Positions 1 to 50,271 of a stretch of 50,271 nucleotides of DNA are shown one piece after another. The DNA comes from Lachnospiraceae bacterium. Lineage in GTDB: Bacteria > Bacillota > Clostridia > Lachnospirales > Lachnospiraceae. Each line of letters opens with the position of its first letter. Within the stretch, counting starts at the first letter, position 1. The position numbers and the translations under genes are program-made. The DNA is taken from NCBI GenBank assembly GCA_024698145.1, contig JAILRO010000014.1:72356-122626 (forward strand), read 5' to 3'. The notes beneath the pieces were generated by a model. It saw nothing but the letters and a program-made list of their open reading frames with translations. It was not told the origin of the DNA and made no database searches.

Positions 1-80
1 TTCCTGAATCATTATTAATTTCCTCCCTTTTTGAAGACAATACCTAGTGTAACACATTTCTATAATTTAGTAAAGTTTGA

Positions 81-109
81 TTGAAATGTAATGTTTTTTG
101 TGTTAATAT
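81..109 (+). promoter_or_regulatory. Putative SigA promoter of ileS
   Basis: TTGAAA at 81-86 and TAATAT at 104-109 are separated by exactly 17 bp, a good vegetative promoter. It predicts a 5' UTR of about 70 nt before ileS, too short for a T-box leader, and no T-box sequence is seen. Read from the sequence; no transcript evidence. Confidence 0.6.
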
Positions 110-187
110 GAAGTTTACTGTGAAAAACTTTGCTCAAAAATAACATTTATTTTATATGTAGAAAGATATGTAGAAAGGAACAAAACT

Positions 188-3100
188 ATGTACGAGAAAG
201 TATCTACCAATCTTAACTTTGTTGAGAGAGAAGAGAAGACTCTTGATTTCTGGAAGAAGAATCAGATTTTTGAAGAGTCTGTCAAGGAGAAGGAGGGACA
301 GCCTGTATATACCTTCTATGACGGCCCACCGACTGCTAACGGTAAGCCTCATATCGGTCACGTGCTCACACGTGTTATCAAGGATATGATTCCAAGATAT
401 CAGACAATGAAGGGACACAAGATTATACGTAAGGCCGGATGGGATACACACGGACTTCCTGTTGAGTTAGAGGTTGAGAAGTTACTTGGAATAGATGGTA
501 AGGAGCAGATCGAGGAATACGGTCTTGATCCGTTCATTACAAAGTGTAAGGAATCAGTATGGAAATACAAAGGAATGTGGGAAGAGTTTTCCGGCAAGGT
601 TGGTTTCTGGGCTGATATGGATGATCCTTATGTTACTTATCACAATGACTTTATCGAGTCTGAGTGGTGGGCACTTAAGAAGATTTGGGACAGAGACCTT
701 CTTTATAAGGGATTTAAGATTGTTCCTTATTGTCCTCGTTGCGGAACTCCGCTTTCATCTCACGAGGTTGCTCAAGGATATAAGTCAGTTAAGGAGCGCT
801 CTGCAATAGTTCGTTTTAAGGTTGTTGGTGAAGATGCATACTTCCTTGCATGGACAACTACACCTTGGACACTTCCATCTAACGTTGCACTTTGTGTTAA
901 CCCTGATGAGAGATACTGCAAGGTTAAGGCAGTTGACGGATATACATATTACATGGCTGAAGCTTTGCTTGAGACTGTTCTTGGAAAATTAACTGCAGTT
1001 AAGAAGGGTGAGGAAGATAAAGCACTCAAACCATTTGATAATGGTAAGGCATACGAGATATTAGAGACATATGTCGGCACAGATTTGGAGAACAAGGAAT
1101 ATGAGCCATTGTTCGAGTGTACTGCAGCATGTGCAGCAAAGCAGAATAAGAAGGGTCATTTCATTACATGTGATTCATATGTAACAATGACAGACGGTAC
1201 GGGTATCGTTCATATCGCACCTGCATTTGGTGAGGACGATGCTAACGTAGGAAGAAAGTATGACCTTCCTTTCGTACAGTTTGTTGACGGTAAGGGTAAC
1301 ATGACAGAGGAGACTCCTTTTGCAGGACTCTTTGTTAAAGATGCAGATCCTAAGGTACTTGTCGATCTTGATAGTCGTGGACTTCTCTTCGATGCACCTA
1401 AGTTCGAGCATGATTATCCTTTCTGTTGGAGATGTGATACTCCACTTATTTACTATGCTAGAGATACATGGTTCATCAAGATGACAGCGGTTCGTGATGA
1501 CCTTGTTAAGAATAATAACAAAGTTAACTGGATTCCTGAGTCAATCGGTAAGGGACGTTTCGGTGACTGGCTTGAGAACGTTCAGGACTGGGGACTTTCA
1601 AGAAACCGTTATTGGGGAACACCACTTAATATCTGGGAGTGTGAGTGCGGTAAGCGTCATGCAATCGGTTCTATTGCAGAACTTAAGGAAATGAGCGATA
1701 ACTGCCCTGATGATATTGAGCTTCACAGACCATATATTGATGCTGTTACAATTAAGTGTCCTGATTGTGGTAAGGAAATGCACAGAGTTCCTGAAGTTAT
1801 CGACTGCTGGTTCGATTCAGGTGCAATGCCTTTTGCACAGTGGCATTATCCATTTGAGAATGAGGATATATTCAAAGAGAACTATCCTGCAGACTTCATT
1901 TCAGAGGCTGTTGACCAGACAAGAGGTTGGTTCTATTCTTTGATGGCTATATCAACACTTATATTCAATGAGGCACCTTACAAGAACGTTATCGTATTAG
2001 GTCACGTTCAGGATAAGGACGGTCAGAAGATGAGTAAGTCTAAGGGTAACGCAGTAGATCCTATGGAGGCACTCAATAAGTACGGAGCAGATGCTATCCG
2101 TTGGTATTTCTATACTAATTCAGCACCATGGCTTCCTAACCGTTTCCATGAGGACGCTGTTGTTGAAGGACAGAGAAAGTTCATGGGTACACTTTGGAAC
2201 ACATATGCGTTCTATGTACTCTACGCTAATATAGATGAGTTTGATCCGTCTAAGTACAGCCTTGATTACGACAAGCTTTCCGTAATGGACAAGTGGCTTC
2301 TTTCAAAGCTCAATACTGCTGTAAGAATCAGTGATGAGAATCTTGGTTCATATAGAATTCCTGAGGCTGCAAGAGCACTTTCAGAGTTCGTTGATGATAT
2401 GAGTAACTGGTATGTACGTCGTAGCCGTGAACGTTTCTGGGCAAAGGGAATGGAGCAGGATAAGATAAATGCTTACATGACACTTTACACAGCGCTTGTT
2501 ACAATCTGTAAGGCAGCTGCACCTATGATTCCGTTCATGACAGAGGACATTTATCAGAACCTTGTAATAAATGTAGATAAGAACGCACCTAAGAGTATTC
2601 ATCTTTGTGATTACCCTGTGTGTGATGAGAAGTTCGTTGATGCTGAACTCGAGGCTGATATGGATGAGGTTCTTCACATTGTAGTAATGGGTCGTGCAGG
2701 AAGAAATGCTGCCAACATTAAGAACCGTCAGCCTATCGCTAACATGTATGTTAAGGCTGAAAAAGAGTTGTCAGACTTCTACAAAGATATTATTGCAGAC
2801 GAGCTTAATGTTAAGGCTGTAACATTTAAGGATGATGTATCAGAGTTTTCTTCATACTCATTCAAGCCACAGCTTAAGACAGTTGGTCCTAAGTATGGTA
2901 AGCAGCTTAACGGTATCAGAGAATATCTTGCTAATGTTGACGGTAATGCTGCAATGGCAACACTTAAGAGTGAGGGTGCTATTAAGTTTGATGTTGACGG
3001 AACAGAGGTTTCTCTTGCAGAAGAGGATCTTCTTATAGAGCTTGCACAGTCGCCTGATTACGAGACACAGGCTGACAATGTTGTTACGGTTGTTCTTGAT

Positions 3101-3376
3101 AAGAAACTTACACCGGAACTCATTGAGGAAGGATTCGTTAGAGAGATCATTTCCAAGGTTCAGACAATGCGTAAGGAAGCAGGATTTGAGGTTATGGATA
3201 AGATTACTATATCTGTATCCGGCAATGACAAGATTGCAGAAATCCTTAAGAACAATCAGGATACAATCTTTACAGATGTGCTTGCAACTGCTATCGAGTA
3301 CGATGGTGCTAAGGGATATACAAAGAACTGGAATATCAACGGTGAGAAGGTTGACCTTGGCGTAACCAAGAACTGA
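188..3376 (+). CDS. ileS: Isoleucyl-tRNA synthetase (type 2)
   Basis: Cytosolic class I aminoacyl-tRNA synthetase that charges tRNA-Ile with isoleucine using ATP. The 1062-residue length is normal for the family. The HIGH signature is PHIGH at residues 54-58 and the KMSKS loop is at 614-618. Two CxxC pairs are visible (CPRCG near residue 183 and CPDCG near 530). The N-terminal GWDTHGLPVE segment and overall layout match the eukaryote-like type 2 enzymes common in Clostridia, a class known for low mupirocin sensitivity; that trait is inferred from class only. An AGAAAGGA ribosome binding site precedes the ATG. The gene is monocistronic: its own promoter lies at 81-109 and a strong terminator follows the stop. 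Confidence 0.97.
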   Translation: MYEKVSTNLNFVEREEKTLDFWKKNQIFEESVKEKEGQPVYTFYDGPPTANGKPHIGHVLTRVIKDMIPRYQTMKGHKIIRKAGWDTHGLPVELEVEKLLGIDGKEQIEEYGLDPFITKCKESVWKYKGMWEEFSGKVGFWADMDDPYVTYHNDFIESEWWALKKIWDRDLLYKGFKIVPYCPRCGTPLSSHEVAQGYKSVKERSAIVRFKVVGEDAYFLAWTTTPWTLPSNVALCVNPDERYCKVKAVDGYTYYMAEALLETVLGKLTAVKKGEEDKALKPFDNGKAYEILETYVGTDLENKEYEPLFECTAACAAKQNKKGHFITCDSYVTMTDGTGIVHIAPAFGEDDANVGRKYDLPFVQFVDGKGNMTEETPFAGLFVKDADPKVLVDLDSRGLLFDAPKFEHDYPFCWRCDTPLIYYARDTWFIKMTAVRDDLVKNNNKVNWIPESIGKGRFGDWLENVQDWGLSRNRYWGTPLNIWECECGKRHAIGSIAELKEMSDNCPDDIELHRPYIDAVTIKCPDCGKEMHRVPEVIDCWFDSGAMPFAQWHYPFENEDIFKENYPADFISEAVDQTRGWFYSLMAISTLIFNEAPYKNVIVLGHVQDKDGQKMSKSKGNAVDPMEALNKYGADAIRWYFYTNSAPWLPNRFHEDAVVEGQRKFMGTLWNTYAFYVLYANIDEFDPSKYSLDYDKLSVMDKWLLSKLNTAVRISDENLGSYRIPEAARALSEFVDDMSNWYVRRSRERFWAKGMEQDKINAYMTLYTALVTICKAAAPMIPFMTEDIYQNLVINVDKNAPKSIHLCDYPVCDEKFVDAELEADMDEVLHIVVMGRAGRNAANIKNRQPIANMYVKAEKELSDFYKDIIADELNVKAVTFKDDVSEFSSYSFKPQLKTVGPKYGKQLNGIREYLANVDGNAAMATLKSEGAIKFDVDGTEVSLAEEDLLIELAQSPDYETQADNVVTVVLDKKLTPELIEEGFVREIISKVQTMRKEAGFEVMDKITISVSGNDKIAEILKNNQDTIFTDVLATAIEYDGAKGYTKNWNINGEKVDLGVTKN

Positions 3377-3396
3377 TAAGAGAAAAAGATAATAAG

Positions 3397-3431
3397 AAAT
3401 CGGCGGTATCGAAATGATATCGCCGATTTTT
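3397..3431 (+). terminator. Intrinsic terminator of ileS
   Basis: A 14-bp stem (3397-3410 with 3416-3429, one G-T pair) closes a 5-nt loop and runs into a T tract at 3427-3431. It lies between ileS and the convergent PH-domain gene. Confidence 0.85.
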
Positions 3432-3472
3432 CGTTCGTTATAAAGTTGATGATTGAATATCAATGGATAATT

Positions 3473-3865
3473 TTAGTTATGGTCATAGTCGTCATCATAA
3501 TCATCATCCATATCATGATGGTCTGTCATAAACTCTCTGTTTGTAACTCTCTTGGAATCACGCTGTTTCTCAACTAATTCTGAAAGCTGTTCTTTGACCT
3601 CTTTTGGATGCTTGATGCTTAAAATATCAAAGTCCTTCATTGACTTGTCGGCAGAGCAGCAGTGGATTGTGCCGAGACCGAACAATCTCTGACCAAAGCT
3701 TCTGCTTAAAGAAACGTCCATGATTCTGTATAATCTTACTTCATCTTCTTTCTTGTTGAGGAAGCCCTGCTCGATGAAAAGTCTTTCATCGGTTAAACTG
3801 TACCTTGTAAAAGAAAGTGGTAATCCCAAAAATGTTCTCTTCTTGTCACTCCATAAATAATCCAT
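3473..3865 (-). CDS. Small bacterial PH-domain (bPH2/YdbS-like) protein
   Basis: A 130-residue protein whose core resembles the bacterial PH_2 fold: strands around FTRYSLTDERLFIEQGFL, then the family-like segment RLYRIMDVSLSRSFGQRL, then SADKSMKDFDILSIKHP. The C-terminus is extremely acidic with mixed His and Asp (HHDMDDDYDDDYDHN). No transmembrane helix or signal peptide is present, so it is probably cytoplasmic. I chose ATG 3865 because a GGAGG site sits 6 nt upstream on the minus strand; the longer frame from 3901 has no such site. Function is unknown; related bPH2 proteins are usually membrane-associated. The His/Asp tail could bind metal, but that is speculation. Confidence 0.75.
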   Translation of the reverse strand: MDYLWSDKKRTFLGLPLSFTRYSLTDERLFIEQGFLNKKEDEVRLYRIMDVSLSRSFGQRLFGLGTIHCCSADKSMKDFDILSIKHPKEVKEQLSELVEKQRDSKRVTNREFMTDHHDMDDDYDDDYDHN

Positions 3866-4001
3866 AAATGTCCTCCGTTTTACGTGGCGCGATATTGTCA
3901 TATGCGCTTGTATTTGTCTATGAATGATATATTACACTTTTTTGAGTGTAAATTCAACTATAACAGCAAATTAAGAGGACGAAATATCCACAATTTGTCC
4001 A

Positions 4002-4031
4002 TTGATATAAGGCGAGGTAATGGGTTATAAT
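4002..4031 (+). promoter_or_regulatory. Putative promoter of the amidase gene
   Basis: TTGATA at 4002-4007 and a perfect TATAAT at 4026-4031 with an 18-bp spacer. The start codon is about 95 nt downstream, leaving a moderately long 5' UTR with no riboswitch that I can recognise. Confidence 0.55.
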
Positions 4032-4129
4032 GGTGCATGTCGGTTATAGACAGACAATAGCCGGGGAATTATTATGAACCGGAATAATAGATAAGAAAAA
4101 TTAAGTTTTATAAGAACGGAGGATAAGAA

Positions 4130-5830
4130 TTGAAGATTAGAAAGTATGCAGCAATATTACTTGCGTTTGTTATGATGATTTCATGCTGCGCATATATACA
4201 ATCTGATATGACAGTATATGCTAAGGAAAATGAGAGTACGGATAAGCCCGGAAGCTCGACATCCGAGAAGAGTAGTTCACAAGAAAGTAGCTCGGAGAAA
4301 AAAAGCGAGGAAGCTACTTCGGAACAGAAAACCTCAGAAACTACAACAGAGTTAAAGACAGAGCAGCCAAAGGTCGAGACACCTACCGTACAGTCTAATA
4401 CAGATCCTACTATTTTTGTTTCTGACCTTAATCCTGCAGAGGCTAAGGTGCTTGTAATCGATCCGGGACATTGTAAGGTACATCCGGGAGCAGCGGGAAA
4501 CGGATTACACGAAGAAGATGTTGTTTTGGACATATCTAATGCATTTTACAAAGAGTTGCTTTCTTATGGAGATATAACCGTATATATGACAAGAACCTCC
4601 GGTAAATGTTGCCGTAATCTTCATCTTGGTGCTTGTCTTACGGCACGTAGTAATTACGCAAAGAAATTAAATGCTGATTTTCTTGTAAGTATTCATATCA
4701 ATGCGGGACGCCACAGTGGTGCTAACGCATTATGTGCATACAAATCAGGTTATCATGATGAAATCAGACAACAGACACAGGACTACGGTCGAATTGCTCT
4801 TAAAGAACTTAAGAGTATAGGTATCCCAAACAGAGGATTTTTGCTTCGAAAGTCTGAATGTGGAGATAGATATAAGAACGGAAAACTTTGCGATTATTAT
4901 GCTATTGTTCGACGTGGAGTGGTTGATCGCATACCTAGTGTAATTATGGAGAACGGTTATATAACCAGTGCATCTGATTGCAACAAGTTTTTCAAAACAA
5001 AAGCAAAACGCAACAAGGTTGGTAAGGCTAACGCCAATGCAGCAATCAAATATTTTAAATTGAGTAAGAAAACTTTTGATGGAGCGTTTGCTAGTGAAAG
5101 TGGTGTTGATTGCTACAAACTCACTGATGGAAGAAAAGTGACCGGTTGGGTTAAGAGTGATGGTGCATGGTATTATTTTGATGAAGGCACCGGCAAAAAA
5201 CACACAGGTTTTCTTGTCCAGGGTGAGAATACATTTTACTTAAATCCAACAACCGGTAAGATGACAGTTGGATGGTTTAGTGTTGATGGTAAGAGTTATC
5301 TTGCAAAAGGTAACGGAGTGCTTTGCAAGGGAGAAGTATTCAACGACAGCATGGGTACATATCTTTTCGGATTGGATTGCACAAAGTTGTCAAAGGGCTT
5401 CCATACATTTGGGGATGCCACATACTACGTTAAGAACTCAAAACACGTAGCTTTTGGTGCTCAAAAGATTGGCTCGGATTATTACGGATTCGATTCAGAG
5501 ACCGGAAAGATGCTATATGGCGATACACAGATTGGTTCGAAGTATTATTACTTCAATCCTGATACGGGTAAAGCAATCAAAAATACCATTTTGAAAATGG
5601 AGGAAGACTTCTACTACTATGGTAAGAAGGGTTATCTCGAAAGTGGTTTGATTAAGTATAAGGGTGCAAAATATTACTTCTCAAAATCTGACTATGCGAT
5701 GGTTACGGGATGGAAGAAAATCAAAGGAAAATACTATTATTTTGACGAAGAAACAGGCAAAATGGCGAAAAGTAAGTGGATTGGCAAATATTACGTCAAT
5801 AAAAAGGGTGTACGAACCAAAAAGAAGTAA
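4130..5830 (+). CDS. Secreted N-acetylmuramoyl-L-alanine amidase with cell-wall-binding repeats
   Basis: Peptidoglycan hydrolase that cleaves the MurNAc-L-Ala bond. Starts at TTG 4130, 7 nt after a CGGAGG site. Residues 1-31 are a signal peptide. A Ser/Thr/Glu-rich linker (about 35-90) leads to an Amidase_3 domain (about 105-312). The zinc ligands are visible as H114 in DPGH, E128 or E129 in GLHEED and H189 in SIHINA; the catalytic Glu is E274 in IMENGY. From about residue 325 to 566 follow aromatic/Gly repeats of the choline/glucan-binding type (GWVKSDGAWYYFDEGTGK and variants), which anchor such enzymes to the wall. The protein is probably surface-associated and may act in wall turnover or separation. 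No partner gene is adjacent. Confidence 0.92.
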   Translation: MKIRKYAAILLAFVMMISCCAYIQSDMTVYAKENESTDKPGSSTSEKSSSQESSSEKKSEEATSEQKTSETTTELKTEQPKVETPTVQSNTDPTIFVSDLNPAEAKVLVIDPGHCKVHPGAAGNGLHEEDVVLDISNAFYKELLSYGDITVYMTRTSGKCCRNLHLGACLTARSNYAKKLNADFLVSIHINAGRHSGANALCAYKSGYHDEIRQQTQDYGRIALKELKSIGIPNRGFLLRKSECGDRYKNGKLCDYYAIVRRGVVDRIPSVIMENGYITSASDCNKFFKTKAKRNKVGKANANAAIKYFKLSKKTFDGAFASESGVDCYKLTDGRKVTGWVKSDGAWYYFDEGTGKKHTGFLVQGENTFYLNPTTGKMTVGWFSVDGKSYLAKGNGVLCKGEVFNDSMGTYLFGLDCTKLSKGFHTFGDATYYVKNSKHVAFGAQKIGSDYYGFDSETGKMLYGDTQIGSKYYYFNPDTGKAIKNTILKMEEDFYYYGKKGYLESGLIKYKGAKYYFSKSDYAMVTGWKKIKGKYYYFDEETGKMAKSKWIGKYYVNKKGVRTKKK

Positions 5831-5837
5831 TAAACAC

Positions 5838-5866
5838 TTGTGAAAATGGGCATCTTTTGGTAAAAT
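5838..5866 (+). promoter_or_regulatory. Putative promoter of glgP
   Basis: TTGTGA at 5838-5843 and TAAAAT at 5861-5866 with a 17-bp spacer, just after the amidase stop codon. It places the transcription start near 5873, immediately before the palindrome at 5886-5907. Confidence 0.55.
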
Positions 5867-5885
5867 AGAAGGCGAGTTTGAGAGT

Positions 5886-5907
5886 TTACGGTGCATTTGC
5901 ACCGTAA
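5886..5907. promoter_or_regulatory. 22-bp perfect palindrome in the glgP 5' region
   Basis: Two 10-bp arms (TTACGGTGCA and its exact reverse complement) flank a 2-bp centre. It lies about 20 bp after the -10 box and 22 bp before the glgP start codon, where a repressor operator would act as a roadblock. It could alternatively form an RNA hairpin, but no T tract follows, so it is not a terminator. Confidence 0.5.
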
Positions 5908-5929
5908 CGTTTATAAGGAGGAGAAACAC

Positions 5930-8407
5930 ATGGCAAGAAAGTTGGATTTTGATAAAGACGCTTTCAAAAAAGAAGTAGTCAGCAATGTCAAAGCACTTTA
6001 TCGTAAAACTATCGATGAGGCAACCCAGCAGCAGGTATTTCAGGCTGTTTCCTATGCAATCAAAGATACTATCATTGATCAGTGGATTGCCACACATAAG
6101 GAGTATGAGAAGAGGAATGCCAAGACAGTTTACTATCTTTCAATGGAGTTCTTGATGGGTAGAGCACTTGGTAACAACCTTATTAACCTCACATATTACA
6201 AAGAGGTTAAAGAGGCACTTGATGAGCTTGGTTTTGATCTTAACGTAATCGAAGATCAGGAGCCGGATGCAGCACTTGGTAACGGTGGTCTCGGAAGACT
6301 TGCAGCATGTTTCCTTGATTCATTATCAACGCTCGGATATCCTGCTTACGGATGTGGTATTCGTTATCGTTACGGTATGTTCCGTCAGAAGATTCAGGAT
6401 GGATATCAGATTGAGAAGCCGGATGATTGGTTAAAGGATGGTAACCCATTTGAAGTACGTCGTAACGAGTACGCATGTGAGGTTAAGTTCGGTGGTAACG
6501 TTAAGGTTGAGTATGTAGATGGACGTAACCGTTTTGTACAGGAGAATTATTCTTCAATTCGTGCGGTACCATATGACCTTCCTGTTATCGGATACGGTAA
6601 TAATATAGTTAATACATTAAGAATCTGGGATGCAGAAGCAATTTCTGACTTCAACCTTGATTCGTTTGATAAAGGTGAGTATCAGAAGGCTGTTGAGCAG
6701 CAGAATCTTGCAAGAACAATCGTTGAGGTTCTTTATCCTAATGATAACCACTACGCAGGTAAGGAGCTTAGATTAAAGCAGCAGTACTTCTTTATTTCAG
6801 CTTCTATCCAGACTGCACTTAAGAAGTTTAAGGAGAACAATGATGATCTTAAGGATATTCCTAAGAAGATCACATTCCAGTTAAATGATACACATCCTAC
6901 AGTAACGGTTGCAGAGCTTATGAGAATCCTCGTTGATGAAGAGGGTCTTGAGTGGGATGATGCATGGGAGATTACAACTCATACATGTGCATACACTAAC
7001 CATACAATCATGGCAGAAGCTTTGGAGAAATGGCCAATCGAGCTTTTCTCAAGACTTCTCCCTCGTGTATATCAGATTATTGAAGAGATTGACAGAAGAT
7101 ACGTTAACATGATTCGTGAGAAGTATCCTGATAATCCGGATAAGGTTAAGAGTATGGCAATCCTTTACGACGGACAGGTTAAGATGGCTCATCTTGCTAT
7201 CGCAGGTTCTTATTCAGTTAACGGTGTTGCGGCTCTTCATACAGAGATTCTTAAGAAGCGTGAGCTTAAGGACTTCTATGAGATGAGACCTGAGCAGTTC
7301 AATAACAAGACTAACGGTATTACACAGAGACGTTTCCTTCTTCATGGTAATCCGCTTCTTGCAGATTGGATTACTTCTAAGATTGGTGATGAGTGGATTA
7401 CAGATCTTCCTCATCTTGCAAAACTTAAAGTATATGTTGATGATGAGAAGTGCCAGCAGGAGTTCATGAACATCAAGTATCAGAACAAGGTTCGTCTTGC
7501 AGCATATATCAAAGAGCATAACGGAATCGAGGTTGATCCTCGTTCAATATTCGATGTACAGGTTAAGCGTCTTCATGAGTACAAGAGACAGCTTCTTAAC
7601 ATCCTTCATGTAATGTATCTCTATACAGAGATTAAGGAGCATCCTGAGATGGATATCGTTCCTCGTACATTTATCTTCGGTGCCAAGGCAGCTGCCGGAT
7701 ACAAGAGAGCTAAGCTTACAATCAAGCTTATCAACTCTGTAGCAGACGTTATCAACAATGACGAGTCTATCAAGGGCAAGATTAAGGTTGTATTCATAGA
7801 GAACTACCGTGTATCTAACGCTGAGCTTATCTTCGCTGCAGCAGATGTTTCAGAGCAGATCTCAACTGCTTCGCGTGAGGCATCAGGTACAGGTAACATG
7901 AAGTTCATGTTAAATGGTGCTCCTACTCTTGGAACAATGGACGGAGCTAACGTTGAGATCGTTGAAGAAGTTGGTGCTGAGAATGCATTTATCTTCGGTC
8001 TGTCAGCTGATGAGGTTATGGCTTACGAGAGAGATCACAGCTACAAGCCAAGAGATATCTACAACAGCAATGCTAACGTAAGACGTGTTCTTACACAGCT
8101 TATCAATGGAACATACAATGAGGATACAGAGCTCTTCCGTGATATATACGATTCACTTATTGAGCAGGATATATACTTCACACTTAAGGATTTCGATTCT
8201 TACTGTGAGGCTCATAAGAAGATTGATGAGGCATACAGAGACGAGAAGCGTTGGGCTAAGATGGCAATGCTTAACACAGCTTGCTCAGGTAAGTTCTCTT
8301 CTGACCGTACAATAGAGCAGTATGCTAAGGAAATCTGGAACCTTGAGAAGGTAACAGTTAAGATGCCTAAGGAAACTACTACAACTAAGAAGAAATCTTC
8401 TAAGTAA
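5930..8407 (+). CDS. glgP: Glycogen/maltodextrin phosphorylase
   Basis: Cytosolic GT35 enzyme that releases glucose 1-phosphate from alpha-1,4-glucan ends using phosphate and PLP. At 825 residues it is full length. The PLP lysine is K658 within EASGTGNMKFMLNG, followed by GTMDGANVEI. The N-terminal phosphorylase block YLSMEFLMGRALGNNL and the NGGLGRLAACFLDS glycine loop are intact. ATG 5930 is the start because an AAGGAGGA site lies just upstream; a longer in-frame GTG at 5891 falls inside the palindrome. A Lys/Thr-rich tail ends the protein. No other glg gene is adjacent. Its own promoter and a palindromic operator-like site suggest separate regulation of carbohydrate storage use. Confidence 0.97.
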   Translation: MARKLDFDKDAFKKEVVSNVKALYRKTIDEATQQQVFQAVSYAIKDTIIDQWIATHKEYEKRNAKTVYYLSMEFLMGRALGNNLINLTYYKEVKEALDELGFDLNVIEDQEPDAALGNGGLGRLAACFLDSLSTLGYPAYGCGIRYRYGMFRQKIQDGYQIEKPDDWLKDGNPFEVRRNEYACEVKFGGNVKVEYVDGRNRFVQENYSSIRAVPYDLPVIGYGNNIVNTLRIWDAEAISDFNLDSFDKGEYQKAVEQQNLARTIVEVLYPNDNHYAGKELRLKQQYFFISASIQTALKKFKENNDDLKDIPKKITFQLNDTHPTVTVAELMRILVDEEGLEWDDAWEITTHTCAYTNHTIMAEALEKWPIELFSRLLPRVYQIIEEIDRRYVNMIREKYPDNPDKVKSMAILYDGQVKMAHLAIAGSYSVNGVAALHTEILKKRELKDFYEMRPEQFNNKTNGITQRRFLLHGNPLLADWITSKIGDEWITDLPHLAKLKVYVDDEKCQQEFMNIKYQNKVRLAAYIKEHNGIEVDPRSIFDVQVKRLHEYKRQLLNILHVMYLYTEIKEHPEMDIVPRTFIFGAKAAAGYKRAKLTIKLINSVADVINNDESIKGKIKVVFIENYRVSNAELIFAAADVSEQISTASREASGTGNMKFMLNGAPTLGTMDGANVEIVEEVGAENAFIFGLSADEVMAYERDHSYKPRDIYNSNANVRRVLTQLINGTYNEDTELFRDIYDSLIEQDIYFTLKDFDSYCEAHKKIDEAYRDEKRWAKMAMLNTACSGKFSSDRTIEQYAKEIWNLEKVTVKMPKETTTTKKKSSK

Positions 8408-8424
8408 TCATGTAGCATAATAAT

Positions 8425-8461
8425 AACCTTCCCTACATATAATTGTGGGGGAGGTTTTTTT
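8425..8461 (+). terminator. Terminator of glgP that contains the next gene's ribosome binding site
   Basis: Stem 8425-8434 with 8447-8456 (ten pairs including two G-T), 12-nt loop, then a run of seven T at 8455-8461. The 3' arm GGGGGAGG is also the only plausible Shine-Dalgarno for the SpoIID-like gene starting at 8463. Confidence 0.7.
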
Positions 8462-8462
8462 A

Positions 8463-9395
8463 ATGAAAAAACTTATTATCTATGCGATGTTATTCCTGAC
8501 ATTGCCGGCTTTGCTTTGTGAACTTTATCATATTGTTAATCCGGCTTTTGGGATAGGGATTGGTGATTATTCGATTAAGAATCATTTATTGGGGAAAGAC
8601 ATTCTTGTGGAAATAAATGGTCTTTATAAAAATATGGATATAGAAGAATATGTATTGGGCGTTTTGGCCGGTGTTATGCCTGCAGATTACGAGCTTGAGG
8701 CGTTAAAGGCACAAGCGGTTATAATTCGCACCAACGTGTTGCGACAAATGGAAGAGAAGAACACCAAAGACGCATCGGATATTGACTACCATTATATGCC
8801 GGAGGAAGAACGCAGGGAAATGTGGGGAAGAGGCCGTTATACAGGTTTTAATCGCAAGCTGGAAAGAGCGGTATCCGACACATCAGGCCTTGTTATAAAG
8901 AAAGAAGGGAACTATATACTTGCCATGTATCATGCGGTAAGCATCGGGAAAACATTAAGTGCTTCAGAGATTTTGGGCGAGGACATTTCATATCTTGTTT
9001 CGGTGGATAGCAATGAGGACGTTGAGGCGAAGGATTATATGAATGTCTATGAGTATGACACGAATGAACTGAAAGGGATTTTGAACCTTAAGGGGGAGGA
9101 TGAACTTAAAATAAATGCTGATGATGTTACCGAGAATGGTTTTGTCAAAAATGTCACTGTTAACGGTACGCCATACACGGGTGAGGATTTTGCCGGTCTT
9201 CTTGGGCTTGCATCCTCTGATTTCTACATAGAAAGTATCGATGACAAAATGCGTTTTGTTTGTCTTGGAAAAGGCGTCCCGCTCGGCATGTCACAATACG
9301 GCTGTAATCGTATGGCAAACGCCGGGGGAAAATTCAAGAAGATAATTGATTATTATTACAAAGATGTCAGCATTGAGCCTGCATTCCCTCATTGA
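8463..9395 (+). CDS. spoIID: SpoIID/LytB-domain protein (stage II sporulation protein D-like)
   Basis: A 310-residue membrane-anchored protein: hydrophobic segment at about 4-22, then the SpoIID/LytB domain. Recognisable are IEEYVLGVLAGVMPADYELE, the segment ALKAQAVIIRTNVLR, and the terminal GKGVPLGMSQYGCNRMA motif followed by a Tyr-rich end. SpoIID is a lytic transglycosylase acting on denuded glycan strands during engulfment, at the septal membrane of the mother cell. The start at 8463 fits a GGGGAGG site 8 nt upstream. It heads a run with an L,D-transpeptidase and a SpoIIQ-like protein, supporting a sporulation role. Its middle part is divergent, so a vegetative LytB-like role is possible. 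Confidence 0.88.
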   Translation: MKKLIIYAMLFLTLPALLCELYHIVNPAFGIGIGDYSIKNHLLGKDILVEINGLYKNMDIEEYVLGVLAGVMPADYELEALKAQAVIIRTNVLRQMEEKNTKDASDIDYHYMPEEERREMWGRGRYTGFNRKLERAVSDTSGLVIKKEGNYILAMYHAVSIGKTLSASEILGEDISYLVSVDSNEDVEAKDYMNVYEYDTNELKGILNLKGEDELKINADDVTENGFVKNVTVNGTPYTGEDFAGLLGLASSDFYIESIDDKMRFVCLGKGVPLGMSQYGCNRMANAGGKFKKIIDYYYKDVSIEPAFPH

Positions 9396-9452
9396 CAATC
9401 AGCATTTACATTGATATATTTATGTGTAGCATACGTAAGAGGGGAAAGCCTT

Positions 9453-10916
9453 ATGAAATATAAGTTCTTCTTATCATATGTGCCGCTTATGATTGTGTTT
9501 TCCGCATTCGTTATCTGGCTTGCGGGAAGATTTGATGACAAGGCATATCTGGTAAGTTACAGCAATGAGAAAACCGAACAGGGAATATATCTTGGTAGTG
9601 AAATCAATGAGGAGGATATGCACTCCGACTCGGACAAGACTTCCAAGAAGGGATATAACGGAACGAACCTTATTGATAACGGTATGCCGTACGCGATTAA
9701 GGTTAATAAGAAGAGAAATGTTGTAACAGTATACAAGATTGGTAAGAGTGGTTGCTATGATATTCCGGTTAAGGCAATGGTGTGCTCTGTAGGAGAGAGC
9801 GGCAACACGCCGGAGGGAATATTTGCACTTGGCGAGCGCTCTGCATGGCTGGCGCTTCAGGGTGATGTGTACGGACAATATGGAACGAAAATCACAGGGA
9901 ATATCCTGTTTCATTCTGTGCCGTATTTTTCGCAGAATAAGTCTGATTTGGAGACAGATGAGTATAACAAGCTTGGCGAGAGTGTTTCGGCAGGCTGCGT
10001 CCGCTTGACGGCAATCGATTCGAAGTGGATATACGACTATTGCGATCAGAAGACTCTTGTTGAGATATTTTCAAGTGATTATGAAGGCCCGATGGGTAAG
10101 CCGGTTGCACCGAAGCTTAAGGAGGGCGACAAGTATTCCAATTGGGATCCGACAGACCCGGATACTGCTAATCCGTATATGGAGGATGCACCGATAATAC
10201 TTGGAGCGTTTGACAGGGAACTTGAGATAGATGAAGATTACGATATCTCGGCAGGTGTGTCGGTTATTGATAAGAACGGTGACAACATAACCGGACTTCT
10301 CAAGATTACGGGAGAGGTTGATACCGATAAATGCGGAGTTTACCCGGTAACCTATTCAGTTACCGACAAAGACAAGAAACAGAGCAGTGTGACGATTGAT
10401 GTTGTTGTTAAGGATAATAATTCGCCTGTGCTTTCTGTTGACCAGAAAGTTACGTCTATCGGCGTTGATGATGCTTGTAACGACGATCATTTATTAAGCC
10501 TGCTTCGCCAGAATGTCAAGGCGTATGATGGTGCAGAGGAAATGCCACCTGAAAGCATTCTTGTGGACTATTCCGAAATCAAGGACAAAGATTACGGCAA
10601 GTGTCACGTCAAGTATGTTGCGACCGATGAAAAGGGCAACAAATCCGATGTTGTCGTGTTGGATGTTAATGTTGATATGCATGCACCGGTTATCAGCCTG
10701 AATAATGATTTTCAGCGTGAGTTAAAAACCAACAATGCGTTGGATGACAAGTTCTTACTTTCCATGGTAGATGCTACGGATAACAGTGGAGAAGTTGAGT
10801 TGTCACTTAGTCGTCCGCTCACCTATAAGAAAGACGAACCGTATAAAGTTATGTATTACGCAGTTGACCCTGCAGGGAATATTGCATCGCTTAGCGTAAC
10901 ATTTCAATTAAAATAA
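9453..10916 (+). CDS. Membrane-anchored L,D-transpeptidase (YkuD) with Ig-like repeats
   Basis: A 487-residue enzyme expected to form 3-3 crosslinks or attach ligands to peptidoglycan outside the cell. A transmembrane anchor spans about residues 5-25. The YkuD domain covers about 75-215, with the conserved His in FHSVPYF and the motif SAGCVR giving catalytic C182. From about 225 to 487 there are three Ig-like/DUF5011-type modules (each ends like VTYSVTDKDKKQSSVTIDVVV or KVMYYAVDPAGNIASLSVTF). ATG 9453 follows an AGAGGGGA site; the longer frame from 9411 lacks one. It sits between the spoIID-like and spoIIQ-like genes, so it may remodel cortex or septal peptidoglycan; that role is inferred from position. 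Confidence 0.9.
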   Translation: MKYKFFLSYVPLMIVFSAFVIWLAGRFDDKAYLVSYSNEKTEQGIYLGSEINEEDMHSDSDKTSKKGYNGTNLIDNGMPYAIKVNKKRNVVTVYKIGKSGCYDIPVKAMVCSVGESGNTPEGIFALGERSAWLALQGDVYGQYGTKITGNILFHSVPYFSQNKSDLETDEYNKLGESVSAGCVRLTAIDSKWIYDYCDQKTLVEIFSSDYEGPMGKPVAPKLKEGDKYSNWDPTDPDTANPYMEDAPIILGAFDRELEIDEDYDISAGVSVIDKNGDNITGLLKITGEVDTDKCGVYPVTYSVTDKDKKQSSVTIDVVVKDNNSPVLSVDQKVTSIGVDDACNDDHLLSLLRQNVKAYDGAEEMPPESILVDYSEIKDKDYGKCHVKYVATDEKGNKSDVVVLDVNVDMHAPVISLNNDFQRELKTNNALDDKFLLSMVDATDNSGEVELSLSRPLTYKKDEPYKVMYYAVDPAGNIASLSVTFQLK

Positions 10917-10967
10917 TTTGAATAATTTATCTCTTCTGTGGCAATCATATAAACAGAGGTGATGAAT

Positions 10968-11810
10968 ATGAATAATAATGATACAACATTATTACAAAAG
11001 ATTAAGGACAATGCGTTCTATATAGCGCTTGGCGTCGGTTTACTTGCGGTTGTTACGCTTGTGGCGATATACACAATGAACAAAGAGGCTGCGACAGGTA
11101 CGGAAGATACAGGCATTACGGATTATTCATATGATGTAAGCGATAGCAAAGATTATCGTGATTATTCGGCTGACAAGAGAACTACAGAGAATAAGTACGG
11201 ATACAATATGGATAAGGAAGACGAACTCTCGAATATTCCGGATACGAAGGCAACGGATAAGCTTCAGAAAAAGAACATTCAGGTGCCGGAAACTTCGGAA
11301 CCGGAGGACATACCGGAAGATGAGAAAACGGTTGAACAAGAGACTTCTGATGAGGATAATAAGCTTCCCGTAACAGCAGATACAGGCGAGCTTAATTTTG
11401 GAAGCGATAAGACACTTACATGGCCGGTTGAGGGTGCAGTGATTCTTCCTTTTAGCATGGAGACTACAGTGTACTATAAGACGCTTGACCAGTATAAATG
11501 TAATCCAGGCGTTTTGATTGCTGCAGGAGGCGGCTCCACGGTTAAGAGTGCGTATCTTGGAAAAGTAACTAAGGTTACAAGCGATAATACCTATGGGAAC
11601 ATGGTTACAATGTATATAGGTAATGATTACAGCATAGTATACGGTCAGTTAGACACGATATATGTCAAGGAAGGCGATTATGTGAAAGCCGGTGAGTCCA
11701 TAGGAACTGTCGGAAAGCCGACGGACAGTTTTGCGGATGAGGGGAATCATTTATATTTCCAAATGCTGCAGGGGGACACACCTGTTGACCCTATGACTTT
11801 TATGGAATAA
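10968..11810 (+). CDS. M23-family protein with degenerate metal site, SpoIIQ-like
   Basis: A 280-residue protein with one transmembrane helix (about 14-36), an acidic linker, and a C-terminal M23/LytM fold (about 145-280) starting LTWPVEGAVILPFS. The fold is recognisable through the GNMVTMYIGNDYSIVYGQL strand and the terminal GNHLYFQM strand. The usual zinc ligands look lost: the HxGxD-type site reads NPGVLIA, and the HLHFE-type motif reads HLYFQ, keeping only its first His. Non-catalytic M23 proteins next to spoIID are typical of SpoIIQ, the forespore half of the SpoIIQ-SpoIIIAH channel. ATG 10968 is preferred because AGAGGTGAT is just upstream; GTG 10959 and ATG 10962 overlap that site. A plain envelope-scaffold role is the alternative. 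Confidence 0.8.
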   Translation: MNNNDTTLLQKIKDNAFYIALGVGLLAVVTLVAIYTMNKEAATGTEDTGITDYSYDVSDSKDYRDYSADKRTTENKYGYNMDKEDELSNIPDTKATDKLQKKNIQVPETSEPEDIPEDEKTVEQETSDEDNKLPVTADTGELNFGSDKTLTWPVEGAVILPFSMETTVYYKTLDQYKCNPGVLIAAGGGSTVKSAYLGKVTKVTSDNTYGNMVTMYIGNDYSIVYGQLDTIYVKEGDYVKAGESIGTVGKPTDSFADEGNHLYFQMLQGDTPVDPMTFME

Positions 11811-11871
11811 CGAAAAGCATTATATTTCGCCTTTTGCCGACAAATATTTTACTCTTTTTTAATCTTGTGTC

Positions 11872-11900
11872 TTGACAGTATATATATCATGTTGTATAGT
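11872..11900 (+). promoter_or_regulatory. Strong SigA promoter of acpP
   Basis: Consensus TTGACA at 11872-11877 and TATAGT at 11895-11900 with a 17-bp spacer, about 65 bp before the acpP start codon. Confidence 0.75.
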
Positions 11901-11963
11901 CAATGTTGTTAACGGCGAGATTCAAAAGTGTGTGCCGAATATTTGTTAATAAGGAGAAGTATT

Positions 11964-12197
11964 ATGTTAGAGAAATTAAAAGAGATTATTGCAGAGCAGC
12001 TTAGCGTAGACGAGAGCGAGATCGATTTAACTTCTAATTTCAAGGAGGATCTTGGTGCAGACTCATTGGATTTGTTTGAGTTAGTTATGGCTCTTGAGGA
12101 AGAGTATGATGTTGAGATTCCTTCAGAGGAGTTAGAGAACATCGCAACTGTTGAGGATGTTATCGAGTACTTGAAGGCTCACGGTGTTGAGGCATAA
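11964..12197 (+). CDS. acpP: Acyl carrier protein
   Basis: A 77-residue acidic protein that carries fatty-acid intermediates on a 4'-phosphopantetheine attached to S34 in the GADSLDL motif. Helical and length features are typical. ATG 11964 follows an AAGGAG site; upstream in-frame codons back to 11928 have no site. The gene stands alone with a near-consensus promoter and a perfect terminator. No other fab gene is in the window, so it could be the general fatty-acid ACP or a dedicated paralogue. Confidence 0.95.
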
Positions 12198-12220
12198 GCT
12201 CTTTAATTAATCAGTTTATA

Positions 12221-12256
12221 TAACAAAAAGCCATTCTTTCGAATGGCTTTTTGTTA
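12221..12256. terminator. Perfect bidirectional terminator
   Basis: A 16-bp perfect stem (12221-12236 with 12241-12256) with a TTTC loop and T runs on both strands. It serves acpP on the plus strand and the convergent lipoprotein gene on the minus strand. Confidence 0.9.
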
Positions 12257-12267
12257 TGTATAAGATA

Positions 12268-12915
12268 TTACTGAGCATTCTCAATATCAATCATAGACTC
12301 AAGAAGAGACTGGAGCTCGTTCTGGTCGATTGAGTAAGCGTTTGATGAATCCTTAGCAACCTTGATTGTTTTATCAACAGGATCCTCGTAAGTAGGAGCA
12401 TCAACTTCTTTTGAAATTGCATCATACATATAGTCTAATACGTATGCGTAAATATCATCTGTTGAAGGTGTGTTACCTGTAGCAACCTGGCCCTCTGCCC
12501 ATGACTGCATATCAGCTTCGATATTTGCCATTACGTTCTTGAATACGTCCATCTTATATACTTTAACAGGTACTGTGTAAGAACCATCGCTTTCCTTTGT
12601 AGCCTCACCAACTTCATACTTTGTGTTCTTGTAAAGCTTGATGAAAAGCTCACGGAACTTTGTCTGTGTTTCATCATCAGCATTGTAAACTGAGAGGAAA
12701 GAAAGATCTGTGTCAAGGAAGCTGTTGTAAAGATTCTCTACGTCAGATACATCTGAGTTAGTAATCTTTGCGTAATCCTCGAACTCACCGTGCAAGTTAG
12801 CATCAAGACAAGACTTAACGTAACCGCTTGCGTCGAATCCACCGAATGCACAACCTGTAACGAGGCATGCAATCATTACGATACTGAGTAACAAACTTGT
12901 TTTCTTTGTTTTCAT
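12268..12915 (-). CDS. Uncharacterised lipoprotein
   Basis: A 215-residue predicted lipoprotein. The N-terminus has Lys residues, a hydrophobic core and the lipobox VTGC with Cys at position 22, so it should be lipid-anchored outside the membrane. The rest is acidic and helical (YVKSCLDANLHGEFEDYAKI, later SIDQNELQSLLESMID), resembling the uncharacterised lipoproteins common in Lachnospiraceae; I do not recognise a named family. An AAGGAGA site lies just before the ATG at 12915. Gene order places it after the cellobiose phosphorylase gene on the same strand but separated by a hairpin, so co-transcription is uncertain. Confidence 0.8.
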   Translation of the reverse strand: MKTKKTSLLLSIVMIACLVTGCAFGGFDASGYVKSCLDANLHGEFEDYAKITNSDVSDVENLYNSFLDTDLSFLSVYNADDETQTKFRELFIKLYKNTKYEVGEATKESDGSYTVPVKVYKMDVFKNVMANIEADMQSWAEGQVATGNTPSTDDIYAYVLDYMYDAISKEVDAPTYEDPVDKTIKVAKDSSNAYSIDQNELQSLLESMIDIENAQ

Positions 12916-12936
12916 AAAAATCTCCTTTTTAATGAA

Positions 12937-12962
12937 AGAACCGCCATTTTGCTGGCGGCTCT
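12937..12962 (-). terminator. GC-rich hairpin after the cellobiose phosphorylase gene
   Basis: Stem 12937-12946 with 12953-12962 (one mismatch) and a 6-nt loop. The following T tract on the minus strand is weak (TCTTTC), so it may be a leaky terminator or an mRNA-stabilising hairpin between the two genes. Confidence 0.5.
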
Positions 12963-12992
12963 TATTATTATGTTGTATAAATTATTGGGATA

Positions 12993-15452
12993 TTAACCCA
13001 TAACAACCTCAACTTTGTGAGTAGCACCATCGCCGAATACAGGGATAACATTACCATCAACAGCGTTGCCGTCAACTGTCATGCTCTTAACACCCTTGCA
13101 TACGTGATCAGGGTTAGAAACCTTAATCTCGAATGTATCGCCACGGAACTGACGTGTAGCTGTAAGACCATCCCACTCCTTAGGAATTGAAGGATCAATC
13201 TTTAATCCATTCCAATCAGGCTGTACACCTAAGATGTACTGTGAAATAGCTACAAAGTTCCAAGCAGCAGTACCTGTAAGCCATGAGTTCTTACCCTCAC
13301 CGAAACGTCCAGCGTCCTTACCTGCGATCATCTGACCATATACATAAGGCTCTGTTCTGTGGAGGTCTGAAATCTCCTCGTTAAATGCAGGAGCAATCTT
13401 TGAGTAGTACTCAAATGCCTTGTCTCCACGACCTGCATAAGCCTCTGCACAGATAATCCATGCATTGTTGTGACAGAAGATTCCGGCATTCTCCTTGTAT
13501 CCACCCGGATATGTAGAAATCTCACCGTACTTAACATAGTACTTAGTAAATGCAGGATTGTTAAGAACAAGTCCGTGCTTTGTATTAAGGTATTTGTCGA
13601 TAGAATCAAGAGTCTTGATATCAGCACCCTGATCCTTACCAATCTCAGACATAACAGCGAATCCCTGAGGCTCGATGAAGATCTTACCTTCTTCACATTC
13701 CTTAGAACCCATCTTCTGTCCTTCATTATCATAAGCACGTAAGAACCAATCGCCATCAAATGCGCTGTCCATAACGTTCTTCTTCATCTTATCAATCTCT
13801 GCCTGAGCCTTAGCAGCCTCATCGTCCATTCCCTTATACTTAAGGATATCAACGAATGCAGGACCTGTGTATGTAAATAATGTAGCAACCATTACAGACT
13901 CAGCTGTCTTAGAATATCCACCCTCTGCCTTGAACATCGGTGAAGTATATGTCTGGAAGCTTTCACCAGGCTGCTCTGAGTAGCATGAAAGGTTGATACA
14001 GTCATTCCAGTCAGCACGCATTGCAAGAGGTAATCCGTGAGGACCAACGTTGTTGCATACATGGTAGAATGAAACCATAAGGTGATCAAGCATAGGTTTT
14101 GCCTTAGACTCATCATTGTCGTAAGGAACCATCTCGTCAAGGATTGAGTAATCGCCTGTCTCCTTGATGTAAGCAGCTACTGAAAGGATCATCCATAATG
14201 GATCATCAGAGAAGTCACCACCGATATCGGAGTTACCCTTCTTGGTAAGTGGCTGATACTGATGGTAGCATCCACCGTCAGGAAGCTGAGTAGAAGCAAG
14301 GTCGATAAGTCTTTCTCTTGCTCTGTCCGGAATCTGATGAACGAATCCCAAAAGATCCTGGTTAGAATCACGGAATCCCATTCCACGTCCGATACCTGAC
14401 TCGAAATATGAAGCTGAACGAGAAAGGTTAAATGTTACCATACACTGATACTGGTTCCAGATATTAACCATACGGTTAACCTTCTCATCAGGAGTATTAA
14501 CTGTGTAGATACCAAGAAGCTTGTCCCAAGTAGCCTTAAGCTCTGCAAGACCATCAGCTACCTTCTCAGGTGTGTTGAACTTCTCGATCATAGCATGAGC
14601 AACCTCTTTGTTAAGAGTCTTGCCGTCTGCCTCGAACTTCTTATCAACAGGATTCTCAGCGTAACCAAGGATGAAGATTAAGTTCTTGCTCTCGCCGGGC
14701 TGTAATGTAATCTCTTTGTAGTGAGAAGCGATTGGTGACCAACCGTCTGCAACCGAGTTAGAAGACTTACCTGCCTCAACTACCTGTGGCTCACCGAAAC
14801 CGTTGTAGAGACCTAAGAATGTCTCACGGTCTGTATCAAATCCATCGATATCTGTATTAACTGTATAGAAAGCGTAGTGATTACGACGCTCATTGTACTC
14901 TGTTCTGTGGTAGATTGTAGAACCTTCAATCTCAACACGTCCTGTGTTGAAGTTTCTCTGGAAGTTAGTTGTATCATCCTGTGCATCCCAGAGACACCAC
15001 TCAACGAATGAGAACAACTTGATTGTCTTAGCAGCACTACCTTCGTTAGTGATTACAAAGTTCTGAACCTCACCTGTATAGTTCTGAGGAACGAAGAAAG
15101 TAACTTCAGTCTTAACATCGTTCTTCTTACCTGTGATCTTAGTATATCCCATACCATGACGACACTCATACTCATCAAGAGTAGTTTTAACAGGAGACCA
15201 TCCCGGACTCCATACAGTCTCGCCATCTTTGATATAGAAATAACGTCCGCCCATATCAACAGGAACATTGTTGTAACGATAACGTGTTATTCTACGAAGT
15301 CTGGCATCCTTATAGAAGCTGTAACCTCCTGCAGTGTTGGAAATCAATGAAAAGAAATCCTGTGTTCCCAAGTAGTTGATCCATGGATATGGAGTCTTGG
15401 GAGATGTGATGACATACTCTTTGTTGGCATCATCAAAAAAACCAAATTTCAT
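12993..15452 (-). CDS. Cellobiose phosphorylase (GH94)
   Basis: Cytosolic enzyme that converts cellobiose plus phosphate into glucose 1-phosphate and glucose, saving ATP in cellulose/hemicellulose users. It has 819 residues, the family norm. The N-terminus [13 protein letters not shown] and PYPWINYLG are characteristic. The proposed general acid is D484 in [11 protein letters not shown], near the family's known position of about 490. ATG 15452 is the start because GAGGT lies 8 nt upstream and it gives the canonical N-terminus. A consensus promoter is at 15509-15537. An aldose-epimerase-like gene lies directly upstream on the same strand, separated by a terminator. A closely related GH94 specificity, such as cellodextrin, cannot be excluded. 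Confidence 0.93.
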
Positions 15453-15508
15453 GTAATAATACCTCGCTTTCATTGTTAGTTGTCCCCGAAGGGCAAACAC
15501 ATGGATAT

Positions 15509-15537
15509 ATTATATTATAAATGACTTAAAAACACAA
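15509..15537 (-). promoter_or_regulatory. Putative promoter of the cellobiose phosphorylase gene
   Basis: On the minus strand TTGTGT (15537-15532), a 17-bp spacer and perfect TATAAT (15514-15509). A small CCC-TTCG-GGG hairpin lies in the predicted 5' UTR at about 15483-15494. Confidence 0.65.
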
Positions 15538-15573
15538 GGAAAAGACTTGCGTTTTGTGAAGTTTTTTGCAAAG

Positions 15574-15607
15574 AAAAACCACAGTTATCCGGGTGGAATA
15601 ACTGTGG
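15574..15607 (-). terminator. Terminator of the aldose-epimerase-like gene
   Basis: On the minus strand a perfect 10-bp stem (15607-15598 with 15588-15579), 9-nt loop and a run of five T (15578-15574). It separates this transcription unit from the cellobiose phosphorylase promoter. Confidence 0.85.
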
Positions 15608-15631
15608 TGAAAAATCATGAAAAAAGTTATG

Positions 15632-16642
15632 TTATACGAGTGTATAGATTCGCTCGGTTACGGTCTTGCTTTGTCCGGGATTAAGCTCAACATAGCCTGT
15701 CTTTTCTGCGGGAAGGTCAAGGTTAGGAGCATCAATCATCCAGCTCATCGGTTCAGGACAATAGTAGTCCTTTGTACCTCTGTCATTCCATACAATGAAG
15801 AACTTGAATGCCTCATCAACCTCGTAGCAGATTCTCTTGCCTGTAGCAGCATCGGTAATAAGTGCACCGTGGAATGCCTTGCCGTCAACGTCCATAGAAT
15901 CAATCTCGTACATGTCGTTGTTAATTGGGAACTTAATCATGTGTGCAGTTCCGTTAGCATAGTTCTCATCATAAGCTGAAAGCTCCTTCTTATAAGGAGG
16001 AATCGGCAACTGACGGAAGTTAACCGGAAGACGCTTAACTACCGGAAGTTTAAGACGAATGTCGCGAGGATTACTTCCTTTTACATTAGGTGCGGCAAAT
16101 GATGTGTGGTTACATACGCCGTAAGGCATCTGCTTATCTGATGTATTGGTAAGTGTAAATGAATAATGAAGTCCTTCTTCATCCAATACGAACTCAAGCT
16201 CTGATTTGAAGGAAACCGGATAGTATTCAAAGAACAAATCCTTATCATTATATTCATAACAAGTCTTAACTATTGCCTTGTCGCCGTCAACCTTAGCTTC
16301 AACGACTTCGTAATTTCTTGTGTGAAGAAATCCGTGAATGAAATTCTGGAACATTCCTTCGTTAACAGGGAACTGATATGTTGCATCACTTACCTTCAAT
16401 ACGCCGTGGCTTAATCTGTTAGGAAGATATAAGGTGGGCATACCGTAAGTACATGGGTTTGCTGTAAGCTTTGTGATAGGCTTTTTCTTGTGATATCTAA
16501 GAATCTCAATCTTGTTGTTGCAGTCACGAAGTCTTGCAACGTTACTTCCTACTGTCGGTGCGATTATTGCAAGGTAACCGCCGGCTTTCATCTCGATGAC
16601 GGGTGCTCCGTCTAATTGGATTTCTTTGCAGCTTGTCTTCAT
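15632..16642 (-). CDS. Aldose 1-epimerase family protein
   Basis: A 336-residue cytosolic protein of the galactose-mutarotase-like fold. Family-like positions are NRLSHG (about 76-81), HGFLHTRNYEV near 103-113 (first catalytic-type His), GVCNHTSFA (second His) and the C-terminal CPEPMSWMIDAPN, whose Glu matches the catalytic base. Such enzymes interconvert alpha and beta anomers of sugars. It lies upstream of the cellobiose phosphorylase gene on the same strand, so it may balance anomers produced by beta-glucan breakdown; this is inferred from position. The start ATG at 16642 has an AGGAAG site upstream. Confidence 0.85.
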   Translation of the reverse strand: MKTSCKEIQLDGAPVIEMKAGGYLAIIAPTVGSNVARLRDCNNKIEILRYHKKKPITKLTANPCTYGMPTLYLPNRLSHGVLKVSDATYQFPVNEGMFQNFIHGFLHTRNYEVVEAKVDGDKAIVKTCYEYNDKDLFFEYYPVSFKSELEFVLDEEGLHYSFTLTNTSDKQMPYGVCNHTSFAAPNVKGSNPRDIRLKLPVVKRLPVNFRQLPIPPYKKELSAYDENYANGTAHMIKFPINNDMYEIDSMDVDGKAFHGALITDAATGKRICYEVDEAFKFFIVWNDRGTKDYYCPEPMSWMIDAPNLDLPAEKTGYVELNPGQSKTVTERIYTLV

Positions 16643-16678
16643 TGTAAATACTTCCTTTCGAGTAAAAGTTATTGGGAA

Positions 16679-17125
16679 TTACAAAATCCCGTGTAATCGT
16701 AATTCAGTTATTTTTGCAGCAATAACTTTGTGATACTTTTCGTATTTTAAAAACCGTTCCTCATCGTGTTTGGTCGGGTGAGGAATGCGGTCGCGATTCA
16801 TATTGTCTTCAAGGTCATACAGTTTGACCTGTGTTGCAAGAGGATTGGTAAGAACACGGTCAATGAACTTGCCGTAATCTTCCCCTTCGTTCTTGGTTAT
16901 GCATGCGACAGCATCAAGAATCTCATCGGAAAAGCCTTCCTTGCGAAGCATATCCAAAGTAACAGGAGTGTCCTCAACGACATCATGAAGAATACCCACG
17001 ATTTGCTCGGTTTCGTTCTTGCCACGGAGCATAACCCGGATAGGGTGGAGTATATATATCTTCCCTGCCTTATCAATCTGACCTCTGTGAGCTTCCACAG
17101 CGATTTCGATGGCTTTTTCTAACAT
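16679..17125 (-). CDS. Small HD-domain (p)ppGpp-hydrolase-like protein
   Basis: A 148-residue single-domain protein equal to the RelA/SpoT hydrolase region alone. Metal-site residues are H27 in LHPIRV, H47-D48 and E51-D52 in LHDVVEDT, and a later Asp in KLYDLEDN. Such stand-alone HD proteins (Mesh1-like/HD_4) can hydrolyse (p)ppGpp; for this copy that is inferred. ATG 17125 follows a GAGGAG site 7 nt upstream; the frame from 17158 has none. It lies 36 bp upstream of the aldose-epimerase-like gene on the same strand, so the two may be co-transcribed. Confidence 0.83.
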   Translation of the reverse strand: MLEKAIEIAVEAHRGQIDKAGKIYILHPIRVMLRGKNETEQIVGILHDVVEDTPVTLDMLRKEGFSDEILDAVACITKNEGEDYGKFIDRVLTNPLATQVKLYDLEDNMNRDRIPHPTKHDEERFLKYEKYHKVIAAKITELRLHGIL

Positions 17126-17244
17126 GAGAGTTCTCCTCGTAAGATTTTTGCTTTTCACACAGCAATAATCATACTATATTTAATGGAAATCTACAAGGGA
17201 AAATGGTGGTGTTGGAAAAAATCGAAAAAAAATAAAAATTTTTC

Positions 17245-17273
17245 GTGACATTTCAAAAGAAATGATGTACAAT
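17245..17273 (+). promoter_or_regulatory. Putative promoter of tRNA-Pro
   Basis: GTGACA at 17245-17250 and TACAAT at 17268-17273, 17-bp spacer, about 50 bp before the tRNA. Confidence 0.55.
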
Positions 17274-17326
17274 ACAACATGCTGACTGCGAGGGAATGTT
17301 ATGAAAAGCGCAGAAACAGTACAAAT

Positions 17327-17401
17327 CGGGATGTGGCTCAGTTTGGCTAGAGCGCCACATTAGGGATGTGGAGGTCGCAGGTTCAAGTCCTGTCATTCCG
17401 A
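17327..17401 (+). tRNA. tRNA-Pro(AGG)
   Basis: A complete cloverleaf can be drawn by hand. Acceptor stem CGGGATG pairs with CATTCCG (one G-T); D arm GCTC/GAGC; anticodon stem CCACA/TGTGG with loop TTAGGGA, giving anticodon AGG; T arm GCAGG-TTCAAGT-CCTGT. The discriminator is A at 17401 and CCA is not encoded. It is a single tRNA with its own promoter. Anticodon AGG would read CCU after A34 deamination or by unmodified A34. Confidence 0.92.
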
Positions 17402-17418
17402 TTTTTAACATGTTTGAT

Positions 17419-17462
17419 GAGGGGCATGGTCACATTTAATAATGGGACAGTGCCCTCTTTTT
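17419..17462 (+). terminator. Terminator of tRNA-Pro
   Basis: GAGGGGCA at 17419-17426 pairs with TGCCCTC at 17451-17457 (one bulged G) and is followed by five to six T. The loop is long and may contain an inner helix. Confidence 0.6.
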
Positions 17463-17484
17463 ATGCCCAAAAGGAGAGATGATT

Positions 17485-17985
17485 ATGGATTTTACAGAAA
17501 TCAGAAAAAAGTATGAGGAGTTAACTTGTGCATTAATCGAAAAGAAACTCACAATCACTACTATGGAGAGTGCGACTGCAGGACAGATTGCAAGCCTTAT
17601 AACAGACACCGAGGGATCATCAGCAGTAATTAAGGGTGCATGCATTACTTATTCTAATGAAGCAAAAATATTAGAAGGAGTTCCTGCAGAGACTATCCAC
17701 AAATATTCCGTTTATTCGGAGGAGACAGCCCGTGCCATGGCAGAGGTTTGTCGAAAGAAATATCACGCCAACATCGGCGTCGGAGTTACCGGCACAATGG
17801 GTAACGTTGACCCTGCCAATGCGTCAAGCTCAGTACCCGGTCATGTATATTTCGCCATAAGCTATGAAGGGGAGACTACTTCTTATTATGAAGAGCTTCC
17901 TGCAATGGATGGCAGACTTGCTTACAAGATGGAAGTTGCAAGTCTTGTATGCGACAAGATAAATGAAACCCTTGCAGATAAATAG
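17485..17985 (+). CDS. CinA C-terminal-domain amidohydrolase (PncC-like)
   Basis: A 166-residue protein matching the stand-alone CinA-C family, which deamidates nicotinamide mononucleotide to nicotinate mononucleotide in pyridine-nucleotide recycling. Visible blocks are TTMESATAGQIASLITDTEG near residues 28-48 (the usual form is ESCTGG), KGACITYSNEAK, and GVGVTGTMGNVDP (usual form GVTGIAGP). The changes at both blocks are noticeable, so activity is not certain. ATG 17485 is chosen because AAGGAGAG is 6 nt upstream; the ATG at 17479 directly abuts that site. It is cytosolic. Confidence 0.83.
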   Translation: MDFTEIRKKYEELTCALIEKKLTITTMESATAGQIASLITDTEGSSAVIKGACITYSNEAKILEGVPAETIHKYSVYSEETARAMAEVCRKKYHANIGVGVTGTMGNVDPANASSSVPGHVYFAISYEGETTSYYEELPAMDGRLAYKMEVASLVCDKINETLADK

Positions 17986-18035
17986 ATGTTGTTAAATGAT
18001 ACAAAAAGTTTCACAATATTTTGTGGTTTCATACC

Positions 18036-18064
18036 TTGCAATATCATTTACAAGATAGTAAGAT
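18036..18064 (+). promoter_or_regulatory. Putative promoter of the uracil permease gene
   Basis: TTGCAA at 18036-18041, 17-bp spacer, TAAGAT at 18059-18064. It leaves a short leader with no PyrR-type attenuator visible. Confidence 0.5.
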
Positions 18065-18098
18065 ATAGCATAGAAAATTTTACTATTAAGGAGAGGTC

Positions 18099-19427
18099 AT
18101 GAAGAAATCATCTATCAACAAAGAAGCAATTTATGATGCAAGAGAACTTGGTGCACCGAGAATGATGGTGTTAGGTATCCAGCATATGTTCGCAATGTTT
18201 GGTGCGACAGTGTTGGTACCTCAGCTTACCGGACTTAGCGTTTCGGCTACATTGTTATTTGCCGGAATCGGAACTTTATTGTTTCACTTTTTGGCTAAGG
18301 GTAAAGTACCTGCATTTCTTGGTTCATCATTTGCATTTCTTGCAGGATACGGTGCGATAGCACCTAACGGAGAGAGAGAGCTTTTGCCATATGCGTGTTT
18401 TGGTGTTGCGGCAGCGTCTCTCTTATATTTTGTTCTGGCGGCACTTATCAAGGCGTTTGGTGTTAAACGTGTAATGAAGTTCTTCCCGCCGGTAGTTACA
18501 GGACCGATTATCATTGCAATCGGACTTACACTTTCTCAGTCGGCAGTGGATAACTGTAGTGCCAACTGGCTTGTTGCACTTGTGGCAATAGTTATTGTTG
18601 TTGTATGTAACATCTGGGGCAAGGGAATGATAAGAGTAATCCCTATTATTCTCGGAGCACTCGGTTCATACATCGTTGCAGCAATTATGGGCGATGTTGA
18701 TTTTTCTATTATTAAGGAAGCTGCATGGTTCGGACTTCCTGTAAAGATGGAAGACACAGTGTTTGCGATTTTCAAGAATCCTGACACATCACTTCTTATA
18801 ACAGCGGTTGTAACAATTATGCCGATTGCAATTGCAACAATGATGGAGCACATCGGAGATATCGCAGCTATTTCATCAACAGTTGACCGTAACTTCTTCG
18901 AGGATCCGGGACTTCACAGAACACTTACAGGTGACGGACTTGCAACATTTGTTGCATCACTTTTCGGAGCACCTGCCAATACAACCTACGGCGAGAACAC
19001 AGGTGTGCTTACACTTTCAAGAGTGTACGATCCAAGAGTAATCAGAATTGCAGCTTGTATAGCAATTGTATTCTCATTCTCACCTAAGTTTGCAGCAGTG
19101 ATCAGTTCAATGCCTGCAGCAACTTGTGGTGGTATATCTATAGTACTTTATGGTATGATATCAGCAGTAGGTGTTAGAAATGTTGTAGAGAATCAGGTTG
19201 ATTTCAAAGAGTCAAGAAATGTTATTATTGCAGCTCTTATAATGGTGCTTTCAATCGGTGTTAAGTATAGTGCAGCCGGTGCAATCAATGTGAAGGTTGG
19301 CGATATAACAATCGGACTTTCAGGTCTTGCTGTTGGAGCACTTGTAGGAATCTTGCTTAATGCACTTCTTCCGGATTTTTCTACGGAAGATGTAAAAGAG
19401 GGAGACAATCCCAAACCACTAAAATAG
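18099..19427 (+). CDS. uraA: Uracil/xanthine permease (NCS2 family)
   Basis: A 442-residue polytopic inner-membrane protein, about 14 hydrophobic segments, normal for NCS2 nucleobase symporters. Family blocks include GIQHMFAMFGATVLVPQLTG near the N-terminus, PAFLGSSFAFLAGYGAI, and GAPANTTYGENTGVL with the conserved Asn/Thr/Glu positions. It imports uracil with protons. AAGGAGAGGT precedes the ATG. The next gene on the strand is upp, which would trap the imported uracil as UMP, so a uracil salvage role is well supported although 322 bp separate them. Confidence 0.93.
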   Translation: MKKSSINKEAIYDARELGAPRMMVLGIQHMFAMFGATVLVPQLTGLSVSATLLFAGIGTLLFHFLAKGKVPAFLGSSFAFLAGYGAIAPNGERELLPYACFGVAAASLLYFVLAALIKAFGVKRVMKFFPPVVTGPIIIAIGLTLSQSAVDNCSANWLVALVAIVIVVVCNIWGKGMIRVIPIILGALGSYIVAAIMGDVDFSIIKEAAWFGLPVKMEDTVFAIFKNPDTSLLITAVVTIMPIAIATMMEHIGDIAAISSTVDRNFFEDPGLHRTLTGDGLATFVASLFGAPANTTYGENTGVLTLSRVYDPRVIRIAACIAIVFSFSPKFAAVISSMPAATCGGISIVLYGMISAVGVRNVVENQVDFKESRNVIIAALIMVLSIGVKYSAAGAINVKVGDITIGLSGLAVGALVGILLNALLPDFSTEDVKEGDNPKPLK

Positions 19428-19447
19428 ACTAAAATATACGATATTAA

Positions 19448-19581
19448 ACATACGAATTGCATAGCTCCAACGCAGGCACACTCTCGTTCCGTTTTATGCG
19501 CAGCGGTACTAAACTCACTGCGTTCGTTAAGTACCGGCGGATAAAAAGGGTCTGCTTATGGAGACTACACAATTCGTATGT
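19448..19581. repeat. 134-bp composite palindrome between uraA and upp
   Basis: Terminal 12-bp arms ACATACGAATTG (19448-19459) and its exact complement (19570-19581) enclose further nested complementary pieces: a TAGCTCC-like block facing GGAGACTA, CCGTTTTAT facing ATAAAAAGG, and CGGTACT facing AGTACCG. The element is GC-richer than its surroundings and carries no open reading frame. It looks like a mobile miniature palindromic element or a structured RNA. The rest of this 322-bp gap (19428-19749) holds no gene that I can see. Confidence 0.65.
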
Positions 19582-19749
19582 AGTAAGATACTGTATATGA
19601 TTAAGCGATTTTAGGATTGGAATTAATCTGCTTTTACATATGCAGAAAAAAGTGTGAAACAAGTGCAATATGATAGATGAAGATAACAAAGTGCACCGAC
19701 TATGTGGGACGAAGAATATAAAAAAATAATAATATGGGAGGAATAAAAA

Positions 19750-20385
19750 ATGGAGAGAGAGAATGTTACTTTCTTGGATCACCCGCTTATCCAGCATAAG
19801 ATTTCAATGCTTAGAGATGAGAATACGGGTACAAATGAATTTCGTAAATTAGTTGAGGAGATAGCAACCCTTATGGGTTATGAGGCACTTCGTGATTTGC
19901 CACTTGAGGATGTTGAAGTTAAGACTCCGATTGAAACATGTATGACACCGATGATTGCCGGTAAGAAGCTTGCTATAGTTCCAATTCTTCGTGCAGGACT
20001 TGGTATGGTCAACGGTATAACATCGCTTGTACCTACTGCTAAGGTTGGACACATCGGTCTTTGCAGAAATGAAGAGACACATGAGCCTGAAGAGTATTAT
20101 TGCAAGTTGCCGAATCCTATTGAGCAGAGAACAATCGTTGTTTGTGACCCTATGCTTGCAACAGGTGGTTCTGCAGTAGCTGCAGTTGATTTCATCAAGG
20201 AAAAACACGGAAAGAACATTAAGTTCATGTGTATCATTGCAGCACCTGAAGGAATCAATCGTCTCATGGATGCGCATCCGGATATTCAGCTTTACGTTGG
20301 ACACCTTGACAGATGTTTGAATGAAGATGCTTACATTTGTCCGGGACTTGGCGATGCAGGAGATCGAATCTTCGGAACTAAGTAG
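19750..20385 (+). CDS. upp: Uracil phosphoribosyltransferase
   Basis: A 211-residue cytosolic enzyme that makes UMP from uracil and PRPP. The PRPP-binding loop is [16 protein letters not shown], the uracil-site end reads [17 protein letters not shown], and the RAGLGM block is intact. A GGGAGG site precedes the ATG. It pairs functionally with the permease gene upstream. The next gene starts 29 bp downstream with no terminator between, so that uncharacterised membrane protein is probably co-transcribed. Confidence 0.97.
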
Positions 20386-20414
20386 TACTATATAATTAAA
20401 GAGGGAGAAAGATA

Positions 20415-21359
20415 ATGGCTTTAAAGCTGGCAGGTCAGAGTGATAACTCTGCAAATAATACACATTCTGCCCAGAATGATACTTTTACAAGTAATACTGA
20501 TGGGGGGACAAATGTTAATAAGATTGCGGATGATCCGTGGGAGTATGAAGGGGTTAAAAAGGTAAGAAGTATTGCTGATACATTGGATAATGATGTTTAT
20601 AGTACTTCCAATACCGCTACTTCCGGAAAGATGTCCGGTGATAAAAATATCATTGTTACAATTTCAGGTATTATATTATATGTTTTGATTGCGTTAGCGG
20701 TTGCGGCATTTGCTTGGATGGCTGTTTCGGGAAAGCCGGTTGATATTTATTTTAATATTAAGAAGTTTCAACCTTTGTTTAGTTTTTTAAGCTTATATGC
20801 AATTATAGATTCTATTTTGGTTTTTGTTATGGTTGAAAAGAGAGTTTCTCTCATAATATTTGCAGTAATATTACAACCATTTTATCCGCTTCAGAGAAAT
20901 AAGGTCATAAATGGTTATGCAGGAATCGGAGGATTGGTAACGCTTGCATATGTTGTAGGAATCATTGCGATGATTGGAGCTGTGTTTAAAGGGGTATCAA
21001 CTTATGGAAATGTTATTAGGGTTGAGGATCCGACAGTAAGAAGAGATATTGTTGTGATGTTTAATCAGACTATGGATAATGGTAACACATATGGTAAACT
21101 GATTACCAAATATTTGCAGATAGAAGATGCTGCGATGAATGAGAGTGGAGGACAAACACTTATTGCATTGACCGGAAAAGGAAATGTTTCCGTGGCAGAT
21201 GAAGGAGTTTTTGAAATCGGCGAATATAATGTTAATACTGCTTTGGTTTTCTCACGAGATGTTTCAGGCGATTACAATATCGTATCAGTACAACTTGGAG
21301 ATAAAATGTTGACGACAGCAGGTGCTCAAAGTTATTGGCATGCGATAAAAACATATTAA
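20415..21359 (+). CDS. Uncharacterised membrane protein
   Basis: A 314-residue protein that I do not recognise. Residues 1-75 are hydrophilic and rich in Asn, Ser and Thr. Then come four likely transmembrane helices: about 78-104, 116-137, 142-158 and 171-194 (YAGIGGLVTLAYVVGIIAMI). The C-terminal ~120 residues are soluble and end with LGDKMLTTAGAQSYWHAIKTY. A GAGGGAG site precedes the ATG. It follows upp by 29 bp and is closed by a strong terminator, so it shares the upp transcript, though nothing in its sequence links it to pyrimidines. Confidence 0.78.
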   Translation: MALKLAGQSDNSANNTHSAQNDTFTSNTDGGTNVNKIADDPWEYEGVKKVRSIADTLDNDVYSTSNTATSGKMSGDKNIIVTISGIILYVLIALAVAAFAWMAVSGKPVDIYFNIKKFQPLFSFLSLYAIIDSILVFVMVEKRVSLIIFAVILQPFYPLQRNKVINGYAGIGGLVTLAYVVGIIAMIGAVFKGVSTYGNVIRVEDPTVRRDIVVMFNQTMDNGNTYGKLITKYLQIEDAAMNESGGQTLIALTGKGNVSVADEGVFEIGEYNVNTALVFSRDVSGDYNIVSVQLGDKMLTTAGAQSYWHAIKTY

Positions 21360-21371
21360 AGATAAACACAG

Positions 21372-21405
21372 AACAAGGGATGTCGATTAGACATCCCTTG
21401 TTGTT
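21372..21405. terminator. Terminator after the upp operon
   Basis: A perfect 13-bp stem (21372-21384 with 21390-21402), loop GATTA, followed by TTGTTT. It separates convergent genes and could work in both directions. Confidence 0.85.
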
Positions 21406-21423
21406 TGATAAAATTTGATATAA

Positions 21424-21765
21424 TTACAATCTAAACTTAACTTGAATAGGTTCTTTAAGGCTCTGTCCGCCCTTAGATTTAACCTTAGTTGTTATATGCA
21501 GGAAGTAGTCTGTCTCCTGCGCATAAGGCTCTAACGGCTCAAGCTCAATCTCCATAGTTGAGTCATTGTAGGTGAACTTGGTATCCATCTTCACGCCGGA
21601 TTCATTCTCAACATAAAGGTTATCCGAGTTAACTGTTGCGGGATCAAGAGCTGTGGTAAAACGGCATCGCCATACGAAGTTGCCTGTTTTGAAACTTAAG
21701 CTCTGTTTAACACGTTTCTCGTATCCCTTAGATACGTCTTCTATTTCAATGAAATTCTTAGCCAT
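21424..21765 (-). CDS. Small Big_5/SbsA-like Ig-fold protein without signal peptide
   Basis: A 113-residue protein. From about residue 30 it resembles the Big_5 (SbsA Ig-like) module: RFTTALDPATVNSDNLYVEN, then the STMEIELEPLEPYAQETDYF strand, and a final TKVKSKGGQSLKEPIQVKF. That module is normally extracellular, but here there is no signal peptide or anchor, so a cytosolic location or leaderless export is implied. A GGGGAGG site lies 8 nt before ATG 21765. It sits alone between the upp operon terminator and iorB. Function unknown. Confidence 0.72.
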   Translation of the reverse strand: MAKNFIEIEDVSKGYEKRVKQSLSFKTGNFVWRCRFTTALDPATVNSDNLYVENESGVKMDTKFTYNDSTMEIELEPLEPYAQETDYFLHITTKVKSKGGQSLKEPIQVKFRL

Positions 21766-21841
21766 AATACAAACCTCCCCATAGCAAGTCTCATACTATA
21801 TGTATCGGAATAATCATGTAAAAATTATAGCATAATTTGCT

Positions 21842-22414
21842 CTAAAATTCCAGTCCGACAAGAAATGCTTTCTGGTTAATCTCGATTGTTTTGGGCGGTA
21901 CTGTATTCTCAATAACCTTAAGCCAATCTTCTTTGGCAAAATCCATATGCTGTGCAGCAAGACCTAAAATGATGTTGTTAAATACTCTCGGATTACCAAG
22001 TTTGATTGCCTCTGCAGATGCATCGATTGAGTATACTTTGTAAGTCTTTGAAAGCTCTTCAATAATGTTCTCAGGATACTTGGCAGCACCGGTCACAACA
22101 GTAATCGGGTCCATACGCTGATCATTTATAATAAGAGCTCCATCCGGCTTTAAGTAATGTGCGTAGCGTAATGCCTCAAGTCTCTCGAATGCGATTAAAA
22201 CATCTGCCTGTCCTTCCTCAACAATAGGCTCTGCAACCTTCTCGCCGTAACGCACGTATGTTACAACGGAACCGCCACGCTGAGCCATTCCGTGAACCTC
22301 GGAAAGCTTAACATCATAACCTGCAGTAAGTATTATTCCACCAAGGATTCGGCTTGTAAGCAGAGTTCCCTGTCCGCCTACGCCGACTATCATAATATTC
22401 TTTGTTTCACTCAT
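21842..22414 (-). CDS. iorB: Indolepyruvate:ferredoxin oxidoreductase, beta subunit
   Basis: A 190-residue gamma-domain protein of the 2-oxoacid:ferredoxin oxidoreductase family. It begins with the nucleotide-like glycine motif IMIVGVGGQGTLLTSRILG and contains SEVHGMAQRGGSVVTYVRYG, typical of IorB. With IorA it oxidatively decarboxylates aryl pyruvates from aromatic amino acids to aryl-acetyl-CoA, reducing ferredoxin. It lies 23 bp downstream of iorA, with an AAAGGAAT-type site, so the two form one operon (iorA-iorB, minus strand). Confidence 0.93.
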   Translation of the reverse strand: MSETKNIMIVGVGGQGTLLTSRILGGIILTAGYDVKLSEVHGMAQRGGSVVTYVRYGEKVAEPIVEEGQADVLIAFERLEALRYAHYLKPDGALIINDQRMDPITVVTGAAKYPENIIEELSKTYKVYSIDASAEAIKLGNPRVFNNIILGLAAQHMDFAKEDWLKVIENTVPPKTIEINQKAFLVGLEF

Positions 22415-22437
22415 TTGCTTATTCCTTTCTGTATCCC

Positions 22438-24204
22438 TTATTTCTCAACTGTCTCGATTGCGTCAAACGGACATAAGTTCTTACACAAACCACAGCCGTT
22501 ACACATTGTAGGGTCGATTGAGATTGTACCGTCTTCATTCTTGGTAAGTGCAGGGCAGCCCGGCTTTAAGCACATGCCGCACTTCTTACATTTTTCGGGT
22601 ACGGGTACACATTTATTAGGGAAATGAACTTCCTTTAACAATGCACATGGCGACTTGGTAATGATTACCGAAACCGCGTCGCGTGCAACTTCTTCCTTGA
22701 TAACTTCCTCAAGCTTCTTGATGTCGAAGGCATTAACCTCCTGAACATGCTCGATGCCCAAAGACTTGCAAAGTCCCATGATGTTGATAGCAGGAACAAC
22801 CTCGCCCATGAGAGTCTTACCGGTTGCAGCGTGGTCCTGATGACCTGTCATTCCTGTTGTTGAGTTGTCAAGAATGATAACTGTTCCGCTACTCTGGTTG
22901 TACACCATGTTGATAAGCGAGTTAACACCTGTATGCATAAATGTTGAATCACCGATTACGGCAACCCAATTCTTGATGTAATCTTTGCCTTTGGCTTTCT
23001 CCATACCATGAAGTGAAGAAATGGAAGCACCCATGCAGACAGTAGTGTCAACTACTGAAAGAGGAGCAACTGCGCCCAAAGTGTAGCAACCGATATCGCC
23101 GGCAGCGTGAATCTTAAGCTTGTTAAGTACAGTGTATACGCTTCTGTGTGGGCATCCCGGACAGAGAAGCGGTGGTCTTGCAGGAACCTCAGCAGGCTTA
23201 TTAATCTTAAGGTCCTCCTTAAGAACGACACGTCTTAACATGTTAGCACTGTATTCGCCCTGGAGTGTAAATGCTTCTTTACCGATGCATTTGATTCCCA
23301 TTGCCTTAACCTGCTCTTCGATAACAGGCTCTAATTCTTCGAAGATGTAAAGAGTTTCTACTTTAGAAGCAAACTCTTCGATTAATTTCTTTGGAAGCGG
23401 ATGAACAAGACCTAACTTAAGAACAGATGCGTTAGGGCATGCTTCCTTAACATATGTATAAGGGATTCCACTTGTGATGAATCCGATTTTGGTATCATTT
23501 ATTTCCATGCGGTTAAGAGCAATCTCTTTGCCGTCTGATGTGTACTTGATTGTTGCGGCATCATTTGCCATATCCTTGATTCGCTTCTCAACAACCAAGT
23601 GACGCTTAATTGCGTTACCGGGCATCATTACGTTCTTGGCAATGTTGCGCTCGTAAGGCTTGTCCTCAGGAACTACACGGTCTTCCAATACAACAAGTCC
23701 CTGTGAGTGTGCAAGACGAGTAGTCGTACGAAGAACCATAGGTGTGTCGTATTTCTCTGAAAGCTCAAATGCAAGCTTCATATAGTCCTTAGCTTCCTGT
23801 GAGTCAGAAGGCTCAAGAACAGGTACCTGTGCGGCACGGCAAATCTGTCTTGTGTCCTGCTCGTTCTGTGAGCTGTACATTCCCGGGTCATCGGCAACAA
23901 CAGCAACAAGACCACCGGTTGCACCGATATAAGAAACTGTGTACATTGGGTCTGCTGCAACATTGAAACCAACGTGCTTCATTGAAGCCATTGCACGGAC
24001 ACCACTTATAGATGCACCGACAGCAACCTCCATTGCAACTTTCTCATTCGGAGCCCATTCGCAGTAGATCTCCGGGTATTTTACAAGATTTTCGCTTATT
24101 TCCGTACTTGGCGTGCCGGGATATGCAGAAGACACTTTAACTCCTGCTTCGTAAGCTCCGCGGGCAATCGCCTCGTTACCAAGCATAACTTTCTTATCGT
24201 TCAT
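22438..24204 (-). CDS. iorA: Indolepyruvate:ferredoxin oxidoreductase, alpha subunit
   Basis: A 588-residue TPP enzyme. The N-terminal half is the pyruvate:ferredoxin oxidoreductase domain I (GNEAIARGAYEAGVKVSSAY, YPGTPSTEI). The TPP-binding part is GDIGCYTLGAVAPL through AVIGDSTFMHTGVNSL with the LDNSTTGMTG end of the motif. The last 60 residues carry two [4Fe-4S] motifs: CKKCGMCLKPGCP and CNGCGLCKNLCP. A GGAGGAAGC site precedes ATG 24204. It reduces ferredoxin during aromatic amino acid fermentation and transcribes ahead of iorB. Confidence 0.95.
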   Translation of the reverse strand: MNDKKVMLGNEAIARGAYEAGVKVSSAYPGTPSTEISENLVKYPEIYCEWAPNEKVAMEVAVGASISGVRAMASMKHVGFNVAADPMYTVSYIGATGGLVAVVADDPGMYSSQNEQDTRQICRAAQVPVLEPSDSQEAKDYMKLAFELSEKYDTPMVLRTTTRLAHSQGLVVLEDRVVPEDKPYERNIAKNVMMPGNAIKRHLVVEKRIKDMANDAATIKYTSDGKEIALNRMEINDTKIGFITSGIPYTYVKEACPNASVLKLGLVHPLPKKLIEEFASKVETLYIFEELEPVIEEQVKAMGIKCIGKEAFTLQGEYSANMLRRVVLKEDLKINKPAEVPARPPLLCPGCPHRSVYTVLNKLKIHAAGDIGCYTLGAVAPLSVVDTTVCMGASISSLHGMEKAKGKDYIKNWVAVIGDSTFMHTGVNSLINMVYNQSSGTVIILDNSTTGMTGHQDHAATGKTLMGEVVPAINIMGLCKSLGIEHVQEVNAFDIKKLEEVIKEEVARDAVSVIITKSPCALLKEVHFPNKCVPVPEKCKKCGMCLKPGCPALTKNEDGTISIDPTMCNGCGLCKNLCPFDAIETVEK

Positions 24205-24510
24205 GAAAGCTTCCTCCTAATTAAACACGATTAAGAGATATTATACCTTATATAAGGGGAATGTACAAGGAGAAAATAATGGGTGGAGAAGATAGGTTAT
24301 CGAATTATAGGGATAAATAAAAGGCGGGGGATTCTTCACTTTTTATACATAATTTTGTACTTTTTTACATAATTAACCAGTAAATGTACAAACTCTCCGA
24401 AATTCTCCTAAATTTTTCGAATAAATTCCATTGATGTTCATAATTTCCTGCCATAGAATTACTGTATTGAACGTACGTTGAAAATATATTCTACTAAGGA
24501 AGGAACATTA
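24205..24510. other. Divergent intergenic region, nothing recognised
   Basis: About 306 bp between divergently transcribed iorA and the Rpn-like gene. It must hold both promoters, but I cannot pick convincing -35/-10 pairs. It contains A/T-rich repeats of TTTTACATAATT type near 24350-24375 and no open frame of interest. Confidence 0.5.
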
Positions 24511-25311
24511 ATGATACAAGAAAATACAATTGATTTGAAGAAAGAACTAGAGACTTTACCCAAAGGGGAGCTTCGTTATACAATGCGAAACGACTATATG
24601 TTTAAAGCAGTGTTACAGGATAATGAGTTTGCATTAAGAGGTTTGCTTGCCGCGCTTCTTGAAATGTCTGTGGACAGTATAATTGATGTCGAGACACTTA
24701 ATCCAATAGAACTAGGGCAGGCGGTCGACGATAAGACTTGCATACTTGATTTCTGGCTGCCCAATAAGGCTCATGATTTCTATTCGGAGTATGTGTTCAT
24801 GAATCGTAAAAATCATGAAATATATAGTGACAAGATGTCTATGCGTGTGTTAAACTTAAAAGCAATAGAAGATGATTCTATCGATAAGGAACCGAAGGAA
24901 TTGTATGAGTGGGCCAAGTTTTTCAAAGCCACAACGTGGGAGGAGATCAAGATGTTGGCACAGAATAATGAGTATATAGCAGGAACGGTGGTACGTCTTA
25001 AGAAGCTTTCAGATGATGAGAAGATACGCATGCAGTGTGAGGCAAGGCAGGACTATGAGCGTACTATTGCATCGTACAGAGCGGATGGAATACGTGTTGG
25101 AAGAGACGAAGGAATAAAGGAAGGAGATACATTACGTCTTCTCAGCCTGATTAGGAAAAAACTTGCCAAGGGCAAAGAACTTGAAGAGATTGCCGATGAC
25201 CTGGAAGAAGAGGTTAATACAATAAAACCGATGTATGATGTGGCGATAAAATTCTCGCCCGATTACGATGTTGAGAAAATATTTGAAGAATATAAGAAAG
25301 TGTTACAATAA
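24511..25311 (+). CDS. Rpn/PD-(D/E)XK transposase-like protein lacking the nuclease core
   Basis: A 266-residue member of the Rpn family (recombination-promoting nuclease/putative transposase). The start of the fold is present (YTMRNDYMFKAVLQDNEFAL, then the DDKTCILD strand), and so is the usual later block (FYSEYVFMNRKNHEIYSDKM) and a helical C-terminus with GIRVGRDEGIKEG. The roughly 80 residues that normally lie between DDKTCILD and the FYSEY block, containing the ExK half of the active site, are missing without a frameshift. It is probably catalytically dead, whether inactive relic or domesticated binder. ATG 24511 follows AAGGAAGG; a TTG at 24478 is possible but has no site. Confidence 0.8.
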   Translation: MIQENTIDLKKELETLPKGELRYTMRNDYMFKAVLQDNEFALRGLLAALLEMSVDSIIDVETLNPIELGQAVDDKTCILDFWLPNKAHDFYSEYVFMNRKNHEIYSDKMSMRVLNLKAIEDDSIDKEPKELYEWAKFFKATTWEEIKMLAQNNEYIAGTVVRLKKLSDDEKIRMQCEARQDYERTIASYRADGIRVGRDEGIKEGDTLRLLSLIRKKLAKGKELEEIADDLEEEVNTIKPMYDVAIKFSPDYDVEKIFEEYKKVLQ

Positions 25312-25334
25312 TGTGAATGGATTGATAACAGAGG

Positions 25335-25366
25335 AACCCCGCCATGCCGAAACATGACGGGGTTTT
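25335..25366 (+). terminator. Terminator of the Rpn-like gene
   Basis: Stem 25335-25346 with 25353-25364 (one C-A mismatch), loop CCGAAA, then TTTT. It insulates the downstream loaP region. Confidence 0.8.
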
Positions 25367-25572
25367 AATATTGATATGATTCTGCAATTCTCACACCCCC
25401 ATCACAGCACAATATGTAAATGAATGTAATTCCCCATGTGTATCTGTGAAGCCGACCGCGAGCACGGATGTGATGAAAGATGCTTGAAGAAACACTAGCA
25501 CCCGCGGCCTTGTTGGTTGAAAATTGCAAGGTTTATTATAGCAACTATGGCAAGGAATGCAAGAAAAAGCGT
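25367..25572. other. GC-richer gap upstream of loaP, nothing recognised
   Basis: About 200 bp with GC-rich patches (for example around 25450-25515) in an otherwise A/T-rich region. No gene, riboswitch or tRNA is recognised. A minus-strand open frame covers part of it but lacks a ribosome binding site and any family resemblance. Confidence 0.4.
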
Positions 25573-25620
25573 TCGACAAAAATCGACAAACTGTCCGACA
25601 CAAATCGCCGTTTGGTGTCG
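25573..25620. promoter_or_regulatory. Phased direct repeats and inverted repeat upstream of the loaP promoter
   Basis: TCGACAAA occurs at 25573-25580 and 25583-25590, and a variant CCGACACAAA at 25595-25604. Spacing is 10 and 12 bp, about one helical turn. The last copy also begins an inverted repeat CGACAC (25596-25601)/GTGTCG (25615-25620) ending 2 bp before the -35 box. This is the layout of an activator or repressor binding region. Confidence 0.5.
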
Positions 25621-25622
25621 TA

Positions 25623-25651
25623 TTGACTTTGCATGTGCATTGAAGTAGAAT
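25623..25651 (+). promoter_or_regulatory. Putative promoter of loaP
   Basis: TTGACT at 25623-25628, 17-bp spacer, TAGAAT at 25646-25651; the loaP ATG is about 60 bp downstream. Confidence 0.65.
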
Positions 25652-25712
25652 TCACATTGATTTCAACCAATGCAATTGGTATAGAAAATGAATCAATCGG
25701 ACGGTAGATGAT

Positions 25713-26222
25713 ATGAAATGGTATGTAATTCAGGTAATGAGCGGACAAGAGCATATAGTTGAAAATATGTGTAAATCATGCGTTATATCAGAGGACGAAG
25801 AAGTCTTCATCCCTATGTATGAACGACGCAAGAAGATAGGCGGGAACTGGAAAGATGAGATGTACATTCTCTTCCCCGGATACGTATTCCTATGCACAGA
25901 GAATGTCGAAGATTTGTACGAGAGACTCAAAGTAGTTCCCAAACTTACCAAGATTCTCAAAACCGGTGATGAATTCATACCGCTTCACGATACGGAAGTG
26001 GAGTTCATGATGCGTTTTGGCGGTAAGAATCATGTTGTTGAAATGTCTGTCGGCTACATCGAGGGAGACAAAGTTGTTGTAACGGAAGGCCCTATGACCG
26101 ATTGGCAGGGAAATGTCAAGAAGATAGACCGCCATAAGCGAATAGCCATCATCGAGGTGGAAATGTTTGGAAGAATGACGGATGTAACAGTCGGATTAGA
26201 GGTTGTTAATAAGGTGGAGTAA
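25713..26222 (+). CDS. loaP: LoaP-type NusG paralogue, processive antiterminator
   Basis: A 169-residue transcription elongation factor. Residues 1-100 form the NusG N-terminal (NGN) domain, beginning MKWYVIQVMSGQEH and including the hydrophobic ILFPGYVFLCTE strand that contacts RNA polymerase. Residues about 112-165 form a KOW domain (EGDKVVVTEGPMTDWQGNVK). Specialised NusG proteins of the LoaP group bind an RNA hairpin in the leader of long EPS or polyketide operons and let polymerase pass terminators. Here the gene is immediately followed by a structured leader that recurs before the EPS operon, which fits that role exactly. The ribosome binding site is weak (GGTAGATGAT), so expression may be low or controlled. 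Confidence 0.9.
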   Translation: MKWYVIQVMSGQEHIVENMCKSCVISEDEEVFIPMYERRKKIGGNWKDEMYILFPGYVFLCTENVEDLYERLKVVPKLTKILKTGDEFIPLHDTEVEFMMRFGGKNHVVEMSVGYIEGDKVVVTEGPMTDWQGNVKKIDRHKRIAIIEVEMFGRMTDVTVGLEVVNKVE

Positions 26223-26306
26223 AAGGATTCTTATTGCACATTGCATATACAATATAACAATTATTACGTTAGTTATAGGTAATATATTCAAAATAACCCT
26301 CAAACC

Positions 26307-26335
26307 TTGAAAATCATACGATTATATGGTATCAT
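26307..26335 (+). promoter_or_regulatory. Extended -10 promoter in leader copy 1
   Basis: TTGAAA at 26307-26312, 17-bp spacer, TATCAT at 26330-26335 preceded by TGG (extended -10). It would drive the DarT/DarG genes with about 180 nt of structured leader. Confidence 0.7.
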
Positions 26336-26451
26336 ACACACGTTTGCGAAAGCTATAATTCGCGACGCGTTGTACATGAAATTACAACATGAAATCGTCG
26401 CCTGGCGCGCGTTTGATGGGGTGGTGGATATCATTGAAAATGATTCAAGGC
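26336..26451 (+). ncRNA. Candidate LoaP-responsive leader RNA, copy 1
   Basis: The transcribed half of the repeat directly follows loaP and folds into several short hairpins (see the repeat entry). In known LoaP systems the protein acts through a small leader hairpin downstream of the promoter. The assignment here rests on position and on the perfect identity of the two copies, not on a match to a published motif. Confidence 0.5.
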
Positions 26452-26521
26452 ACAAGCTACGTTGGAGTGGCGAACTTGTGGAAAAACAGATATAAAAAAT
26501 TGGAATGCAAGTGGTAAAAAT

Positions 26522-27115
26522 ATGGGATTAGAAAATACAAGGGAAAAGAAATTGTTATATCATCTAACGCAACTGGATAATATGATATCTATCATAGAAA
26601 ATGGGTTGATGTCTAGAAAAGAAGTTGAATCTTTAGGGATTAGATATAGAGATGTGGCAGATAAGGAAATAATATCGAGAAGAGAAGTGCTTGGTTTAGA
26701 CAAGTATATTCCGTTTCACTTTCATCCATATTCGGCTTTTGATGTAGCGGTAAAGAAAAGTCATCCTGATGATAAATTTGTGTATATTACTATAAAGAGA
26801 GAATTTGCAAAATGGGCAGAGTTCAAGGTACTGATAAAACATCCATTATCGCTAGAAGAGTGTAATTTATATGAGTATTCAGAAGGAATCGCTCGTATGG
26901 ATTGGGATACACTTGAAAAAACTGGAGTGGATGATCAATACTCTAAAAATGTTAAAATGGCTGAAGTATTATGCGATAGAACAATACCAGCATCACTTAT
27001 TCAATGTGTATATGTAGCCGATGAGTGGACAAAAGAGTATGTTGAACAATTATTCTGGGACAAAGGGATAAAAGAGCAACCACCATATGTAAGCGTCATG
27101 GAGACGTTCTTTTGA
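26522..27115 (+). CDS. darT: DarT-type ADP-ribosyltransferase toxin (DUF4433)
   Basis: A 197-residue toxin of the DarT family, which uses NAD+ to ADP-ribosylate single-stranded DNA and blocks replication of phage or host. The family start LYHLTQLDNMISIIENGL carries the NAD-site H14. A Arg-rich segment follows (ISRREVLGLDKYIPFHFHPY), and KNVKMAEVLCD holds the likely catalytic E148, with RTIPASLIQCVYV after it. ATG 26522 gives the canonical N-terminus but has only a poor ribosome binding site, while a TTG at 26462 would add 20 non-conserved residues. Low translation suits a toxin. The antidote gene darG begins 34 bp downstream. Confidence 0.9.
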   Translation: MGLENTREKKLLYHLTQLDNMISIIENGLMSRKEVESLGIRYRDVADKEIISRREVLGLDKYIPFHFHPYSAFDVAVKKSHPDDKFVYITIKREFAKWAEFKVLIKHPLSLEECNLYEYSEGIARMDWDTLEKTGVDDQYSKNVKMAEVLCDRTIPASLIQCVYVADEWTKEYVEQLFWDKGIKEQPPYVSVMETFF

Positions 27116-27149
27116 TAATTGTTGAAATTAACGAAAGGAGGCGCATGTT

Positions 27150-28166
27150 ATGATAAAATATACTACCGGAAATATCTTTAACTCAGATGCTGATTGTATT
27201 TTCAACACGGTTAATTGCGAAGGATATATGGGAAAAGGCATCGCTTATCAGTTTAAGCAGCGCTTTCCTGAGAATAATAAAAATTATGAAAGAATCTGCA
27301 AGGAAGGTGAATTGAGACCGGGTGTTATTCTGCCTTTTGTAGAGAATGGAAAAATGATTATTAATTTTCCAACAAAGGATAAATGGCGGAATCCTTCACG
27401 AATACAATATGTTATTGATGGGCTGGATTCTTTTGTGAGCTTGCTTCCGGATTTAAATATCAAAAAGGTTGCAATTCCACCACTGGGGTGTGGAAATGGT
27501 GGTCTTAGGTGGAATGAAGTAAAGCCTATCATCGAACGCAAACTTATGGACTGTGATATTGAGATAGAAGTCTTTGAACCATATGCCATAAAGGTAAATA
27601 CGACTCTTGGCGAACAGATGACAGTGTATGATTTGCTCATATTGCATGTTAGAGGTAAGCTTAAAAAGGTTAATTCTCTGAGGTTTCAAAAAACATTATT
27701 TTTTACAAATTATTATGCAAACACTAAAATATATGGTTTTGCACGAGGAAGGTACGGACCTTATTCGAAAGACTTATATTGGGAATCAGAGAAAATAAGA
27801 AGATTTCAGAAACTCAATGCGCTGGCGAACACCGAAGATACGTATAAATCGATATATCAAATGATATGTTCAAAGAAGACTGATAATCAGTATAATAAGA
27901 TATCTGCATATATAGATAAGGCACTTGAACTCGTTAATTCAATTGAAGATGATCTGATTCTTGAGGGAATAGCAACAGCGTTGTATTTGATAAAAGATGA
28001 AAACATGACGAACAAAACATCAGTCGTACATGCGTTTAGAGAATGGTCTGATGATAAAGCTGCTAGGTTCAGTGAAAAGACCATTATGATTTGTTTGGAT
28101 AAGCTTGAATGCCTTGGAATTATTCGAAGAAATTTGTTTGAAGAGTATGAAGTGTTGAAAAGTTAG
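27150..28166 (+). CDS. darG: DarG-type macrodomain antitoxin
   Basis: A 338-residue antitoxin. Residues 1-150 are a macrodomain of the DNA-ADP-ribosyl glycohydrolase type: NTVNCEGYMGKGIAYQFKQ and PPLGCGNGGLRW are the ADP-ribose-binding loops. Residues about 155-338 match the DarG C-terminal helical domain (LLILHVRGKLKKVNSLRFQK, FARGRYGPYSKDL) that binds and inhibits DarT directly. It removes ADP-ribose from thymidine or guanosine in DNA. An ideal AAGGAGG site lies 8 nt before the ATG, much stronger than that of darT, as expected when antitoxin must exceed toxin. A terminator follows at 28192. Confidence 0.9.
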   Translation: MIKYTTGNIFNSDADCIFNTVNCEGYMGKGIAYQFKQRFPENNKNYERICKEGELRPGVILPFVENGKMIINFPTKDKWRNPSRIQYVIDGLDSFVSLLPDLNIKKVAIPPLGCGNGGLRWNEVKPIIERKLMDCDIEIEVFEPYAIKVNTTLGEQMTVYDLLILHVRGKLKKVNSLRFQKTLFFTNYYANTKIYGFARGRYGPYSKDLYWESEKIRRFQKLNALANTEDTYKSIYQMICSKKTDNQYNKISAYIDKALELVNSIEDDLILEGIATALYLIKDENMTNKTSVVHAFREWSDDKAARFSEKTIMICLDKLECLGIIRRNLFEEYEVLKS

Positions 28167-28191
28167 GTGGTTGCCTTTGGACTAAAACTGT

Positions 28192-28219
28192 AAGAACCTG
28201 ATGAGTCGGGTTCTTTTTT
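28192..28219 (+). terminator. Terminator of darTG
   Basis: Stem AAGAACC (28192-28198) with GGTTCTT (28209-28215) and a run of six T. About 170 bp of A/T-rich sequence without a gene follows before the SIR2 leader hairpin; the stretch includes an unusual C7-A8 run near 28260. Confidence 0.8.
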
Positions 28220-28394
28220 GGTGGTTGGAGAAGGGTCTTTTTGGTGTGGGTGATATTACCCCCCCAAAAAAAATCTAATTTGGTTTTGTGTATTTACGTA
28301 TATTGTTAGATGTGGTAAAGTATAACAGTTAACTATAAATTTAGTACATTTTTTATTTATGGAAAGAAAAACAAAATATTAAAAAGATTGGATG

Positions 28395-28419
28395 ACACTG
28401 ACAAATGTGTCAGTGTTTT
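28395..28419 (+). terminator. Terminator-like hairpin abutting the SIR2 gene's ribosome binding site
   Basis: Perfect 9-bp stem (28395-28403 with 28408-28416), 4-nt loop and four T, ending one base before the GGGGAGG site at 28420-28426. It resembles an attenuator; the short T run makes full termination uncertain. Confidence 0.6.
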
Positions 28420-28435
28420 GGGGAGGTATTATTAA

Positions 28436-29359
28436 TTGAATTACAAAGATGAATCCAAGCTAAATAAAAACGTTTTAAAAAAAAATATAATTGCATCGGC
28501 TCATATTAGTTTTCTGTTTGGGGCAGGTGTTAATGGGACGGCTCTTCCTCAATTAAGAGATTTTGAACAGACAAAAAATAAACTTGCAGAATGGGAGGTG
28601 GATACATCTAAAGGTATTGAGGAAGGGATAGATAATATTGAAGATGATATAAAAAGAGAATGTATAAAAAATATTTTTATTGATGAGTTTAAAAGTTATC
28701 ATGAAAATGCAGTGAAGAAAATATGTTCAGGAAAGGACAAATCAATAAAGAATTTAGAAGCATTATTAAGAAAAACATATCTAATCGTACAAGAGACTCA
28801 AAATAGAAATCCAAGCATGAAACAGATTAATATATATACATTGAACTATGATAATATTGTAGAAAAAGTATTGTTGAATAGAGGGTATTTGTATAATTCT
28901 ATATCCGCTAGCAATACTTCGAATAAATCAAGTTTGATGGATGTTATTGGATACAATTACAACGTAAAAAAATATATTCCTACATTTATGGTAAGCAAGT
29001 TGCATGGGGATATTGATAAGCCAATAATACCGGGAAAATCAAAATATAAAGATATGCTTAATGAAGATTATTTTGAAGTTGCATTTAATATGAAAGAGCA
29101 ATTGTGTAGGCCTAATTCTATTTTAATAGTGATTGGTTATTCCGGAAAAGATAATCATATAAACAAGATGTTGGAAGACTGTTTGAATACTGGACTTACT
29201 ATATATTGGTATAAATATTTAGCGACGGATATTGTGCCATTTGAAAATCGGGTTAATGTATTTGTGAGAGAACAAGATGATTATACTAGTATAAAAGATA
29301 CAACATTAGTATGTTATAATGATATGGAGAATGTATGGGCAGAGAAATTGGAAAAGTAG
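28436..29359 (+). CDS. SIR2-family NADase of a SIR2-HerA defence pair
   Basis: A 307-residue SIR2-like protein. NAD-site elements are FLFGAGVNGTALPQL (residues 27-40), the NIYTLNYDNI block (132-141), the catalytic H190 in SKLHGDID and IVIGYSGKDNHI (231-242). No zinc-binding Cys pair is present, as in bacterial defence SIR2 proteins that deplete NAD+ rather than deacetylate proteins. Translation starts at TTG 28436, nine bases after GGGGAGG. The HerA gene overlaps its 3' end by 25 bp, implying translational coupling and a stable complex. SIR2-HerA (also called Nezha) assemblies degrade NAD+ or DNA on phage infection; that activity is inferred here. Confidence 0.87.
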   Translation: MNYKDESKLNKNVLKKNIIASAHISFLFGAGVNGTALPQLRDFEQTKNKLAEWEVDTSKGIEEGIDNIEDDIKRECIKNIFIDEFKSYHENAVKKICSGKDKSIKNLEALLRKTYLIVQETQNRNPSMKQINIYTLNYDNIVEKVLLNRGYLYNSISASNTSNKSSLMDVIGYNYNVKKYIPTFMVSKLHGDIDKPIIPGKSKYKDMLNEDYFEVAFNMKEQLCRPNSILIVIGYSGKDNHINKMLEDCLNTGLTIYWYKYLATDIVPFENRVNVFVREQDDYTSIKDTTLVCYNDMENVWAEKLEK

Positions 29360-31044
29360 TTGAAGCAAAAGGAGTTTATGTTAGGGCAGAACTTTATGAA
29401 CTGTTTCCACCGTATATTGTTGAATATGGAAAAACTATTATTTCACCACGGATTAATTCATATGTGAAAACTAGGGTCGGCTTGGATATAATTATTTGTC
29501 AGATTACTGGTGAATATTATGAGGAGCAGAGAAAAGGAACGTTTACAGGATATTTTTTTGATTTGGTAGTGAAAGGATATATAGAAAACAATCATTTTAT
29601 ACAAGGAGTTAGAATGCTTCCTATGGTATCCGCGGGTATTGAAATGTTGGATTCTGATGATTTTAAGATGATAAATGATTGCGATAGTGTTAATTGTTTT
29701 TCTTTAGGAACAAATCTTTTTGACAATACTCAAAGTTATTATTTTGATTATAATACAATTATACCATCTCATATTGGTATTTTTGGAAATACAGGTAGCG
29801 GAAAAAGTAACACCTTAGCCAAGTTGTTAAGTATATATTCGGAAATTCTGAAAAACACAGATAAAGGAAAAGTTCTTGTTTTTGATATAAATAATGAATA
29901 TGGAAACAATGCTATTTGTGAATTAGATATGAAAAATATTTATAATTTAACCACACGAAGTCGATCAGAGAAAAGAATACCGTTGAACTATGGTAATTTA
30001 GAAGAAGATGACTGGTGCGTATTGTTAAATGCAACTGAGGCAACTCAACGTCCTGTTATAAAAACAGCATATAATGATAATAAATCAAAAGAAGAGTATG
30101 AAGCCTTAATTAAGGATATGATAAGAACGGGACGTCACCAGTTGCTTAAATCAATGCAGTATAATATGAGAGATTATATTTCCGGCATACAAAATCTATA
30201 TTGGCATACAACTTGTGAAGTATTTTACTTTTTTGATGGAGAAAAAAATGTATTTTTTAATAATGAATCCCATGAAGCTGAAGAGTATTTGAGTAATATA
30301 AGTGTTAATGTTCCGGAAGCTCTACTGTCAAATTTCTTGTTTAAATTGTATTTTGCGGTTGCCACGCATATAGGGTATGGCACTCAATATGAGTTTATTT
30401 CTCCTTTGTTAAGAAGGGCAGAGAAGTTGTTCGCAGACTTTGAAAAAGTTTTTTCTTCGAGCAATGAAGACTTGTTTGGTGGTAAAAATATTGCGGTTAT
30501 TCAATTAGCTAATGTTAATAAGGATATGCTGGAATTGATACCATCTATAATTGTTAATCATTTATTTCATAAACAAATAGAAAAAAAAGAAAATAACAGA
30601 ATAAAAGATATTATTAATGTGGTTGTGGATGAAGCACACAATTTGCTTTATGAAAATGATCTTGATCGTAAACATACAACCATTACGGTAGAAACATTTG
30701 AGAGAGCAATAAAAGAAGGAAGAAAATTTGGGATGTTTTTATGGATATCCAGTCAAAGACCTTCAGATATATCATCTACAATAATATCTCAAATGCATAA
30801 TTATTTTATTCACAAATTGGTGAATCCTAACGATTTGAGCAGAATAAGAAAGGCTGTTGCGTTCTTGGATCAAAATGCAATGGATTCATTGACGGTTTTG
30901 GGGTCGGGAGAATGTATTGTTTCAGGTACGGGAGTTAAAATGCCATGCTTTATAAAAATTAATCAGTTGAGTAAAGAACAAAGACCTAACAGTGAAAATG
31001 TTTCTTTGTTTGGGTGCGATGGTATATTTGAAAAAGATGATTAG
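29335..31044 (+). CDS. herA: HerA-like FtsK-family ATPase, SIR2 partner
   Basis: A 569-residue ATPase. The N-terminal ~100 residues form a HerA-ATS/HAS-barrel-like beta domain. Walker A is GNTGSGKSN (151-159); Walker B is INVVVDEAHNLL with D432-E433; SSQRPSDISSTIISQMHN matches the sensor/Arg region of HerA-FtsK proteins. Such ATPases form hexamers that scaffold and activate SIR2 in defence complexes. The start ATG lies inside the end of the SIR2 gene, preceded by GGAG. It is followed by 47 bp and then leader copy 2. No NurA nuclease gene is adjacent, so this is the SIR2-HerA type and not the archaeal repair type. Confidence 0.9.
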   Translation: MGREIGKVVEAKGVYVRAELYELFPPYIVEYGKTIISPRINSYVKTRVGLDIIICQITGEYYEEQRKGTFTGYFFDLVVKGYIENNHFIQGVRMLPMVSAGIEMLDSDDFKMINDCDSVNCFSLGTNLFDNTQSYYFDYNTIIPSHIGIFGNTGSGKSNTLAKLLSIYSEILKNTDKGKVLVFDINNEYGNNAICELDMKNIYNLTTRSRSEKRIPLNYGNLEEDDWCVLLNATEATQRPVIKTAYNDNKSKEEYEALIKDMIRTGRHQLLKSMQYNMRDYISGIQNLYWHTTCEVFYFFDGEKNVFFNNESHEAEEYLSNISVNVPEALLSNFLFKLYFAVATHIGYGTQYEFISPLLRRAEKLFADFEKVFSSSNEDLFGGKNIAVIQLANVNKDMLELIPSIIVNHLFHKQIEKKENNRIKDIINVVVDEAHNLLYENDLDRKHTTITVETFERAIKEGRKFGMFLWISSQRPSDISSTIISQMHNYFIHKLVNPNDLSRIRKAVAFLDQNAMDSLTVLGSGECIVSGTGVKMPCFIKINQLSKEQRPNSENVSLFGCDGIFEKDD

Positions 31045-31167
31045 AAGATATAAAAGACATTTTTTTTAAGGAAACCATTCCTGTCATCTTTTTATTGCAC
31101 ATTGCATATACAACATAACAATTATTACATTAGCTATAGGTAATATATTCAAAATAACCCTCAAACC

Positions 31168-31196
31168 TTGAAAATTATACGATTATATGGTATCAT
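31168..31196 (+). promoter_or_regulatory. EPS operon promoter in leader copy 2
   Basis: TTGAAA (31168-31173), 17-bp spacer, TGG-TATCAT (-10 at 31191-31196), the same as in copy 1 apart from one spacer transition. Confidence 0.7.
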
Positions 31197-31312
31197 ACAC
31201 ACGTTTGCGAAAGCTATAATTCGCGACGCGTTGTACATGAAATTACAACATGAAATCGTCGCCTGGCGCGCGTTTGATGGGGTGGTGGATATCATTGAAA
31301 ATGATTCAAGGC
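31197..31312 (+). ncRNA. Candidate LoaP-responsive leader RNA, copy 2
   Basis: Same folded segments as copy 1 with no base change. It is followed by a terminator at 31377-31403. The combination of promoter, structured RNA and terminator upstream of a 12-kb EPS operon is the usual substrate for processive antitermination. Not matched to a published motif by me. Confidence 0.55.
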
Positions 31313-31376
31313 GTTATTGCGTTGATATGGCGAAGCTGTGTCTTTTTGCAAGCAAATAAATGATGAGATTAATTTG

Positions 31377-31403
31377 TAAGAGCTGGGAACGGCTCTTATT
31401 TTT
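31377..31403 (+). terminator. Leader terminator of the EPS operon
   Basis: Perfect 7-bp stem TAAGAGC/GCTCTTA (31377-31383 with 31392-31398), 8-nt loop, T5 at 31399-31403. It lies about 50 bp before the first EPS gene, so transcription must pass it to express the cluster. Confidence 0.75.
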
Positions 31404-31454
31404 ATGATTGAAAGAATAAAAAGTAAAAATAAATGTTACGGGGATGACAAATTG

Positions 31455-32282
31455 ATGAAGGTGCTGGTTACAGGTGCAAATGGATATTTGGGTTGTGGAA
31501 TAATAGAGCAACTTATTAAAAAAACTGAGGTTGATGTTGTTGCATGTGATATTTCAACACAAAACTTAAATGGAAAACTTAAAACGATACAATGTGATCT
31601 TTTTTCATTAGAAGATCCGTATACGTATTTTGGAAAGCCTGATGTGGTTTTACATCTTGCGTGGCGTGATGGGTTTGTACATTATTCGGATTCTCATGTT
31701 GAGGATTTATATAAGCATTATTTATTTCTTGGAAAAATGGCCAAAAGTGGAGTGAGGAAAATAGCTGTGCTAGGGTCAATGCATGAAGTGGGATTTTACG
31801 AGGGATGTATTAATGAAGATACGTCATGTAATCCGATAACACAATATGGTATAAGCAAAAATGCATTGCGTCAATTGACGGAAATTATATGCAAACAGAA
31901 TGGTGTTTTGTTTCAGTGGTTAAGAGGATATTATATTGTTGGAAGCTGCAAGAATGGGCGTTCTATATTTAGTAAGATAGCCTTGGCTGCATCTGAAGGG
32001 GAAAGGTGTTTTCCGTTCACAATGGGACAGAATCAGTATGATTTTATCGATTACGATGAATTTACAATGGATGTTGTAAAAGCGATAATGCAAGATGAGG
32101 TATTGGGTGTTATAGAAATATGTTCGGGACAACCTGAAAAATTATCAACGCGTGTTGAAAAATTTATTAAGGAAAATGGATATGATATAGAATTGAAATA
32201 TGGAGCTTTCCCGGATCGTCCTTATGATTCTAAGGCGGTATGGGGAAGTAACGATAAAATTAAAAAAATTGTAGAGGGCTAA
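31455..32282 (+). CDS. NAD-dependent epimerase/dehydratase family protein
   Basis: A 275-residue extended SDR enzyme acting on a nucleotide sugar, first gene of the EPS operon. The dinucleotide motif GANGYLG lies at residues 7-13 and the catalytic Tyr-Lys pair in YGISK. ATG 31455 gives the canonical MKVLVTGANG start; an upstream ATG at 31404 abuts the leader terminator and adds non-conserved residues. The exact sugar cannot be told. Its stop codon immediately precedes the ATG of the PssD-like gene, so the two are tightly coupled. Confidence 0.85.
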   Translation: MKVLVTGANGYLGCGIIEQLIKKTEVDVVACDISTQNLNGKLKTIQCDLFSLEDPYTYFGKPDVVLHLAWRDGFVHYSDSHVEDLYKHYLFLGKMAKSGVRKIAVLGSMHEVGFYEGCINEDTSCNPITQYGISKNALRQLTEIICKQNGVLFQWLRGYYIVGSCKNGRSIFSKIALAASEGERCFPFTMGQNQYDFIDYDEFTMDVVKAIMQDEVLGVIEICSGQPEKLSTRVEKFIKENGYDIELKYGAFPDRPYDSKAVWGSNDKIKKIVEG

Positions 32283-32738
32283 ATGAATATGAAGATATGC
32301 ATGGTGGGGTCATCGGGCGGACATCTGACCCATTTATATATGTTGAAAAATTTTTGGTGTAAACACGAGAGATTATGGGTTACATTTGATAAAGAAGATG
32401 CAAATAGTATACTAAAGGATGAAAAAAAATATTATTGCTATTATCCTACAAATAGAAGTTTGAAGGCGTTGATAATAAATACAACCATTGCGTGGCGAGT
32501 TTTAAAAAAAGAAAAGCCGGATGTTATCATTTCCTCTGGAGCCGCTGTTGCGGTTCCTTTTTTTTATTTGGCCAAAATATTTAGGGTGAAAACAATTTAT
32601 GTTGAGATTATTGATAGAATTGACAAGCCAACGTTGACTGGCAAGATAGTTTACCCTGTTACAGATGTGTTTATTGTTCAATGGGAGGAAATGAAAAAAA
32701 TATATAAAAAAGCAATTAATCTTGGAAGTGTTTTCTAA
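32283..32738 (+). CDS. PssD/Alg14-like glycosyltransferase membrane subunit
   Basis: A 151-residue protein of the Alg14/PssD/Cps14F group. It starts with the glycine-rich ICMVGSSGGHLTHLY, includes PDVIISSGAAVAVPFFYLAK and ends TDVFIVQWEEMKKIYKKA. Alg14-type proteins recruit the Alg13-type catalytic half to the inner membrane face to add the second sugar onto undecaprenyl-PP-sugar. The partner gene follows 39 bp downstream. It begins directly after the stop codon of the epimerase gene. Confidence 0.9.
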   Translation: MNMKICMVGSSGGHLTHLYMLKNFWCKHERLWVTFDKEDANSILKDEKKYYCYYPTNRSLKALIINTTIAWRVLKKEKPDVIISSGAAVAVPFFYLAKIFRVKTIYVEIIDRIDKPTLTGKIVYPVTDVFIVQWEEMKKIYKKAINLGSVF

Positions 32739-32777
32739 AATAATAAAGATAGAGAAATTGCGGAAGGAGAGTACACA

Positions 32778-33287
32778 ATGATTTTTGTAACGGTAGGGAC
32801 ACATGAACAGCCTTTTGACCGACTCGTTCAGTGTGTTGATAATATAAAAGGTTCTGGCCTAATCTTCGACGATGTTTTTATTCAAAGTGGATTTTCTACA
32901 TATTTACCACAGTTTTGCGACAAATCAAAGATGATTACATATGCAGAAATGAAAGAAAAAGTTGAGAAAGCGAGAATTGTGATTACGCATGGTGGCCCTT
33001 CGAGTTATTTTATGCCGTTGCAAATTGGGAAAATCCCTGTTGTTGTGCCAAGGCAATATAAATATGGTGAACACGTTAATAATCATCAATTAGATTTTGC
33101 CAGAAAAATAAGTGAAAGATATCATAATATAATTGTTGTTGAAGAAATAGAAAATTTGAAAGATATTCTGATTAATTATGACTCTATTATTAAAAATATG
33201 AATGGCAATATTGAAAGTAACAATGCATATTTTTGCAGGGAGTTTGAAAATATCGTTGATAAACTTGTGTTAGGAAGTGTTAAATGA
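32778..33287 (+). CDS. PssE/Alg13-like glycosyltransferase catalytic subunit
   Basis: A 169-residue GT28 C-terminal-domain protein. It opens with MIFVTVGTHEQPFDRLV and has the nucleotide-sugar site VITHGGPSSYFMPLQIGKIP and VVVPRQYKYGEHVNNHQ. With the PssD-like protein it forms one glycosyltransferase, as in Cps14F/Cps14G. AAGGAGAG precedes the ATG. The next gene overlaps it by 4 bp (ATGA). Confidence 0.9.
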   Translation: MIFVTVGTHEQPFDRLVQCVDNIKGSGLIFDDVFIQSGFSTYLPQFCDKSKMITYAEMKEKVEKARIVITHGGPSSYFMPLQIGKIPVVVPRQYKYGEHVNNHQLDFARKISERYHNIIVVEEIENLKDILINYDSIIKNMNGNIESNNAYFCREFENIVDKLVLGSVK

Positions 33288-34357
33288 GAATATTGATGGT
33301 TTGTACGGTTCCATTTACGATTACGGGAATACCAGTACATATTAGAAATTACTATAATGAATTAATAAAAAAAGAAAATGTGTCGATAGATATAGTTTCA
33401 GAATTGTATGATGAAAAAATTGTTAAAACATTGAATCTTGACAATACTAATTTGTATGAATTACCACGAAAAAAAAATCCAATTAAGTACGTTGTAGTTT
33501 TGAGAGAAATACTCAAAAGAGAGAGATATGACATTATTCATATACATGGGAATAGTTCAACGATGGCATTAGAGTTGTTTGCAACATTTGGTATGAGGAT
33601 TGTCAAGGTTATTCATGCACATAACACCAAATGTTCACATGTTTTTTTAAATTTTTTATTAAAACCGGTAATAAATAAGATCTCGAATTTGAAGTTTGCC
33701 TGCAGTACAGAAGCGGGAGATTGGCTATATGGTAAACATAAAGATTATTTTGTTATAGGAAATGGTGTGGACATAAAAAGATTTGCTTTTTCAAAAAGAA
33801 ATCGAATTAGTTTAAGAAAAGAATACGGTATACCGGACAAAAAAATAGTTATCGGTCACATAGGAACGTTTAATGAACAGAAAAATCAAAAATTCTTAAT
33901 AGGTGTGGCTGAAGGATTAAAAAAGCGGGAACTAGATTTTCTGTTTTTTATGATTGGAGAGGGTAATAATACCGCTTTTATGGAATCTATAACAGAAAAA
34001 AAATTGGAAGATTATTTTTTCGTTAAAACCGCTGTTACTGAGATATACAAGTATTATTCGATTTTTGACATATTTGTGTTGCCGTCAAAATGGGAAGGGT
34101 TAGGCATGGTAGCAATAGAAGCGCAATTGTCAGGCCTAACTACAATTGTATCTGATTTTGTTCCAAGAGAAATTGAGATAAGCAACAATGTATTTTTTAT
34201 TTCTTTAGAACAGGATGAATGGATTGAAGAAATAGAGCGAGCAACAAAGGATATTAATCGGAGAAGTGTAACAAATTATAACAAATATGATATTGTTGAA
34301 TGCGCAAACTACTTAACAAAATGTTACGAAAAAGGACTATTAAATTATGAAAATTAG
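33284..34357 (+). CDS. GT4-family glycosyltransferase
   Basis: A 357-residue GT-B enzyme. The N-terminal half has MRILMVCTVPFTITGIPVHI and IIHIHGNSSTMALELFA; the C-terminal donor domain has IGHIGTFNEQKNQKFLI and the retaining ExxxxxE-like motif KWEGLGMVAIEAQLSG. It resembles EpsF/Cap-type transferases that extend the lipid-linked EPS repeat unit at the cytoplasmic face. It overlaps pssE by 4 bp and the polymerase gene by 11 bp. Confidence 0.9.
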   Translation: MRILMVCTVPFTITGIPVHIRNYYNELIKKENVSIDIVSELYDEKIVKTLNLDNTNLYELPRKKNPIKYVVVLREILKRERYDIIHIHGNSSTMALELFATFGMRIVKVIHAHNTKCSHVFLNFLLKPVINKISNLKFACSTEAGDWLYGKHKDYFVIGNGVDIKRFAFSKRNRISLRKEYGIPDKKIVIGHIGTFNEQKNQKFLIGVAEGLKKRELDFLFFMIGEGNNTAFMESITEKKLEDYFFVKTAVTEIYKYYSIFDIFVLPSKWEGLGMVAIEAQLSGLTTIVSDFVPREIEISNNVFFISLEQDEWIEEIERATKDINRRSVTNYNKYDIVECANYLTKCYEKGLLNYEN

Positions 34358-35615
34358 AATAACTGATTCACAATTGGTCTTCGCTTTGGGAACAGTTGCC
34401 AATATATCTGTATTAAATATTTTTGGGAATACTTTGTATATTTATTTATCATATGGTATTTTGCTATTTTTACTATTGCGGAGAAAACAAATATCGTTTT
34501 CTAAAAACTTTTATAGTCTGTATTTAGCATCGATAATTATAGGTTGTGTGTTATGTCAGGTAAATTCAAACTTTGAAAATGGGTGGAAAACAAGATCTGT
34601 TATAGTAAGTATTAATATGATTGTGACATATTTATTATTTGGATTTATTTTTAAGTCAGATGAATTAAAAGAGAAGCTTTTTCAAGGAGTATATCTTGGA
34701 TGTTTAATAAACTTGGGCTGGTGTTATTTACAAATTGTTTTGTATAATTTGATGGGAACTGACATAAATCTGATAGTGTTCAATTTTCCTTCACAAATTA
34801 AGAATGGCAAATTGGTTTACTCTGCTTTAGTTACCCATGCTGGAATATTGGTTCCGGTTTTAGTTATCGGTTTTTTGGTTTCAGACTTGAATATACTTAA
34901 AGTTTTGTTCTGTATTGCAGCAGTTATGACCAGAAATGCGACCTGTATGATAGCAATGGCAGTTTGTGTCTTTTTTTATGTCGTAATAGTTTCAAAAAAT
35001 GGTATAAGAGGAATTGGTAAAAAGAAAGTGGTATACATTTGTTTGACACTTATCGTAGCTATTGCTTTTGTGCTTATTTTATGGGATAAATTTAATTTGG
35101 CATGGTCTTTTCGGAATGTCACTGAACGCATATATAGTTTGACGGTTCTTAGAAAAGTGACGAGTGGAAGCGATGCGACGCATCTTAGATATTTGACAAG
35201 TTTCCCGATGATAGCAAGTCGTCTAGCTCCGATTAATTTTATGTTTGGGTCTGGCATGGGGACATCTGGTTATTATATGTCGCATTATTTTGGACAATAT
35301 ATTGATAAAATATGGGTTGTTGAATGCGATGTTATAGACATCTTTTATTCTGTCGGTCTGATTGGCGCCTTTATTTTTTATGCCAGTATGGCATATATAT
35401 TTTTCAAGGGATACAAAATTAATAAAAGATATTCTGTTTTTTCATTGACTATAACAATAGCTGGTTTCTTTTATAATTTTCAGATGCCTTGGCTGTATTT
35501 AATTGAATTTATTATGCTTTGGTCGGTAAAAAATAATGTGGATTGCTGGGGGTTCTTTAAATTATACAGTGAGGGAAAAAATGACTACAAAAAGAGTACT
35601 TGTGATTCTTATTAA
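34347..35615 (+). CDS. wzy: Wzy-type EPS polymerase
   Basis: A 422-residue protein made almost entirely of hydrophobic segments (about 10-12) with a large loop around residues 250-315 (TERIYSLTVLRKVTSGSDAT, then a GSGMGTSGYYMSHYFG segment). This is the shape of O-antigen/EPS polymerases, which join repeat units on the outer membrane face of the plasma membrane. Sequence conservation in this family is too low to name the linkage. It overlaps both neighbours in the operon. Confidence 0.8.
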   Translation: MKIRITDSQLVFALGTVANISVLNIFGNTLYIYLSYGILLFLLLRRKQISFSKNFYSLYLASIIIGCVLCQVNSNFENGWKTRSVIVSINMIVTYLLFGFIFKSDELKEKLFQGVYLGCLINLGWCYLQIVLYNLMGTDINLIVFNFPSQIKNGKLVYSALVTHAGILVPVLVIGFLVSDLNILKVLFCIAAVMTRNATCMIAMAVCVFFYVVIVSKNGIRGIGKKKVVYICLTLIVAIAFVLILWDKFNLAWSFRNVTERIYSLTVLRKVTSGSDATHLRYLTSFPMIASRLAPINFMFGSGMGTSGYYMSHYFGQYIDKIWVVECDVIDIFYSVGLIGAFIFYASMAYIFFKGYKINKRYSVFSLTITIAGFFYNFQMPWLYLIEFIMLWSVKNNVDCWGFFKLYSEGKNDYKKSTCDSY

Positions 35616-36459
35616 TTATAATTCGACAGATCATACAGTTGAGTGTTTGGGTTCTATATTTAAGAATAAAACAAGAGATGTCGATGTCATTATCATAGAT
35701 AATGCGTCCATTTTGACTGAACGTGAAAAATTAAGAAAAATAGATACTGGAGAGTGTAAAATTGTTTATTTAGATGACAATTTGGGTTTTTCGGGTGGCA
35801 ACAACGTTGGGATAAAATATGCATTGGATAACAACTATGATGGGGTGTTGCTATTAAATAATGATACAATTGTTGCTGGAAATTTTTTCTGGGAATTAAA
35901 TAAGTCTATAAATGAGCATAAGGAGTCTATACTAACGTTTCAAATTCGAAATTATTATAAATCGAATGAAATATTATATGATGGCGGTAAGGTTGTTTTT
36001 TGGAAAGGTGCAGTTAAGATTTTAGGTGTTGGGAAAACTGCCACAAATGAAAAAAAAGATAAAAAAATCACGTTTGCACATGGCTGTTGCATGTATATTC
36101 CGAGAGAAATAATTATAAATGTTGGATTTATGCCAGAAGACTATTTTCTATATTTTGAAGATACGGCATATTCTGTCGAGGCTATAAAAAAAGGATATAA
36201 TATTTGGTATTCTAATAAAACAAATATTTGGCACAAGGAATGTGTTTCTACTGGACTTTTTTCGAATAATTATCAATATTATTTCTGCAGAAATAGGTTA
36301 CTATTCACGAAAAAATATGTACCTTGGTACTTAAAGCCGATAGCGTACACATATACATTTGCATTCGCAATGCGAAAAATCATAGAAAGGAAATTTATAG
36401 TTGCTAATTGTCATGAGGCATTGAGAGATTTTGTCAAGGGCAAGGTAGGGAAAAAATAA
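35581..36459 (+). CDS. GT2-family glycosyltransferase
   Basis: A 292-residue GT-A enzyme. Motifs are VILINYNSTDHTVECLGSI, VIIIDNAS, the block NLGFSGGNNVGIKYAL and the DxD-like LLLNNDT, then PEDYFLYFEDTAYSVEA as acceptor motif. This is the rhamnosyltransferase-like (WcaE/RfbF) subgroup. Start ATG 35581 fits an AGGGA site and overlaps the wzy 3' end by 35 bp; the frame back to 35536 adds non-conserved residues. Confidence 0.9.
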   Translation: MTTKRVLVILINYNSTDHTVECLGSIFKNKTRDVDVIIIDNASILTEREKLRKIDTGECKIVYLDDNLGFSGGNNVGIKYALDNNYDGVLLLNNDTIVAGNFFWELNKSINEHKESILTFQIRNYYKSNEILYDGGKVVFWKGAVKILGVGKTATNEKKDKKITFAHGCCMYIPREIIINVGFMPEDYFLYFEDTAYSVEAIKKGYNIWYSNKTNIWHKECVSTGLFSNNYQYYFCRNRLLFTKKYVPWYLKPIAYTYTFAFAMRKIIERKFIVANCHEALRDFVKGKVGKK

Positions 36460-36470
36460 AAAGAAAGGGA

Positions 36471-36509
36471 ATGTGGTATGGTTTACCCAATCACTTTTGG
36501 GGAAGATGA
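36471..36509 (+). CDS. Possible 12-residue leader peptide
   Basis: A tiny open frame MWYGLPNHFWGR lies after a good AAGAAAGGGA site and its TGA stop overlaps the ATG of the pyruvyltransferase gene (ATGA). It may only couple translation to that gene, whose own GGGGAAG site is too close to its start. Whether the peptide itself matters is unknown. Confidence 0.35.
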   Translation: MWYGLPNHFWGR

Positions 36510-37663
36510 GAATATTAATACTAGGAATAGAAATAAGTTCACCTAATAAAGGATGCTCTGCGTTAGGATATTCATTAATTACTGTTTTAAGTAGGTTGGT
36601 AAGGAATCAGCAAGACTGTAAGATTTGTATTGCTGCTAGAAATAGCAATATCCCGTATGATTTTGATGGAAGAGGTTTTGAAATTTCAACAATTGAAATA
36701 CGTAATAAAGACCCGAGATTTTATTTTAGATTAGGAAAATTAATTAATAAAGCAGATGTTGTTTTTGATTTCACTGAAGGGGATAGTTTTACTGAACTGT
36801 ATGGTATTAAGAGATTTGTACAAACTAGCATGATGAAGCAAATGGTTTTGAATCGGCACAAGCCATTGGTGCTTGGACCACAGACATATGGACCGGTTTA
36901 TCATAAATATGCAAAAATATGGATGAAAAGCATAATAAAAAACGCAGAAGCTGTTTTTTCTAGAGACAAGATGTCAATAGACTTTTTGAAAGGGGTGTTG
37001 ACAAGAGATTATGTGTTGACTAATGATATTGCATTCGAATTGCCGTATCGTGTACGAAATGAACGAAAAAATGATAAAAAGATTATTGGGATAAATCCTT
37101 CAGGGCTACTGTGGAGTGGAGGTTACTTTGGTGGAAACCAGTTTGGGTTGACTATGGATTATAAGAAATATATTTGTGAAGTTATAGAATTCTTATTAAG
37201 AAAAAAAGATATTGAAATACACCTGATTTCACATGTCATTCTTGACGATATGGAAAATCCCGAATCCGATAATAAGGTATGTGATTTTTTGAAAACGAAA
37301 TATCCTAACACAATTATTGCTCCGTTATTTGATTCACCTGTTCAGGCCAAGAATTATATATCCGAGATGGATGTTTTTATAGGTTCGAGAATGCATGCAA
37401 CAATAGCGAGTTTTTCGACAGGTGTTCCGACAATTCCTGTATCATATAGTAGGAAGTTTGAAGGTTTGTATGATAGTCTGAATTATCCATATGTTATTTC
37501 TGCCACAACATTGGACACGAATGAGGCAATAAAACTGACAAAAAAATATCTTTCCTGCACAGAAGAACTCGAAGAAGCAATTTGTAAAAGCAGGATAGTT
37601 GTAGATGAAAAAAGGAAAATATTGTACGAATCGCTAGAAACTATAATAAGAAGATATGAATGA
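36506..37663 (+). CDS. Polysaccharide pyruvyltransferase family protein
   Basis: A 385-residue GT-B-like enzyme (PS_pyruv_trans). The N-terminus MRILILGIEISSPNKGCSAL, the middle PLVLGPQTYGPVYHKYAK and the C-terminal VFIGSRMHATIASFSTGVP are typical. It transfers pyruvate from PEP to form a ketal on a sugar, adding charge to the polymer. ATG 36506 gives the canonical start; a GTG at 36473 would be 11 residues longer. It lies in the middle of the EPS operon. Confidence 0.87.
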   Translation: MRILILGIEISSPNKGCSALGYSLITVLSRLVRNQQDCKICIAARNSNIPYDFDGRGFEISTIEIRNKDPRFYFRLGKLINKADVVFDFTEGDSFTELYGIKRFVQTSMMKQMVLNRHKPLVLGPQTYGPVYHKYAKIWMKSIIKNAEAVFSRDKMSIDFLKGVLTRDYVLTNDIAFELPYRVRNERKNDKKIIGINPSGLLWSGGYFGGNQFGLTMDYKKYICEVIEFLLRKKDIEIHLISHVILDDMENPESDNKVCDFLKTKYPNTIIAPLFDSPVQAKNYISEMDVFIGSRMHATIASFSTGVPTIPVSYSRKFEGLYDSLNYPYVISATTLDTNEAIKLTKKYLSCTEELEEAICKSRIVVDEKRKILYESLETIIRRYE

Positions 37664-37678
37664 AAAGAGTGTGATGGT

Positions 37679-38320
37679 GTGATTTCAAGTTTATATAAAA
37701 TTTTGCCATACGGTTTTAAAAAGTACCTTTTGAAATTAATAATAAAATTCGAAAAAGGTGAATGCTTTTCAGTGACAATTCGAAAAATCTTCAAAGAGCA
37801 GTATGGTATAGAAATAGGTATAGCTACATATGGTTGTTTTGATGTAGATAGGGTTGCAAGAAATATAAAAATAGGTAATTATTGTTCGTTTGCACAGGGG
37901 GCTGTAATTGTGCCAAGAAGAGAACATCCTTTGCATTATTGTTCTACGCATCCATTTTTTTTTAATTCTGTATATGGTTGGGTAAAAAAATCTCCGATTC
38001 CTAATGAAGAATTGGTAATAGGAAATGATGTATGGATTGGGCAGAATGCAGTGATAAGTAGTAAGTGCGGTTCAGTAGGAAATGGCGCAATAATTGGTGC
38101 ATGTAGTTTTGTTAACAAGGATGTACCACCGTATGCGGTTGTTGCCGGTGTTCCTGCGCGTGTTATTGGTTATCGTTTTGATTCAGAAACAATAAAACTG
38201 TTAGAAAGTTCAAAATGGTTTGAATTGTCGCCTAACAAACTCAAGAAATATGTTCATTTGGCTGATAATCCAAAGGAGTTTGCTCTAGCGATAAAAGAGA
38301 GTGAGAATACGGATGAGTAA
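37679..38320 (+). CDS. CatB-like acyltransferase (left-handed beta-helix)
   Basis: A 213-residue hexapeptide-repeat protein of the xenobiotic/CatB-related O-acetyltransferase group. Repeats appear as NIKIGNYCSFAQGAVIV, LVIGNDVWIGQNAVI and GNGAIIGACSFVNKDV, with the C-terminal signature VVAGVPARVIG. The active-site His lies in REHPLHY. It starts at GTG 37679 with a weak ribosome site and overlaps the next gene by 8 bp. It probably acetylates an EPS sugar. Confidence 0.87.
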   Translation: MISSLYKILPYGFKKYLLKLIIKFEKGECFSVTIRKIFKEQYGIEIGIATYGCFDVDRVARNIKIGNYCSFAQGAVIVPRREHPLHYCSTHPFFFNSVYGWVKKSPIPNEELVIGNDVWIGQNAVISSKCGSVGNGAIIGACSFVNKDVPPYAVVAGVPARVIGYRFDSETIKLLESSKWFELSPNKLKKYVHLADNPKEFALAIKESENTDE

Positions 38321-39329
38321 TAATATAATTGATTCTGCACAAATCGTAAAGAATATTGAGGATATGAGGTGTTATGGGGCATATTCGCTTGACGACGAAA
38401 TTAGAAATGCCAGTACGTCGGGTGGGATTTTTTCGTGTTTGGCACAAGCGGTGTTGCTGCAAAATGGATATGTTTGTGGCGCTGCTTATAATGCGAAAAA
38501 TGAAGTTGAACATATTATCATTTCTAATATTAATGATTTAGAGTTGTTGAGACGTTCCAAATATGTACAAAGTAGAATTGGCAATTGCTACATAGATATA
38601 AAAAGAATTTTGGATAATGGAGATTTGCTACTTTTTTCTGGCGCACCGTGTCAGGTGAGTGGGCTAAATTTGTTTCTTGGAAAAAACTATGAGAATTTGC
38701 TTACAGTTGATTTTATTTGTTGCGGAATGCCATCACCAAAGGCTTTTCGAAAGTACATTGACTATTTGGCTGATAAATATAAATCAGCAGTTGAGTCTGT
38801 GTGGTTCAAAAATAAAACGAACGGCTGGCATAACTTGGGAACAAAAGTTGAGTTTGAAAATGGTAGTACGTATTTTAGACAAGGTAACAGAGACTATTTT
38901 ATGTCTGATTACATTTTTGATAGTTTGACAGTGCGTGAAAGTTGTACGGTATGTCAATTTAAACATATTCCGCACGATAGTGATATTACAATGGGTGATT
39001 TTTGGGGAATAGAAGATATACATTCAGAATTTGATGATGATAAAGGCATATCAGCGGTAATAATTAATTCTAAAAAAGGACGAGATGCGTTTGAAGCAAT
39101 TAGGGATGGTATCTTTTGTTTTGAAACAAATATAAATGATATAGCAAAAAAAAATTTTACACTCTATCAATCCATACCATATAATTATAAACAAAAGAGT
39201 TTTTTTGAAGAGTTAGAGATTAAGCGATTTGATAAGGTGTCACGAAAATATGGGTCGTATAGAGGAATAAGAAAAACAATAATAGATATGAAACACTATA
39301 TGAGGATTATTATTAGGAGGTTAATTTAG
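38313..39329 (+). CDS. FrhB-like (coenzyme F420 hydrogenase beta C-terminal) protein without ferredoxin part
   Basis: A 338-residue EPS-locus FrhB/FdhB_C family protein. Blocks are YSLDDEIRNASTSGGIFSCL, SGAPCQVSGLNLFLG, DFICCGMPSPKAFRKYI and SCTVCQFKHIPHDSDITMGDFWGI, the last carrying Cys and Asp positions of the family. Members often begin with a two-cluster ferredoxin segment; here the protein starts directly at the catalytic-type region. Its redox substrate in EPS synthesis is unknown. ATG 38313 overlaps the preceding stop. An orphan ferredoxin module with the missing architecture lies at 43239-43448. Confidence 0.82.
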   Translation: MSNNIIDSAQIVKNIEDMRCYGAYSLDDEIRNASTSGGIFSCLAQAVLLQNGYVCGAAYNAKNEVEHIIISNINDLELLRRSKYVQSRIGNCYIDIKRILDNGDLLLFSGAPCQVSGLNLFLGKNYENLLTVDFICCGMPSPKAFRKYIDYLADKYKSAVESVWFKNKTNGWHNLGTKVEFENGSTYFRQGNRDYFMSDYIFDSLTVRESCTVCQFKHIPHDSDITMGDFWGIEDIHSEFDDDKGISAVIINSKKGRDAFEAIRDGIFCFETNINDIAKKNFTLYQSIPYNYKQKSFFEELEIKRFDKVSRKYGSYRGIRKTIIDMKHYMRIIIRRLI

Positions 39330-39330
39330 A

Positions 39331-40194
39331 ATGCCCAAAGTAAGTAATATAAAGGCTGTGACGAGAAAAATATTAGAGTGCACAAAATCTGTAAACGTTT
39401 CGTTTAATAATGTAAATCTAGCAACTAATGAATTAATGAAAAAAAAAGTTTGCCTTGTGACTGGTGCAAGTAGAGGAATCGGAAAGGCTGTTGCTAAAGA
39501 ATTATTGAATTGTGGTGCAACTGTTGTAGGAATCGCAAGAGATGAAAGTAAATTGAAAGCGTGCTCAAAAGAATTTTCGACGGACAGATTTCATTTTTTT
39601 GCATGCGATTTAAGTGATGTTGAAAATATATCCCAATATATAGATGAAATCAGGAGTATGATCTCATATCAATTCATAGATGTGCTAATAAATTGTGCAG
39701 GAGTAAAAAATGGAAATGATGAGCGTTTTTTTGATTATACTCATGAGGATTTTGATGATGTTTTGGGAGTTAATATAAAAGCTCCTTTTTTTTGGTCGCA
39801 AGCAATAGCAAAGCAGATGATAGAGAATGGGATTAGAGGTCATATTGTCAATGTAGCTTCAATTAAGGGGTTTATTGGAGAAGCCTCACCATATGGCATT
39901 TCAAAATGGGGATGCGTTTGCTTGACAAAAGGCTTGGGACGATTATTGGGCAACAAAGGAATTGTTGTTAATGGTGTGGCTCCTGGTGGAACAGCTACGG
40001 ATATGGCGCCATATAAGGAGGGAGATTCTTTAGCGCATTTGACAACACCTAGTTTAAGACTATCATTACCTGAAGAAATTGCCAAAATCATTGTTTTTTT
40101 GGCTAGTGATTTGGGTAATAGTATAGTAGGTGAAGTGATTATTGCAGACGGCGGGCAAGTGACTCAATATGGGCCATCAAGAAATTTGATTTAA
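39331..40194 (+). CDS. Short-chain dehydrogenase/reductase
   Basis: A 287-residue Rossmann-fold SDR. The cofactor motif is TGASRGIGKAV near residues 44-54, NCAG at about 120, and the catalytic YGISK at about 189-193. The end IVGEVIIADGGQ is classic. Residues 1-35 precede the fold and are unusual; a second ATG at residue 36 (MKKKVCLV) would give the standard length. The upstream start is preferred because AGGAGG lies 10 nt before it. It probably reduces or oxidises a sugar intermediate. Confidence 0.87.
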   Translation: MPKVSNIKAVTRKILECTKSVNVSFNNVNLATNELMKKKVCLVTGASRGIGKAVAKELLNCGATVVGIARDESKLKACSKEFSTDRFHFFACDLSDVENISQYIDEIRSMISYQFIDVLINCAGVKNGNDERFFDYTHEDFDDVLGVNIKAPFFWSQAIAKQMIENGIRGHIVNVASIKGFIGEASPYGISKWGCVCLTKGLGRLLGNKGIVVNGVAPGGTATDMAPYKEGDSLAHLTTPSLRLSLPEEIAKIIVFLASDLGNSIVGEVIIADGGQVTQYGPSRNLI

Positions 40195-40211
40195 AAAAGA
40201 GAACTTTAAGA

Positions 40212-41663
40212 ATGAAAGAAAAATCATTAGTAAAAAATTCAATTTACAATGTTGTTTATAAATTTGTAAATGTGATATATCCATTGATTACGACAATGTA
40301 TATTTCGCACATCTTTTTGGCGGACGGTGTTGGTAAAATAGCCTCTATGCAGAATATAGTACAATATTTTGTAATGTTTGCTTCTTTAGGTATTCCAAGC
40401 TATGGCATAAGGGAAATAGCGAAAGTTAGAAATAATCCCGAAGAGTTGAATGGCATTTACTCGGAGTTGCTGTTGATAAATGCAGTGGCAACTACAGCGT
40501 GTATAGTTGCATTTTATTCTATGGTTTTTTGTTTTGATTATTTTGAAACGAATAGATCCTATTATTGTGTTTTGGGATTGAATATAGTTCTTAATTATTT
40601 AAATATTGATTGGCTGTTTCAAGGAATTGAAGAGTATTACTACATTACAAAACGAAATATTATAGTAAAACTTACACTTCTGATTCTTATTTTTGTTTGT
40701 ATTCGTGATAAGGACGATTTGTTTTTATATCTTTTATTAATAGTGTTTGCTACGGCTGGAAATTATATATTTAATTTATATTACTCATTAAAACTTGGTA
40801 TACGCGGAAGATTTTTAAAATGTTCCGTAAAAAATCATATAAAACCTATTGTTTATTTATTGTGCATAACTATTTCTGTTGAATTATACACTATGATAGA
40901 CACGACGATGATGACTTTTATGTGCGATGCTAAATGTATTGGATATTATAGTAGTTCAATAAAAATGATAAAGATGATTGTCACAGTTGTCACGGCTGTT
41001 AGCGGAGTATTGTTGCCGAGATTAAGTTATTATCTTAAATGTAATGATTTTGAAAGTTGTAAGAGGCTGCTTACAAAGGCAAATAATGTATTATTTGTTC
41101 TTGTGATTCCGAGTGTTGGTGGAATATTTTGTATTGCGGATGATTTGATTCTTATTATTTTGGGTGAGTCCTTTCTACCTGCGGCACTCACAATGAAATT
41201 GCTTTCAATATTAATAATCATTATTGGATTAAGCAATCTTTTTACTTCTCAAATATTGATGACGTATGGCGCAGAAAAAAAAATAATGTTCTGCACTATT
41301 TTAGGCGCTGTGGTTAATGTAGTAATGAATATAATATTGATACCAGTACTAGAGCAAAATGGTGCTGCTATAGCTTCGGTTATTGGCGAATTTATAGTGA
41401 TGACCATGGCGTTTCTTTGCTCTAGAAAATATATAAAATATAAGGTTGATGTTAGTTCGCTTATTAAGGAAATAGTGGGGACAGTAGTGATGGTACTAGT
41501 TATTAGGGAGATAAATGGTGCAGGTATACAGGTTCTTTTTAGATTGTTTCTAGAATTGATAATAGGAGTTACGGTTTATTTTACGACATGTTTTCTATTG
41601 AGGAACATGGTTGTAATTGACATGTTGGTGTCCTTTTTAAAAATAAATAAACAAGGGGAATAG
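40212..41663 (+). CDS. wzx: Wzx-type EPS flippase
   Basis: A 483-residue MOP-superfamily transporter with about 12-14 hydrophobic helices. It starts KNSIYNVVYKFVNVIYPLIT, typical of Wzx, and has PSYGIREIAKVRNNPEEL and NIDWLFQGIEEYYYIT blocks. It flips the undecaprenyl-PP-linked repeat unit across the membrane for Wzy. It is intact, unlike the second flippase remnant at 43570-44022. Confidence 0.9.
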   Translation: MKEKSLVKNSIYNVVYKFVNVIYPLITTMYISHIFLADGVGKIASMQNIVQYFVMFASLGIPSYGIREIAKVRNNPEELNGIYSELLLINAVATTACIVAFYSMVFCFDYFETNRSYYCVLGLNIVLNYLNIDWLFQGIEEYYYITKRNIIVKLTLLILIFVCIRDKDDLFLYLLLIVFATAGNYIFNLYYSLKLGIRGRFLKCSVKNHIKPIVYLLCITISVELYTMIDTTMMTFMCDAKCIGYYSSSIKMIKMIVTVVTAVSGVLLPRLSYYLKCNDFESCKRLLTKANNVLFVLVIPSVGGIFCIADDLILIILGESFLPAALTMKLLSILIIIIGLSNLFTSQILMTYGAEKKIMFCTILGAVVNVVMNIILIPVLEQNGAAIASVIGEFIVMTMAFLCSRKYIKYKVDVSSLIKEIVGTVVMVLVIREINGAGIQVLFRLFLELIIGVTVYFTTCFLLRNMVVIDMLVSFLKINKQGE

Positions 41664-41665
41664 TT

Positions 41666-42616
41666 ATGGGAAAGTATCTTGTGATTACCGAACAAAAGAA
41701 TAATTATTTTTTTCCGTATATCAATAGTTCAAACATAGTCGTTGAAAAAGCATATAAAACTGAAAAAAAAGTATCTGTGTTTATGATGAAGTTTTTAAGG
41801 AAGTTCGGCTTGGATTTTTCGAAATATGTTACTTCATTTAATACGGGTGAAATGGTTGATGGCGTAGTTTATTTTGATATATCGTGTGATTACAGAAACC
41901 TTCCATATGTAAAGGGAAATAATAAAGATGTACGTTTATTTATATGGAATAAAGTGGACGATTTTTTGGGAAGATTAAAAAAAGAAAATGCAAGTGCAGA
42001 TATGGAATATGTAAAAAATTGCTTTGATAGAGTTTATTCATTTGATATTGAAGATTGCAAAAAATATGATTTAGAATATTATCCGCCAGTTTATTCATTT
42101 GAGGTTCCGACAAAAAGCGGTGACAAAAAATATGATGTTGTTTTTTTAGGAGCGGAAAAAGGGAGATTATCACAATTAGAAGAAATATATAGTATGATTA
42201 ATTGCTATGGGTATGTTCAAAAATATCATATTTTTAAAAATGACGCACCTATAATTGATTCTGAGGGGTTTAATTTGACGTCAAAAAGGGTGTTTTATAA
42301 TGATTATTTGGGTTGGGTAGCGAAAAGTAAGGCGATACTTGATATACCTCAAAATGGGCAAGAGGGCTTTACGATTCGAGTGCTTGAGTCTATTTTTTTG
42401 CAAAAAAAATTGATTACAACATGCAAAAGAATAAAAAACTGTAAAATTTACAATGAAAATAATATTTTTATCATTGGCGAGGATGACGAAAACAAATTTA
42501 GGGATTTCATGATGAGCCCGTATGTACCATTGGATGGAGAAGTTCTTTCGTGTTATTCTTTCGATAATTGGGTTCATAATATGTTTTCAGATATAAAAAT
42601 AGAAGAGGGGATATGA
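41666..42616 (+). CDS. Putative EPS glycosyltransferase
   Basis: A 316-residue protein that I can place only by features. It starts 2 bp after wzx. The C-terminal half has a Rossmann-like KKYDVVFLGAEKGRLSQLEE and a GT-B donor-site-like segment AKSKAILDIPQNGQEGFTIR followed by VLESIFLQKKLIT, as in capsular glycosyltransferases. No signal peptide or membrane helix. Most likely a cytosolic sugar transferase of the operon. Confidence 0.6.
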   Translation: MGKYLVITEQKNNYFFPYINSSNIVVEKAYKTEKKVSVFMMKFLRKFGLDFSKYVTSFNTGEMVDGVVYFDISCDYRNLPYVKGNNKDVRLFIWNKVDDFLGRLKKENASADMEYVKNCFDRVYSFDIEDCKKYDLEYYPPVYSFEVPTKSGDKKYDVVFLGAEKGRLSQLEEIYSMINCYGYVQKYHIFKNDAPIIDSEGFNLTSKRVFYNDYLGWVAKSKAILDIPQNGQEGFTIRVLESIFLQKKLITTCKRIKNCKIYNENNIFIIGEDDENKFRDFMMSPYVPLDGEVLSCYSFDNWVHNMFSDIKIEEGI

Positions 42617-42622
42617 TATTAA

Positions 42623-43261
42623 TTGTTTGGAAAAGTGTTAAACTATATTCGCAATAGAAGCACAATATATTCTTTTCGAAAAAAATATGGCAAGGGGATT
42701 TCTTCTAGAATAGTGTTAAAGAATTCTCAATTTATTAAGCTTGGAGATAATTGTAATATTGGAGAAAACTCATATTTATTATGTTGGTCAGAATATAATA
42801 ATACAAAGATTTTTCCTAGTATTGTAATAGGAAACAACCTACATGCCACTAGATCTTTGACTATACAATGTTGTGGAAATATTAGAATAGGGGAAGATGT
42901 GTTGATAGCTAGTAATGTTTTTATATGTGATTATAATCATGGGATTGAAAATGATGGATTTCTGGGTGTTTATTTAGATAATCCTCTCGCAATTGGGGAA
43001 GTTGTTATTGGAAATAATGTTTGGATAGGACAAAATGCAATAGTTTTATCAAATGTACATATAGGTGATAATGCAATTATTGCAGCAGGGAGCGTTGTTA
43101 CTCGTGATGTGCATACAAATGAAATGGTTGCTGGTAATCCGGCAAAAGTAATAAAAAAATATTCACCGTCAAAAAAAGGCTGGATTACTATAGGTAATTT
43201 AGAGAACAATAATACAAATAAGAGTAAAGGTGACAATTGTGGGGAAAATTTCGCTGTTTGA
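42623..43261 (+). CDS. Hexapeptide-repeat acyltransferase (WbbJ/LbH type)
   Basis: A 212-residue left-handed beta-helix acyltransferase. Repeats include [51 protein letters not shown] and [27 protein letters not shown] holds the active-site His; [13 protein letters not shown] is the family end. TTG 42623 is the likely start after an AGAGGGG site. A tail of about 25 residues rich in Asn and Lys overlaps the following ferredoxin frame, suggesting the end of the gene was disturbed. Confidence 0.83.
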
Positions 43262-43448
43262 AAAAAAAGAGGATTGTTGTGGTTGTTATGCATGTTATTC
43301 TATATGCCCATGTAATGCGATTATCATGTGCGCTGATGACTTTGGATTTGAGTATCCGAATATTGACAGCAGAAAATGTGTTGAATGTGAAAAGTGTATA
43401 AAAGTTTGTCCTATAAAAAATCAAAGGAAATCAAATATGATTAGTTGA
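43239..43448 (+). CDS. Orphan two-cluster ferredoxin module, truncated FrhB-type protein
   Basis: A 69-residue protein consisting only of two [4Fe-4S] motifs: [16 protein letters not shown] and [12 protein letters not shown]. This is the N-terminal portion normally fused to the FrhB-like part of EPS-locus proteins; translation stops just after it and only debris follows. It is either a remnant or a stand-alone partner for the ferredoxin-less FrhB-like protein at 38313-39329. GTG 43239 follows AAAGGTGA; GTG 43230 is an alternative. Confidence 0.65.
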
Positions 43449-43569
43449 AAATGGTTGGAGAATAGGTGCCTGCCACTATGAACAATTTTTAATAATGTAG
43501 AATGGTAATGTATTTTTTGAGAAAACGCTAGGAGTGGATACACGTGAATAACAATTTATTTTACAATCC

Positions 43570-44022
43570 AATTGAGCTCGAAAAATTTTGGTGCTATAGG
43601 AATTATCTTTTTGGGAATGTTTGCTTGTGCTGAAGAGGTTGGAATCTATTCACCAATTAATAATATTCCCAATATCATGATTATGATTTTGTTCTTTGTG
43701 TAGTAAAGATTTTGTTTATTATGTATTTGGACAGGGTTATGTAAAAAAATATTGGAGTATTCCGTTATTGATTTGGGTTGTTGTAGCAATTTATAATAAT
43801 TTTATGGGAATACAAACTTTATTGGCAAGTGGGCATGATAAAGAGTATAGTAAGTGTTTTCAGGGGGATGTGGCTACTATTTTTTTCAATTTTACATTGA
43901 TATATTTTTTTTAAGGTGATGGTGCATGTATTGCGCCACTTGTATCGGAAATTGTATTATGCATTTTGCTTAAGATGGAAGTGTCAAAACTCGTATGTGA
44001 TTGCAGTGAAAAAATAAGTTGA
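43570..44022 (+). pseudogene. Broken second Wzx flippase
   Basis: Pieces of a MOP flippase are readable in two frames. The frame around 43584-43703 gives FGAIGIIFLGMFACAEEVG. After an apparent internal deletion the frame from 43696 gives FGQGYVKKYWSIPLLIWVVV and QTLLASGHDKEYSKCFQ. An in-frame TAA at 43912-43914 interrupts it, and the frame continues as GDGACIAPLVSEIVLCILLK. The missing middle, the frame change and the stop make it non-functional. It is debris of another EPS cluster. The gap before it (43449-43569) shows nothing recognisable. Confidence 0.75.
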
Positions 44023-44074
44023 TTGTCAACTGATAGGATAGGTACAGTTACTTTGAACAAAATGAAAGGATAGT

Positions 44075-44101
44075 ATGATTGTCAGATTTTAAAACAATCA
44101 T
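44075..44101. repeat. Inverted repeat before the CotH-like gene
   Basis: ATGATTGT (44075-44082) and its exact complement (44094-44101) with an 11-bp spacer, ending 11 bp before the start codon. It may be an operator or a leader hairpin near the ribosome binding site. Confidence 0.4.
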
Positions 44102-44112
44102 ATAAGGTAGAA

Positions 44113-47100
44113 ATGAGAAAATCGATTTCAATTAAAAGTTTTTTGGTGTTAACGTTTATTCTTTTTGTGGGAACAAAATCGTTTGCTATGAGTAAAGATA
44201 ATACAAAAGTCAATATAACTACTACAAGAATAGTCCCTGGAGATAAAATTGAATACACAATTTCGGATGATTTAACTAATTATCATTGTGAATGGTACGC
44301 AGATGATGAATTAATATCAAATGATCGAAAGTTCAGACCAGATGAAAGTTATTTTGAAAAAATCATCAAATTAATAGTTTACGATTCAGATAATAATTGC
44401 TTAGGCGAGGACAGTATTTATTATAGTAATTTGCCGGTTTTGTATATTGATACGGACGATGGAGAAGCTGTTACAAGTAAAGAAACAGTTAAAAAGGCTG
44501 ATTTGTTAATACAAGGCAATGATCAGTATGAAATGCAGTATTCAGGTGATATAGACATTAAGCTTCGTGGTAATTCCAGTTCGCAATTTCCCCAAAAACC
44601 TTATAAAATCAAATTAGGCACTAAGACAGATTTGTTTGGAATGGGAAAGAGCAAACATTGGGTGTTGATATCTAATTATCTTGATACAAGTGCCATGAGA
44701 AATAAACTGGCAAGTGAATTGGCTCATGATTTGGACATTGCGTCAATGGATATGTTGTGTGTTGATGTTGTTATTAATGGTAGCTATGAAGGACTTTACG
44801 TCTTGTCTGAACAAATCCGTATAGATAAAAACAGGATTAACATATTTGACTGGGAAAACGAAGCAGAAGAAGTTGCGAAGGCCATTTACAAAAAGGAAAA
44901 GAATAACTTAACAACTGATGATCGTGATAATATAGAAAATCTGCTTTGTGAAAATCTTAGTTGGATGTCGACAGGTAAATTTACATATAACGAGAAACAA
45001 TATGTTGTTGAAAATTATTATAATATAAATAATGATTATTCTGGAGGATATCTTTTTGAGATGTCTAAAGAATATGATGAAGTGTCAAAGTTTACTACTA
45101 CAAATGGTATTAAGGTCATGTTGAAGTCGCCGGAGTTCTTATATACTAATGATGACATGTTTGATTATACAAGAAATTATTGGCAATCCTACGAAGATGC
45201 TTTGATATCCGTAGATGGTTATAATACTGCAGGAAAATCTTATCTTGACTTGGTTGATTTTGATTCAATGGTCTGTTATTGGTTAGTTATGGAAATAACT
45301 GGTAATAATGACGCCGTGCATAAAAGTAGATATTCATATAAGGACTTGAATAGCAGAATGGTTATGGGACCCGTTTGGGATTTTGACTGGGGAGTTGGTT
45401 CATGTACGGTTGGAAATAACCCTACAGGCTGGAAAGTCTCGACTGGTACATTATGGAAAGATTTTGTTGATGATCCTTATTTTCAGATTAGGGCAGCTGA
45501 AAAATATTGGAGTATACGAGGAATTCTTGAAGATATCATAAAAGAGAATGGTTGGATAGACGATAATGTAAATTATCTCAAATATGCTGGAAAAGCAAAT
45601 GATGAGAGATATCCTGATATAAATTATGGAACTTATAACAGACGAAGCTTTAGTGCAGACGCCCGAGTATTAAAGGATTATTTGACAAAAAGGATAGAGT
45701 GGTTAGATACTCAGTTTCAAACGAATGATGAAACCACATCAGCTCTTTATTTATCTCAAAGCACTAATCCGTATATTAAGAGTAATGCTAAAATAATATT
45801 AGCATTAAATAATGTTAGTATAGATAATGAATCAGAACAGTTGAAAGCGGATGGATTGTTATCTTATGGTGATAATCTTGAATTAAGTATACAAATAGAG
45901 GATGAAGCAACAAGTAATATTAAAATATATGTAAACGGATTATATTATCAGGATTTAGTGCCGACTGATGGTAATTGTGAAATTACGATTCCTAATAATT
46001 TGCTTAAAAAAGATGAAAGGTCGAGGAATGTAATTTCCATTATAGGCTTTGATTCAGCGGATAAAAAAACATATACTAATTATGTGACTGTAATAAAGAA
46101 GAATGCAGAAGTTAAAACTGGTAGCCCATATATTTTAAACGATGATGGTGATTTGGATTATGATAATACAATCAATCACGTAATAATCAACCAAGTATAT
46201 GGTGGTAAGAAGAAAGAGTCTTACGCATCTCATAGCTTCATCGAATTATATAATCCGTTAGGCGAAGATGTTGATTTGACTGGTTGGTCATTGCAATATC
46301 GTTCAAGTGTCGATGGTGGTGATAATACATCATGGAGTAAACTTGATTTGACAGGAACGATACCTTCTCATTGTTCATATCTTGTGAGATGTAAAAGTAT
46401 TAAAGATCCGGTAAGCGGTTCAATCGTAATTGAAGATGATAAATGCGATCAGGAATGGAATCAGGTTATTAATAATAAGGGCTGTTCCATTGTTTTAGTA
46501 GCAAACAATAAACTGATTGATTCTGAATCAGAGGTATTTGATAATGAGAATGATATACCGGTTATATATGACTATGTAGATATGGTTGGTATATCCGGTA
46601 ATGATACTGATACAGATGAGAATATTTCCAAAGAAGCTGCATTGCATTATGAGAAAGAGGCTTCTAAAGTTCAATCTAAAAAGATAGGAATAAGACGCAA
46701 GAATCTTACTGATACAGATGATAATACTGTGGACGGTGATTTCGAACCTGTTGACTACAGTTTTGAAAATACAGATTATATACGGTACATTTCACCGAAG
46801 TGTTCAGCAGACGGACCATGGACGTTTGATGAAAAGAAGATTCCGAAATACAAAGTACTGTTCGATATGAACACAAAAGATTTGGAATCTGTTACTAAAG
46901 AATATTCGTATGCATCAAGAGTGGAGACTCCGGAGGAGCCGATAAGAAAGGGTTATACATTTACTGGATGGTATACTGATGAAAAATGTACGGAAGTCTA
47001 TGATTTCAAAAAGACTAAACCAATAGCGGACATAATATTATATGCAGGATGGGAAGTTAACAACTATACAATTCATTTTGAAACAAATGGTGGAAGTGCA

Positions 47101-47991
47101 ATTAATGATATAACTCAAGATTATGGAGCGAAGATTACTGCACCGGAAGCTCCGTCTCGTGAAGGATACACATTTACCGGATGGTATATTGACGAGAAGT
47201 TTGAGCGACAGTTTGCATTTACAACCATGCCGTCAGAAAATTTAACATTGTATGCCGGGTGGAAACGCATAGAATATAATGTGACGTGGGTTGACTTTGA
47301 TGGAAAAATGCTGAAAAGTGAAACAGTGGCTCAAGGCAAGTCGGGAAGTTCACCGGTAAATCCATCTCGTGAAGGATACACATTTATTGGGTGGTCGGCG
47401 AAGGCAGACAAGGTTGTATCGGATATGACCATCGAAGCACAGTATTCCAAGGTTACAGTGCTTTTGACGGTAAAATATGATATGCCGGAAGGAGATTCTT
47501 CTACAACTAACACGTCAGCTTTCGGCGAGTCAGTGGAAGAGATTACATTATATACAGAAAAATACAAGAAGGCTGATTTCAAGGCGAAGATAATTGGTAG
47601 CGAACTTCCTGTGACATGGAGTTCGTCAGATACGGCGGTGCTGTCGGTTTCGCAAGAAGGGAAAGTTACTGCGAAGAAGGCGGGAGTGGCCTATGTGTAT
47701 GCCGAGTCAGGCGCGGGCAAGGCAGCTTGTAAGGTTATAGTCAAGAAAGCAGGAATCACTGTAAAACTTTCGGGCAAACCGGTTGATTCTTTAGTTCTAA
47801 AAAAGAACAAAAACTATAAAATTAGTGCGAAAGCTGTGCCGGCAGGTAAAATTAAGTATTCTGTAAAGGATAAGAGCATCCTAACGATTACTAATAAAGG
47901 CAAGATTAAGACAAAGAAGAAAGGTAAGACATACATAGTAGTTTCTTCTGGTGGAATGAAGAAGAAGGTTAAGGTTACGGTGAAGAAGTGA
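44113..47991 (+). CDS. Secreted CotH-kinase/lamin-tail/InlB-repeat/Ig-like protein
   Basis: A 1292-residue surface or secreted protein. Residues 1-25 are a signal peptide. The CotH kinase domain (about 110-550) includes DIKLRGNSSSQFPQKPYKIK, SKHWVLISNYLDTSAMRN and the metal-site block GPVWDFDWGVGSC near 420. CotH proteins phosphorylate spore-coat or surface proteins. A lamin-tail domain follows (about 685-800, HSFIELYNPLGEDVDLTGW), then three InlB-B/Flg_new repeats (about 912-1115, each with GYTFTGWY-like motifs), then Ig-like Big_2 and Lys-rich modules to the end. No LPXTG signal is seen. The last third has less A/T-biased codons than the first, suggesting domain shuffling. Terminator at 47997. 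Confidence 0.88.
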   Translation: MRKSISIKSFLVLTFILFVGTKSFAMSKDNTKVNITTTRIVPGDKIEYTISDDLTNYHCEWYADDELISNDRKFRPDESYFEKIIKLIVYDSDNNCLGEDSIYYSNLPVLYIDTDDGEAVTSKETVKKADLLIQGNDQYEMQYSGDIDIKLRGNSSSQFPQKPYKIKLGTKTDLFGMGKSKHWVLISNYLDTSAMRNKLASELAHDLDIASMDMLCVDVVINGSYEGLYVLSEQIRIDKNRINIFDWENEAEEVAKAIYKKEKNNLTTDDRDNIENLLCENLSWMSTGKFTYNEKQYVVENYYNINNDYSGGYLFEMSKEYDEVSKFTTTNGIKVMLKSPEFLYTNDDMFDYTRNYWQSYEDALISVDGYNTAGKSYLDLVDFDSMVCYWLVMEITGNNDAVHKSRYSYKDLNSRMVMGPVWDFDWGVGSCTVGNNPTGWKVSTGTLWKDFVDDPYFQIRAAEKYWSIRGILEDIIKENGWIDDNVNYLKYAGKANDERYPDINYGTYNRRSFSADARVLKDYLTKRIEWLDTQFQTNDETTSALYLSQSTNPYIKSNAKIILALNNVSIDNESEQLKADGLLSYGDNLELSIQIEDEATSNIKIYVNGLYYQDLVPTDGNCEITIPNNLLKKDERSRNVISIIGFDSADKKTYTNYVTVIKKNAEVKTGSPYILNDDGDLDYDNTINHVIINQVYGGKKKESYASHSFIELYNPLGEDVDLTGWSLQYRSSVDGGDNTSWSKLDLTGTIPSHCSYLVRCKSIKDPVSGSIVIEDDKCDQEWNQVINNKGCSIVLVANNKLIDSESEVFDNENDIPVIYDYVDMVGISGNDTDTDENISKEAALHYEKEASKVQSKKIGIRRKNLTDTDDNTVDGDFEPVDYSFENTDYIRYISPKCSADGPWTFDEKKIPKYKVLFDMNTKDLESVTKEYSYASRVETPEEPIRKGYTFTGWYTDEKCTEVYDFKKTKPIADIILYAGWEVNNYTIHFETNGGSAINDITQDYGAKITAPEAPSREGYTFTGWYIDEKFERQFAFTTMPSENLTLYAGWKRIEYNVTWVDFDGKMLKSETVAQGKSGSSPVNPSREGYTFIGWSAKADKVVSDMTIEAQYSKVTVLLTVKYDMPEGDSSTTNTSAFGESVEEITLYTEKYKKADFKAKIIGSELPVTWSSSDTAVLSVSQEGKVTAKKAGVAYVYAESGAGKAACKVIVKKAGITVKLSGKPVDSLVLKKNKNYKISAKAVPAGKIKYSVKDKSILTITNKGKIKTKKKGKTYIVVSSGGMKKKVKVTVKK

Positions 47992-47996
47992 TTATT

Positions 47997-48031
47997 AAGG
48001 CGGAGCAGATGAGAGTCTGCTTCGCCTTTTT
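47997..48031 (+). terminator. Terminator of the CotH-like gene
   Basis: A 13-bp stem (47997-48009 with 48016-48028, one G-T), loop TGAGAG, T5. Confidence 0.9.
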
Positions 48032-48064
48032 GAATTTTGATGAAACTATTGATTTAGAAAATAG

Positions 48065-48093
48065 TTGAAAGGTGTCGAAAAAAGTTGTAGAAT
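48065..48093 (+). promoter_or_regulatory. Promoter of the Thoeris operon
   Basis: TTGAAA (48065-48070), 17-bp spacer, TAGAAT (48088-48093). A 5' UTR of about 100 nt separates it from the TIR gene. It shows that the pair is transcribed on its own. Confidence 0.7.
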
Positions 48094-48201
48094 TAATACA
48101 GATACATTTTTGAAGGTGAAACAATATAACTTTGATTGGTTAAAAGCTCAAGTGTATATTTAGAGATTACAGTTCTTACGAAGTATTTAGGGAGGGAAAA
48201 T

Positions 48202-48702
48202 ATGGCTTATCATGATAAAGTATATGTATCCATGGATGCAGATAATGATCTTCGTTACTATCGTCTTATGCAGGCATGGAAACAGAATGACAATATCCCA
48301 TTTAATTTCAGAGATGCACATGATATTAATATGATTTATGATAAAAGCGAAGAATCAATAAAAGAGGGATTAAAGGAAAGATTTAGACATACAAAAGTTT
48401 TTGTACTATTGGTAGGCAATCATACAAAGTTTTTATACAAATATGTGAGATGGGAGATAGAACAAGCAATTAAAAGAGAGATTCCCTGTATAGTTGTGAA
48501 TATTAATGGGAAAAAATGTTGTGACAATGAACTATGCCCTGCGTTGATGCGTGATCATTTGGCGATTCATATTCCGTTCGGGGCGAAAATAATGCAATAT
48601 ACTCTTGAAAATTGGCCCGCGTCATATGAGAGACATAAGAAAGAAGGTGCTGTAGGACCATATTATTATAAGGATGAAGTGTATGAAGGACTTGGTTTGT
48701 AA
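48202..48702 (+). CDS. thsB: TIR-domain (DUF1863) protein, Thoeris ThsB-like
   Basis: A 166-residue single TIR-like domain. The first strand is KVYVSMDADNDLRYYRLMQA, the central helix VFVLLVGNHTKFLYKYVRWE, and E85 in RWEIEQAI is in the position of the catalytic Glu. Thoeris TIR proteins sense phage and make an ADP-ribose-based signal from NAD+. ATG 48202 follows GGAGGG; the frame from 48136 has no site. The effector gene overlaps its end by 20 bp. The signal molecule is inferred from the effector type (macro domain: His-ADPR in type II Thoeris). Confidence 0.87.
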   Translation: MAYHDKVYVSMDADNDLRYYRLMQAWKQNDNIPFNFRDAHDINMIYDKSEESIKEGLKERFRHTKVFVLLVGNHTKFLYKYVRWEIEQAIKREIPCIVVNINGKKCCDNELCPALMRDHLAIHIPFGAKIMQYTLENWPASYERHKKEGAVGPYYYKDEVYEGLGL

Positions 48703-49858
48703 TGTAAGTATTTCGGCAAAAAGATTAAAAAAAAGGATAGTGGTAATTGTTTCTAATTTTTTTTCTATAATTGGTTTAATGATGATGGTTGCTGAAGCAT
48801 CGTCTGAAATTTTCGGACATAATGGACTGTTCGATTTTTACAGGAATCATGCCGATACGATTATAGTTATTTTAATTTTTGTATGTGTTTACAAGAATTG
48901 GGATAGACTCGAATATGCTGTAAAGATTAAGAACTTGCCTGATATTACAATAACGCTTAAAGTATGTAATGTTTTGGAAAATAAAGGGGCTGTTATTATT
49001 CCTACAAATTCTACTTTTGACACATTAATGGAAGACGAGTTTATTAGTACGGGAAGCGTTCAAGGGCAGTATCAAACCAAGTATTTTAAAGGGCGAATGG
49101 AAGAACTTAATAAAAAAATAGAAATTGGGCTAGAAGGAAAAACATTCGTTGAATTAAAGGATGGAAGAAAGCATAACAAGAAGTGGTATCCAATTGGAAC
49201 GGTAAGTAGAATTAACGAGAGAAATAAGAGAGCTTATTTTTTGGTGGATTCCGATATCGATCCGAACGGAATTACAATAGATGTTGATGCTTTGAATATT
49301 TCACAAGCATTAACAAATCTTTGGAATTATCTTTATAGAGAAGGAAATGCCGAACCGTATTCAATTCCATTAATAGGAACAGGAAAAGCTCGCGCAAAAG
49401 ATGTGTCGCGTAATGATATTGTTCAGCAAATAATTCTTTCTTTTCTTGTAGCATCAAGAGAACATAAAATAACGGAAAGTCTGACAATATGTATTTATCC
49501 TGGTGATTTTGATAAAATTGGTTGGGATGAACTTTGCGAGTTTTTGAATTATCAAAGTCAATTTGCAAACGTGAAAAATGTTGAAACTAAGCCAGTTGGA
49601 ATTGCGGAGAAAACGCCGGAAAATAAAAAGTACGAAGCTGAAATTGATAAAAATGAAAATAGAGATTGGTTTTATTTGTCTCCCCAAAAATCACAAAAAA
49701 ATGAATACGAGAATATGATACTGACGTTATTAGCCGGAAATAAAATGAAAATTAATGAGGTGGCTGAGTCAATAGGTATGAGCATAGATGAAACGAAACG
49801 AATTATTAATAATTTATGTGAGGATGGTCTTATTGAAAGAGAGAAAGCTACTAATTAA
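48683..49858 (+). CDS. thsA: Type II Thoeris effector: two TM helices, macro domain, C-terminal winged helix
   Basis: A 391-residue protein. Residues 18-38 and 56-72 are transmembrane helices. A ThsA-type macro-like domain covers about 90-300 (KGAVIIPTNSTFDT, PYSIPLIGTGKARAKDV, LTICIYPGDFDKIGW). In type II Thoeris the macro domain binds the TIR product and the membrane helices then disrupt the membrane. After a charged linker, residues 342-388 (MKINEVAESIGMSIDETKRI then INNLCEDGLIERE) form a winged helix-turn-helix not expected in the basic effector. ATG 48683 follows AAGGA; ATG 48674 is nine bases further upstream. It overlaps the TIR gene, so the two are translationally coupled. Confidence 0.82.
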   Translation: MKDLVCNVSISAKRLKKRIVVIVSNFFSIIGLMMMVAEASSEIFGHNGLFDFYRNHADTIIVILIFVCVYKNWDRLEYAVKIKNLPDITITLKVCNVLENKGAVIIPTNSTFDTLMEDEFISTGSVQGQYQTKYFKGRMEELNKKIEIGLEGKTFVELKDGRKHNKKWYPIGTVSRINERNKRAYFLVDSDIDPNGITIDVDALNISQALTNLWNYLYREGNAEPYSIPLIGTGKARAKDVSRNDIVQQIILSFLVASREHKITESLTICIYPGDFDKIGWDELCEFLNYQSQFANVKNVETKPVGIAEKTPENKKYEAEIDKNENRDWFYLSPQKSQKNEYENMILTLLAGNKMKINEVAESIGMSIDETKRIINNLCEDGLIEREKATN

Positions 49859-50151
49859 AGTGGATTTTGTATAATGTTATAAAATCATTATTAAATAACC
49901 TGATATTGGTGAGTTAGTTTTTGTGAATCTCCAAGAAAATCTTGACATAAAATTTTGAGTTTGATTTGTAAACTTATAACAAGATAAACAGAGTTCTTTA
50001 GAGAAAGTATTTGCGAATTATTTAATGTAGTGGCGTGGTAAGAAGATATGGAATTTAAGAGTTTAGTTATTAACGTATATCAATGGAATGTGAATATATC
50101 ACTGTTTGATGATTATAAGGAAATTTTATATGCTTGTAAGTGGTAAAATAA
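49859..50151. other. A/T-rich gap after the Thoeris operon
   Basis: About 290 bp without a credible gene. It has a perfect TTGACA at 49942-49947 but no convincing -10 box at the right distance. No strong terminator for the Thoeris operon is visible. Confidence 0.45.
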
Positions 50152-50271
50152 AGTACACAGATTTTCGCCACTAAACTGCACAGATTTTTGCCAGTAAGTG
50201 CACAAATCCTCGCCACAAAGTGCACACTTTCTCTCATTGGTGATAGAATCTAACTATCATTTAATGGAGGA
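50152..50271 (+). mobile_element. Left end of an IS21-like insertion sequence (partial)
   Basis: Four imperfect tandem units of about 20-23 bp lie at about 50152-50239, each of the type GT(A/G)CACA-N2-TTTTCGCCA. Repeated terminal units of this sort are characteristic of IS21-family ends. The window ends in TTAATGGAGGA, an ideal ribosome binding site, so the transposase gene probably starts just beyond. The family call is inferred from the end structure, since no transposase is in view. Confidence 0.55.

Follow-up and report, generated by a model that had tools for sequence, protein, structure and literature searches.

The stretch of DNA analysed here (50,271 nucleotides of a contig of a Lachnospiraceae bacterium, hereafter the window) carries a four-gene anti-phage cassette, placed between two near-identical leaders and followed by an exopolysaccharide (EPS) gene cluster. 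All features described below lie on the + strand. The locus begins with loaP (25713..26222), coding for a NusG-family antiterminator (Pfam NusG, 3.9e-14) that was assigned to the LoaP family by its score against NCBIfam NF033641 (3.6e-53; 180.1 bits, where the cut-off is 125). It directly precedes leader copy 1 (26228..26451), and between this and leader copy 2 (31089..31312) lie darT, darG, sir2 and herA. The DNA ADP-ribosyltransferase toxin gene darT (26522..27115, with ATG 26522 chosen as the start in a frame open from TTG 26462) was recognised by PADLOC (2.1e-38) and Pfam PF14487 (5.7e-27), its product scoring 63.4 bits against the NCBIfam DarT model, under the cut-off of 150. The macro-domain antitoxin gene darG (27150..28166; PADLOC, 1e-89) exceeded the curated cut-off of NCBIfam NF048014 (265.3 against 250 bits). 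With the DarT domain detected by both Pfam and PADLOC and the genes adjacent, the pair was classified as DarTG, in the order darT, then darG with its macro domain, of this toxin-antitoxin defence. Similarly, sir2 (28436..29359; Pfam SIR2_2, 4.4e-12; PADLOC SIR2, 2.7e-14) and herA, the helicase-like partner (29335..31044; PADLOC HerA, 4.6e-106), are adjacent and overlap by 25 nt, as expected of a SIR2-HerA pair; the window sequences differ from that system in being divergent, far under the anti-phage NCBIfam equivalog cut-offs (35 of 500 bits for SIR2 and 135.4 of 800 for HerA). These assignments bore out the initial annotation, which had placed DarTG and SIR2-HerA between duplicated leaders. 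The second copy precedes the EPS genes (31404..43261; epimerase, Alg14-like, glycosyltransferases, flippase and acetyltransferases, two assigned by Pfam and the others from translations), as had also been proposed.

The leader copies form a direct repeat of 224 nt (221 in the initial annotation, which had the spacing of 4,861 bp right) with 98% identity, a length far beyond chance expectation. All five mismatches in the 224 nt (26230, 26253, 26268, 26273 and 26315) are upstream of the -10 hexamer, and the 136 nt from 26316 to 26451 are identical in both copies. A dispersed genome-wide repeat, the possibility against which the original proposal had been set, was ruled out, as a search of the 2.89-Mb genome (71 contigs) revealed no copy besides the two of the window. 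On either side of the repeat, ungapped identity drops to 2–10 of 20 nt per bin. The next 40 nt past the repeat are not significantly alike (456 of 5000 shuffles reached the alignment score of copy 1 versus copy 2), and beyond the repeat the copies have in common only a short conserved motif, the 3' box described below. Plain recent duplication of a whole leader was therefore rejected as the sole explanation; an event within the leader, either recombination or gene conversion, would suit the anatomy of the repeat better. Two points had been absent from the initial annotation, namely loaP in front of copy 1 and the conserved 3' box past the end of each copy, and with them what was read as a possible insertion scar is better understood as a shared regulatory element, a LoaP-associated leader.

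Each leader has two boxes. The repeat holds a promoter-like site and the 5' box, and the 3' box is located just beyond each copy. In leader 1 the promoter-like site (TTGAAA-17-TATCAT) is at 26307..26335, with its copy 2 counterpart at 31168–31196; the consensus scan as a whole gave 33 sites versus 36.3 in shuffles, with no excess, and the call accordingly rests on position. The 5' boxes (26394..26419 and 31255..31280) and 3' boxes (26467..26475, GTGGCGAAC, and 31327..31336, ATGGCGAAGC) were delimited in an alignment of 25 leaders, and the 5' box of leader 1 also by comparison with congeners. The alignment comprised 16 of the 18 family loci with the 9-mer 3'-box core, seven leaders from the genus together with L030, and the two window copies; L063 and L072 (wider box spacing), G016:C365 (no 5' box) and L061 were left out, and the 5' box is poor in rows L074, L078, L081, L088, L089 and L091. 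The 3' box of leader 1 has a degenerate end: it is the most degenerate among the 25 and the sole row without the terminal GC. Otherwise this box is nearly invariant, and for that reason pairing between the boxes cannot be backed by covariation. Ahead of it, a possible hairpin (26444..26466; arms 26444–26448 and 26462–26466), differing from the minimum-energy fold of leader 1, has the 3' end of the repeat in its loop. A stem of at least four pairs precedes the 3' box in all 25 leaders, with a mean score of 5.92 versus 3.52 in shuffles (reached by 0 of 300). The predicted folds of the window leaders are no more stable than those of shuffled sequences (z -0.94; -0.55 and +0.91), and the same holds for the leader of L018 (z -0.61). 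Known Rfam families (EAR and others) were rejected as the identity of the leader, since no leader tested matched: the window gave just one tRNA at the gathering threshold, leader 1 had no match at E ≤ 5, all matches of the L018 leader were below gathering (best E 0.12), and 11 other leader loci were without a match at E ≤ 0.05.

Across the family, the conserved boxes are tied to loaP genes. The 3'-box core TGGCGAAGC was found at 18 of 30 LoaP loci, always in the sense orientation (18 versus 0 antisense), with 0.5 expected and a maximum of 3 in 50 shuffles; it is missing from the other 12, the window's own locus among them. This count took all 30 loci; a signature-based ORF analysis had dropped eight in which the signature gave no ORF. 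The 5' box gave 20 sites across 16 of the 30 LoaP genomes (14 have none), and its reversed pattern gave none. By coordinate comparison, 16 of the 20 sites are no more than 400 bp away from a LoaP match. At 11 of the 18 loci the 5' box (up to two mismatches) is ahead of the 3' box, and in a twelfth it is further off. The 3' box is upstream of loaP at 14 of the 18 and downstream at four, so the gene order of the window is that of its genus and not of the family. A covariance model (R1) recovered only the window copies in 397 family genomes; with nine candidates scored per genome, and with G061 and G062 missed although the boxes occur there, it neither supports nor excludes a family-wide element. 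The leader pattern returned seven loci in genome contigs, one of which (L033, Natronohydrobacter) was unrelated and dropped, and the pattern GGAATGGCGAAGCTAT gave two matches in the 397 family genomes: L060, dropped because it falls within the reading frame of a gene that has nothing to do with LoaP, and L061, which by its translations sits behind two loaP-type genes.

Within the genus, a leader match was present in 6 of 25 congeners and absent from 19, never with two on one contig, a count to be read with the contigs G022:C276 and G015:C55 stopping some 0.14 and 1.7 kb downstream of the leader, where a further copy is possible. The comparison proposed in the initial annotation, for relatives with a single leader and no cassette, was carried out and yielded three, G019, G020 and G022, in which the leader core follows loaP within about 210 nt. 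Judged by these, leader 1 of the window keeps the loaP side and leader 2 the EPS side. A loaP-type gene directly precedes 8 of the 11 sites that were inspected within the window, its genus and two further genomes, as established by search for window copy 1, G019:C23, G020 and G022 and by reading of translations for G019:C14, G016:C365, L030 and L061; the remaining sites are G014:C19, G015:C55 and window copy 2. The first gene behind eight leaders (G014, G015, G016, two in G019, G020, G022 and L030) was assigned by Pfam to the sugar, polysaccharide or acyl-transfer type in seven cases, the eighth being a 38-residue fragment without a Pfam match; none was a defence gene.

LoaP of Bacillus velezensis reads through intrinsic terminators, requires a leader hairpin and also passes further terminators within the operon (PMC12691694). 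Like the difficidin and macrolactin systems of that organism, the window combines a loaP gene of the same family with an RNA-element leader followed by an intrinsic terminator: leader 2 has this layout in full, with a terminator predicted by scan and folding at 31376..31399, before the EPS operon. Leader 1 has both boxes, yet the first strong terminator appears only at 28192..28215, in the darG-sir2 gap (-13.1 kcal/mol, z -3.37), and a second terminator-like hairpin was placed by the scan at 28393..28412, before sir2. No terminator-like site was found between leader 1 and darT, no promoter-like site from leader 1 to the darT ATG, and none on the + strand of the darG-sir2 gap. We consider it rather probable (about 0.6) that the repeat acts as an antitermination leader dependent on LoaP and that the cassette now belongs to the LoaP regulon. 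What is inferred in this reading is that LoaP binds the leaders and allows read-through, that defence and EPS genes are co-regulated, and that the cassette was inserted by recombination. Leader 1 is in the usual spot of the genus behind loaP, and its promoter would drive darT-darG; the leader would recruit LoaP, with whose help polymerase would get beyond both terminators, 28192 and 28393, and reach sir2-herA, whereupon LoaP would be loaded anew at leader 2, ready for the 31376 terminator and the EPS operon. The predicted terminators stand where such a model needs them. Also in favour of the reading are the LoaP family assignment, the association of the boxes with loaP genes and the stem before the 3' box in every aligned leader; counting against it are the ordinary folding of the window leaders, the LoaP loci and genomes from which one or other box is missing, the 19 congeners with no leader match and the UNCG type of the published LoaP hairpin. 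The darTG pair itself may not depend on LoaP, because the 3' box of leader 1 is degenerate and no terminator precedes darT. Insertion of the cassette at the leader, with duplication of the latter, would have handed control of two internal defence modules to the regulator of a surface polysaccharide.

It is quite possible, if a little harder to credit, that the cassette is mobile: it would have entered by crossover at the leader, for example as a circle carrying the leader and defence genes, and RecA-type recombination between the copies would excise it and restore loaP-leader-EPS, the excision having been proposed in the initial annotation. An origin by recombination, and such excision, would suit the anatomy of the locus, namely the single-leader layout of the three congeners, the loaP-side and EPS-side positions of the two window leaders, and the sharp ends of identity, the 3' one between the boxes, with a 3' box retained past each copy. 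A close HerA relative (E ≤ 1e-60) was found in none of 298 other family genomes, which also favours it. Against it, the four cassette genes include no integrase or transposase by Pfam, there are no inverted repeats of at least 20 nt within 25500–32500, and no empty-site strain occurs among the genomes compared (one per species). DarG was detected in 3 of 26 genomes of the genus, the window's included, the two others being 42–46% identical over part of the protein. Viral contigs had neither the leader nor a HerA relative and contained nine DarG relatives at 38–45%; in plasmids, the best 20 of 623 HerA matches reached at most 31% and the best 20 of 86 DarG matches at most 43%. Mobility is compatible with membership of the LoaP regulon, recombination being the point of the former.

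Less likely, in our view, is that LoaP has no role in defence, the leader being a promoter duplicated by chance, with sir2-herA transcribed from a promoter of its own and darTG autoregulated. The degenerate 3' box of copy 1, the missing leader terminator before darT and the unremarkable folding of the window leaders would all agree with this, and defence genes commonly gather in variable loci in any case. It is opposed by the family-wide link of the boxes to loaP genes, by the 136 of 136 identical positions from 26316, with every difference upstream, and by the darG-sir2 gap, in which no + strand promoter-like site was found. An old duplication, with ancient leaders kept identical by repeated gene conversion across the core, is unlikely: it would account for a near-identical core adjoining sequence with only the 3' box in common, but five differences in 224 nt are equally consistent with a recent origin, and no congener has two leaders on one contig. 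An assembly artefact, conceivable given the 71 contigs of the genome and the way in which repeats can lead to misassembly, is highly improbable, for the copies differ at five sites, their flanks differ on both sides and the locus is internal to a contig of 122.6 kb.

Compared with the B. velezensis system (PMC12691694), the targets are EPS genes and, to judge from their location, anti-phage genes as well; a cassette is enclosed by two leaders of near-identical sequence; and the leader has two conserved boxes and in the window apparently lacks the UNCG tetraloop of the published LoaP hairpin, as read by eye from the alignment. The letters UUCG do occur in two 5' boxes of that alignment, those of L065 and L075. 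Unlike DarTG defence elsewhere, darTG here is behind a LoaP-associated leader, and the scan found no promoter-like site between leader and start codon. AlpA of Pseudomonas aeruginosa (PMC7969949) is likewise an antiterminator over a self-harming programme, cell death; the available part of that paper makes no mention of loaP, a duplicated leader or a polysaccharide operon. We regard the locus as a novel combination of familiar components, built on a type of LoaP leader for which we found no description. Neither the wiring of the cassette to LoaP nor the Lachnospiraceae leader element was described in the accessible portions of the literature searched; LoaP papers of 2017, 2021 and 2024 were outside this search, so an earlier description is possible. 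If the reading is correct, internal phage defence (DarTG and SIR2-HerA) is wired to the antiterminator of the surface coat, and this wiring could be acquired or lost by a single recombination event. The boxes also provide a concrete, testable LoaP leader element for Lachnospiraceae, a gut family, by which LoaP targets could be listed by sequence.

In the capsule loci of E. lenta, polysaccharide clusters, loaP, recombination at repeats and phage resistance also occur together, according to the available text of a preprint (PMC13174815); there the events are megabase inversions at a 16-bp inverted repeat, whereas the window has direct repeats around a defence cassette. One may speculate, as a long shot, that LoaP leaders serve as sockets, in which the boxes both load LoaP and give the homology by which polysaccharide and defence cassettes plug in, swap or invert, one antiterminator commanding the module behind. 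The same 5' box may also be what the E. lenta inversions next to loaP exploit. This idea is weakened by L080, which equals the best score at a site beyond the box, by the window copies, which score no higher than 14 of 32, and by the relatedness of the rows. In the alignment, TAAGCGCGTTTTATG in the leader of G019:C14 is matched by the 16-bp repeat in the form TAAGCGCG-GTTATG; against the 25 leaders, the maximum score of the repeat was reached by 52 of 2000 shuffled repeats and its mean score by 2 of 2000.

The 224-bp direct repeat (26228-26451 and 31089-31312, 98% identity, spacing 4861 bp) flanks the genes darT, darG, sir2 and herA, in this order, with a strong terminator between darG and sir2 and with overlapping sir2 and herA frames, as the initial annotation had stated of DarTG and SIR2-HerA. 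All five mismatches between copies 1 and 2 precede the -10 hexamer; from 26316 to 26451 (136 nt) the copies are identical, and outside both repeat ends the ungapped identity drops to 2-10 of 20 per bin. Only these two copies were detected in the window's own genome (2,886,337 bases in 71 contigs searched). The gene ending 5 bp ahead of copy 1 is loaP; its antiterminator product matches NF033641 at 180.1 bits (cut-off 125). Directly ahead of loaP lies a PD-(D/E)XK transposase-family gene (24478-25311), and a protein similar to its product was found by reading ahead of the LoaP leader in another extracted locus (L070).

Each leader continues beyond its repeat copy and carries two conserved stretches, a 5' box within the repeat (26394-26419 and 31255-31280) and a 3' box outside it (26467-26475 and 31327-31336). 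The repeat end falls between the boxes and, for copy 1, inside the loop of the stem with the highest score; in the 40 nt beyond the copies, no significant likeness except the 3' box was detected (456 of 5000 shuffles reached the score). Copy 2 does precede the EPS genes, as had been proposed, with an intrinsic terminator (31376-31399) in between, which is the layout of a LoaP target; a strong terminator-like hairpin within an EPS gene (32538-32557) is expected for an operon with internal terminators. No terminator-like site was found between copy 1 and darT, and the first strong terminator after copy 1 (28192-28215) is located, together with a further hairpin (28393-28412), between darG and sir2. 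A promoter scan, crude in that it yielded 33 sites over the whole region versus 36.3 in shuffles, revealed no promoter-like site on the plus strand of this gap.

We searched 299 genomes of the family for LoaP, of which 31 scored above the curated cut-off, and obtained one locus each for 30. The 9-mer TGGCGAAGC, the 3'-box core, is present in 18 of these 30 loci, in all 18 on the LoaP strand and in none on the opposite one, with a chance expectation of 0.5 and a maximum of 3 in 50 first-order shuffles. It lies upstream of loaP in 14 loci and downstream in four; the exact 9-mer is absent from the other 12, the window's own loaP locus included. A 5' box like ATCGTCGC-N-TTGCCGCGTTT (at most two mismatches) precedes the 9-mer in 11 of the 18, and a twelfth locus, L063, has one about 150 nt ahead of it; in the remainder, the 5' box is poor or was not found. 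Searched with the same tolerance, 16 of the 30 other LoaP-bearing genomes contained 5'-box sites, 20 in total; the reversed pattern gave no site. By coordinates, 16 of the 20 sites have a LoaP hit no more than 400 bp away. Among the four that do not, a 3' box is present at L096 and L102, degenerate at L111 and not seen at L109; the L102 and L111 sites precede, by reading, aminotransferases of polysaccharide-locus type. In one case (L110; G344:C1:509351 and 510268), a single loaP gene is flanked by a 5' box on either side, the downstream one, a possible second leader, having two mismatches and no exact 3'-box 9-mer nearby in L063.

Within the genus, leader matches were detected in six of 25 congeners. 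In G019, G020 and G022, one leader sharing the repeat core and TGGCGAAGC lies behind loaP at a distance of no more than about 210 nt; a T-tract and other genes come next. Eleven sites were inspected: both window copies, G014:C19, G015:C55, G016:C365, G019:C23, G019:C14, G020, G022, L030 and, from another genus, L061. A loaP-type gene is directly upstream in eight, four identified by search and four from reading translations alone (G019:C14, G016:C365, L030 and L061); G014:C19, G015:C55 and window copy 2 have none there. Two leaders on one contig were seen in no congener, the contigs of G022 and G015:C55 stopping about 0.14 and 1.7 kb beyond the leader. The first downstream gene was checked by Pfam for eight leaders (G014, G015, G016, two in G019, G020, G022 and L030). 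Seven are of O-acyltransferase, UDP-GlcNAc 2-epimerase, sugar epimerase, polysaccharide biosynthesis, nucleotidyltransferase, WecG or EpsG type, and the eighth, a 38-residue contig end, gave no hit. As none of the eight has a defence gene directly behind it, leader 1 of the window is the exception among these leaders.

When 25 elements are aligned, the 3' box hardly varies; immediately ahead of it, a stem of four or more pairs can be drawn in each of the 25, and these stems score above shuffles (mean 5.92 versus 3.52, value reached by 0 of 300). The minimum-energy folds of the window leaders (z -0.94; -0.55 and +0.91) and of the L018 leader (z -0.61) are no better than shuffles; the L020 leader fold is (z -5.91), owing to its terminator. 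In congener loci L018, L017, L020, L021 and L016, the 3' box lies inside the leader-terminator stem (e.g. L020:1705-1800, z -5.91), unlike the window copies, which have no outer terminator stem enclosing it. Rfam gave no match for any leader tested. From these sequence features, we take the two-box element to be a LoaP leader element, to which LoaP would bind. The published leader hairpin for Bacillus velezensis LoaP (PMC12691694) is of UNCG type, and such a loop was not seen in the window.

According to the same source, B. velezensis LoaP requires the leader hairpin, antagonises NusA at intrinsic terminators and acts also on terminators further downstream. In the window, transcription from leader 1 would most likely yield darTG, LoaP loaded at leader 1 would let polymerase pass into sir2-herA, and leader 2 would load LoaP anew for EPS; we infer each step from anatomy. 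The 3' box of copy 1 is the most degenerate among the 25 elements, an argument against leader 1 being fully functional. If the mechanism holds, surface and internal defence would be coordinated.

Leader 1 is placed relative to loaP, and leader 2 relative to EPS, as leaders are in the genus. A molecule bearing a leader and the cassette would have left this layout if it had recombined with the original leader, as may have happened; a later crossover between the copies would undo the arrangement. No recombinase gene is among the four cassette genes, no inverted repeats of at least 20 nt were found near them, and a search of 298 other family genomes gave no close relative for HerA (E <= 1e-60). 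The G+C content is 0.29-0.35 in cassette genes and 0.32 in EPS genes, versus 0.41 across the window's first 24 kb, an AT-richness as would be expected for acquired DNA.

DarTG, SIR2-HerA and LoaP are individually known. In the literature, searched in part, we found no description of the cassette-leader arrangement or the two-box leader; the element may have been described earlier. In Eggerthella lenta, loaP, capsule clusters, inverted repeats and phage resistance are linked, according to a 2026 preprint (PMC13174815). The 16-bp inverted repeat of its capsule inversions, as given there, resembles the 5' box variant TAAGCGCGTTTTATG of one leader (L057, 9275-9400, minus strand), its best score against the leaders being tied by a site elsewhere in another row.

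Beyond copy 2, the gene at 44113-47991 encodes a large surface protein that, judged from its translation, is CotH-like and contains repeat domains; it has no PADLOC match. Beyond the EPS cluster, a TIR-like ThsB and an overlapping macro-domain ThsA (48136-49858; PADLOC 8.4e-72 and 6.2e-47) represent a Thoeris-type defence, and NAD-linked defence families therefore flank the EPS cluster on both sides.
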